The position numbers and the translations under genes are program-made. Of a stretch of DNA of 34,704 nt, positions 1 to 34,704 are shown in pieces. The stretch lies in the NCBI RefSeq assembly GCF_000765215.1, contig NZ_JPJE01000023.1, forward strand, positions 1-34,704, written 5' to 3'. Each line of letters opens with the position of its first letter. Position 1 is the first letter of the stretch. This stretch comes from Eubacterium sp. ER2. GTDB lineage: Bacteria > Bacillota > Clostridia > Lachnospirales > Lachnospiraceae. Under the pieces are notes generated by a model, which was not told the origin of the DNA, did not search any database, and saw only the letters and a list, made by a program, of their open reading frames with translations.

Positions 1-97
1 AGAACCTCCGGAGGGATGACTCCTCTATACCATTAAAAGTGAATAATCCCACCCCTGTATATCTGGGGTACAGGCTTATTATACGAGGAGAAAAGAT

Positions 98-1300
98 ATG
101 AGTTTAGCATTGGCAGTACTGAAAAAAGGAGAAGGGCGCACGCTGAAGGCGGGGGGCGCCTGGATTTTTGACAATGAGATAGACAGCGTGACAGGAGCCT
201 TTGAAAACGGAGATGTTGTGATGGTCCACGACTTTGACGGCTATCCCATGGGACGGGGCTTTATCAATATGCACTCCAAAATACGCATCCGTATGCTGAC
301 AAGAAACCCGGACCAGGAGATCGATGAGGACTTTTTCCGGGGACGCCTGCGGGATGCCTGGGAGTACCGGAAAAGGACTGTGGACACAGGGAGCTGCCGG
401 ATCGTCTTCGGGGAGGCGGATTTCCTGCCGGGCCTGGTGGTGGACAAGTTCTCGGACGTGCTCGTCTTCCAGTGCCTGGCCCTCGGAATGGACAGGTACA
501 AGGAGAGGCTGCTTTGCATGCTGAAGGAACTCCTGGCAGAGGACGGCGTCGAGATCCGGGGCATCTACGAGAGGAGCGACGCCAAGGAGAGAGAAAAAGA
601 GGGCATGAGAAAGACAAAGGGCTTTCTCGGGGAGCCCTTTGACACCTTTGTCCATATAGAGGAGAATGGAGTCAAATACATTGTGGATGTCAAGGACGGA
701 CAGAAGACCGGATTTTTCCTGGATCAGAAATACAACCGGCTGGCTATCCAGAAGCTGTGCCGGGGAGCCCGGGTACTGGACTGCTTTACCCACACAGGCT
801 CCTTTGCCCTGAACGCGGGGGTTGCCGGGGCCAAGAGCGTCCTCGGTGTGGACGCCTCCGGCCTTGCGGTGGCCCAGGCCCGGGAGAACGCAGAGCTAAA
901 CGGACTGTCAGATCGGGTGGAATTTCTTGAGGCGGACGTGTTTGATCTGCTTCCCTCCCTGGTGGAGAAGGGAGAGAAGTACGATGTGGTAGTGCTGGAC
1001 CCGCCGGCCTTCACAAAGTCCAGAAGTTCCATCAAAAACGCGGTGAAGGGCTACCGGGAGATCAATCTGCGGGGCATGAAGCTGGTGAAGGACGGCGGCT
1101 TTCTCGCCACCTGCTCCTGCTCCCACTTTATGGATTTTGAGCTCTTTACAAAGACCATCCGGGAGGCGGCCAGGAACGCCCACGTGCGCCTGCGGCAGGT
1201 AGAGTTCCGGACCCAGGCGCCGGATCATCCGATCCTGTGGGCGGCGGATGAGAGCTATTATCTGAAGTTTTATGTTTTTCAGGTGGTGCATGAAAAATAG
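98..1300 (+). CDS. rlmI: RlmI-type class I SAM-dependent rRNA methyltransferase
   Basis: This 400-residue protein matches the COG1092/RlmI family, cytosolic enzymes that methylate a cytosine of 23S rRNA using S-adenosylmethionine. An N-terminal PUA-like RNA-binding part covers about residues 1-75 (the GGAWIFDNEI region). The Rossmann methyltransferase fold follows, with the SAM loop LDCFTHTGSFAL at about 226, the DPPAF motif at 301-305 and the CSCSH segment at 339-343, which holds the cysteine used by m5C enzymes. Length is normal for the family. GAGGAG lies just upstream of the ATG. A small hairpin (54-59 paired with 69-74) sits in the leader and its role is unknown. The gene is GC-rich, unlike its downstream neighbour. 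The exact target base in this organism is inferred from the family, not visible here. Confidence 0.88.
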   Translation: MSLALAVLKKGEGRTLKAGGAWIFDNEIDSVTGAFENGDVVMVHDFDGYPMGRGFINMHSKIRIRMLTRNPDQEIDEDFFRGRLRDAWEYRKRTVDTGSCRIVFGEADFLPGLVVDKFSDVLVFQCLALGMDRYKERLLCMLKELLAEDGVEIRGIYERSDAKEREKEGMRKTKGFLGEPFDTFVHIEENGVKYIVDVKDGQKTGFFLDQKYNRLAIQKLCRGARVLDCFTHTGSFALNAGVAGAKSVLGVDASGLAVAQARENAELNGLSDRVEFLEADVFDLLPSLVEKGEKYDVVVLDPPAFTKSRSSIKNAVKGYREINLRGMKLVKDGGFLATCSCSHFMDFELFTKTIREAARNAHVRLRQVEFRTQAPDHPILWAADESYYLKFYVFQVVHEK

Positions 1301-1489
1301 ACTTCAGAAATCTCTGAAAATGTTTGAGTTACAGGGATTTGGAGTGATTTTTAGAATGGCAAAGCAGGGAAAATCTATATCAGCTTGTCAGGGGATGATT
1401 GTAAAAATGGAAACGTTCTGAAAAAGTCTTTGCAGAAAATCCTGAATTACAAGTTCTCTAATAAATAGATATATAGGAGGTTAAATATT

Positions 1490-2647
1490 ATGAATAATGA
1501 GTCTGAGAAAGATTTGCAAGTTATGATGAATGTCGAGGTGCTTCCGATAAGGTCAAAACTTGATTTTGAAATGACTCATACTACAAAAATTCCCTTGTCA
1601 GATCTCTGTGCGCTTGGCGTTGCGTTCCGGCCTTTGACAACGGCAATTCAGACGGCTATTAGCGGTAGTGGTGGATCAGGTATCTATTTTGTGAACACGA
1701 TGGGAAAACAGATGTTCAACGCCAGCGGAAGCACGGAGTTTGTTGGTAGTTTGAAATCTTCTACCGGAGGTGTTGGCGGAGGACAAGCACGGATGACAAC
1801 GCTCGCCTGTGACCCGACCATGTTGTTTATGGCTGCTGCCCTAATGAATATCGAAAAGAAATTAGATACAATACAGGAAACCCAGGAAGAAATTTTGCAA
1901 TTTCTAGAAGAAAAAGAACGCGCAACGCTTCAGGGAAATTTAAATGTTCTTGAGGATATAATAAATAATTTTAAGTATAATTGGGAGAACGAGAAGTATA
2001 AGACAAATAAACATATTCTCGTTCAAGAGATTAAAAAGGAAGCAGATGCAAGCATTGTTCTTTGTCGAGAGCAGATTGCTAAAGGACTGAAAAAACGTTC
2101 TTCTATTCACAGTGATTTGGAAGTCAAAAGTATATTGAAAAAAATGCAGACACAATTTAAAGATTATCAACTGGCATTGTATTTATATGCATATTCTACT
2201 TTTCTGGAAGTGATGTTGTTAGGGAATTTTAACGAAGATTATTTGAACAATGTTGAACACTGTATCGCAGAATACTCTTATCAGTATCGGATACTTTATA
2301 CAGAGTGCTATAATTTGATGGAGTCTTATTCAAAATCATCCGTTCAGTCTGGAATGATAACCGGACTAGCAACTGCGAGTAAGTTTATGGGGAACATTGT
2401 TGCCAAGGTTCCCATTATTAGTAAATCTCAATTGGACGAAAACCTGATTAAAGCAGGAGACAAGTTGGGAGAATATAAGGAAGACCGAACTATAGATGCT
2501 TTAAATGGTCTGATACAAAAACATATGAACGTCACAGTCCCATTTGTTAAAAATATTCAAATGGTGAACAAACTGTATAATAAGCCGGTCAAATGCCTAA
2601 TGGATGAAAATGATATCTATATTCAGCAGGTTGCAGGGGAAGATTAA
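1490..2647 (+). CDS. Orphan coiled-coil protein of unknown function, AT-rich
   Basis: I do not recognise a functional domain in this 385-residue protein. A Gly/Ser-rich N-terminal third (around residues 57-100, with SGSGGSG and GGVGGG) is followed by a long charged helical segment from about 120 (IEKKLDTIQETQEEIL), probably coiled coil. A second helical region carries many Tyr residues around 245-285. A Gly/Ala-rich stretch near 285-305 (ITGLATASKFMGNI) could be a weak membrane-interacting helix. No signal peptide is seen. I recall similar unannotated proteins in Firmicutes but cannot name a family. AGGAGG precedes the ATG at good spacing, so it is probably expressed. It is much more AT-rich than the methyltransferase upstream and the hydrolase downstream, which suggests horizontal acquisition together with the adjacent toxin locus. 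Confidence 0.75.
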   Translation: MNNESEKDLQVMMNVEVLPIRSKLDFEMTHTTKIPLSDLCALGVAFRPLTTAIQTAISGSGGSGIYFVNTMGKQMFNASGSTEFVGSLKSSTGGVGGGQARMTTLACDPTMLFMAAALMNIEKKLDTIQETQEEILQFLEEKERATLQGNLNVLEDIINNFKYNWENEKYKTNKHILVQEIKKEADASIVLCREQIAKGLKKRSSIHSDLEVKSILKKMQTQFKDYQLALYLYAYSTFLEVMLLGNFNEDYLNNVEHCIAEYSYQYRILYTECYNLMESYSKSSVQSGMITGLATASKFMGNIVAKVPIISKSQLDENLIKAGDKLGEYKEDRTIDALNGLIQKHMNVTVPFVKNIQMVNKLYNKPVKCLMDENDIYIQQVAGED

Positions 2648-2703
2648 AAGGATTGCATAAAAACATTTTTAAAAGTAGAAATACTCTTATGGAAAGTTGG
2701 AAT

Positions 2704-2732
2704 TTGACAAGCAGATAATCCTTTGATAGAAT
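2704..2732 (+). promoter_or_regulatory. Promoter of the probable antitoxin RNA
   Basis: TTGACA (2704-2709) is followed after 17 bp by TAGAAT (2727-2732), with a TG one base before the -10 (extended -10). This is close to the sigma-A consensus. It reads rightwards into a region without a plus-strand gene and toward the toxin's 3' end, with a predicted start near 2739. Confidence 0.6.
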
Positions 2733-2738
2733 GAGACT

Positions 2739-2830
2739 AGAAAAAGACACTGCCGATAAGCGGCTGGTCCAAAGAATTTAAGGTATCAAAAAAGTAACCG
2801 AAAACCTTTGCCGAGGGCGGTTACTTTTTT
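2739..2830 (+). ncRNA. Probable antisense antitoxin RNA of a type I toxin-antitoxin pair
   Basis: A transcript of about 90 nt is predicted from the promoter at 2704-2732 to the hairpin and T-run at 2788-2830. It carries no plausible reading frame. Its 3' end is complementary to the last codons and 3' end of the toxin mRNA made from the other strand. This convergent arrangement, sharing a bidirectional terminator, is the one known for par/Fst and TxpA/RatA type I systems. The RNA itself is inferred from promoter and terminator; no expression evidence is available here. Confidence 0.5.
2788..2830. terminator. Bidirectional terminator shared by toxin and antitoxin RNA
   Basis: AAAAAAGTAACCG (2788-2800) pairs with CGGTTACTTTTTT (2818-2830), a 13-bp perfect stem flanked by an A-run and a T-run, so it can terminate transcription in both directions. 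The toxin stop codon (2821-2823 on the minus strand) lies inside the stem. Confidence 0.75.
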
Positions 2831-2913
2831 GTATGATTGATATACGCTATCAAGATCGTAACAATGATGCTCAGTATCATTAGTACGAGGGAGAGCATTT
2901 CGAAATCACTCAT
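2821..2913 (-). CDS. Holin-like type I toxin, 30 residues
   Basis: A 30-codon minus-strand gene begins with ATG at 2913 and encodes a protein starting MSDFEMLSLVLMIL and ending INHTKK. This is the classical pattern of the putative holin-like toxins (Hol_Tox, PF16935): a short acidic N-terminus, one hydrophobic membrane helix of about 18 residues and a basic tail. AAGGAGG lies about 10 bases upstream of the ATG, an unusually strong site for so small a gene. A leader of over 100 nt with a 7-bp hairpin precedes it, and a probable antisense RNA converges on its 3' end. Such peptides depolarise or damage the cell's own membrane when overproduced. Toxicity here is inferred from the family. Confidence 0.8.
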   Translation of the reverse strand: MSDFEMLSLVLMILSIIVTILIAYINHTKK

Positions 2914-2964
2914 AAGTCAGCCCTCCTTTCCGCAGATTTCCCTTTTCAGAGATTTCTATGTAAT

Positions 2965-2984
2965 CAGAGGGTTCAGTCCCTCTG
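2965..2984 (-). other. Hairpin in the toxin mRNA leader
   Basis: CAGAGGG (2965-2971) pairs perfectly with CCCTCTG (2978-2984) across a 6-nt loop. It lies in the toxin's 5' untranslated region, about 50 nt before the start codon. Leader structures that limit ribosome access are usual in type I toxin mRNAs. Confidence 0.5.
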
Positions 2985-3029
2985 TTGAAGGACTAACCGC
3001 CTACCGTTTTCCTGACAGTGCCTGTTTTT

Positions 3030-3058
3030 ATTCGACCAAAACAGTATTTCTCTGACAA
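3030..3058 (-). promoter_or_regulatory. Candidate toxin promoter
   Basis: On the minus strand TTGTCA (3058-3053) is followed after 17 bp by TCGAAT (3035-3030), with a TG one base before it. Layout and spacing match the antitoxin promoter at 2704-2732. The -10 box deviates at one important position, so the promoter may be weaker. A start near 3022 would give a toxin mRNA of about 235 nt. Confidence 0.45.
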
Positions 3059-3127
3059 GATGTGGAGACATAAAAAATTTTACATGTGCAATAAAAATCC
3101 ATTGAAAACACAGGAGAGAATTTGCTT

Positions 3128-3814
3128 ATGACACACCTGTACTACAAAGAAAAAGGCAAGGGCAAGCCCCTGATCCTCCTCCACGGAAACGGGGAGGACA
3201 GCAGCTATTTTGAGAGCCAGATGGACTATTTTTCACAGACGCGGCGGGTCATCGCGGTGGACACGAGGGGACACGGCAGATCGCCCCGGGGCACCGCGCC
3301 CTTTACCATCCGCCAGTTCGCCGAGGATCTCCGGGAATTTATGGAGGAGATGGGGATCGAGAGGGCGGACCTTCTGGGATTTTCAGACGGGGGAAATATC
3401 GCGCTCATCTTTGCCCTGCGGTATCCGGAAAGGGTGGATCGTCTCATCCTGAACGGGGCCAACCTGTGGTCCCGGGGAGTGAAGCCGTCGGTCCAGATCC
3501 CCATTATCCTGGGGTATTACGCGGCTTACTTTTTCGGCCATTTCAGCGGGAAGGCCAGGGCCAACGCGGAGCTGCTGCGGCTCATGGTAAAGGACCCCAA
3601 TATAGAACAGGAAGAGCTCCGGAACATCCAGAGCCCTACGCTTGTGATCGCAGGGGAGAGGGATATGATACGGGAGGAGCACACCAGGCTGATCGCGGCG
3701 GAGATACCGGGGGCAAAGCTTCGCATCATCCCGGGAGACCACTTTATCGCGGCCGGGAACCCGGAGGCCTTCAACCGGGAGGTGGATCGGTTCCTCCGGG
3801 AGACAGTTTCATAG
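3128..3814 (+). CDS. Alpha/beta-fold hydrolase
   Basis: A 228-residue cytosolic protein with the full alpha/beta hydrolase signature. The oxyanion-hole segment is LHGNG (18-22), the nucleophile elbow GFSDGG has Ser86, the acid Asp179 is in AGERD, and His205 is in GDHF. This is a serine hydrolase of the esterase/lipase type; the substrate cannot be told from sequence. I chose the ATG at 3128 over an in-frame TTG at 3122 because AGGAGA (3112-3117) is 10 bases from the ATG but only 4 from the TTG. The gene is GC-rich and marks the right edge of the AT-rich island. It converges on the radical SAM gene with a 16-base gap. Confidence 0.85.
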   Translation: MTHLYYKEKGKGKPLILLHGNGEDSSYFESQMDYFSQTRRVIAVDTRGHGRSPRGTAPFTIRQFAEDLREFMEEMGIERADLLGFSDGGNIALIFALRYPERVDRLILNGANLWSRGVKPSVQIPIILGYYAAYFFGHFSGKARANAELLRLMVKDPNIEQEELRNIQSPTLVIAGERDMIREEHTRLIAAEIPGAKLRIIPGDHFIAAGNPEAFNREVDRFLRETVS

Positions 3815-3830
3815 GAGAGCCTGTCTGCTT

Positions 3831-4772
3831 TTACAGCCCCTCCAGGTCAAAGGGAGGGGTGTACTCTTCCCTGGCGCTGGATCGCTCCTGCATGTAGCCT
3901 GTGTCCAGACCAAGCTCCAGGGCCGCGCCCAGCACTTTCCCGTATTCGTAGGAGGTGAGGCGGCGGTTGATCTGAGGGTGCTCTGCTGCCTTGAAGAAGG
4001 GAGTGTACTGGCTCAGGAGACTTAGGAGGAAGCCGCCCTTTGGAAGATTTTCCGCCATCCAGCCAAGCAGGCGGATGGAGTCCTCCTTCTGGCCAGGGAG
4101 GACCATGTGACGTATGAGGGTTCCCCGGACCAACATCTTGTTTTTATCGAATACGGGCGTCCCGGTCTGCCGGATCATTTCCGACAGGGCAGCGGAGGCG
4201 TGGAGAAAATAGTCCGGTGCGCCGGAGAGGGCTCCCGACAGCTGTGAGGAAAAATATTTGAGATCCGGCAGGTACACGTCCACATACCCCTCCAGCATCC
4301 GCAGCGTCTCCACTCTCTCGTAGCCGCCGCAGTTGTAGACGATAGGGATATGCAGCTTCGGGCGTACCTTCTCAAGGACCGGCAGGATGGAGGGGAGAAA
4401 CTGGGTGGCGGTGATCAGGTCGATGTTTCGGGCGCCCTGGTCCTGCAGCTCAAGAAAGATCTCTTCCAGCCGCTCCTGTGAGATGGCCTTTCCCACTTCC
4501 CCCCGGCTGATGGGATAGTTCTGGCAGTAGCAGCACTTCAGCGTACAGCCGGAGAAGAAGACAGCGCCGCTGCCATCCTGACCGCTGATGCAGGGCTCCT
4601 CCCAGAAGTGGAGGGCCGCCCGGGCCGCCCTGATTTCGGGGCCGCAGCCGCAGATGCCGGTCCGGACATACCGGTTGGCATGGCACATGCGGGGACAGAG
4701 AGTGCAGTCCCGGTAAAGGTCACATGGGTCGAAATTGGGAGCTGTGTCAGAGGGGGGCAGGGGACTATGCAT
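3831..4772 (-). CDS. PflX-like radical SAM protein
   Basis: A 313-residue radical SAM protein resembling COG1313 (PflX, homologous to pyruvate formate-lyase activating enzyme). The [4Fe-4S] cluster that cleaves SAM is bound by Cys76, Cys80 and Cys83 (CTLKCCYC). An N-terminal group of cysteines (CTLCPRMC, 23-30, and CGCG, 41-44) is typical of this subfamily and could bind another metal centre. The start codon overlaps the last 8 bases of the upstream thioesterase gene, and its GGAGGAGG site lies inside that gene's final codons, so the two are translationally coupled. The protein it activates or the reaction it performs is not known for this subfamily. No glycyl-radical enzyme is in the window. 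Confidence 0.82.
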   Translation of the reverse strand: MHSPLPPSDTAPNFDPCDLYRDCTLCPRMCHANRYVRTGICGCGPEIRAARAALHFWEEPCISGQDGSGAVFFSGCTLKCCYCQNYPISRGEVGKAISQERLEEIFLELQDQGARNIDLITATQFLPSILPVLEKVRPKLHIPIVYNCGGYERVETLRMLEGYVDVYLPDLKYFSSQLSGALSGAPDYFLHASAALSEMIRQTGTPVFDKNKMLVRGTLIRHMVLPGQKEDSIRLLGWMAENLPKGGFLLSLLSQYTPFFKAAEHPQINRRLTSYEYGKVLGAALELGLDTGYMQERSSAREEYTPPFDLEGL

Positions 4773-5514
4773 GGCTGCACGCCTCCTCCCGGAAGGTGAT
4801 GCTGGCCTGGACTGCCAAAGTCCCGTCCTCCTTTACACCCGTCAGGAGAAAATCATGCGCTCTCTTTGCGCGCCAGATGGAAATGCGTTCTTTTTCAAAG
4901 CACTGCCGCAGGTAGTGGATCTCAAAGTCTGTGATCTGCTTTCCTATCTGGAAATCCAGATCAAAGGCGTTGAGAAAGAGAGGAATGTACTTCTGGTTGT
5001 TCATGTGGCGGCTCTTGTCTAGGTCCGTGTAGCGGACAGTGTGGGTATAGCAGAGCTCCATGCCTTCCGCGGTCTTGGGAAAACGCTGGAAGGGAGGAAG
5101 CTCAAGGGCAGTGCCCTCGTCGGTGTCTGTGGGATAGTCGATGTCCTGCGGGGTGCAGATTTTCCCGACATTCAGGTCGCACAGGCAACTCTCCATCCGC
5201 CCCTTGGCCAGGAGCTCCTGCCCCCGGGAGACGGTGAAGGCCTGGTGGAACCGAACTGAGGGGCGGGGATTTTCCACCCAGGAGGCAAGCTCCAGGGGGG
5301 AGTCATAGCCCGTCCGCTTTTCGATGTGGAGTTTATATTTGGTGAAGACCCAGCAGATGCCATAGTCCTCTGGCAGGGTGTCGTTGCCCTTGCCTAGAGT
5401 GTGCATGTAGGCGGTCACCGCGTCCTGAAAATATTCAAAATAGCCGCCGGCTCCCACAAGCCCGGTGTGGTCGGACTCGCGGAACTGGGGAAAATACTCT
5501 TTTCTGTAGATCAT
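4765..5514 (-). CDS. Acyl-ACP thioesterase
   Basis: This 249-residue protein has the double hotdog fold of acyl-ACP thioesterases (PF01643), which release free fatty acids from acyl carrier protein. The first hotdog covers about 1-125 and the second about 155-249. The second carries DLDKSRHMNNQKY (164-176) with the catalytic His170; the position usually occupied by Asn in DxDxNxH is Ser168 here, a small deviation. I took the ATG at 5514, which has AAGGAGG 9 bases upstream, rather than a GTG further out at 5538 that overlaps this site. It is first in a two-gene operon with the PflX-like gene and has its own promoter, divergent from the cysteine desulfurase operon. Confidence 0.85.
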   Translation of the reverse strand: MIYRKEYFPQFRESDHTGLVGAGGYFEYFQDAVTAYMHTLGKGNDTLPEDYGICWVFTKYKLHIEKRTGYDSPLELASWVENPRPSVRFHQAFTVSRGQELLAKGRMESCLCDLNVGKICTPQDIDYPTDTDEGTALELPPFQRFPKTAEGMELCYTHTVRYTDLDKSRHMNNQKYIPLFLNAFDLDFQIGKQITDFEIHYLRQCFEKERISIWRAKRAHDFLLTGVKEDGTLAVQASITFREEACSHA

Positions 5515-5546
5515 GGAATAAATCCTCCTTCTATTCACTCCTCTCT

Positions 5547-5575
5547 ATTATAGCCCTTTGCGGGGCGCGGCAAAA
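5547..5575 (-). promoter_or_regulatory. Candidate promoter of the thioesterase operon
   Basis: A perfect TATAAT on the minus strand (5552-5547) lies 17 bp from TTTTGC (5575-5570). It would give a leader of about 30 nt before the thioesterase start. The -35 is weak. Confidence 0.4.
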
Positions 5576-5604
5576 GTCATTTTTATAATCCCTGAAGAAG
5601 CATC

Positions 5605-5634
5605 TTGCGCAGAATGAGCGGCAGGACCTATAAT
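5605..5634 (+). promoter_or_regulatory. Candidate promoter of the cysteine desulfurase operon
   Basis: TTGCGC (5605-5610), an 18-bp spacer and TATAAT (5629-5634) lie about 40 bases before the desulfurase start. The -10 is perfect and the -35 partial. Confidence 0.45.
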
Positions 5635-5675
5635 GAGTACAGTACACAGCGCGAAAGAAAAGGAGGCAGGGGAAT

Positions 5676-6836
5676 ATGGAAGGAGAAAACGGCAGGATCT
5701 ATTTTGACAACGGGAGCACCTCCTGGCCCAAGGCACCGGGAGTGGCGGAGGCGGTGGGGCACCTCCTGACAGAGGGGGCCTTCAACATTAACCGGGGAAA
5801 TTACGAGGGAGCCTACGAGGTGGAGGCGGCGGTGCTGGATACAAGGGATCAGCTGGCCCGGCTTTTCCACGCGGAAAATTCCCGTCGGGTCATTTTTACG
5901 CCGGGGATCACCCACTCCCTGAACTATTTTATCCGGGGATTTCTGAAGAGAGGGGATCATGTGCTTGTCACCGGGATGGAGCACAACGCGGTCATGCGGC
6001 CCCTCCGGTGCATGGAGAGGGAGGGCGTGGCCTGGGAGTGCATCCCCACGGATCGGGAGGGGAATGTGCGGGCCTCTGACGTGGCGGGGATGATCCGAAA
6101 GGATACGAAGGCTGTCATCGCCCTTCACGCCTCCAACGTGTGCGGTACCATCGTGCCTGTGGAGGAGATTGGCCGGATCTGCCGGGAGAGGGGCGTCTTC
6201 TTTGTGGTGGACACAGCCCAGAGCGCGGGGACTATCCCCCTTCACATGGAGGAGGCCTGCGTGGATTTCCTGGCTTTCACAGGCCACAAGGGGCTTTTGG
6301 GCCCCCAGGGGGTGGGCGGATTTCTCATCTCCGACAGGCTGGACGGGCAGATGGAGCCCCTCATCGCGGGGGGCACGGGCAGCAGCTCTGACAGCCTGGA
6401 CATGCCCCGCACCCTGCCCGACAAGTACGAGAGCGGCACTATGAACCTGCCCGGCATCATCGGCCTCCACGCGGCCCTCTCCTACCTGGAGAGGACAGGG
6501 CTGGAGACGATCCGCAGGAGGAAGCTGGAGCTGACCGGCTATTTCCTGGAGGAGGTGAAGAAGCTTCCTTCCGTCCGCATCGCGGGAAGGCAGGGGACAG
6601 AGGGGAGAGTGGCCGTTGTGTCTCTGGATTTTGAGGGAAGGGACAATGCGGTGACTGCCTTCCGGCTGGAGCAGGAGTACGGCATCATGACCCGGGTCGG
6701 GCTCCACTGCGCGCCCATGGCCCACAGGGCTCTTGGCACCTTCCCCCAGGGGACGGTCCGGTTTGCCTTCAGCGCCGCCAACACAGAGGATGAGATTGAC
6801 CGCTGCGTCCGGGCTCTCCACAGCATACTGGACTGA
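5676..6836 (+). CDS. Cysteine desulfurase family protein (class V aminotransferase fold)
   Basis: A 386-residue pyridoxal-phosphate enzyme that takes sulfur (or selenium) from cysteine (or selenocysteine) as a protein persulfide. Visible are the start YFDNGSTSWPK (9-19), the EHN segment (102-104), the cofactor residues Asp179 and Gln182 (DTAQSAG), Lys205 in TGHKGLLGP that forms the Schiff base, and the catalytic Cys345 in GLHCAP on the mobile loop. The sequence is closest to the TIGR01977 group, which in other Firmicutes occurs with DUF3343 and selenium-dependent hydroxylase genes. A DUF3343 gene is indeed close downstream. AGGAGG precedes the ATG. A 179-base gap separates it from the next gene, so cotranscription is likely but not certain. 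The assignment as desulfurase is firm; its acceptor is unknown. Confidence 0.87.
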   Translation: MEGENGRIYFDNGSTSWPKAPGVAEAVGHLLTEGAFNINRGNYEGAYEVEAAVLDTRDQLARLFHAENSRRVIFTPGITHSLNYFIRGFLKRGDHVLVTGMEHNAVMRPLRCMEREGVAWECIPTDREGNVRASDVAGMIRKDTKAVIALHASNVCGTIVPVEEIGRICRERGVFFVVDTAQSAGTIPLHMEEACVDFLAFTGHKGLLGPQGVGGFLISDRLDGQMEPLIAGGTGSSSDSLDMPRTLPDKYESGTMNLPGIIGLHAALSYLERTGLETIRRRKLELTGYFLEEVKKLPSVRIAGRQGTEGRVAVVSLDFEGRDNAVTAFRLEQEYGIMTRVGLHCAPMAHRALGTFPQGTVRFAFSAANTEDEIDRCVRALHSILD

Positions 6837-7015
6837 GCGTCTCTTCCCAGGACAGAAAAACGCATATTATAATAGAGAAAACCTATATATAAAAGTATAC
6901 ATTATAAAAATCAATAGCAAACCTCGCTCTTGTCATTGTCCCATAATTGTAAAAGTGTTACGGTTATAAAAGGACTATTCTGAAAATATTCAGATACGCA
7001 AGAGGAGGTTTTTTT

Positions 7016-8290
7016 ATGGCTGATTACAGAAAAATGTGGGAAGATCTTGGTATGGATGTTGAGACGCACGACCAGCTTTGCGAGGTGCTGCCCCAGGCCT
7101 TTGGGGATGTCTATCTCTCCCAGGAAAACAGGCCGGAGTCTATGGACTATTATAATTTTGTGGTGGCGGAGATCCACGGTGTGAGGCCGGCGGAGCTCAT
7201 CGAGCACCAGAAAAAGGGCGGAAAGGTCTTCGGCACCTTCTGTGTGTACGTGCCCGATGAGATCGTGTTCGCAGCAGATGCCATCGCCACAGGGCTGTGC
7301 GGAGGCTCCCAGTTCTGGGTGCCGGGAGGAGAGAAGGTCCTTCCCACCAACACATGCCCCCTTATCAAGGCGTCTGTGGGCGCAAGGCTGGATCGGACCT
7401 GCCCCTTCTTCCGCATCGCGGATATGTATGTGGGTGAGACAACCTGCGACGGCAAAAAGAAGGCCTGGGAGATCCTGGCCGAGGATGTGCCGGTGCATGT
7501 GATGGATCTGCCTCAGATGAAGAGAGAGAAGGATGTCTGTTCCTGGGCCGATGAGATCCGCACCTTCAAGAAAGTAGTGGAGGACTTTACCGGAAACGAG
7601 ATTACGGCGGAGAAGCTGGCGGCCAGCATACATATGATCAACAACAAGAGAAAGGCCCTGGAGAGGCTCTATGCTTTCCGAAAGAACGACAAGCTCCCCA
7701 TCAGCGGAAAGGATGTGCTCCTCATCTCTCAGATCGCCTTCTACGACGATCCTACAAGATTTACTGAGATGACTAACAAGCTCTGCGATGAGCTGGAGAA
7801 GAGGGTGGCAGACGGCGTCAGCGTGTTCCCGGAGGGAACAAAGAGGATCATGCTGACAGGTACGCCTATGGCCATCCCTAACTGGAAGATCCACAACCTG
7901 GTGGAGACAAGCGGCGGCGCCGTAGTCTGCGAGGAGATGTGCACGGGAACCCGCTACTTTGAGCGTCTTGTAGACGAGACAAAGACCACAGTGGACGAGC
8001 AGATTGACGCCCTGGCGGAGAGATACATGGGCATTAACTGTGCATGCTTCACTCCCAACCACGCAAGGATTGACGATATTATCCGCCTGGCTAAGGAGTA
8101 CAAGGTGGATGGCGTTATTGACGTGAACCTGAAGTTCTGCAGCCTCTACGATGTGGAGGGATACACAGTGGAGAGAGAGCTCCAGAAGGCCGGCATCCCT
8201 GTTCTTGGCATTGAGACAGACTACGTGGACAGCGACGCGCAGCAGCTCCGCACAAGGATCAGCGCTTTCATCGAGATGCTGGGAGAGTAG
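7016..8290 (+). CDS. Double-cubane-type 2-hydroxyacyl-CoA dehydratase/anaerobic reductase, 424 aa
   Basis: This belongs to the 2-hydroxyacyl-CoA dehydratase D-component/BcrB-BcrC superfamily and resembles the double-cubane-cluster proteins (DCCP) that receive electrons from an ATP-driven activator to reduce small molecules. Conserved cysteines are at 76 (GTFCVYVP), 95, 114 (NTCPLIK), 129 (TCPFF) and 144 (GETTCDGKKKA); more follow near the C-terminus (VVCEEMC, NCACF). A 36-residue N-terminal extension distinguishes it from its paralogue at 9394. GAGGAGG lies before the ATG. The DUF3343 gene starts 2 bases after its stop. No CoA-transferase or acyl-CoA dehydrogenase is near, which argues against an ordinary amino-acid fermentation dehydratase. 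The substrate is unknown. Confidence 0.85.
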   Translation: MADYRKMWEDLGMDVETHDQLCEVLPQAFGDVYLSQENRPESMDYYNFVVAEIHGVRPAELIEHQKKGGKVFGTFCVYVPDEIVFAADAIATGLCGGSQFWVPGGEKVLPTNTCPLIKASVGARLDRTCPFFRIADMYVGETTCDGKKKAWEILAEDVPVHVMDLPQMKREKDVCSWADEIRTFKKVVEDFTGNEITAEKLAASIHMINNKRKALERLYAFRKNDKLPISGKDVLLISQIAFYDDPTRFTEMTNKLCDELEKRVADGVSVFPEGTKRIMLTGTPMAIPNWKIHNLVETSGGAVVCEEMCTGTRYFERLVDETKTTVDEQIDALAERYMGINCACFTPNHARIDDIIRLAKEYKVDGVIDVNLKFCSLYDVEGYTVERELQKAGIPVLGIETDYVDSDAQQLRTRISAFIEMLGE

Positions 8291-8291
8291 A

Positions 8292-8552
8292 ATGAAAGAG
8301 ATACAGTATTATGTGCTTTTCCCAAACCATGACAATGGGATGAGGCTCTATAAGAAGCTGAAAGAAGAGGGGGTGGGTGCGGTCATCGCGCCCACCCCGA
8401 GAAGTGCCAGCAAATGCTGCGGCATCTCCCTTCTGGTGAAGGAGAAGGATATAGAGAGGATTCGCGGCTGCGTGCAGGAGAACGGCATTGAGATACTGGA
8501 TATCGCGGCGGTGGAGAAGGATGTGAACCCGGGCCGTGACAGATACTGCTGA
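8292..8552 (+). CDS. DUF3343 family protein, 86 residues
   Basis: A small cytosolic protein matching DUF3343 (PF11823), with a ferredoxin-like pattern and the Cys pair KCCG at 41-44. A further Cys is at 60 and the last residue is Cys86. Families of this kind are frequently encoded beside cysteine desulfurases, YedF/YedE and selenium-dependent enzymes, and they have been suggested to carry sulfur or selenium; no function is proven. It lies 2 bases after the first dehydratase-like gene and 58 bases before the activator, inside the same operon. A persulfide carrier between the desulfurase and the Fe-S proteins would fit the context, but this is inference. Confidence 0.8.
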   Translation: MKEIQYYVLFPNHDNGMRLYKKLKEEGVGAVIAPTPRSASKCCGISLLVKEKDIERIRGCVQENGIEILDIAAVEKDVNPGRDRYC

Positions 8553-8610
8553 TAAACTGCTGAGAAAAAAGGACAAGCCTTTGACAGAAGGTGGAAAGGA
8601 TAACAGGAAA

Positions 8611-9387
8611 ATGGATTACATAGGCATTGATATAGGCTCCACAGCTGCCAAGGTGGTGGCCAGGGGAGACCATGAGATGGCTTTCACGCTCCCTACAGGG
8701 TGGAGCAGTAAGGAGACGGCCCGGATCATCAGGGATCGGCTTGGGCAGGAGGGCGTTGACGTGTCGGATGAGTCGGCTAAAGTGGTGGCTACCGGCTACG
8801 GGCGCGTGGCGGTGGAGTACGCCGACTACGTCATCACAGAGATTACCTGCCACGCCAGGGGAGGCCGTGAGATGGGAAGCGACGACTGCGCGGTCATCGA
8901 CGTGGGAGGACAGGACACCAAGGTGATCCTCATCAGCCACGGCGCGGTCCAGGACTTCCTCATGAACGACAAGTGCTCCGCGGGAACCGGGAAGTTCCTG
9001 GAGATCATGGCCAACCGGCTGGGAGTGGATCTGGGCGAGCTGTTCGACATGGCGGAGGCGGGACAGACCCTGTCCATCAGCTCCCTGTGCACGGTGTTCG
9101 CCGAGTCCGAGGTCATCAACTATATCGGTGAAGGCCGCAGGCGGGAGGACATTGCCGCCGGGGTGGTGGACTCTGTGGCGGCCAAGGTGGCCCAGCTGGC
9201 TATGAGAAAGAATCTGCCGGACCAGATCATCCTGACGGGCGGGCTCTCGGACAGCCGGTATTTTACAAAGATCCTGTCCGAAAAGATTGGAAAGACCGTG
9301 TCCCCCACAGACAGAGGCAGATATGCGGGCGCCCTGGGGGCGGCCCTGCTGGCGGAGGAGAAGACAAAGAGACGGAAGGAGAAATAA
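8611..9387 (+). CDS. ATP-dependent activator of 2-hydroxyacyl-CoA dehydratase-like enzymes (HgdC/YjiL family)
   Basis: This 258-residue protein is the homodimeric ASKHA-fold ATPase that fires an electron from its bridging [4Fe-4S] cluster into the partner Fe-S protein. The phosphate-binding loop GIDIGSTAAK (5-14), a second loop VIDVGGQDTK (95-104) and LTGG near the end bind ATP. Cys122 (KCSAGTGKF) and Cys160 (SSLCTVFAE) match the two cluster ligands of the family, one cluster shared by two subunits. I chose the ATG at 8611, where the conserved fold begins and GGAAAGGA lies about 10 bases upstream, instead of an earlier in-frame start at 8536. It sits between two paralogous partner genes and probably serves both. 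Confidence 0.9.
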   Translation: MDYIGIDIGSTAAKVVARGDHEMAFTLPTGWSSKETARIIRDRLGQEGVDVSDESAKVVATGYGRVAVEYADYVITEITCHARGGREMGSDDCAVIDVGGQDTKVILISHGAVQDFLMNDKCSAGTGKFLEIMANRLGVDLGELFDMAEAGQTLSISSLCTVFAESEVINYIGEGRRREDIAAGVVDSVAAKVAQLAMRKNLPDQIILTGGLSDSRYFTKILSEKIGKTVSPTDRGRYAGALGAALLAEEKTKRRKEK

Positions 9388-9393
9388 AACAAA

Positions 9394-10545
9394 ATGGAAC
9401 TGATCAAAGATTTACCAGAAGTATTTGAAGAATTTGCAGAACAGAGGAAAAACTCTTTCCTCGGGGTGAAAAAGCTGAAGGAGCAGGGAGTCCCCGTTGT
9501 GGGATCTTACTGTACTTATTTCCCCCAGGAGATTGCCATGGCCTTGGGGGCCGCCACAGTGTCTCTGTGCTCCACCTCCGATGAGACCATAGCGGACGCG
9601 GAGAGGGATCTGCCCAAGAACCTGTGCCCTCTTATCAAGTCCAGCTACGGGTTTGCCAAGACAGACAAATGTCCCTTCTTCTATTTCTCTGACGTGGTTG
9701 TGGGTGAGACGACCTGCGACGGAAAGAAGAAGATGTATGAATATATGTCCCAGTTTAAGGATGTATTTATCATGGAGCTGCCCAACACCCAGAGACCGGA
9801 GGCTCTGCAGCTTTGGAAAGGGGAGATCATCCGCTTTAAGGAATACCTGGAGAAGAAATTCGACGTTACCATCACAGAGGACGACATCCGGGAGGCCATC
9901 CGGGTCAACAACCAGGTCAGGACATCCCTGAAGCACCTCTACGAAGTGATGCGCAATGACCCGGCTCCCATCACAGGCCACGATCTCTTCAAGGTCCTGT
10001 ACGGAAGCACCTTCAAATTTGACAGGAAGGCCATCCCGGGAGAGGTAGACGCCCTGGTTGAGAAGATCAATAAGGAGTACGCGGAGGGGAAAATGCTGGA
10101 GAAGAAGCCCCGCATCCTCATCACCGGTTGCCCGGTGGGCGGCGCCACGGAGAAGATCATCGACGCGGTGGAGAACAACGGCGGAGTTGTAGTCACCTTT
10201 GAGAACTGCAGCGGAGCCAAATCCATCGACAAGCTGGTGGACGAGGAGGAGCCGGATGTATACCAGGCTCTGGCGGAGAGGTATCTTAATATCGGATGCT
10301 CCGTCATGACACCGGACAAGAACCGCTTTGAGCTCCTGGGAAGGCTGATCGACGAGTACAAGGTGGACGGCGTGGTGGAGATGACTCTCCAGGCGTGCCA
10401 CACCTACAATGTGGAATCCTTTGCCATCCGCAAATTTGTCAATGAGGAGAAGGGCATCCCCTATATCAATGTGGAGACGGATTACTCCCAGGCAGATATC
10501 GGACAGCTGAACACCCGTATTGCAGCCTTTATCGAGATGCTGTAA
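9394..10545 (+). CDS. YjiM-like 2-hydroxyacyl-CoA dehydratase family protein, 383 aa
   Basis: A second member of the dehydratase/double-cubane superfamily, resembling Escherichia coli YjiM, which is likewise encoded beside an activator (YjiL). Cysteines 40 (GSYCTYFP), 59, 78 (NLCPLIK), 93 (KCPFF) and 108 (GETTCDGKKKM) match those of the 424-residue paralogue at a constant offset of 36, so the two are homologous without gaps over this region. Later parts differ (TGCPVGGATEK here, TGTPMAIPNWK there). The ATG is 6 bases after the activator stop, with GGAAGGA a little far upstream. It may form a homodimer, or a heterodimer with the first paralogue; sequence cannot decide. No terminator is obvious after it. 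Confidence 0.85.
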   Translation: MELIKDLPEVFEEFAEQRKNSFLGVKKLKEQGVPVVGSYCTYFPQEIAMALGAATVSLCSTSDETIADAERDLPKNLCPLIKSSYGFAKTDKCPFFYFSDVVVGETTCDGKKKMYEYMSQFKDVFIMELPNTQRPEALQLWKGEIIRFKEYLEKKFDVTITEDDIREAIRVNNQVRTSLKHLYEVMRNDPAPITGHDLFKVLYGSTFKFDRKAIPGEVDALVEKINKEYAEGKMLEKKPRILITGCPVGGATEKIIDAVENNGGVVVTFENCSGAKSIDKLVDEEEPDVYQALAERYLNIGCSVMTPDKNRFELLGRLIDEYKVDGVVEMTLQACHTYNVESFAIRKFVNEEKGIPYINVETDYSQADIGQLNTRIAAFIEML

Positions 10546-10603
10546 GGCGCGCGGATGGATATAGATATTATCTATAAATTTGTTTATATATACTTCTTAT
10601 CGA

Positions 10604-10633
10604 TTGGACGGGCCAGGTATGAATGGCTATAAT
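10604..10633 (+). promoter_or_regulatory. Promoter of the first rhodanese lipoprotein gene
   Basis: TTGGAC (10604-10609), an 18-bp spacer and a perfect TATAAT (10628-10633) lie about 40 bases before the start codon. This suggests the lipoprotein gene is transcribed independently of the upstream operon. Confidence 0.55.
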
Positions 10634-10674
10634 AATGGAGGACATACTACAGTCATAAGGAGGTATATAGTATT

Positions 10675-11781
10675 ATGAAGAAGAGAGTGTTAGCGGCACT
10701 TTTATGTATGGCCATGACAACAGCTATGCTGGCCGGATGCGGCTCAGAGTCATCCACGAAGGAGGATACCACTCAGGAGTCCACAGACGAGACGACAGAT
10801 GAGTCAGCAGAGAATGTGGAAGCAGAGCCGGTGGAGACGAGAACCGTGTATGTAACTCCCCAGTGGGTACAGAGCGCACTGAACGGTGACCAGGAGGGAT
10901 ATGAGGATATCCTGATCGCGGAGGTAGGCTACGGCGACGTGGCAGACTGCGCGTCCTACAATGAGGGACATGTCCCGGGAGCTATCTATGTAGATAACTG
11001 CGAGGTGGAGGACGCCACAGGAAGCGAGGAGGGTGCATACAACCTTCTGGCAGCGGACGAGGTAGTGGACAACATGCTCAGCCACGGCATCACAAAGGAC
11101 ACAAAGGTAGTTCTCTACGGAGCGGACGTCAGCGGTACAGCCAGACAGGCATTTGCCTACCTCTGGGCAGGTGTTGAGGATGTCAAGGTTATCAACGGCG
11201 GAATTGACGCCTGGAAGGCTGCGGGCTATGATACAGAGACAGATGTGAACGAGGGCGAGGCCGCAGATGACTTCGGCGTAGAGGCCCCCGCGCATCCGGA
11301 GTACCGTCTGGATATAGTAGATGCGAAAGAGAAGCTGGAGACAGATGACAACTTTAAGCTTGTCAGCATCCGCAGCGAGGAAGAGTGGCTTGGCGAGACA
11401 AGCGGATACAACTACATTGACAGGGCAGGTGAGCCGGAGGGCGCCGTGTGGGGCAAGGGCTCAGACTCCTCCTCCGATGTAAACCAGTTCCTTAACGATG
11501 ACGGAACAGTAAAGGATCTGGCAGGCTTTGAGGAAGTGTGGGCAGACTGTGACTTCACACTGGACAATGAGCTTTCCTTCTACTGCGGCACAGGCTGGAG
11601 AGCAAGCGTTCCCTTCCTTGTCCTGTACGAGAATGGATACGACAACATTTCCGTATATGACGGCGGATGGTACGAGTGGCAGATGCATGACGATTATCCG
11701 GTACAGGTAGGCGACCCTGCAAGCGATGACTGTGTGCACACGACAGTAGGCGAGCTGCCGACAGATAAAGCTGCTAAATAA
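10675..11781 (+). CDS. Two-domain rhodanese (sulfurtransferase) lipoprotein
   Basis: This 368-residue exported lipoprotein has a signal peptide ending in the lipobox LAGC (Cys22), then an acidic Ser/Thr/Glu linker to about residue 55. Two rhodanese domains follow. The first (about 60-195) contains the structural motifs GHVPGAIYV and GGIDAWKAAG but has Ala-Asp (YGADVSG) where the catalytic Cys should be. The second (about 205-355) ends in YCGTGWRAS with Cys304, the active-site persulfide residue. This inactive-plus-active arrangement is typical of thiosulfate or 3-mercaptopyruvate sulfurtransferases. Anchoring outside the membrane is less usual and implies handling of extracytoplasmic sulfur. 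AAGGAGG precedes the ATG. A related lipoprotein lies at 18919. Confidence 0.87.
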   Translation: MKKRVLAALLCMAMTTAMLAGCGSESSTKEDTTQESTDETTDESAENVEAEPVETRTVYVTPQWVQSALNGDQEGYEDILIAEVGYGDVADCASYNEGHVPGAIYVDNCEVEDATGSEEGAYNLLAADEVVDNMLSHGITKDTKVVLYGADVSGTARQAFAYLWAGVEDVKVINGGIDAWKAAGYDTETDVNEGEAADDFGVEAPAHPEYRLDIVDAKEKLETDDNFKLVSIRSEEEWLGETSGYNYIDRAGEPEGAVWGKGSDSSSDVNQFLNDDGTVKDLAGFEEVWADCDFTLDNELSFYCGTGWRASVPFLVLYENGYDNISVYDGGWYEWQMHDDYPVQVGDPASDDCVHTTVGELPTDKAAK

Positions 11782-11815
11782 GGAGCTGACGGATTATAAT
11801 CTGCCGAATGATAAG

Positions 11816-11879
11816 CAGGATGCAAAAAGCGCTGCCGTTTAACCTGACGGCAGCGCTTTTTCTCTCGAAAAGCATCCTG
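11816..11879. terminator. Nested inverted repeat, strong hairpin with T-run
   Basis: AAAAAGCGCTGCCGT (11824-11838) pairs perfectly with ACGGCAGCGCTTTTT (11847-11861), a 15-bp stem with an 8-base loop. It can act as an intrinsic terminator on either strand. A second 8-bp pair, CAGGATGC (11816-11823) with GCATCCTG (11872-11879), brackets it. It lies between the lipoprotein gene and the next gene, whose start is only 37 bases beyond the T-run. Confidence 0.8.
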
Positions 11880-11898
11880 ACAAAAGCTGGAGGAGACA

Positions 11899-12345
11899 AT
11901 GAAAAAGATAGCATATATCCTGGCGCTGATCCTGGAGATCGGGGCCTATGCAGGCGCCTGGATCATACATTATTTCGCAAGGCGGAAGCTGGGGATGGTC
12001 AGGTATCTGAATTACAAGAACATGTCCTGGGAGAGGGACTACCCGGTGGAGGCGCTGAAGCTGGCCTGCGTGGCAGCGGCGGCCCTGCTGACAGTCCTGA
12101 TCCTTCTCTTCTTCCTGAAAAAGCGCAGGGAGACCACCCTGCTGGCAGGGGCTATGACGGCCCTCATGATCGCATTGACGGCGCTGTATGGGGGTTACAC
12201 ACTGGGATGCTCCACGGACGTCATGACAGACTACTATTTTATCAGCATCCTGTTCCTTGTGGCGGCGATGATCCAGATCCTCAAGACAGGCATTGCCGTG
12301 CTGATATCAAAGAGGAGAGCAGAGGGAGAGCAAGGTGAAAAATAA
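11899..12345 (+). CDS. Small integral membrane protein, function unknown
   Basis: A 148-residue protein with about four predicted hydrophobic helices: near 5-27, 55-77 (ALKLACVAAAALLTVLILLF), 82-104 and 110-135. A short charged loop (RRKLGMVRYLNYKNMSWERD, about 28-47) separates the first two. I recognise no family. The Cys in LGCSTD is the only one in the second half. GGAGGAG precedes the ATG. The stop overlaps the start of the TVP38-family gene by 11 bases, so the two are translationally coupled and the product probably works with that membrane protein. It lies directly after a strong terminator hairpin with no clear promoter between, so its expression may rely on read-through. Confidence 0.75.
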   Translation: MKKIAYILALILEIGAYAGAWIIHYFARRKLGMVRYLNYKNMSWERDYPVEALKLACVAAAALLTVLILLFFLKKRRETTLLAGAMTALMIALTALYGGYTLGCSTDVMTDYYFISILFLVAAMIQILKTGIAVLISKRRAEGEQGEK

Positions 12346-13018
12346 AAAGCTTTGGATTTTTGTGGGGCTGGTGGTTCTGGTTCTGATCCTCAACCACATA
12401 TTCGGGTGGTCCTCCTACCTGGGGGACACGGACAACCTGGCCTTTTTGGAGACCATGATACAGGACAATCTGGCGGGGGCCATCGCCATTTACATGGCGG
12501 TGACGGTGATTGGCAGCGTGGTCCTGGCCCTCCCCGGCGTTACCTTTGCCATACTGGCAGGTCTTTTGTTCGGACCGGCGCTTGGCACGGTGCTGTGCGC
12601 CCTGTCCGCCACAGCCGGGGCAGTGCTTGCCTTTCTGGCGGGAAGATTTTTCTTGCGGGACAGCATAAGGCCCGCGGCTATGAAGAACAGGTATCTGAAA
12701 AAATGGCTCTTTGACGAGTCCGGGAAGAACCAGATCTTTATCCTCATGATCACCAGGCTTGTGCCGGTCTTTCCCTACAATCTCCAGAACTTTGCCTACG
12801 GTGTGACAGACATCAGCTTTGCCACCTACACGGTGGGATCCTTTGTGTTCATGATCCCCGGGACGGCTATGTACACCATCGGGACAGCCGGCCTGGCGGA
12901 CGCCGAGAACCGTCTGCTCTACATAGGCATCGCGGTGGCCATTGCGGTGGTGGTGATCCTTGTGGGAATGGTTTTGAAGAAAAAATATATACAGGAGAAG
13001 ACAGATGAGTCAGAATAA
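12335..13018 (+). CDS. TVP38/TMEM64 (DedA-superfamily) membrane protein, copy 1
   Basis: This 227-residue integral membrane protein belongs to the TVP38/TMEM64 family, relatives of DedA proteins now linked to lipid translocation. An N-terminal helix (8-25) is followed by the re-entrant segment ALPGVTFAILAGLLFGP and a second family segment ITRLVPVFPYNLQNFAYG, with the conserved Arg, Pro and Gly. C-terminal helices follow, then a basic and acidic tail. It starts with GTG inside the end of the preceding gene, and its last 14 bases overlap the start of the Fe-S gene. It is GC-rich, whereas the second family member at 13993 is AT-rich, so the two do not look like a recent tandem copy. Confidence 0.85.
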   Translation: MKNKKLWIFVGLVVLVLILNHIFGWSSYLGDTDNLAFLETMIQDNLAGAIAIYMAVTVIGSVVLALPGVTFAILAGLLFGPALGTVLCALSATAGAVLAFLAGRFFLRDSIRPAAMKNRYLKKWLFDESGKNQIFILMITRLVPVFPYNLQNFAYGVTDISFATYTVGSFVFMIPGTAMYTIGTAGLADAENRLLYIGIAVAIAVVVILVGMVLKKKYIQEKTDESE

Positions 13019-14012
13019 GAAGACCGCGGATCCCTCTGCCTGCGTGCACTGCCATCTTTGTCAGAAAAGCTGTCGGTTTTTGGAAAAGTATCAGATGGAC
13101 ATTGGGGATATCCATAAGATAGAACCATTGGCATACCATTGTTTCCTCTGTGGAAAATGTACACAGGTATGTCCAAAAGGGATAGACGGCAGAGAGATCA
13201 TATTAAATCTCAGACGCAGTCAGGTAAGGGAAAATAAGGGAAGAGTAAAAGAAAAAGGCTATGCGATGCTCATAAAAGAGAAAAAGGATTATATGTTTCA
13301 GAATTACCGGAATGGGAGATATAAAAGAGTTCTTTTTCCAGGGTGCAATTTTCCGTCCTTTTATCCTGAAACGACAAGATTGCTTGCGGATCTTTTGTGG
13401 GAAAAGGATGAGATTGGGATAGTCTTTGACTGTTGCGGGAAACCAGTGGCAGAATTGGGGATGGAAGAAGATGCGCAGAAGATTGTAAACCGAATAGATC
13501 GAAAACTGCAGGCTATGCATGTGGATGAGCTTATTATGGTCTGCCCAAACTGTTATGCCTATTTGAATGGGAGACTAAATATAAAAGTTGTTATGATCTA
13601 TGACAAGCTGAGGGAACTAGGGATCGGAGAAAAGATCAAGGAAAAAATCAGGATCTTTCCGCCGTGTCCGGATCGGGGCACGGAGAAAATCCTAGGTACG
13701 ATCCGCCCGTTTTTAGAAGAAGAGCCGGAAATTATCACAGAGAGTCAGTGCTGCGGACTGGGGGGATGTGCCGGACAGAAGGAGGCGGATCTGGCGATGG
13801 AAATGGTAAAAGCGGCAGCAACGGGAGGAAATGTATGTACATACTGCGCTTCCTGCTCGGGAAGCTTTGCAAGAAAAGGCTTCGATCAGGCTGATCACAT
13901 TCTCCTGAAAATCCTGGGAATTACTGAGAAACCAGATACTGCAAAATCAATGATAAATCGAATGAAGACAAAGTACTGGCAGGGAGGAGCGTATGGAAAA
14001 AAAGAAAAATAG
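13005..14012 (+). CDS. CCG-domain iron-sulfur protein (HdrB/GlpC/LutA-like)
   Basis: A 335-residue cytosolic electron-transfer protein. Two 4Fe-4S motifs are at the N-terminus: Cys13-16-19-23 (CVHCHLCQKSC) and Cys46-49-52-56 (CFLCGKCTQVCP). Two cysteine-rich CCG-type domains follow: one with PGCNFP, DCCGKP and CPNCYAY, the second with PPCPD, QCCGLGG and CASCSGS. This is the build of heterodisulfide-reductase subunit B and glycerol-3-phosphate or lactate dehydrogenase Fe-S subunits, so it probably passes electrons to or from a disulfide or quinone-like partner. Its partner flavoprotein is not nearby. It overlaps both neighbouring genes. Composition and codon use change from GC-rich to AT-rich within the first 25-30 codons, which suggests a recombination junction. 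Confidence 0.82.
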   Translation: MSQNKKTADPSACVHCHLCQKSCRFLEKYQMDIGDIHKIEPLAYHCFLCGKCTQVCPKGIDGREIILNLRRSQVRENKGRVKEKGYAMLIKEKKDYMFQNYRNGRYKRVLFPGCNFPSFYPETTRLLADLLWEKDEIGIVFDCCGKPVAELGMEEDAQKIVNRIDRKLQAMHVDELIMVCPNCYAYLNGRLNIKVVMIYDKLRELGIGEKIKEKIRIFPPCPDRGTEKILGTIRPFLEEEPEIITESQCCGLGGCAGQKEADLAMEMVKAAATGGNVCTYCASCSGSFARKGFDQADHILLKILGITEKPDTAKSMINRMKTKYWQGGAYGKKEK

Positions 14013-14703
14013 CTGGATGAAAAAAGTTATCTTACTGTTATGCGCAGCGGCTGCTGTTGCATGCTATTATCTGATACCGGCAGTCAATGAGAATATGAAT
14101 AAAGTCTTTAAGATGTTTGCGAGTGGCGATTTTGGAGTTGTAAAGGATTTTGTGGCATCATATGGTGCATATGCTGCGCTCATTTCCTTTCTTCTGATGA
14201 TATTTCAGTCCGTGGCAGCGCCTCTGCCGGCCTTTTTGTTGACTTTTGCCAATGCCAATCTGTTCGGTTGGTGGCAGGGCGCTATTTTATCCTGGACCAG
14301 TGCTATGGCAGGAGCAGCTGTATGCTTTTGTATTGCAAAGATACTTGGGAGAGATGTGGTGGAACGGCTGACAAGTAAAGCCGGATTGAAACAAATAGAT
14401 GAGTTTTTTGAGAAATATGGGAAAAATACAGTCCTTGTATGCCGTTTACTTCCATTTGTATCATTTGATATCGTAAGCTATGCGGCGGGGCTTACATCCA
14501 TGTCTTTTGGATCTTTTTTTATCGCGACAGGTATTGGACAGTTGCCTGCAACGATTGTTTATTCCTATGTGGGAGGAATGTTGACAGGCGGTGCACAAAT
14601 GTTTGTGACAGCTTTAATGATATTGTTTGCTCTATCAGCTCTGATTGTTATGATCAGAAAAATATATATGGATAGACAAAAGAAAAAAGGAGGAAATGAG
14701 TAA
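13993..14703 (+). CDS. TVP38/TMEM64 (DedA-superfamily) membrane protein, copy 2
   Basis: A 236-residue integral membrane protein of the same family as the one at 12335. A basic N-terminus leads to a first helix (10-27). The family segments are APLPAFLLTFANANLFGWW and VCRLLPFVSFDIVSYAAG, followed by two C-terminal helices and a Lys-rich tail. GGGAGGA lies before the ATG, which is inside the Fe-S gene (20-base overlap), and the stop shares one base with the next start (TAATG). Such tight coupling ties it to the Fe-S protein and the CMD protein. TVP38 proteins often accompany ArsS-type clusters; a role in moving a lipid-linked product is possible but unproven. Confidence 0.85.
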   Translation: MEKKKNSWMKKVILLLCAAAAVACYYLIPAVNENMNKVFKMFASGDFGVVKDFVASYGAYAALISFLLMIFQSVAAPLPAFLLTFANANLFGWWQGAILSWTSAMAGAAVCFCIAKILGRDVVERLTSKAGLKQIDEFFEKYGKNTVLVCRLLPFVSFDIVSYAAGLTSMSFGSFFIATGIGQLPATIVYSYVGGMLTGGAQMFVTALMILFALSALIVMIRKIYMDRQKKKGGNE

Positions 14704-15035
14704 TGGAAACTTATTACAACCCGGAGGATCTTGCAAAATTTGGTACGATTGGCGAGGAGGCTCCCCAGTTGGCAGAGAAATTTTTTGACTATTATGGAGC
14801 TGTGTTTGCAGAGGGAGCTCTGACCGCAAGAGAGAAAGCTTTGATCGCACTGGCTGTAGCACATGCGGTGCAGTGCCCTTACTGTATAGACTCTTATACA
14901 AACGACTGCCTGAATAAGGGAGTCAGCGAAGAGCAGATGATAGAAGCTGTTCATGTAGCGGCTGCGATCAGAGGGGGAGCTACACTGGTGCATGGTGTGC
15001 AAATGAAAAATATTGTAAAGAAACTGGAGCTGTAA
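14703..15035 (+). CDS. AhpD/carboxymuconolactone decarboxylase-like protein of arsenosugar clusters
   Basis: A 110-residue protein of the CMD/AhpD fold. The redox motif CPYC (Cys58 and Cys61) is followed by a third cysteine (Cys69) in CIDSYTNDC, and His54 precedes it in AVAHAVQC. This matches the peroxidase-like subfamily named for its association with arsenosugar biosynthesis (TIGR04029 type, from memory). CMD proteins of this type use the CxxC pair for peroxide or disulfide reduction, usually as oligomers. It lies directly before the ArsS-like gene (4-base gap), the conserved order for that subfamily. The substrate is unknown. Confidence 0.82.
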   Translation: METYYNPEDLAKFGTIGEEAPQLAEKFFDYYGAVFAEGALTAREKALIALAVAHAVQCPYCIDSYTNDCLNKGVSEEQMIEAVHVAAAIRGGATLVHGVQMKNIVKKLEL

Positions 15036-15039
15036 AAAT

Positions 15040-16023
15040 ATGAGTCAGGCATTGGAAGATTTAAGAGGATTAAAGTGTATTCCTGATTTTGAGGACAGGA
15101 TTACATCGGAGGAATATAAATATACAACAGATAAGTTGGATGTTATGCAGATTAATGTGGGCAGACTGTGTAACCTTGCCTGTAAACACTGTCACGTAGA
15201 GGCGGGACCGGGCAGAACAGAAATCATGCCCCGAAAAGTCATGGAGGCCTGCCTTGCAGTCTGCAGGGAGCAGCAGGTGTCCACTATCGACATAACCGGA
15301 GGAGCACCTGAGATGAACCCGGACTTTGAATGGCTTGTGGAGGAGTCCTGTAAAATATGCAGTCATGTGATTGTCCGTACTAACCTTGTTATTTTAAAAG
15401 AAGAGAAGTATAGACATCTGCCGAAATTTTATGCAGATCATAAAGTGGAGGTAGTCTGCTCCCTCCCCTATTACAGGGCCAAGGAGATGAACAGGGTCAG
15501 AGGAGACGGCACATTTGAGACTGCTATAGAGGTGATCCGGGAACTCAACAAGCTGGGCTATGGAAAAGAAGAGGATCTGGTGCTGAACATGGTGTATAAT
15601 CCTGCCGGAGCATTTTTCCCGCCGGCACAGGATGCTATGGAAAAAGAGTATAAAATGAAATTGTGGAAGGACTACGGTATTGTGTTCAATAGTCTCTTTA
15701 CGATCACCAATAATCCTATGGGACGTTTTGAGACCTTTTTGAAGAGAAGCGGAAATTTGGAAAGTTATATGAAAAAGCTTTCTGATGCGTTTAATACAGC
15801 TACTCTTCCGGGGCTTATGTGCCGGTTCCAGATTTCAGTGAGATATGACGGAAAAGTGTACGACTGTGATTTTAATCAGGCCGCAGACCTGCCTGTCCTG
15901 ACAGGAGAAACGATTTTTGACATGGTGGGTAAACCCTATAAAAAGCGGAAGATATGTCTTGCAAATCACTGCTACGGATGTACAGCAGGGCAGGGATCCA
16001 GCTGTGGCGGAGCAACAGAGTAA
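15040..16023 (+). CDS. arsS: ArsS-like radical SAM enzyme (arsenosugar biosynthesis type)
   Basis: A 327-residue radical SAM protein with the cluster motif CNLACKHC (Cys44, Cys48, Cys51) followed by HVEAGPGRTE, characteristic of the radical SAM/Cys-rich family TIGR04167 that includes ArsS. ArsS transfers the 5'-deoxyadenosyl group of SAM to dimethylarsenite on the way to arsenosugars. The Cys-rich C-terminus (CRFQ, CDFN, CLANHCYGC and a final SSCGG) is of SPASM type and would hold auxiliary clusters or bind the substrate atom. GGAG lies about 12 bases upstream of the ATG. The CMD gene before it and the glycosyltransferase after it match the known neighbourhood. No arsM is in the window, so another acceptor (sulfur, selenium or arsenic supplied elsewhere) is open. 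Confidence 0.85.
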   Translation: MSQALEDLRGLKCIPDFEDRITSEEYKYTTDKLDVMQINVGRLCNLACKHCHVEAGPGRTEIMPRKVMEACLAVCREQQVSTIDITGGAPEMNPDFEWLVEESCKICSHVIVRTNLVILKEEKYRHLPKFYADHKVEVVCSLPYYRAKEMNRVRGDGTFETAIEVIRELNKLGYGKEEDLVLNMVYNPAGAFFPPAQDAMEKEYKMKLWKDYGIVFNSLFTITNNPMGRFETFLKRSGNLESYMKKLSDAFNTATLPGLMCRFQISVRYDGKVYDCDFNQAADLPVLTGETIFDMVGKPYKKRKICLANHCYGCTAGQGSSCGGATE

Positions 16024-16034
16024 GGGAGGATACA

Positions 16035-16463
16035 ATGAAACAAGAAGAGATCAGGGAGTTGTTTATAAAGGGAATAGACTGTTCACAGGTGGTCGCCGGG
16101 GCATTTGCAGAAGAAATGGGAATGACAGAAGAAGAGGCAAGAAAAGTATCTGCCTGCTTCGGAGGTGGGATGATGTGCGGGGAAACCTGCGGGGCAGTTA
16201 CGGGAGCTTTGATGGTTCTTGGAATGAAATATGGTCATTGCAAGGAAGACGACATGGATCAGAAGAACATTATGATGCAGAAAACAGCAGAATTTAAGGC
16301 TTATTTTCAGCAGAAATATCCCTCCTGCATGTGCCGGGAACTTTTGGGGTATGATCTGGGAAAACCAGGGGAACTCGAGAAGGTGATGGAGGAAGGGCTC
16401 CTGCTTGACTTCTGTCCGGGGGTTGTGGAAGCTGCTATAGAGGCGCTGGAGAAGGTTCTGTAA
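16035..16463 (+). CDS. C_GCAxxG_C_C family redox-type protein
   Basis: A 142-residue Cys-rich protein of the C_GCAxxG_C_C family (PF09719). Cysteines are at 16, 41, 48, 52 and 69, with the signature CGETCGAVTG at 48-57, plus CMC in the C-terminal half and a last Cys near 131. The family is common in anaerobes and probably binds a metal or cluster, but its function is unknown. I used the ATG at 16035 with GGGAGGA upstream; an open frame extends further upstream but overlaps the ArsS gene. The stop is followed at once by the start of the glycosyltransferase fusion. A role as a thiol or metal partner of ArsS is inference from position. Confidence 0.8.
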   Translation: MKQEEIRELFIKGIDCSQVVAGAFAEEMGMTEEEARKVSACFGGGMMCGETCGAVTGALMVLGMKYGHCKEDDMDQKNIMMQKTAEFKAYFQQKYPSCMCRELLGYDLGKPGELEKVMEEGLLLDFCPGVVEAAIEALEKVL

Positions 16464-17801
16464 ATGGATAGAGCGATTATTGTGTTCACACGTGTGCCCC
16501 TGCCGGGAAAGACAAAGACGCGTATGATGCCGGCATTGTCCGGGAAAGAGTGTGCCAGGTTGCACACTTACTTTCTGCAGGATATATGTGAAGCCTGTCA
16601 GGCGTGCAGAGAGGATGTGTATGTGAATTATACACCAGAGGATGAACAGAAAACAGGGATACTGCGGGATATTTTCGGCAGAGATGCAGAATACTTTCCA
16701 CAGCAGGGGGATACATTGGGGCAGAGAATGTACCACGCTATAGAAAAAGTGCTTGAGAAGGGATACAAAAGCTGTATCTTGATCGGTACCGATGTCCCGG
16801 AGCTCAGAGCTGAGCACATGATCCGGGCGTTTGATCTGCTTGTAGAACATGATATTGTATTTGGGAAAACAAAAGATGGCGGCTATTACCTGATCGGCAT
16901 GAAAAAGCCGTGGAAAGAAGCTTTTGGATTGGAACAATATGGTGTCAGTACAGTATTTGAGGAAACCCTTTGCAGACTTCGAAGTCTCGGGGTTTCTATC
17001 GGCTATACGGCTGAATTGCAGGATATGGACACACCGGCTGACCTTCAGGGGTATAGGGATCGTATGCGTGCAGATGATTTCCTGAAAGGATCAAAGACAG
17101 GGAAATATCTTGCGTCTAACAGCCGCATTTCCATTATCGTGCCTGTGTATAATGAAGAGAAGACGATAGGATACCTGCAGGATCAGCTCAGGGAACTGAA
17201 GGGCAAGTGTGAGATTATTCTGGTAGACGGAGGCAGTACTGACCATACTCTGGATAAGATCTCAAATGATTTCACATTATTACATGCTCCAAAAAGCCGT
17301 GCGGCTCAAATGAATGCCGGTGCGAAAGCAAGTCACGGTGATGTCCTTTTTTTCCTTCACTGTGACAGCGAGCTCCCGGCGCATCCTCTGGCCCAGATAC
17401 GGGAGGTCATGAGAGATCACCGGGCAGGATGCTTTGGGATTGCTTTTCATTCCCGGAATTTTTTCATGTTTACGTGCCGGATCATATCCAATCACCGGGT
17501 AAAGGACAGAAAAGTCATGTTCGGGGATCAGGGTATATTTGTTGACAGAAAGCTGTTCTTTGATATTGGAATGTTTCCTGAAATGCCGATCATGGAGGAT
17601 TATCAGTTCTCTCTGACACTGAAAGAGAAAGGGATACGTCTTGGGATGACAAGAAAAAGGATCTACACATCTGACCGGAGATTTCCAAAGGGAACTATTC
17701 CTAAACTGAAACTGATGTGGAAAATGAACCGGATGCGAAAAATGTACCGTGACAAGATCCCTGTACAGACAATTGCCAAGATGTACAAGGATATCAGATA
17801 A
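16464..17801 (+). CDS. DUF2064 nucleotidyltransferase-like / family 2 glycosyltransferase fusion
   Basis: A 445-residue cytosolic or membrane-associated protein joining two enzymes that are often separate. Residues 1 to about 205 are a DUF2064 (TIGR04282-type, CofC-like) domain with FTRVPLPGKTKTRM (8-21), LIGTDVPEL and KTKDGGYYLIG. Residues from about 220 are a GT-A glycosyltransferase (TIGR04283 type) with IIVPVYNEE, LVDGGSTDHT (about 253-262), SRAAQMNAGA, FLHCDSE and MEDYQFS (from about 377). In arsenosugar-type clusters these two families are neighbours; the fusion supports a shared pathway step, such as making and using an activated sugar. The start codon directly follows the previous stop. 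Sugar and acceptor cannot be read from the sequence. Confidence 0.85.
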   Translation: MDRAIIVFTRVPLPGKTKTRMMPALSGKECARLHTYFLQDICEACQACREDVYVNYTPEDEQKTGILRDIFGRDAEYFPQQGDTLGQRMYHAIEKVLEKGYKSCILIGTDVPELRAEHMIRAFDLLVEHDIVFGKTKDGGYYLIGMKKPWKEAFGLEQYGVSTVFEETLCRLRSLGVSIGYTAELQDMDTPADLQGYRDRMRADDFLKGSKTGKYLASNSRISIIVPVYNEEKTIGYLQDQLRELKGKCEIILVDGGSTDHTLDKISNDFTLLHAPKSRAAQMNAGAKASHGDVLFFLHCDSELPAHPLAQIREVMRDHRAGCFGIAFHSRNFFMFTCRIISNHRVKDRKVMFGDQGIFVDRKLFFDIGMFPEMPIMEDYQFSLTLKEKGIRLGMTRKRIYTSDRRFPKGTIPKLKLMWKMNRMRKMYRDKIPVQTIAKMYKDIR

Positions 17802-17827
17802 GTGACCTGCAGAAAGAGGAATATGTT

Positions 17828-18841
17828 ATGAATGAAATGGAACAGTTAATAGCCTATGCCGGGCTTCCCACATACAGACAGGCGCTGGGTCTTCCGGCAG
17901 ATATAACAGAGGAATACACCATGCTGGCACAGGGAGAATACAACAGAAACTATCTGTTTACCCATCCTCTGACAGGCAAGAAACTTTTATTTCGGGTCAA
18001 TTTTGGCAGCCAGATGCATTTGGATGATCAGATAGAGTACGAGTACCGAGCACTGAAACTGCTTGAAAGATCCGGACGTACGCCAAAGCCATTGTATGTA
18101 GATGGATCTTTGAAGCATATACCGTACGGTGTGATGGTGATGGAATATCTCCCGGGACATGTCCTGGATTACCGCACAGAAAATGTCTTCGCCGCACAGT
18201 GCCTTGCAGATATCCACAGTGTATCCGTGCCGGAAGATACGCATCTGATCGCACCGCTGAACCAGCTCCGCGCCATACTGGAAGAATGTGAGGAAATGTT
18301 TGCAAAATATGAGGGCTCCTTGCTGGCAGACCGGCAGAAAGCTGCAAAGATCCGTGAAATGCTGGACAAGGTATGGGAAAAGGCAGACAGCCTGGATAAG
18401 CCGGCATATCGCTGCTGTATCAACACAGAACTGAATTCAACAAACTTTCTTATTAACGGAGAGGAAAAGGACAACTATCTGATCGACTGGGAAAAGCCGT
18501 TATACGGTGAACCGGCCCAGGATCTTGGACATTTTCTGGCTCCCACGACCACATTCTGGAAGACGGATGTGATCCTCACTGTGCAGGAAATGAAGGACTT
18601 TATCGGTGAATATATAAAATATGTAGATGGCAGATTTAACACGGAGGGTCTGAAAGAAAGAACAATGGTATATGTCCCTGTCACATGCCTGAGAGGGATA
18701 ACCTGGTGTGCCATGGCATGGATAGAATACCAGCAGCCGGATAAAGAAATCTTTAACCGGTCTACGTATGAAAAACTAGAACAGTACTTAAGTTGGGAGT
18801 TTCTAAACAGGATTGAGAAATTTATAGACCATCAAGTATAG
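17828..18841 (+). CDS. Aminoglycoside/choline phosphotransferase-fold protein with altered catalytic loop
   Basis: A 337-residue cytosolic protein of the APH/choline-kinase fold (APH phosphotransferase family). The N-lobe has a nucleotide-binding region (LAQGEYNRNYLF) and the lysine/arginine strand LLFRVNFG; the hinge is MEYLPGHVL. The catalytic loop, normally HxDxxxxN, reads N199-T-E201-LNST-N206, so the usual His and catalytic Asp are replaced by Asn and Glu. The metal-binding Asp220 in LIDWEKP is kept. It may still phosphorylate slowly, use Glu as the base, or only bind its ligand. Context suggests a sugar or amino-alcohol substrate of the surrounding pathway. It is 26 bases after the glycosyltransferase fusion, with its own ribosome binding site. 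Confidence 0.8.
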   Translation: MNEMEQLIAYAGLPTYRQALGLPADITEEYTMLAQGEYNRNYLFTHPLTGKKLLFRVNFGSQMHLDDQIEYEYRALKLLERSGRTPKPLYVDGSLKHIPYGVMVMEYLPGHVLDYRTENVFAAQCLADIHSVSVPEDTHLIAPLNQLRAILEECEEMFAKYEGSLLADRQKAAKIREMLDKVWEKADSLDKPAYRCCINTELNSTNFLINGEEKDNYLIDWEKPLYGEPAQDLGHFLAPTTTFWKTDVILTVQEMKDFIGEYIKYVDGRFNTEGLKERTMVYVPVTCLRGITWCAMAWIEYQQPDKEIFNRSTYEKLEQYLSWEFLNRIEKFIDHQV

Positions 18842-18918
18842 TCTGTATGAAAAGTATTGTCATAGAAGGAGTGCGTTGCAAATATGCAGACAGGGTGTTG
18901 AGGGAGAGAGGAATAATA

Positions 18919-19920
18919 GTGAGTTTTAGAAAAAAAGTTTTGGTATTATGTTTGACGGCGGTATTGGCTGTGATAACGGGCTGTAGTGGGAACGATGCAG
19001 ACGATCCTGTTCCGGCTGTGACTGACAAAATAGATGATGATGTGCAGTATAAACAGAAAGAGGATAAGGTGGAAGAGGAAGAAACCATACCTGACGACGG
19101 ACATTTTCATGGAGAATATGTGGTTACCGGTGATTATGCTAAAGATCGAATAGGTGCAGAAGACGCCCTCTTTATCGATGCGAGAGGGTGGCAGAAGGCA
19201 GTCCTTGGCACACTGAAAGGTGCTATAGCCACGACCTGGCAGGATCTCTGTACGTGTCAGGAGGGACAGGCCGGTGATGCGGGCTGGGGAAAGATTCCTG
19301 CGCCGGATGATCTGGAGAAAAGATTGGGAGAGCTTGGGATCACAAAAGATAAAGAGATCATTGTATTTGCCGATACTGTGGACGGATGGGGGGATGATGC
19401 CCGCCTCGTGTGGGAATTTCTGGCAGCAGGCTTTGCGGACGTCAAAATGATAGACGGGGGTTATGCAGCGGCAAAAGCTGCGGGAGCAGAGACACAGCTG
19501 TTCGCCTCCGGCACCGAGCCAGGAGAAGTTACAGTTGACAAAATTGACAACACACATGTAATGACAACAGAGGAGCTGCAGGAAAACTATGATGATTATA
19601 CAATCGTGGATGTGAGGACAGACGAGGAATATAATGGCGCAATTCTGTACAATGAGGCACAGGGCGGCCATCTTCCGGGAGCCATCCATGTCCGGTATAC
19701 AGATCTGTTTCAGGAAGACGGGACACTGAAGCCCAATCAAGAGCTGATCGAAATGTTTGAGAGTGCCGGTGTAGATAAGGATGATAAGGTTGTTACGTAC
19801 TGCACAGGGGGCATTCGTTCAGCGTACACCCAACTGGTCCTTGAAATGTGTGGATACGAGAACACATGGAATTATGACCAGTCTTTCTGGCGCTGGTCGG
19901 TAGTTGGAGAAGTGGAGTAG
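18919..19920 (+). CDS. Second rhodanese (sulfurtransferase) lipoprotein
   Basis: From a GTG start at 18919 this gives a 333-residue exported lipoprotein. The signal peptide ends in VITGC (lipidated Cys22), an acidic linker follows, and then two rhodanese domains. The first (about 65-200) has DARGWQKAVLG and GGYAAAKAAG but no catalytic Cys (FADTVDG). The second (about 210-330) has VDVRTDEEY, GHLPGAIHV and the active loop YCTGGIRSA with Cys295. The upstream in-frame ATG (18847) would add a stretch that spoils the signal peptide; GAGAGGA lies 6-7 bases before the GTG. It has the same build as the lipoprotein at 10675 but is AT-richer and distinct in sequence. It lies 5 bases before the glycosyltransferase gene. 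Confidence 0.85.
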   Translation: MSFRKKVLVLCLTAVLAVITGCSGNDADDPVPAVTDKIDDDVQYKQKEDKVEEEETIPDDGHFHGEYVVTGDYAKDRIGAEDALFIDARGWQKAVLGTLKGAIATTWQDLCTCQEGQAGDAGWGKIPAPDDLEKRLGELGITKDKEIIVFADTVDGWGDDARLVWEFLAAGFADVKMIDGGYAAAKAAGAETQLFASGTEPGEVTVDKIDNTHVMTTEELQENYDDYTIVDVRTDEEYNGAILYNEAQGGHLPGAIHVRYTDLFQEDGTLKPNQELIEMFESAGVDKDDKVVTYCTGGIRSAYTQLVLEMCGYENTWNYDQSFWRWSVVGEVE

Positions 19921-19925
19921 GCAAA

Positions 19926-21089
19926 ATGGTCAGTATATTGATGTGTACATATAACAGAGAACAATATCTGAAGCGTGCGATCGACAGTGTGATAGCGCAG
20001 ACATATACAGAGTGGGAACTGATCATTGTGGATGACGGATCGACGGACAACACGGAGCAACTCGTGGCTTTCTATCCGGATCCAAGGATCCGCTATATAA
20101 AGATGGATAAAAATCGTTTTTACTGTTATGCCGCCAATTATGGCCTTCAGAATTGCAGAGGCGATTACGTGGCATTCCAGAACAGTGATGATGAATGGCT
20201 GCCGGACAAACTGGAAAAACAGATGAGGTTTATGGAGGAGCATACAGAGGCTGGCGCTTGTTTTACAGAAGTTACTTTAATCGACAATGAGGGGAATGAT
20301 CTGTCTGAGCGGTGTCTACCCATGGAAAAACTGTTTGAAAACCATTATGAAGATCAGAAAGACTGGATGCATTTTTTTCTGCATAAGGGGAACTGTGTGT
20401 GCCATCCATCTGCACTTGTACGAAAAAAAGTCATGGATGAGGTGGGTGGTTTTAACCTGATGTACTGCCAGCTTGCTGATTTTGATCTCTGGGTGCGTAT
20501 TGTCACTGAACATCCTATATATGTTCTGCCGGAAAAACTGATACGGTTCCGGTGGGATATAAATAAGCAGGAACAGGTAAGCAGCGCGACAGAAAAGAAC
20601 TTGATCCGCTCTTTTAACGAGCAGATGCTGATCCGAAAGCAGATGATAGATCGCCTGAGCGACGAACAGATGCTGCTGTTCTTTAAATCGGAATTTCAGA
20701 AGAAAACTTCTTCATCTCATCTTGAACTGGAATTTGAAAAAGCGTTTCTTTTAATGCACTGCATAGATGACTCCCCAGAAATGAGGCTTCCAGGCATAAA
20801 TAAGTTAGAGGAAGTTTTGAAAATAGAGGGGGCTGTTGAAGTCCTGGAGAGGCATTTTGATCTTACCTTGCAGGAAATTTATTCCTGGAATCGGGGCCAC
20901 TGGTATACAGATTTTATATTGGAACAGAAAATATCCGAGGCAAAGAGGCAGCTGGCTGCTTATCAGGAAAAAGTAAACATGCAGGAATATCTGATAGATC
21001 AATACCGGAATTCAAGCAGCTGGAGATATACGGAACCATTCAGGCGCGTAGGAAGAATGGTTCGGCGTATAGTCAAGAAAACAAAATAA
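19926..21089 (+). CDS. Family 2 glycosyltransferase
   Basis: This 387-residue protein starts with a GT-A fold domain (about 1-220): SILMCTYNREQYL at 3-15, VDDGSTDNT near 35-43, the NSDDEW metal-binding motif near 86-91 and the later LADFDLWVR segment. A helical C-terminal part of about 160 residues ends in a basic tail (RMVRRIVKKTK). The segment SSSWRYTEPFRR near the end recalls cell-surface polysaccharide glycosyltransferases. It adds a sugar from a nucleotide or lipid donor to an unknown acceptor. It is the last gene of the same-strand series and is followed by a clear terminator. Donor specificity cannot be assigned. Confidence 0.87.
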   Translation: MVSILMCTYNREQYLKRAIDSVIAQTYTEWELIIVDDGSTDNTEQLVAFYPDPRIRYIKMDKNRFYCYAANYGLQNCRGDYVAFQNSDDEWLPDKLEKQMRFMEEHTEAGACFTEVTLIDNEGNDLSERCLPMEKLFENHYEDQKDWMHFFLHKGNCVCHPSALVRKKVMDEVGGFNLMYCQLADFDLWVRIVTEHPIYVLPEKLIRFRWDINKQEQVSSATEKNLIRSFNEQMLIRKQMIDRLSDEQMLLFFKSEFQKKTSSSHLELEFEKAFLLMHCIDDSPEMRLPGINKLEEVLKIEGAVEVLERHFDLTLQEIYSWNRGHWYTDFILEQKISEAKRQLAAYQEKVNMQEYLIDQYRNSSSWRYTEPFRRVGRMVRRIVKKTK

Positions 21090-21098
21090 TGTAAGGAT

Positions 21099-21163
21099 AA
21101 ATCTTCGTCGATTTCCGTTTTGTGGCACCCGGCTATAAGCGGAAGTTGACGAAGATTTTTTTG
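21099..21163 (+). terminator. Terminator of the ArsS-cluster series
   Basis: AAATCTTCGTC (21099-21109) pairs with GACGAAGATTT (21148-21158), with an inner pair TTCCG/CGGAA, followed by a run of seven Ts. It starts 10 bases after the glycosyltransferase stop. Confidence 0.8.
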
Positions 21164-21405
21164 TAAACGGCCGTACTTTTTAGAGCCGGACCAAATTAAA
21201 ATGGTTTTTCTTTTTTGAGAAAATATTTATAGAAAAAAGAAATAAATAAGAATTACTTATAGAAATGAAAGATTTCAAACTTATCTGAATATCTGGTATT
21301 CTCAAACTAAGAAATTCTGAAAATAAAGCGTAAATTTTTTCGTTGGAGAGGGGGAAATGATAAAAATTCAGAATTTTTATTGATGGGTCATTAGGAGGAA
21401 ATTAA
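21164..21405. promoter_or_regulatory. AT-rich leader of the giant surface protein gene, with a 21-bp palindrome
   Basis: No gene is seen here. The region is strongly AT-rich and surely holds the surface-protein promoter, though I cannot choose one -35/-10 pair with confidence. Just upstream of the AGGAGG (21393-21398) is a perfect inverted repeat, ATAAAAATTC (21360-21369), central A, then GAATTTTTAT (21371-21380). A related element (AAATTCTGAAAATAAA, about 21322-21337) lies 25 bases before it. These could be operator sites or leader RNA structure. Confidence 0.4.
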
Positions 21406-24400
21406 ATGAAAAGAAAAAAACTAGCAGGTGGGATTTTAGCCGTGATTTTGTCGATATCTATGGCGATGCCGGCATTTGCAGCTGATATTCCAGGAGAGGA
21501 AACGACGCTGTCTTCTGATAACATATTGGAGACGACGGATGCCAATGAGATATTAGAAGATGAGCCAAATAGTACTGATATTGAGGATAATACGCCTGAA
21601 GAGGAGATGACTGTAGATAATTCGGGTCAGCCAGAAGAAGACACAAAGGCAGAGGAATCAGGTGATGATACAGAACAGCCGGAAGTTATTTTAGGAAATA
21701 AAGGGAAGACAGTTGAGAAACAAAGCGCTAATGAAACAGTTCAGGCGGATACGAATGTTGAAAATAGCGTATGGACAACAGAAGACTTTACTTACACAAC
21801 AATGGAACAGACGTTAAATGGATGTGATTACACAAGAGAATTTACAATTAAAGGCCGGGCCATTGCCGGCTTCTCCGAATATGGCGAGGAAAAAGTAAAA
21901 ACAAATAAAAATCTTGTGCTTCCATCTACGGACGATAATGGGGAGACTCTCGTAGGAGTTGCCAGCAATGCGTTTAAGAATATGGGACTTGAAACGGTAG
22001 AATTTCCTACAGGTATGATGGTGGATTACAATGATACGGTCACTCATGTGGTGACCAGACGGGGAAATTTTGTCATCGGATCGTCTGCGTTTTATGGAAA
22101 TAACCTCACCTCGGTGTATCTCCCTGAAGGTGTGATCGCAGTTATGTCCATGGCATTTTCAAGCAATCAGCTGAAGAGTGTGACATTGCCTCACACGATC
22201 TGGTGGATTGAAAATCAGTCGTTTGCTAAGAATCAGCTTACAACGGTTGGTTTTCCAAAGACATGTGATTTTCAGTTACAGATTCATGCCATGGCATTCG
22301 CCCAGAACAATATTCAATCTGTACGTCTGCCCGACTATACGGAGGTAGTAGATAAGAGAGCGTTCTACTGGAATCCGGGTATGGAAGACTGCCCGGCGGA
22401 TGCGCCTGAAAATGAAGGGGCCAAGTTTGGCGGCGTTGTGTATATGTACACGGACAATCCGAATCTTGTGAATATGGAAAGAATACACCATATTGACAGG
22501 ACAGCACCTTCCCAGAAGTCCTATCATCAGCGTCTGATCGTAGGGGAAGACCCAAATGCGAACCAGACATGGAGCCTTGATGATTTCACTATTGAAGGGA
22601 CAACGATTACAGGACTGTCACCTTCAGGAGTAGGGAAGAGAGCGGTGAATAAAAATCTTGTTCTCCCTGACAGGAATGCATCAGGAGAGTATATAACAGA
22701 GCTGGCAGATACCACAAATGATACGGGACTCTTCGCAGCAGAAGGCGAGCAGTTTGAATCCGTAGTACTTCCTTGCTATTTGGAACGCATTGGCAACAGG
22801 GCTTTTTGCAACAGCGGTATCCAGAGAATAGAATTTCCGCTGACCTTAAAAGAAATCGGTATTGCCGCATTTCAGAGAAATAAACTGACCAGTGTAATTC
22901 TTCCAGACAGCGTAGTGACATTGGGAGGAGGTGCATTTGGCACTAATCCTCAGCTGGAGCAGATCATCCTTTCCAGAGGCTTGACAGAGATACCAGCCGG
23001 CGCATTCGGATGTAGCACGGCAGACGAGTGGATGGCTGGACTTACACAGATTGAGATACCTGAAGGAATTACCGTCATCGGGAACAATGCATTTGCCGGT
23101 AACAATTTTACTCAGATTAATATCCCGTCTACGGTTAAGGAAATTGGAAACTATGCTTTCTCTACAAAAAACTATTTGAAAGATACTGTGTGTACAGTCA
23201 CTCTTCCGGAGGGCCTGGAAAAGATAGGCTCCTATGCGTTCAGGAATAAGATCGTAGAGATCCTGGATCTTCCGGAGACAGTGAAGGCCTTTCCCGCGAA
23301 TGTGTTTACGAGAGAGTATTCGGACTCCACGCAGGCAATGGTGACTTTGGTCTATGTGAATGAGTCACAGATTTCGGATAAGACGAATTTCCCGGATTCA
23401 GAATATCACAAGTTTGTTCTCAGGGATGACCCGTCCGACACGGTGTGGAGTGCTTATGATTTTACATATGGAGAGGTTACTCCGAAGAAGCTGTATGATG
23501 TGGCCATGACAGAAGAGGTGGAGGTATCCGGCTGGGGAGTGACCGGCTTCACAGAAAATGGCCTGAAGAAACTGGGACGAAACCCGGAACTTATCATTCC
23601 GGAAAAAGATCCGGAGGGACGGCAGGTGACTGCTATAGCTGACAATGCATTTAAATATGATGCGGATACTATGCCGCAGAAGATTGCTTCTGTTACATTC
23701 CCACAGAATGTAAAAGCTGCATATGAGGGCCGGCTGTCCGATAAGAATGAAAGAGGAAACTTTCTGATTATGGGTATGGCTTTCTACGGCCAGGGATTGA
23801 AAGAGATAACACTGCCGGAAGGCGTTCTCCTTGTCGGGAGACAGGCATTTGCCAAAAATGAACTGACACATGTGACGTTGCCAGAGACTGTCTGGTGGAT
23901 TGAGCAGGGAGCCTTTATTCAGAATCAGATTACAATAGTGGACTTCCCTGCGACATGCGATTTTAAGATGAATATAGATGCGCAGGCATTTGCAATCAAT
24001 CAGATTGTATCCGTTGCACTTCCTGACAGGACGGAAAAAGTCAATAAATGGGCCTTTTTACAGAATACAGGAAAAGAGCCAGTGACTGAGGGCTCATCTG
24101 CGGAGAAGAAGGGCGGTATCGTCTATATGTATGGGGATGAGGTACTGAATTCAGAGGCTCAGATCGCCCACATTGACAATACGGGGAACAAATCCAATGT
24201 ACAGAAACTGGTAATTGGTGTACAGGATCCGGCTGAACAGCCCTGGAACACGATCCATTTCACTTACGAGGGTACAAAAGTTACCGGACTCTCCGAGGCT
24301 GGACAGGCCAAGCGTACAGTGGACCAGAACCTGAGAATACCGGATCTGACGCCGAACGGAGAATATGTGACGGAGATTGGAAACGGAGGAGCTTATGGAA

Positions 24401-26658
24401 CCTTTGGAGCAGAAGGAGAGACCTTCGAAAACGTGACGCTTCCGTCGCGGCTGCAGGTAATCGGAAATAGTGCATTTGCGCAGAATACTATGACGAAACT
24501 GGATTTGCCATCTACACTGACAACAATTGGAAGTGCAGCTTTCCGGGCATCTGGCTTGACAGAAATAGTTTTGCCTGACAGTGTGACAGAAGTAGGGGCA
24601 GGTGCTTTTGCAACATGCACTGATCTGGAAAAAGTGACTCTTTCTAAAAATATGACACAGATTGAACAGTCCGTGTTTGCGATGACTGCGGTAAAAGAAG
24701 TCAGCATTCCGGAAGGAGTCACAGAAATTGGGAGAATGGCATTTAACGGGGCACCGGTGGAATCTCTGGTGATTCCAAACACAGTGACAGAAATCGGTGC
24801 AAATGCTTTTGCAACGAATCGGCTGACAGAACTTACAATACCTGGAAGCGTAAAGAGTATTGGATCCAGCGCATTTTCACAATATTCTGAGCAGTCACCT
24901 TCCTCCCTTAAGACGCTGGTTTTAGGAGAGGGCCTGGAAGAAATCGGAAGAACCGCTTTTCGAAAATGTGCGCTGACAACTGTGGAAATTCCCTCTACGT
25001 TGGTTTCTCTTGCTGAGAATACTTTCCAGGACGGAGCAGCGGGACAGGTTATCCTGTACTCGAAGAATCCGGCACATTTGCAGAAGACAGATACATTCAT
25101 CCCGGAGAGCGAAGGACATAAAGTAGTATACAGTAATCTGATCGGCACAGGGTGGTCCTATGATGACTTTACATTTGACGGATCTGTGCTGACAGGTTGG
25201 TCAGACAAAGGAAATGTGACGAGAAAAGAAGTAAAAAATCTTGTACTTCCAGAGATAAATCCTGAGACAGGAGAGGCTGTGACAGAGATAGGAGAAAATG
25301 CGTTCAAAATCCCGGATGATGAGATTGAGCAGCTGAAAGACAGTGTTTATTCGCCAAACGGGATGGAGACAGTGTCAATTCCAGAGACTGTCACAAAGAT
25401 TGGAAAGAAGGCCTTTGAATACAACAATTTTGTGGAAATGGGATTTGGCGCTGCTGTTACAGACATTGGAGAAAGTGCGTTCCATGGAAATAAACTGACA
25501 AAAGTTGTTATCCCAGATACGGTGACTGCTTTGGGAGCGGGTGCCTTTTCCGAGAATAATATCATAGATCTTACGTTATCAAGGAATGTCACCGTAATAC
25601 CGCAGGGAGCCTTTTCGATGAATATTCGTCTGGAGCAGGTGACGATTCCGGATACAGTAACAGAAATCGGTGAAATGGCCTTTGCGGGCGCACGTCTGAC
25701 AAGTCTGGAGATTCCGGCTTCCGTGGAAAAGATAGGAAGAAGGGCTTTCCATCTTCACCATTTGACAGAGCTGACAGTTCCTGGAAGTGTCAAGGAAATC
25801 GGAGAGTCTGCTTTCGAGGGAACTTTCAAGGCTATCACTTTGAGGAACCTTACTCTGGAAGAGGGGGTTGAGAAGATTGGGAAATATGCGTTTAAGGAAG
25901 GATATCTGGAGAGCGTGCAGCTCCCATCCAGCCTCAAGGAAATGGGGGAAGAACCATTTTACGGGAACAGTGGTACCAATGGAGACCATATCGTAGTGTG
26001 CTATACAATGAATCCGGAACATCTAAAATTTGGAAACTCAGGTTCTCACCGCATTGTATATCAGGGACAATGGGGAACAGACTGTTTTACTTATGAGGGG
26101 ACAACTGTTACTGGCCTGACAGATAAAGGAAGAGAAGTGTTGCAAGTATATCCTTATATGGTGATCCCGTCGCAGACACCGGAAGGAACTGATGTGGCAG
26201 AAATCGCACCTGGGGCATTTAAAGGATGTGGAATTACAGGGGTTGTACTTCCGGAAAAACTCCAGAAGATCGGCGAGGGAGCTTTTGCTGGAAATGCCCT
26301 GACGTCGATCAACATTCCGGATGGGGTGACTATTATTGAAGAGGATGCATTTGCCGATAACGGTGTGATCGTAAAACTCATTGTAACTGACAAAGACTGC
26401 TATGAGCGTTTAAAAAATATCGTGCTGGAAGGAGCACAGATTGTGTTTGAAGAACAGCCGGAGCAGAAACCGGGTGGAGGCAGTGGAGATGGACAGTCTT
26501 CGTCTTCCGGAAATGGAGCGGAAACAGCTTCTGATCAAAAAGGAGCTAAAGCTGTGAGAACAGGTGACACCCAATCCGCAATTGCGGTAATGACAGTTAT
26601 GGTAGCTGCGCTTGTGGTTATTGCAGTCAGCGCTAAAAGAAAAAAAGAGAACAAGTAA
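21406..26658 (+). CDS. Giant BspA-like leucine-rich-repeat surface protein
   Basis: A 1750-residue secreted protein. The signal peptide ends at AFA (cleavage about 25/26), and an acidic Glu/Asp/Thr-rich linker runs to about 115. The body is made of LRR_5 (BspA/TpLRR-type) repeats of the form IGxxAFxxNxLTxVxLPxxVxxI. Six modules each open with a WxxxxFTY(E)G-VTG sequence, near residues 122, 387, 680, 946, 1249 and 1555. A Gly/Ser linker near 1690 precedes KAVRTGD, a hydrophobic helix and the basic tail KRKKENK, a degenerate sortase-type anchor. Proteins of this kind bind host or bacterial surfaces or matrix. It is flanked by terminators on both sides, so it is monocistronic. Ligand unknown. 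Confidence 0.9.
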   Translation: MKRKKLAGGILAVILSISMAMPAFAADIPGEETTLSSDNILETTDANEILEDEPNSTDIEDNTPEEEMTVDNSGQPEEDTKAEESGDDTEQPEVILGNKGKTVEKQSANETVQADTNVENSVWTTEDFTYTTMEQTLNGCDYTREFTIKGRAIAGFSEYGEEKVKTNKNLVLPSTDDNGETLVGVASNAFKNMGLETVEFPTGMMVDYNDTVTHVVTRRGNFVIGSSAFYGNNLTSVYLPEGVIAVMSMAFSSNQLKSVTLPHTIWWIENQSFAKNQLTTVGFPKTCDFQLQIHAMAFAQNNIQSVRLPDYTEVVDKRAFYWNPGMEDCPADAPENEGAKFGGVVYMYTDNPNLVNMERIHHIDRTAPSQKSYHQRLIVGEDPNANQTWSLDDFTIEGTTITGLSPSGVGKRAVNKNLVLPDRNASGEYITELADTTNDTGLFAAEGEQFESVVLPCYLERIGNRAFCNSGIQRIEFPLTLKEIGIAAFQRNKLTSVILPDSVVTLGGGAFGTNPQLEQIILSRGLTEIPAGAFGCSTADEWMAGLTQIEIPEGITVIGNNAFAGNNFTQINIPSTVKEIGNYAFSTKNYLKDTVCTVTLPEGLEKIGSYAFRNKIVEILDLPETVKAFPANVFTREYSDSTQAMVTLVYVNESQISDKTNFPDSEYHKFVLRDDPSDTVWSAYDFTYGEVTPKKLYDVAMTEEVEVSGWGVTGFTENGLKKLGRNPELIIPEKDPEGRQVTAIADNAFKYDADTMPQKIASVTFPQNVKAAYEGRLSDKNERGNFLIMGMAFYGQGLKEITLPEGVLLVGRQAFAKNELTHVTLPETVWWIEQGAFIQNQITIVDFPATCDFKMNIDAQAFAINQIVSVALPDRTEKVNKWAFLQNTGKEPVTEGSSAEKKGGIVYMYGDEVLNSEAQIAHIDNTGNKSNVQKLVIGVQDPAEQPWNTIHFTYEGTKVTGLSEAGQAKRTVDQNLRIPDLTPNGEYVTEIGNGGAYGTFGAEGETFENVTLPSRLQVIGNSAFAQNTMTKLDLPSTLTTIGSAAFRASGLTEIVLPDSVTEVGAGAFATCTDLEKVTLSKNMTQIEQSVFAMTAVKEVSIPEGVTEIGRMAFNGAPVESLVIPNTVTEIGANAFATNRLTELTIPGSVKSIGSSAFSQYSEQSPSSLKTLVLGEGLEEIGRTAFRKCALTTVEIPSTLVSLAENTFQDGAAGQVILYSKNPAHLQKTDTFIPESEGHKVVYSNLIGTGWSYDDFTFDGSVLTGWSDKGNVTRKEVKNLVLPEINPETGEAVTEIGENAFKIPDDEIEQLKDSVYSPNGMETVSIPETVTKIGKKAFEYNNFVEMGFGAAVTDIGESAFHGNKLTKVVIPDTVTALGAGAFSENNIIDLTLSRNVTVIPQGAFSMNIRLEQVTIPDTVTEIGEMAFAGARLTSLEIPASVEKIGRRAFHLHHLTELTVPGSVKEIGESAFEGTFKAITLRNLTLEEGVEKIGKYAFKEGYLESVQLPSSLKEMGEEPFYGNSGTNGDHIVVCYTMNPEHLKFGNSGSHRIVYQGQWGTDCFTYEGTTVTGLTDKGREVLQVYPYMVIPSQTPEGTDVAEIAPGAFKGCGITGVVLPEKLQKIGEGAFAGNALTSINIPDGVTIIEEDAFADNGVIVKLIVTDKDCYERLKNIVLEGAQIVFEEQPEQKPGGGSGDGQSSSSGNGAETASDQKGAKAVRTGDTQSAIAVMTVMVAALVVIAVSAKRKKENK
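21766..26080 (+). repeat. Large internal module duplications in the surface-protein gene
   Basis: At the protein level module 1 (from about 122) and module 3 (from about 680) are homologous throughout. They share RGNF(V/L)I, AFYG, WWIE, a TCDF strand and a GG(V/I)VYMY segment. Modules 2 (from about 387) and 4 (from about 946) share the FTxEGTxxTGLS opening and a GEY(I/V)TE segment, and module 5 continues the same style. The order 1-2-3-4 therefore reads as a duplicated A-B pair. Confidence 0.65.
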
Positions 26659-26920
26659 TAAAGTAACAGAGGGGCATGCCATCATGGCAGCCCCTTTTGC
26701 TGTACTTTTTATCTCCTCTCCGCACCGCCGAGGGCGTCGTCCCGTAGAGCTCCCTGAAGGTGCGGTTGAAGAGCTTCTGATTGGTAAATCCGTTTTTTTC
26801 CATGATGTAGGAGATGGGCTCCTCTGTGTTCACCAGGTCCTGGTAGACGTGGGCGACGCGTACCTCGTTCAGGTACCGGAGGAAGGACATCCCTCTTTTC
26901 GTGCACGGATCTGTGCTATT
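26633..26920 (-). pseudogene. Remnant of an AraC-family regulator (C-terminal DNA-binding part)
   Basis: The minus-strand frame downstream of glgB encodes GMSFLRYLNEVRVAHVYQDL, PISYIMEKNGF and LFNRTFRELYGTTPSAVRR, which are the end of the first and all of the second helix-turn-helix of an AraC-type regulator. The frame is closed upstream at 26921-26923, where glgB ends. The N-terminal domain and the first recognition helix are missing, and the C-terminus runs on into unrelated residues through the surface-protein terminator. No good ribosome binding site precedes the only ATG (26890). I read it as a truncated relic rather than a working gene. Confidence 0.7.
26670..26698 (+). terminator. Terminator of the giant surface-protein gene
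   Basis: AGGGGCATGCCAT (26670-26682) pairs with ATGGCAGCCCCT (26684-26695) with one bulge, followed by TTTT. It begins 11 bases after the stop codon. Confidence 0.75.
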
Positions 26921-28703
26921 TTACCAGAAAATACTGTGCCGAGTAGGCCTCCAGTTCTATCCGGAAGACGTGATCCTCTTCCGCCAGGGGCGTTTCCTGC
27001 TTCCGGCGGGAGCCCCCGTATGGTTCCAGATCGCTGGAAAACGCAGGCTTTAGCTCCCTGGCTCCGGGCACCTTCAGATCAAAATCCACCCAGGCTTTAT
27101 CGGAAAAATTGAAGACGGCCACAAGGCGTTCCCTTTGGCTTCTGCGCTCAAAGGCGTAGACGCATTTCTCCTCCTCGTGGCAGTCCAGCCACCGGAAGCC
27201 TTCTGCATCATAGTCCAGCTCCCAGAGGGAGGCATAGGACAGGTAAAAGTGGTTCAGATCCCGCATGAAATGGTAAAAGCCATCGTGGATGGGATAGGTC
27301 AGCAGATCCCAGTCCTGCTCCCGCTTTTCGTCCCACTCCCGGAGCTGTCCGATTTCATTTCCCATAAAGTTCAGCTTTTTCCCGGGATGGGCATACATGT
27401 ACATGTAGAAGGCTCTGGCCTGGGGGAATTTCCCGTCGTAGTCCCCGTACATCTTCTGGAGGATGGTGGCCTTCCCGTGGACCACCTCGTCGTGCGACAG
27501 GGGGAGAAGGTACCGCTCCTGACCGTAGTAGGCCATGGAGAAGGTGAGCCTGTGGTAATCCCGCACCCTGGAGGCGGGATCTGTGCGGAAGTAGTCCAGG
27601 GTGTCGTTCATCCAGCCCATGTCCCACTTATAGTCAAAGCCAAGGCCGCCCTGGTCGGCCGGCTTCGTGATGTCCGGGAAGGAGGTGGAGTCCTCCGCCG
27701 ACAGGATGGCGTCAGGGAAGAACTTTTTCAGTCCCTGGTTCATGTACTTAAGAAATCCCACCGCGTTCTGGTTCACGCCCCGCTCCGGCTGTCCCTGCCA
27801 GTAGATGGCCCGGCTGATGGCATCCATCCGAAGACCGTCTATGTGAAATTCGGAGAGCCAGTAGAAGGCCGCTGACTGGAGAAAGCTTCGGACCTCTCCC
27901 CGGGAGTGCATGAAATTGCAGCTTCCCCACTCGCTCTGCCCCACGGCGGAGTGGGGATACTCGTAGAGGGCTGTGCCGTCATAGTGGGCCAGTGCATAGT
28001 CGTCAACAGCAAAGTGGACTGGCACAAAGTCCAGGATCACGCCGATGCCGTTCTGATGGCAGGCGTTGACAAAGTATTTGAGCTGGTCGGCTGTGCCGTA
28101 CCGGGAGGTGGGAGCGAAAAATCCGGTTCCCTGATATCCCCAGGACTCGTCGCTGGGGTATTCGGCCAGGGGCATGATCTCCAGATAATTGTAGCCTGTC
28201 TTTTTCAGCCAGGGGATCAGGATATCGGCCATCTGCTCATAGGTATACCAGTCGTCCGGCTCCCCGGAGGGCTTCCTGAAGGAGCCGAAGTGGATCTCAT
28301 AGATGTTCAGAGGCTTGTCCGTACAGTCGGACCGCTTCTTCATCCAGGCCTGATCCCGGAAACGGAAGCTGTCCCGGCTGCGAATGATGGAGGCGGTGTT
28401 GGGACGCAGCTCCATGCCGTACCCGTAGGGATCGCAGTGGTCGATGCAGCGGCCGTCGCCGCCGTAGATCCGGTATTTGTACATCATGCCCGGCAGCGCC
28501 TTCTCCATGTGAACCTCCCAGAAATTTCCGTCATGTACCTTCTCCATTGGCGTCTCCTGCCAGTCGTTAAATTCCCCGATGAGGGAGACTCGCGAGGCAG
28601 AGGGAGCAAAGGTGCGGAAGGTGGTTCCGTCCTTCTGTGCGTGGGCCCCCAGATATTCGTAGGCGTCAAAAATTTTCCCTGTATAAAATCCATAAAAATC
28701 CAT
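26916..28703 (-). CDS. glgB: 1,4-alpha-glucan branching enzyme
   Basis: A 595-residue cytosolic enzyme that makes alpha-1,6 branches in glycogen. The N-terminal CBM48 region is about 25-110 (LIGEFNDWQETPM). The GH13 core has all catalytic residues: the nucleophile Asp294 in GLRMDAISR, the acid/base Glu337 in LSAEDST, and His404-Asp405 in LSHDEVVHG. ESWGYQGTGFFAPTSRYG (186-203) is typical of GlgB. I took the ATG at 28703 with GGAGG 8 bases upstream, rather than an earlier in-frame ATG at 28742. No other glycogen gene is adjacent, so it stands alone. It is divergent from a TetR regulator whose promoter region overlaps its own, which suggests control by that regulator. Confidence 0.92.
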   Translation of the reverse strand: MDFYGFYTGKIFDAYEYLGAHAQKDGTTFRTFAPSASRVSLIGEFNDWQETPMEKVHDGNFWEVHMEKALPGMMYKYRIYGGDGRCIDHCDPYGYGMELRPNTASIIRSRDSFRFRDQAWMKKRSDCTDKPLNIYEIHFGSFRKPSGEPDDWYTYEQMADILIPWLKKTGYNYLEIMPLAEYPSDESWGYQGTGFFAPTSRYGTADQLKYFVNACHQNGIGVILDFVPVHFAVDDYALAHYDGTALYEYPHSAVGQSEWGSCNFMHSRGEVRSFLQSAAFYWLSEFHIDGLRMDAISRAIYWQGQPERGVNQNAVGFLKYMNQGLKKFFPDAILSAEDSTSFPDITKPADQGGLGFDYKWDMGWMNDTLDYFRTDPASRVRDYHRLTFSMAYYGQERYLLPLSHDEVVHGKATILQKMYGDYDGKFPQARAFYMYMYAHPGKKLNFMGNEIGQLREWDEKREQDWDLLTYPIHDGFYHFMRDLNHFYLSYASLWELDYDAEGFRWLDCHEEEKCVYAFERRSQRERLVAVFNFSDKAWVDFDLKVPGARELKPAFSSDLEPYGGSRRKQETPLAEEDHVFRIELEAYSAQYFLVK

Positions 28704-28735
28704 AGCTATCCTCCGTAAATCATGCGCATAGATAA

Positions 28736-28764
28736 TAGACACAAGTCGTTTTATATCCTATAAT
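28736..28764 (+). promoter_or_regulatory. Candidate promoter of the TetR-family gene
   Basis: TAGACA (28736-28741), a 17-bp spacer and a perfect TATAAT (28759-28764). A start near 28771 would place the inverted repeat at 28791-28814 just downstream, a suitable position for repression. Confidence 0.5.
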
Positions 28765-28790
28765 TATCACAGGTCACAGAGGGATGTCCA
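28763..28790 (-). promoter_or_regulatory. Candidate promoter of glgB
   Basis: On the minus strand TGGACA (28790-28785), a 16-bp spacer and GATAAT (28768-28763), with TG one base before the -10. It overlaps the divergent TetR promoter and abuts the inverted repeat. Confidence 0.4.
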
Positions 28791-28814
28791 CCGACAATAA
28801 ACCGAATATGTCGG
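28791..28814. promoter_or_regulatory. Candidate TetR-family operator
   Basis: CCGACA (28791-28796) and TGTCGG (28809-28814) form a perfect inverted repeat with a 12-bp centre. More half-site-like copies (ACCGA inside the centre, GGTCGGTT at about 28838-28844) surround it. Position between divergent genes fits an autoregulated operator also affecting glgB. Confidence 0.45.
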
Positions 28815-28870
28815 AAAACCAACCCTTTTGAAAAATGGTCGGTTAAAAGCGGCAGGTATGGGAGGATATT

Positions 28871-29404
28871 ATGGATTTAAGAATAGAAAAGACGGAGAGG
28901 GCGATCCGAAACGCCTTTATGGAGCTGCGGGCCAGGATGCCTCTGGAGAAGATCAGGGTCAGGGAGCTGTGCGCGGCGGCCTGCATCAACAAATCAACCT
29001 TTTATGCCCATTACACGGACATTTACGCCCTGTCCGAGACGCTGGAAAAGGAGACCGTGGCCTCCATTGTGAGCAGCATCCCGGATCTGAAGGGACACTC
29101 CGCAGAGAACCCGGACGTGTTTACAAGGGCCCTCTGCCTTGCCTTTCTGTCCAATATTTCTCTTATAAAAATCCTGTTTTCAGGGAAGGAGCAGAGCCGG
29201 TTTGGCGTGCAGCTGGAGGGGGAGCTGAAGAAGGTGATCTACAGGAAATACCCGGAGTATGAGAGGGATCCGGAGAAGGATATTCTCCTGTCCTACTGCA
29301 TCCAGGGGACCTACCACGCCTATCTGAACAATCCGTCTGTAGATACGGAAAGCTTTGTCCGGGTGGTGGAGCAGATCGTGAGGTGCCTGAAGCCCATGTT
29401 CTAG
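28871..29404 (+). CDS. TetR/AcrR-family transcriptional regulator
   Basis: A 177-residue DNA-binding protein. The N-terminal TetR helix-turn-helix covers about 5-50, with KTERAIRNAFMEL, the region IRVRELCAAACINKSTFYAH containing the recognition helix, and the YTDIYAL linker. The C-terminal ligand and dimer domain (about 60-177) is helical and not diagnostic. GGAGG lies 6-7 bases before the ATG. An inverted repeat with CCGACA/TGTCGG halves lies upstream between it and the divergent glgB gene, a likely operator. The ligand is unknown. Convergent with the VanZ-RDD gene, with a 54-base gap. Confidence 0.87.
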   Translation: MDLRIEKTERAIRNAFMELRARMPLEKIRVRELCAAACINKSTFYAHYTDIYALSETLEKETVASIVSSIPDLKGHSAENPDVFTRALCLAFLSNISLIKILFSGKEQSRFGVQLEGELKKVIYRKYPEYERDPEKDILLSYCIQGTYHAYLNNPSVDTESFVRVVEQIVRCLKPMF

Positions 29405-29458
29405 GGGAGAGCTGCTCTGACAGCGAGCGGCCAATGCCTGGAGATGCCGCCCTGCCGA

Positions 29459-30523
29459 TTACGGATCCTCACAGGGCACGGTGCTCACATTTTTCGTCCG
29501 GGACAGCCTCTCGTAGAACAGCTCCCGGTGCCGGACAGCCAGGATGGCTGTCCACAGCAGATAGAAAAACCAGACAAGAAAGGTGGGAAGGGACAGAAGC
29601 GGGGGCAACGCGAAGAGATAGGCCAGCAGGCTGCCACAGCGGAGGGCATACTGATACCATTTCGGGCGAGCCCCGTCTGTCCCCGCGATGCGCATCCTCA
29701 GGATGAGCTTCCCCAGCGTTCGTCCCCCTGTCAGGGTGGGGACAAGGGTGTAGTAGAGAAAGGCGAGGAGCAGAGAAAGCCGGCTGTCCTTTGCCCATTC
29801 CTCCTGGATCAGCGCAAGGAGTACACTGTTTACAATAAAGATGAGAAAAAGGTCAAAGCAAAGGGCCAGCAGGCGTCGGGTCAGGGAGATCTCCTGGCCC
29901 CTGCGCAGGCTGGCTTTGTCCATGTTCTCCCGGGAGGGGAGAAGCCGCATGAGGGCAGGCGCGCACAGGTATCCGGCAGCGCCGCCCAGGGTGTTGCTCA
30001 TCAGGTCGTCTACGTCAAAGAGCCTGTATCCTCTGGGATAGATAAAATACAGGCCGCTGAGCTGAGTCAGCTCAAAGAACAGGGACAGGAGGAAGGAGAA
30101 GAGGAGAGTCCTCTTAAAGCTGCACCGAAAGTAGTACCTCAGATAGATGCCAAAGGGCATGACCATGAGGAAGTTGTAAAACACCTGGAAAAAGGCGGCG
30201 TTTTTGACAAGAGAGAGCCAGGTGGACGGATCCCCCAGGCGGAAGGAGGACTCCTTAAAAATGTCCCGTATGAACATAAAGGGAACCGGCTGCACCCGGG
30301 GCCCTGTCATCTGCGCCACCTCGTGGATGGAGGGGAGGGGCAGGATGACAAGGAAGTAGACGCACAGCAGGTACAGGATGAAGGAGTACACCACAAGGAT
30401 GCGGAAGCTGAGCACGGAGCCGTACTTCCGGTAGTTGTAGATGATGTATGGAAAGGTAAATAAAAAGGCGATAAAGGGAAAGGCGATCACAGCCGTCAGT
30501 ATGATGTGTACATAGGAACCCAT
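29459..30523 (-). CDS. VanZ-like / RDD two-domain membrane protein
   Basis: A 354-residue integral membrane protein. Residues about 10-190 form a VanZ-like domain with several helices and the family segment FFELTQLSGLYFIYPRGYR followed by FDVDDLMSNTLGGAAGY. Residues about 210-340 form an RDD domain with TRRLLALCFDLFL and GRTLGKLILRMRI. VanZ proteins are linked to teicoplanin resistance and possibly lipid handling, and RDD proteins have been tied to transport or ion resistance; the role of the combination is unknown. I chose the ATG at 30523, with GGAGG 8 bases upstream, over upstream starts. It is likely a single-gene unit. Confidence 0.82.
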   Translation of the reverse strand: MGSYVHIILTAVIAFPFIAFLFTFPYIIYNYRKYGSVLSFRILVVYSFILYLLCVYFLVILPLPSIHEVAQMTGPRVQPVPFMFIRDIFKESSFRLGDPSTWLSLVKNAAFFQVFYNFLMVMPFGIYLRYYFRCSFKRTLLFSFLLSLFFELTQLSGLYFIYPRGYRLFDVDDLMSNTLGGAAGYLCAPALMRLLPSRENMDKASLRRGQEISLTRRLLALCFDLFLIFIVNSVLLALIQEEWAKDSRLSLLLAFLYYTLVPTLTGGRTLGKLILRMRIAGTDGARPKWYQYALRCGSLLAYLFALPPLLSLPTFLVWFFYLLWTAILAVRHRELFYERLSRTKNVSTVPCEDP

Positions 30524-30637
30524 AAGCATTTCCTCCGTGTGTTTTCTTTTACGGGTCGTATTGTAGCACATCATGGCGAAGAATTTGTGAAAATGACAGA
30601 AATGTAAGGTAAATGTAATGTGGGAAGTGCTGGAAAG

Positions 30638-30667
30638 GGACCGCGGGCATACAGCCCCTGCGGTTCC
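30638..30667. terminator. GC-rich hairpin at the end of the LysR gene
   Basis: GGACCGC-GGGC (about 30638-30648) pairs with GCCCCTGCGGTTCC (about 30654-30667) around a short loop. It sits 10 bases beyond the LysR stop codon. On the minus strand it is followed only by a short C/T tract, so termination efficiency is uncertain. Confidence 0.45.
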
Positions 30668-30677
30668 TCCCGCTTTT

Positions 30678-31646
30678 TTATCTCTCCGGCTCTCTGTCCG
30701 GAATATTCATCCCGTACCATTCGCGGAACAGCTCCTCAAAGGCCTTCATGGCGTTTGAGACATAGTGCCGCCCGGACATGGCTATATCGAAGACGCGGAT
30801 CGTGCCGGGGGAGCTGATCTTGTAGAACAGGACCTTGTCGGTCCGGGAGGTGACGAGAAAATCGCTGATAAAGGCGGCGCCCATACCTGCGCAGGAGAGG
30901 TGCCAGGCGGTGACCAGCTGGGATACCTGGAGGCGGATATCCGGTGTCACGCCGGCCTCCTCGAAGAAACGGCTGCTCCGGCTGTAGAGATTGTTGCCGG
31001 GAGTCAGAAGGATGAAGGGAGTGTCGGCAAATTCTGCCATTGAAACGCCGGGCGTCCCGAAGAGCTGGTGCTTTTTCTCCAGGATGTCATCGGAGGTGAA
31101 GGCGCAGTCAGCCAGACGACGGTTGACCGGAAAATCCGCTGGGACGGCCAGAAGGATCATGTCGATAAAGCAGGGGGCTCTCCGGAATGAGTCGTTTGGC
31201 TTTTCGGTGCAGTTGAAGGTGATGTCAATGTCGTGGTCGTAGAGCATTTGCAGAAGATCGCTGGATCCGGCTTCTGTCAGTTCCAGGCGCACTTTCGGGT
31301 ATTCCCGGGCAAAGGCGGCCAGAACGGGAGGGAGAACGTAGGAGTTGATGTAGTGGGAGCCGCCGATCCGCAGCGTCCCCGCCTGCAAAGTAGACAGATC
31401 ATTGATCTGTTGCTCCAGCTCGTTTTCCAGGTTTTCGATCTCCACGTATTTCCGGATGTACAGCTCCCCGGCGGCGGTCAGCTTCAGAGGCTTGCAGGTG
31501 CGGTCAAAGAGGGGCATGCCAACCTTCGCCTCCACCCGCTGGACCGCAAGGCTCAGGGCGGGCTGAGTCATAAATAGCGCGCTTGCGGCTTTGGAAAAGC
31601 TGGCGTGTTTGTAGACTGTGTAAATGTATTTCATCTCCTGTTCCAT
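30678..31646 (-). CDS. LysR-family transcriptional regulator
   Basis: A 322-residue regulator. The winged helix-turn-helix is at about 1-60 (KYIYTVYKHASFSKAASALF and TQPALSLAVQRVEAKVG). A linker helix and a periplasmic-binding-protein-like effector domain from about 90 (GTLRIGGSHYINSYVLP) follow. I used the ATG at 31646, with AGGAGG 6 bases upstream; an open frame extends further but lacks a ribosome site and family similarity. It is divergent from the UxaA-family dehydratase and transporter genes, the classic arrangement for a LysR activator of an adjacent catabolic operon, with the operon's substrate as likely co-inducer. Confidence 0.9.
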   Translation of the reverse strand: MEQEMKYIYTVYKHASFSKAASALFMTQPALSLAVQRVEAKVGMPLFDRTCKPLKLTAAGELYIRKYVEIENLENELEQQINDLSTLQAGTLRIGGSHYINSYVLPPVLAAFAREYPKVRLELTEAGSSDLLQMLYDHDIDITFNCTEKPNDSFRRAPCFIDMILLAVPADFPVNRRLADCAFTSDDILEKKHQLFGTPGVSMAEFADTPFILLTPGNNLYSRSSRFFEEAGVTPDIRLQVSQLVTAWHLSCAGMGAAFISDFLVTSRTDKVLFYKISSPGTIRVFDIAMSGRHYVSNAMKAFEELFREWYGMNIPDREPER

Positions 31647-31661
31647 GACTTCCTCCTGTAT

Positions 31662-31705
31662 AAATTTGATTAATACTAATATATATTTTATAAAATTGAT
31701 TATAT
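31662..31705. promoter_or_regulatory. Candidate LysR binding region
   Basis: Two copies of TTGATTA (31666-31672 and 31696-31702) lie 30 bp apart, about three helical turns. The first overlaps the interrupted palindrome ATTA-ATAC-TAAT (31669-31680). LysR regulators commonly bind such tandem AT-rich sites between divergent genes. Confidence 0.4.
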
Positions 31706-31801
31706 AGATTTTCCGTGTTACTGTAAAGATACAAAAAGAAAAACAATCTGCGAAAGCCGGCAAAGAGCAGTTGGGAACAGGAAAAAGAGGAGGATATTTT
31801 T

Positions 31802-33313
31802 ATGGAAATTAATGCGCTGATGATGGATCCCACGGACAATGTAGTTACCTGTGTCAGTGAGGTGGGAAAAGGAGAGAAGATCGTCTACAGAAAAGGCGGA
31901 GAGGTCTGTACAGTCACGGCTCTTGAGCCCATTCCCTACTGCCATAAGGCTGCGGTCGCAGATATCGCGAAGGGAGGGCAGGTTATCAAATACGGGGAGA
32001 GCCTTGGAGAGACCTCCTGTGAGATCAGGACAGGCGGCTGGGTAGCTGACCACAATCTGTTCAGCGTTCCCAGGGATTACGACAGCGAGCTGGCGGGGAA
32101 TGACTTTGAGATGTGTGCCAGACAGTCAGAGGGGGCGCCGGACATGAAGGGATTTCAGTTCTGGGGCTACCGCAGGGCGGAGGGACGTCCCGGCATCCGA
32201 AATCACGTGCTGATCCTTCCTACCTGCGCCTGCGGAAGCGAGAGCTGCAGGGTTGTGGCCAGTCAGGTGAGGGGAGCGGTGAACATCGTGTTCAACACGG
32301 GCTGCTCCGACGTGGAGGCCAACACAGCCATGAGCCAGAAGGTGTTGACCGGATTTGCCTGCAATCCGAACGTGTACGGCGTGGTCATCATCGGACTGGG
32401 ATGCGAGACAGTGCCCCATGATAAGCTGAGGGAAAAGATCCAATCCATGACAAGCAAGCCGGGGGTGTCTTTTGGAATACAGGAGGAAGGGGGCACGCTG
32501 AAGACCATTGAGAAGGCTGTGAGGGCTGCCAGGGATATGGCTGCAGAGGCGGCTATGCAGCAGAAGGAGCTGTTCGATGTGTCTGAATTTTTCCTGGGTA
32601 TAGAGTGCGGAGGCTCGGATGCCACGTCCGGGATTGCCAGCAACCCGGCGGTGGGAGAGCTGAGCGATATCCTGGTAGACATGGGGGCTACCTCCATGAT
32701 GAGCGAGTCCATCGAGTGGATCGGCGGTGAGCACGTGGTGGCTAAGCGGGCGGCAGACCGCAGGATCCACGACCAGGTCATCGATGTATGCCGCAGATAT
32801 GAGGAGCATCTGGCGGCGGCCGGCCAGGACTGCCGGGCAGGGCAGCCTACGCCGGGCAACAAGGCCGGGGGTCTGTCCACGCTGGATGAAAAGAGTCTCG
32901 GATGTATCCGCAAGGGCGGGACAAGGCCCATCGTGGAGGTGCTGGAGCAGGCGGAGCGCCCCACCAAACGCGGAGCTATTATCATGGACACGGCGGGCTA
33001 CGACATTTCCTCTGTAACCTCTATGGTGGCAGCAGGCTGCCAGGCTGTGATCTTTACCACAGGCCGGGGAACGCCCACAGGCAACGCCATCGTCCCTGTG
33101 CTGAAGGTGACGGCCAACAGGCGGACATTTGAGAAGATGGAGGACAATATGGATATCGATCTGAGTCCCATTGTGAGCGGGGAGAAGACCTACCAGGAAA
33201 TGGGCCGGGAGATGGTGGGAACCATCAGGGATATCTGCAACGGAAAGATGACAAAGGCTGAGGCCTTCGGGTTCTCAGACATTGCTGTAGGCCATGTCTG
33301 CAGGTTTGTATAG
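31802..33313 (+). CDS. UxaA-family (altronate/galactarate dehydratase-type) hydro-lyase
   Basis: A 503-residue cytosolic enzyme of the UxaA/GarD superfamily, which removes water from sugar acids such as altronate or galactarate; the related SuyAB removes sulfite from sulfolactate. An N-terminal SAF-type domain (about 1-95) is fused to the catalytic part, which has YRRAEGRPGIRNH near 121-133, PTCACGSE, NTGCSD, GLGCET and IECGGSDATSGIASNPAVG. The conserved cysteines probably bind iron. AGAGGAGG precedes the ATG. The transporter gene follows 12 bases after its stop. No other uronate-pathway gene is present in the window, so the exact substrate (altronate, galactarate, a tartrate-like acid or sulfolactate) is open. 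Confidence 0.85.
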   Translation: MEINALMMDPTDNVVTCVSEVGKGEKIVYRKGGEVCTVTALEPIPYCHKAAVADIAKGGQVIKYGESLGETSCEIRTGGWVADHNLFSVPRDYDSELAGNDFEMCARQSEGAPDMKGFQFWGYRRAEGRPGIRNHVLILPTCACGSESCRVVASQVRGAVNIVFNTGCSDVEANTAMSQKVLTGFACNPNVYGVVIIGLGCETVPHDKLREKIQSMTSKPGVSFGIQEEGGTLKTIEKAVRAARDMAAEAAMQQKELFDVSEFFLGIECGGSDATSGIASNPAVGELSDILVDMGATSMMSESIEWIGGEHVVAKRAADRRIHDQVIDVCRRYEEHLAAAGQDCRAGQPTPGNKAGGLSTLDEKSLGCIRKGGTRPIVEVLEQAERPTKRGAIIMDTAGYDISSVTSMVAAGCQAVIFTTGRGTPTGNAIVPVLKVTANRRTFEKMEDNMDIDLSPIVSGEKTYQEMGREMVGTIRDICNGKMTKAEAFGFSDIAVGHVCRFV

Positions 33314-33325
33314 GGAGGTGCGGTT

Positions 33326-34594
33326 ATGTCTCAGGCAGCTATTACACTGATCATTCTTGTGGCGGCCATAGTCCTGTTTGTCATAGACAAACTGCCCATG
33401 GGGCTTGTGGCCTTCTGCGTCCCGCTGGCCCTCTATTTTACAGGGGTTATCGGGGCTGAAGAAATCTTTGCCAGCGTGGTCAATTCCAATGTACTCCTGA
33501 TCCTTGGCATGTGTGTGGTTGGGGCGGCCTTTTTCAAGACAGGTCTGGCCTACACCACCAGCCAGATGATGCTGAAGCACACGAAAAGCCAGAGAGGGCT
33601 GATGCTGGTGGTCTTCCTTTTCTCTGGCGTCATGTCCGGCTTTGTGTCCAACAGCGGCACCGTGGCCATCCTTCTTCCCATTGTTATGGGGATCGCGGGG
33701 GGAGCGGGCATCAAGCCGATTAAGCTCCTGATCCCGCTTGTGGCAGGTGCCACCATTGGAGCGGACATCTCTATCATCGGGTCTCCGGGTAATCTGATTG
33801 CCAAGAATACGATAGAACAGTTCAGCGGAGGCACAATGACAGTGGGATTTTTCGAGTATGCCAAGATCGGAATTCCCATGCTGATCGCAGTGGGCGTGCT
33901 GTACTACTTCTTCGGGGACAAGCTGATCGCTGAGCGTGAGAGCGGCAGAAAGATAGAGGACAACCCGGACTACAGCCACATTCCTCAGTGGAAGAGGACG
34001 TTTACACTGGTTGTCATGATACTGACCATTGTGGGAATGGTACTGAAGGATTATCTGGACTTCCTGCCCCCGATCCATATTACCGCATGTCTGGGGGCCG
34101 CAGTGCTGGTGCTTGCGGGAGTGCTGACGGAGAAAGAGGCATTTGCCTCCTTTGAGATACTGACCGTGTTCATGCTGGCCTTCATGATGCCCCTTGGAGA
34201 TGCTCTGAACAACACCGGAGCCGGCGAGATGATCGCAAATGCTGTGATCTCTCTGACGGGAAATGCCAGCCCCATTATCCTGATGGCAGCTCTCTGGATC
34301 CTGACATGGGGACTGACACAGGTGATGAGCAACACGGCTGCCTGCACCCTTCTGTGTCCTATTGCCTGGACTATTGCGGAAGCCCTCGGAGCAGATCCAC
34401 GGGCGGTGGTTATCGCTGTGTTTATTGCCAGCAGCGTGGCGGTGTGCACACCCATGGCTATTCCTGCCAACTCCATGATCCTGGAGCCGGGAAATGTGAG
34501 ATTTAAGGATTTCATCAAACCGGGCCTGGCAGTCAGCGCTGTGTGCTTTGTGGTCAGCATGGTACTCCTGCCTGTCTTCTATCCCTTCTATTAA
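33326..34594 (+). CDS. SLC13/DASS-type (ArsB/NhaD superfamily) anion transporter
   Basis: A 422-residue membrane protein with about eleven hydrophobic segments. The two pseudo-symmetric halves each carry a helix-break motif, SNSGTVAILLPIVMG in the first and SNTAACTLLCPIAW in the second. ATIGADISIIGSPGNLIAKNTI and CTPMAIPANSMILEPGN lie near them. These are the substrate and sodium site motifs of divalent-anion:sodium symporters and related carriers. Cotranscription with the UxaA-family dehydratase (12-base gap) suggests it imports that enzyme's hydroxy-acid substrate. GGGAGGTG precedes the ATG. No terminator is visible in the remaining 110 bases of the window. Confidence 0.87.
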   Translation: MSQAAITLIILVAAIVLFVIDKLPMGLVAFCVPLALYFTGVIGAEEIFASVVNSNVLLILGMCVVGAAFFKTGLAYTTSQMMLKHTKSQRGLMLVVFLFSGVMSGFVSNSGTVAILLPIVMGIAGGAGIKPIKLLIPLVAGATIGADISIIGSPGNLIAKNTIEQFSGGTMTVGFFEYAKIGIPMLIAVGVLYYFFGDKLIAERESGRKIEDNPDYSHIPQWKRTFTLVVMILTIVGMVLKDYLDFLPPIHITACLGAAVLVLAGVLTEKEAFASFEILTVFMLAFMMPLGDALNNTGAGEMIANAVISLTGNASPIILMAALWILTWGLTQVMSNTAACTLLCPIAWTIAEALGADPRAVVIAVFIASSVAVCTPMAIPANSMILEPGNVRFKDFIKPGLAVSAVCFVVSMVLLPVFYPFY

Positions 34595-34704
34595 AGATAA
34601 AGAATGGAAAATAAAGTCTGCAAATAAAAAGTCAAGCAGAAATTAATGAACTTTGAAAATTTTATACAGGTTGAAAAAAGAGTATCACAACAAGACCACC
34701 GCAG

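Follow-up and report, generated by a model that had tools for sequence, protein, structure and literature searches.

In Escherichia coli, ydjXYZ-ynjABCD, ynjE, yjiLM and yedEF belong to one anaerobic iModulon, the genes of which its authors tie to molybdenum and selenium usage (PMC7888660), and FNR is given as an activator of both ydjXYZ-ynjABCD and ynjE in the portion of PMC3688515 drawn on here. A neighborhood in which DUF3343, Sec lyase, activase, HGD, YedE and YedF genes are linked to SelD is described in the corresponding part of PMC5322559. High-affinity selenium transport has been identified in no prokaryote, according to the relevant passages of two reviews (PMC9312934 and PMC13188914).

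The window analyzed here, a 34,704-nucleotide stretch from Eubacterium sp. ER2, holds two successive same-strand runs of genes, which we read as two gene sets of the selenium economy of anaerobes placed end to end, and we assign this reading, including the mechanism proposed below, a probability of roughly 0.55. The genes are as follows.

5676-6836, + strand: TIGR01977 (EF2568 family) protein, cysteine desulfurase/selenocysteine lyase-like (438 bits, cut-off 377)
7016-8290, + strand: double-cubane-cluster reductase 1, YjiM-like (NF040772, 515 bits, cut-off 350; 39% identity to E. coli YjiM)
8289-8552, + strand: DUF3343/Se_S_carrier small protein (PF11823, 75 bits, cut-off 25)
8536-9387, + strand: activase ATPase, YjiL-like (TIGR00241, 225 bits, cut-off 125; 39% identity to YjiL)
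9394-10545, + strand: double-cubane-cluster reductase 2, YjiM-like (NF040772, 541 bits; 56% identity to YjiM over 384 columns)
10675-11781, + strand: rhodanese lipoprotein 1, YnjE-like (rhodanese domains; 38% identity to YnjE over 298 columns)
11899-12345, + strand: small membrane protein TM148 (no Pfam or NCBIfam match)
12335-13018, + strand: VTT1, YdjX-like TVP38 membrane protein (PF09335, 80 bits; 32% identity to YdjX)
13005-14012, + strand: Fer4 and CCG iron-sulfur protein (domain matches), in the place of E. coli YdjY
13993-14703, + strand: VTT2, YdjZ homologue (PF09335, 98 bits; 57% identity to E. coli YdjZ over 232 aa)
14703-15035, + strand: CMD/AhpD-like protein TIGR04169, ArsS-associated (204 bits, cut-off 120)
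15040-16023, + strand: ArsS radical SAM enzyme, Cys form (TIGR04167, 443 bits, cut-off 300)
16035-16463, + strand: C_GCAxxG_C_C redox protein (66 bits, cut-off 47.4, scored on the longer ORF 15954-16463)
16464-17801, + strand: TIGR04282 nucleotidyltransferase-like domain fused to TIGR04283 GT2 (194 bits, cut-off 134, and 225 bits, cut-off 182)
17828-18841, + strand: APH-fold small-molecule kinase (PF01636, 66 bits)
18847-19920, + strand: rhodanese lipoprotein 2 (PF00581, 99 bits; true start probably downstream)
19926-21089, + strand: GT2 glycosyltransferase (PF00535, 136 bits)

The start of the DUF3343 gene at 8289 was chosen by us within a longer ORF (8151-8552), and that of the C_GCAxxG_C_C gene at 16035 was likewise our choice, based on an upstream GGGAGG. 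Both rhodanese proteins carry what we take, by eye, to be lipoprotein signal sequences. The best PDB matches of rhodanese lipoprotein 1 are YnjE structures, with which it has a CGTGWRAS loop in common. The same-strand genes named in the original prediction are all present at 10675-21089, and the family matches agree with the names given there. The small membrane protein at 11899-12345 lies in this run and was absent from that list; its homologues are found close to a rhodanese gene in five relatives (L036, L039, L190, L191 and L192). The cluster start given there falls 130 bp downstream of the selenium-type run at 5676-10545.

ArsS exceeds its cut-off in 12 of 299 genomes of the family and 9 of 391 of the class, corresponding to 20 distinct genomes. 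The recurrence of cluster genes near ArsS in relatives is beyond chance: in 9 of 11 ArsS-bearing family relatives, one or more of the rhodanese, VTT, CCG, TIGR04282, TIGR04283, APH and GT genes lies near ArsS, and in the remaining two (L038 and L040), only CMD and C_GCAxxG do. The joint presence of ArsS and the rhodanese, TVP38, CCG, glycosyltransferase and kinase genes, whose absence in relatives had been named beforehand as grounds for rejecting the original prediction, is conserved. The rhodanese/TVP38/CCG/kinase/glycosyltransferase part is a separate module, with homologues of E. coli YdjX, YdjZ and YnjE, that occurs also in genomes lacking ArsS and is not a mere ArsS accessory. Among 19 YdjZ loci in 18 such genomes, CCG is found in 15, and TIGR04282 and TIGR04283 occur together in 12.

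Further information comes from gene fusions. The APH kinase is fused to TIGR04282 in two relatives (L159 and L162) and the CCG protein to TIGR04282 in a third (L034); fusions seen across relatives comprise DUF2064-APH, VTT-DUF2064, DUF2064-CCG and YdjY-SBP. As read from domain architecture, these fusions support a putative series leading from kinase to nucleotidyltransferase to glycosyltransferase. Homologues of the GT2 protein at 19926-21089 are present in the clusters of L033 and L034 with 42-43% identity. The proposal of an undescribed sugar-linked sulfur, selenium or arsenic pathway is borne out in part, in that a sugar-activation series is indicated by the kinase-TIGR04282 fusions, while the choice of element narrows towards selenium use.

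The window ArsS harbors the radical SAM motif CNLxCxHC (here CNLACKHC), a conserved GSSC and a DUF3641 domain, and the site of its C322 is occupied by a TGA codon in L037 and L069. A scan that misses Sec near protein ends revealed no internal TGA in the window's cluster genes and, in the scanned loci, no in-frame TGA in any cluster protein except ArsS. The window contains no ArsM or arsenic pump, as originally stated, and for ArsM and ACR3 this extends to the genome as a whole: the best NF008823 match, with stops read through, reaches 57 bits where the cut-off is 263, and no ACR3 is found at E ≤ 1e-20. This genome-wide search covered ArsM and ACR3. In the 12 ArsS-bearing family genomes, an ArsM or ArsM-like gene accompanies ArsS in two and is absent from 10; one also accompanies ArsS in the genomes of L069 and L073. 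ACR3 is not enriched with ArsS (2 of 12 genomes with ArsS versus 4 of 24 without).

These data bear on an explanation in which an arsenosugar would be made from dimethylarsenite imported from other microbes or the host, with ArsS, the kinase, TIGR04282 and TIGR04283 building the sugar and the TVP38 and rhodanese proteins aiding arsenic handling. ArsS, CMD, TIGR04282 and TIGR04283 all score above their cut-offs, and of 17 ArsS genomes selected from beyond the anaerobe group, 13 have ArsM (E ≤ 1e-20). L163 carries a fusion of ArsS with an ArsM-like domain (183 bits, below the cut-off of 263), and since the ArsS of another relative (G005), with 69% identity to that of the window, adjoins an ArsM-like gene, the window enzyme may yet draw on dimethylarsenite from outside. 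In addition, rhodanese lipoprotein 2 shares 49% identity with a rhodanese paired with a YdjZ-like gene on an Enterococcus gilvus plasmid, 525 bp downstream of ACR3-arsC; Enterococcus is not a genus known for Sec decoding. The scarcity of ArsM among the family genomes, the lack of a detected ACR3 in the organism itself with no enrichment elsewhere, the retention of TIGR04282 with TIGR04283 in loci without ArsS and the distribution of YdjZ with SelA (see below) all argue against this explanation, which we consider unlikely, though it deserves to be kept in view.

The selenium reading draws on that distribution. YdjZ, the window-type membrane protein, is present in 20 of 20 ArsS genomes, and SelA in 37 of the 38 YdjZ genomes of both draws, the family part of which is weighted by SelA. 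SelA genomes are themselves a minority (45/299 in the family and 60/391 in the class). In the class draw, which was not chosen on SelA, YdjZ occurs in 19 of 391 genomes from eight families, all 19 of which encode SelA, versus 41 of the 372 other genomes (Fisher 2e-17, kinship ignored). The family YdjZ sample was chosen on SelA (all 45 SelA genomes and 35 of the 254 without), so that its counts lean towards nesting, a bias from which the class draw is free; in these 80 genomes, YdjZ is found in 12/12 with ArsS, 8/34 with SelA only and 0/34 with neither. SelA is likewise present in 11 of 12 ArsS family genomes versus 34 of 287 others (Fisher 3e-9, kinship ignored). G231 (82% complete) encodes ArsS and YdjZ without SelA, and G303 has ArsS and lacks SelA. 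These patterns suggest that, in the genomes examined, the gene set tracks selenium use and not arsenic genes, which in turn suggests a testable role in the selenium handling of anaerobes. That the set instead serves sulfur handling or general redox or envelope stress under anoxia, with no specific element and with the Sec co-occurrence reflecting shared ancestry and habitat, fits the small number of SelA genomes, the neglect of kinship in the statistics and the FNR activation reported for the E. coli genes in the material taken from PMC3688515; the class-draw nesting, unbroken across 19 genomes from eight families, together with YdjZ following YedE-bearing selenium genes in two lineages, makes this very unlikely.

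The selenium reading is extended by gene linkage. The organism's own genome encodes SelD, for which a search had been proposed, with an in-frame TGA, as well as SelA, SelB, LysR_Se and YedE, and a TIGR01977 paralogue adjoins YedE at its sel locus. The upstream TIGR01977 protein scores 381 bits against the SclA model, below the cut-off of 525, and the run at 5676-10545 unites DUF3343, Sec-lyase-like, activase and HGD genes (a selenium trafficking unit; Lin 2015). In L069, the gene order is SelA-SelB-YedE-SirA-DUF3343-TIGR01977-YedF-YdjZ-YdjX/TIGR04282-CCG-CMD-ArsS(TGA), and in L039, it is YedE-SirA-YdjZ. Selenium genes adjoin the cluster in only 3 of 59 loci, and in L036, a relative of the same genus, the window's upstream unit does not. 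The selenium genes that neighbor YdjZ in L069 and L039 weigh against support of the molybdenum or tungsten cofactor for molybdoenzymes of Sec users, where YnjE-like rhodaneses would donate sulfur and the SelA link would be indirect, as does the exported lipoprotein character of the window rhodaneses, judged by eye. E. coli YnjE is annotated as a molybdopterin synthase sulfurtransferase, TIGR04282 resembles CofC-type nucleotidyltransferases, organisms that use Sec may use molybdenum as well, and molybdenum is named besides selenium by the iModulon authors (PMC7888660); even so, we regard this cofactor role as improbable.

In the preferred selenium reading, unit 1 (5676-10545) would provide selenium/sulfur trafficking and a strong reductant by means of the Sec-lyase-like enzyme, the DUF3343 carrier, the YjiL/YjiM-type activase and the double-cubane reductases. 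Unit 2 (10675-21089) would combine membrane and sugar-activation functions, with the YdjX, YdjZ and YnjE homologues as its predicted core, accompanied by the CCG iron-sulfur protein, kinase, nucleotidyltransferase and glycosyltransferases, and with CMD-ArsS-C_GCAxxG apparently inserted. We infer each enzymatic reaction and membrane passage that follows, as well as which element ArsS acts on. The exported rhodanese lipoproteins may capture a species of selenium, or of a related metalloid, in an adduct of the persulfide type bound to the enzyme, and YdjX/YdjZ would then move the captured species or its product across the membrane. Following reduction by CCG, CMD and C_GCAxxG, ArsS would attach to the reduced species a 5'-deoxyadenosyl group, from which a housekeeping nucleosidase would remove adenine; the freed sugar would be phosphorylated by the APH kinase, converted to a nucleotide sugar by TIGR04282 and transferred by TIGR04283/GT2 to yield a sugar conjugate for storage or export. 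A bolder and rather doubtful version holds that YdjX/YdjZ and a YnjE-type exported rhodanese, with YnjBCD where present, form the specific selenium acquisition system for which the two reviews cited above have no prokaryotic example, and that ArsS of this clade takes a selenium substrate to a 5'-deoxyadenosyl-selenium compound and, via the kinase, TIGR04282 and TIGR04283, a selenosugar conjugate.

YdjZ becomes a concrete candidate for selenium transport because it occurs with SelA (19/19 in the class draw), follows YedE-bearing genes in two lineages and has an E. coli relative co-expressed with yedEF. If the reading is correct, orphan E. coli operons would gain a function, and for TIGR04282 and TIGR04283 the label "arsenosugar biosynthesis" would be misleading in many anaerobes.

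Compared with known systems, the window shares ArsS, CMD TIGR04169, TIGR04282 and TIGR04283, all above cut-off, with the ArsM-ArsS arsenosugar pathway of NCBIfam naming and differs from it in the YdjX/YdjZ/YnjE-type and selenium-type flanks and in a genome without detected ArsM or ACR3. Rhodanese lipoprotein 1 weakly matches the rhodanese of ExtH-type selenite/tellurite operons (NF040901; 71 bits, far under the cut-off of 200). With the selenium neighborhood, as described in the part of PMC5322559 cited above, the window shares the Sec-lyase-like, DUF3343, activase and HGD genes; YedE, which sits at the organism's own sel locus, and YedF are absent from the window, and the unit is joined to the YdjXZ/ArsS cluster. 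The window shares YdjX, YdjZ, YnjE, YjiL, YjiM and DUF3343 homologues (32-57% identity) with the E. coli ydjXYZ-ynjABCDE and yjiLM-ytiA genes, YtiA, encoded beside yjiLM, belonging to the same DUF3343 family as the protein at 8289-8552. YdjY and YnjBCD were not found within 8 kb of the window YdjZ, and a blastp comparison of the window CMD with YnjA gives no hit at 1e-3; YdjY homologues are found in relatives (L039, L041, L042, L069, L072, L073 and L084), and 15 of 46 loci have YnjB in the vicinity of YdjZ. Relative to the E. coli ydj/ynj set, the window thus lacks YnjBCD, has CCG in the YdjY place and adds ArsS, the kinase and glycosyltransferases. The ydj, ynj and yji genes of E. coli are scattered but co-expressed, whereas their homologues are contiguous in this window of a gut-type bacterium.

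The gene cluster of Eubacterium sp. ER2 is real and recurring. The original prediction had listed an ArsS-like radical SAM enzyme, a CMD protein (TIGR04169), a DUF2064-type nucleotidyltransferase-like domain (TIGR04282) fused to a GT2 glycosyltransferase, a C_GCAxxG_C_C protein, a kinase-fold (APH) protein, two TVP38 membrane proteins (VTT1 and VTT2), a CCG-domain iron-sulfur protein, a further glycosyltransferase and two rhodanese lipoproteins, and all of these were borne out by family matches, several above curated cutoffs; one small membrane protein was absent from that list. The features are as follows.

10605-10633, promoter-like site ahead of rhodanese 1
10675-21089, + strand, the cluster
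11899-12345, small membrane protein within the cluster
21406-26658, 1750-residue BspA-type protein with leucine-rich repeats, directly 3' of the cluster

Because the genes overlap or nearly abut (spacing of at most ~26 bp, except a 117-bp gap after rhodanese 1), 10675-21089 is likely to be an operon. Promoter and terminator scans of the window (21 sites versus a shuffled mean of 16.5, and 11 versus 8.3, respectively) were given no weight in interpretation, and a search of the window for RNA families and tRNAs returned none. A leucine-rich repeat protein similar to that of the window lies near the ArsS cluster of another locus, L068. VTT2 matches E. coli YdjZ at 57% identity across 232 residues, VTT1 matches YdjX at 32% and rhodanese 1 matches YnjE at 38%; among proteins of known structure, rhodanese 1 comes closest to YnjE, with which it has an identical CGTGWRAS loop in common. 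ArsS matched only distant radical SAM proteins of known structure and no ArsS structure, and the solved structures closest to the APH kinase (best E 0.015) allow no substrate assignment. The evidence does not support ordinary arsenosugar synthesis as a full account of the cluster; handling of selenium is the best-supported reading, at slightly better than even odds (roughly 0.55), leaving aside the element at the ArsS step.

The absence of ArsM from the window extends to the whole genome (3.27 Mb, 74 contigs), where a recognizable ArsM was rejected: with stops read through, nothing scored above 57 bits against a cutoff of 263. ACR3 was likewise not found there at E ≤ 1e-20. In our draw of 299 family genomes, ArsM exceeds the cutoff in one of the 12 genomes with ArsS (G124), a 190-bit ArsM-like gene adjoins ArsS in another (G005), and ArsM was found in none of 24 chosen ArsS-less genomes. 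ArsS does not track ACR3, which is present in 2/12 genomes with ArsS versus 4/24 without. We also sought ArsM (E ≤ 1e-20) in the host genomes of 25 of 80 ArsS loci from GTDB contigs, a set that overlaps the family draw (L067 and G038 are the same organism). ArsM is present in 13 of 17 genomes with ordinary-type ArsS and in two of eight genomes of an anaerobe group (L067-L073 and L084), six of whose eight loci contain a TVP38 gene. Two ArsM-model matches, in L043 (from G124) and at G301:C6:63549-64313, carry an in-frame TGA and are possibly selenoprotein forms of ArsM; the G124 match also contains a TAG. An in-frame TGA also occurs in an ArsM-like stretch near position 2840 of L246 (G613), ~7 kb from a YdjZ gene.

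Selenium genes follow a different pattern. The check for selD suggested with the original prediction was positive: the genome encodes SelD with an in-frame TGA, followed by SelA, SelB and a selenium-type LysR and, a few kilobases further along, by TIGR01977, YedE, what we take to be a SirA/TusA-like protein, and DUF3343. SelD exceeds the cutoff in 11 of the 12 family genomes with ArsS, all 11 with a TGA, and in 8 of 24 ArsS-less genomes, two with a TGA. Across the whole family draw, SelA is found in 11/12 ArsS genomes versus 34/287 others (Fisher 3e-9, kinship ignored), and across a draw of 391 genomes of the class in 9/9 (this genome included) versus 51/382. Counting against selenium, no SelA was found in one family ArsS genome (G231, which is 82% complete) or in one of seven genomes of the anaerobe ArsS group (G303). 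Only one of eight ordinary-type ArsS genomes (G317) has SelA. Selenocysteine codons within the cluster were rejected as the explanation of this link, since among the cluster proteins only ArsS showed an in-frame TGA. The tblastn scan of cluster proteins detected it in L069 only; in L037 it was found by reading the DNA and in G504 it was flagged by the genome search, and in both the TGA lies near the protein end and was missed by the scan, so that other terminal selenocysteines could be missed too. In the loci scanned, with this blindness near protein ends, no in-frame TGA was seen in any other cluster protein.

The membrane protein YdjZ provides a second handle on this association. A 2005 study listed among the references of PMC3836016 reportedly linked a DedA protein to selenite resistance. 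In the class draw, YdjZ-type proteins separate sharply from other TVP38 proteins (best matches of at least 239 bits versus at most 125) and occur in 19 of 391 genomes, spread over eight families. All 19 carry SelA, versus 41 of the 372 genomes without YdjZ (Fisher 2e-17, kinship ignored), and all nine ArsS genomes fall among them. YdjZ was also examined in 80 family genomes, in which it accompanies ArsS in 12/12, SelA without ArsS in 8/34 and neither in 0/34; this sample was chosen on SelA (45/45 genomes with and 35/254 without), which leaves the class draw as the sole test of the YdjZ-SelA association free of such selection. With both draws joined, YdjZ is present in 20/20 distinct ArsS genomes and SelA in 37/38 YdjZ genomes: ArsS implies YdjZ, and YdjZ goes with SelA.

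Within 8 kb of 46 YdjZ loci we find YdjX-like proteins (34), CCG (33), TIGR04282 (28), the GT2 glycosyltransferase TIGR04283 (28), rhodanese (19), APH (17), YnjB (15), ArsS (15) and YdjY (13), where the ArsS share carries no meaning because the window and 14 of the loci were fetched via ArsS. The remaining 31 comprise 12 loci from genomes with ArsS elsewhere and 19 from 18 ArsS-less genomes. These 19 retain YdjX-like proteins (15), CCG (15), YnjB (13), APH (10) and rhodanese (8), and 12 harbor TIGR04282 and TIGR04283 together; the "arsenosugar" glycosyltransferase families thus often accompany the YdjZ module without any ArsS in the genome. Locus L069, from a Lachnospiraceae MAG, reads SelA (cut by the locus end)-SelB-YedE-SirA-like-DUF3343-TIGR01977-YedF-YdjZ, and then a YdjX/TIGR04282 fusion-CCG-CMD-ArsS with TGA-C_GCAxxG-YdjY/SBP fusion. 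In L039 (Muricomes), YedE and a SirA-like gene lie directly 5' of YdjZ. Selenium genes of such kinds occur in 3 of 59 cluster loci, the window counted, and SelD in 1 of 72 ordinary-type ArsS loci. In L039, a long inverted repeat with a GGGTCTGACCC core, noted by eye (L039:4086-4194), separates YdjZ from the SirA-like gene and may end the transcript before YdjZ. The cluster of G231 (L033:10765-14382) is accompanied by an NMT1/SsuA-type ABC transporter whose matches to SaoX/SaoP models are weak and under the cutoff, and a BioB/PylB-like radical SAM gene adjoins its CMD-ArsS. Counting against selenium, plasmid pCR1C of Enterococcus gilvus carries a rhodanese/YdjZ-like pair (L249:2912-4551) close to IS elements, with ACR3-arsC lying 525 bases upstream. 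The rhodanese shares 49% identity with rhodanese 2 and the YdjZ-like protein 53% with VTT2, and the pair represents a portable form of part of the YdjZ/rhodanese module in an arsenic setting.

In an ArsS tree built with a quick method only, YdjZ-linked and ArsM-linked labels cluster (three changes each versus a shuffled mean of 14), and the YdjZ-linked sequences do not form one supported clade. The DUF2064 domain is fused to APH (L159, L162), GT2 (window), VTT1 (L069) or CCG (L034), and L163 encodes an ArsM-like/ArsS fusion; these fusions suggest an order of pathway steps, in which the kinase would feed the nucleotidyltransferase and then the glycosyltransferase, the series being tied to the membrane proteins. 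The L163 protein is one of two ArsS paralogues of G669 with N-terminal extensions (L163:8550-10580 and L161:8420-10480); its ArsM-like domain scores 183 bits, under the cutoff, and the other extension, of ~370 residues, has no Pfam match and looks, by its motifs, like a calcineurin-type phosphoesterase. ArsS transfers 5'-deoxyadenosyl to dimethylarsenite. Its product here, with an assumed housekeeping nucleosidase, would yield a 5-substituted ribose that could be phosphorylated, activated and then transferred. Selenium at ribose position 5 fits the neighboring genes; arsenic fits the identity of ArsS, because the enzyme of G005 that adjoins the ArsM-like gene is 69% identical to that of the window, as close as several ArsM-less ones.

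Directly upstream of the cluster, a second same-strand run ends 129 bp 5' of rhodanese 1. It begins with a cysteine desulfurase/Sec-lyase-like protein of family TIGR01977 (438 bits; 381 with the SclA model, under its cutoff), followed by two double-cubane reductases that flank a DUF3343 "Se/S carrier" and then an activase. Such gene kinds were linked to SelD, YedE and YedF by Lin et al. 2015 (PMC5322559). A point against the selenium reading is that in L036, the same-genus relative, the cluster occurs with no such unit beside it. The DUF3343 protein, activase and second reductase have counterparts in E. coli K-12 YtiA (PF11823; marginal by blastp, E 0.013), YjiL (39% identical) and YjiM (56%). 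Gene order in L237 (CCG-YdjZ-YnjB-unnamed-YnjC-YnjD-YnjE) is nearly that of E. coli, and a second YdjZ locus of the same-genus relative (L199, G296:C1:1472000-1491900), with YdjY, YdjX-like, CCG and YnjB, resembles the E. coli operon more closely in gene content.

As far as the available parts of these sources go, no ydj or ynj gene appears in PMC5322559 or PMC2432076, PMC10127716 has selenium only in a reference title, PMC12042036 merely uses a ynjE knockout in a sulfane-sulfur screen, and PMC3688515 lists FNR as a direct activator of ydjXYZ-ynjABCD and ynjE; the portions at hand tie these genes to selenium in PMC7888660 only, and none to ArsS. In that work, independent component analysis (ICA) of E. 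coli expression compendia places ydjXYZ-ynjABCD (printed as ynjXYZABCD), ynjE, yedEF and yjiLM in one uncharacterized, anaerobically active iModulon, which its authors relate to molybdenum and selenium use; a selenium reading of ydj/ynj has thus partly been proposed already, together with molybdenum. YedE and YedF, which share this iModulon in E. coli, adjoin the cluster in L069, as does YedE alone in L039. The four operons of the iModulon are unlinked in E. coli, whereas homologues from three of them are adjacent in the window.
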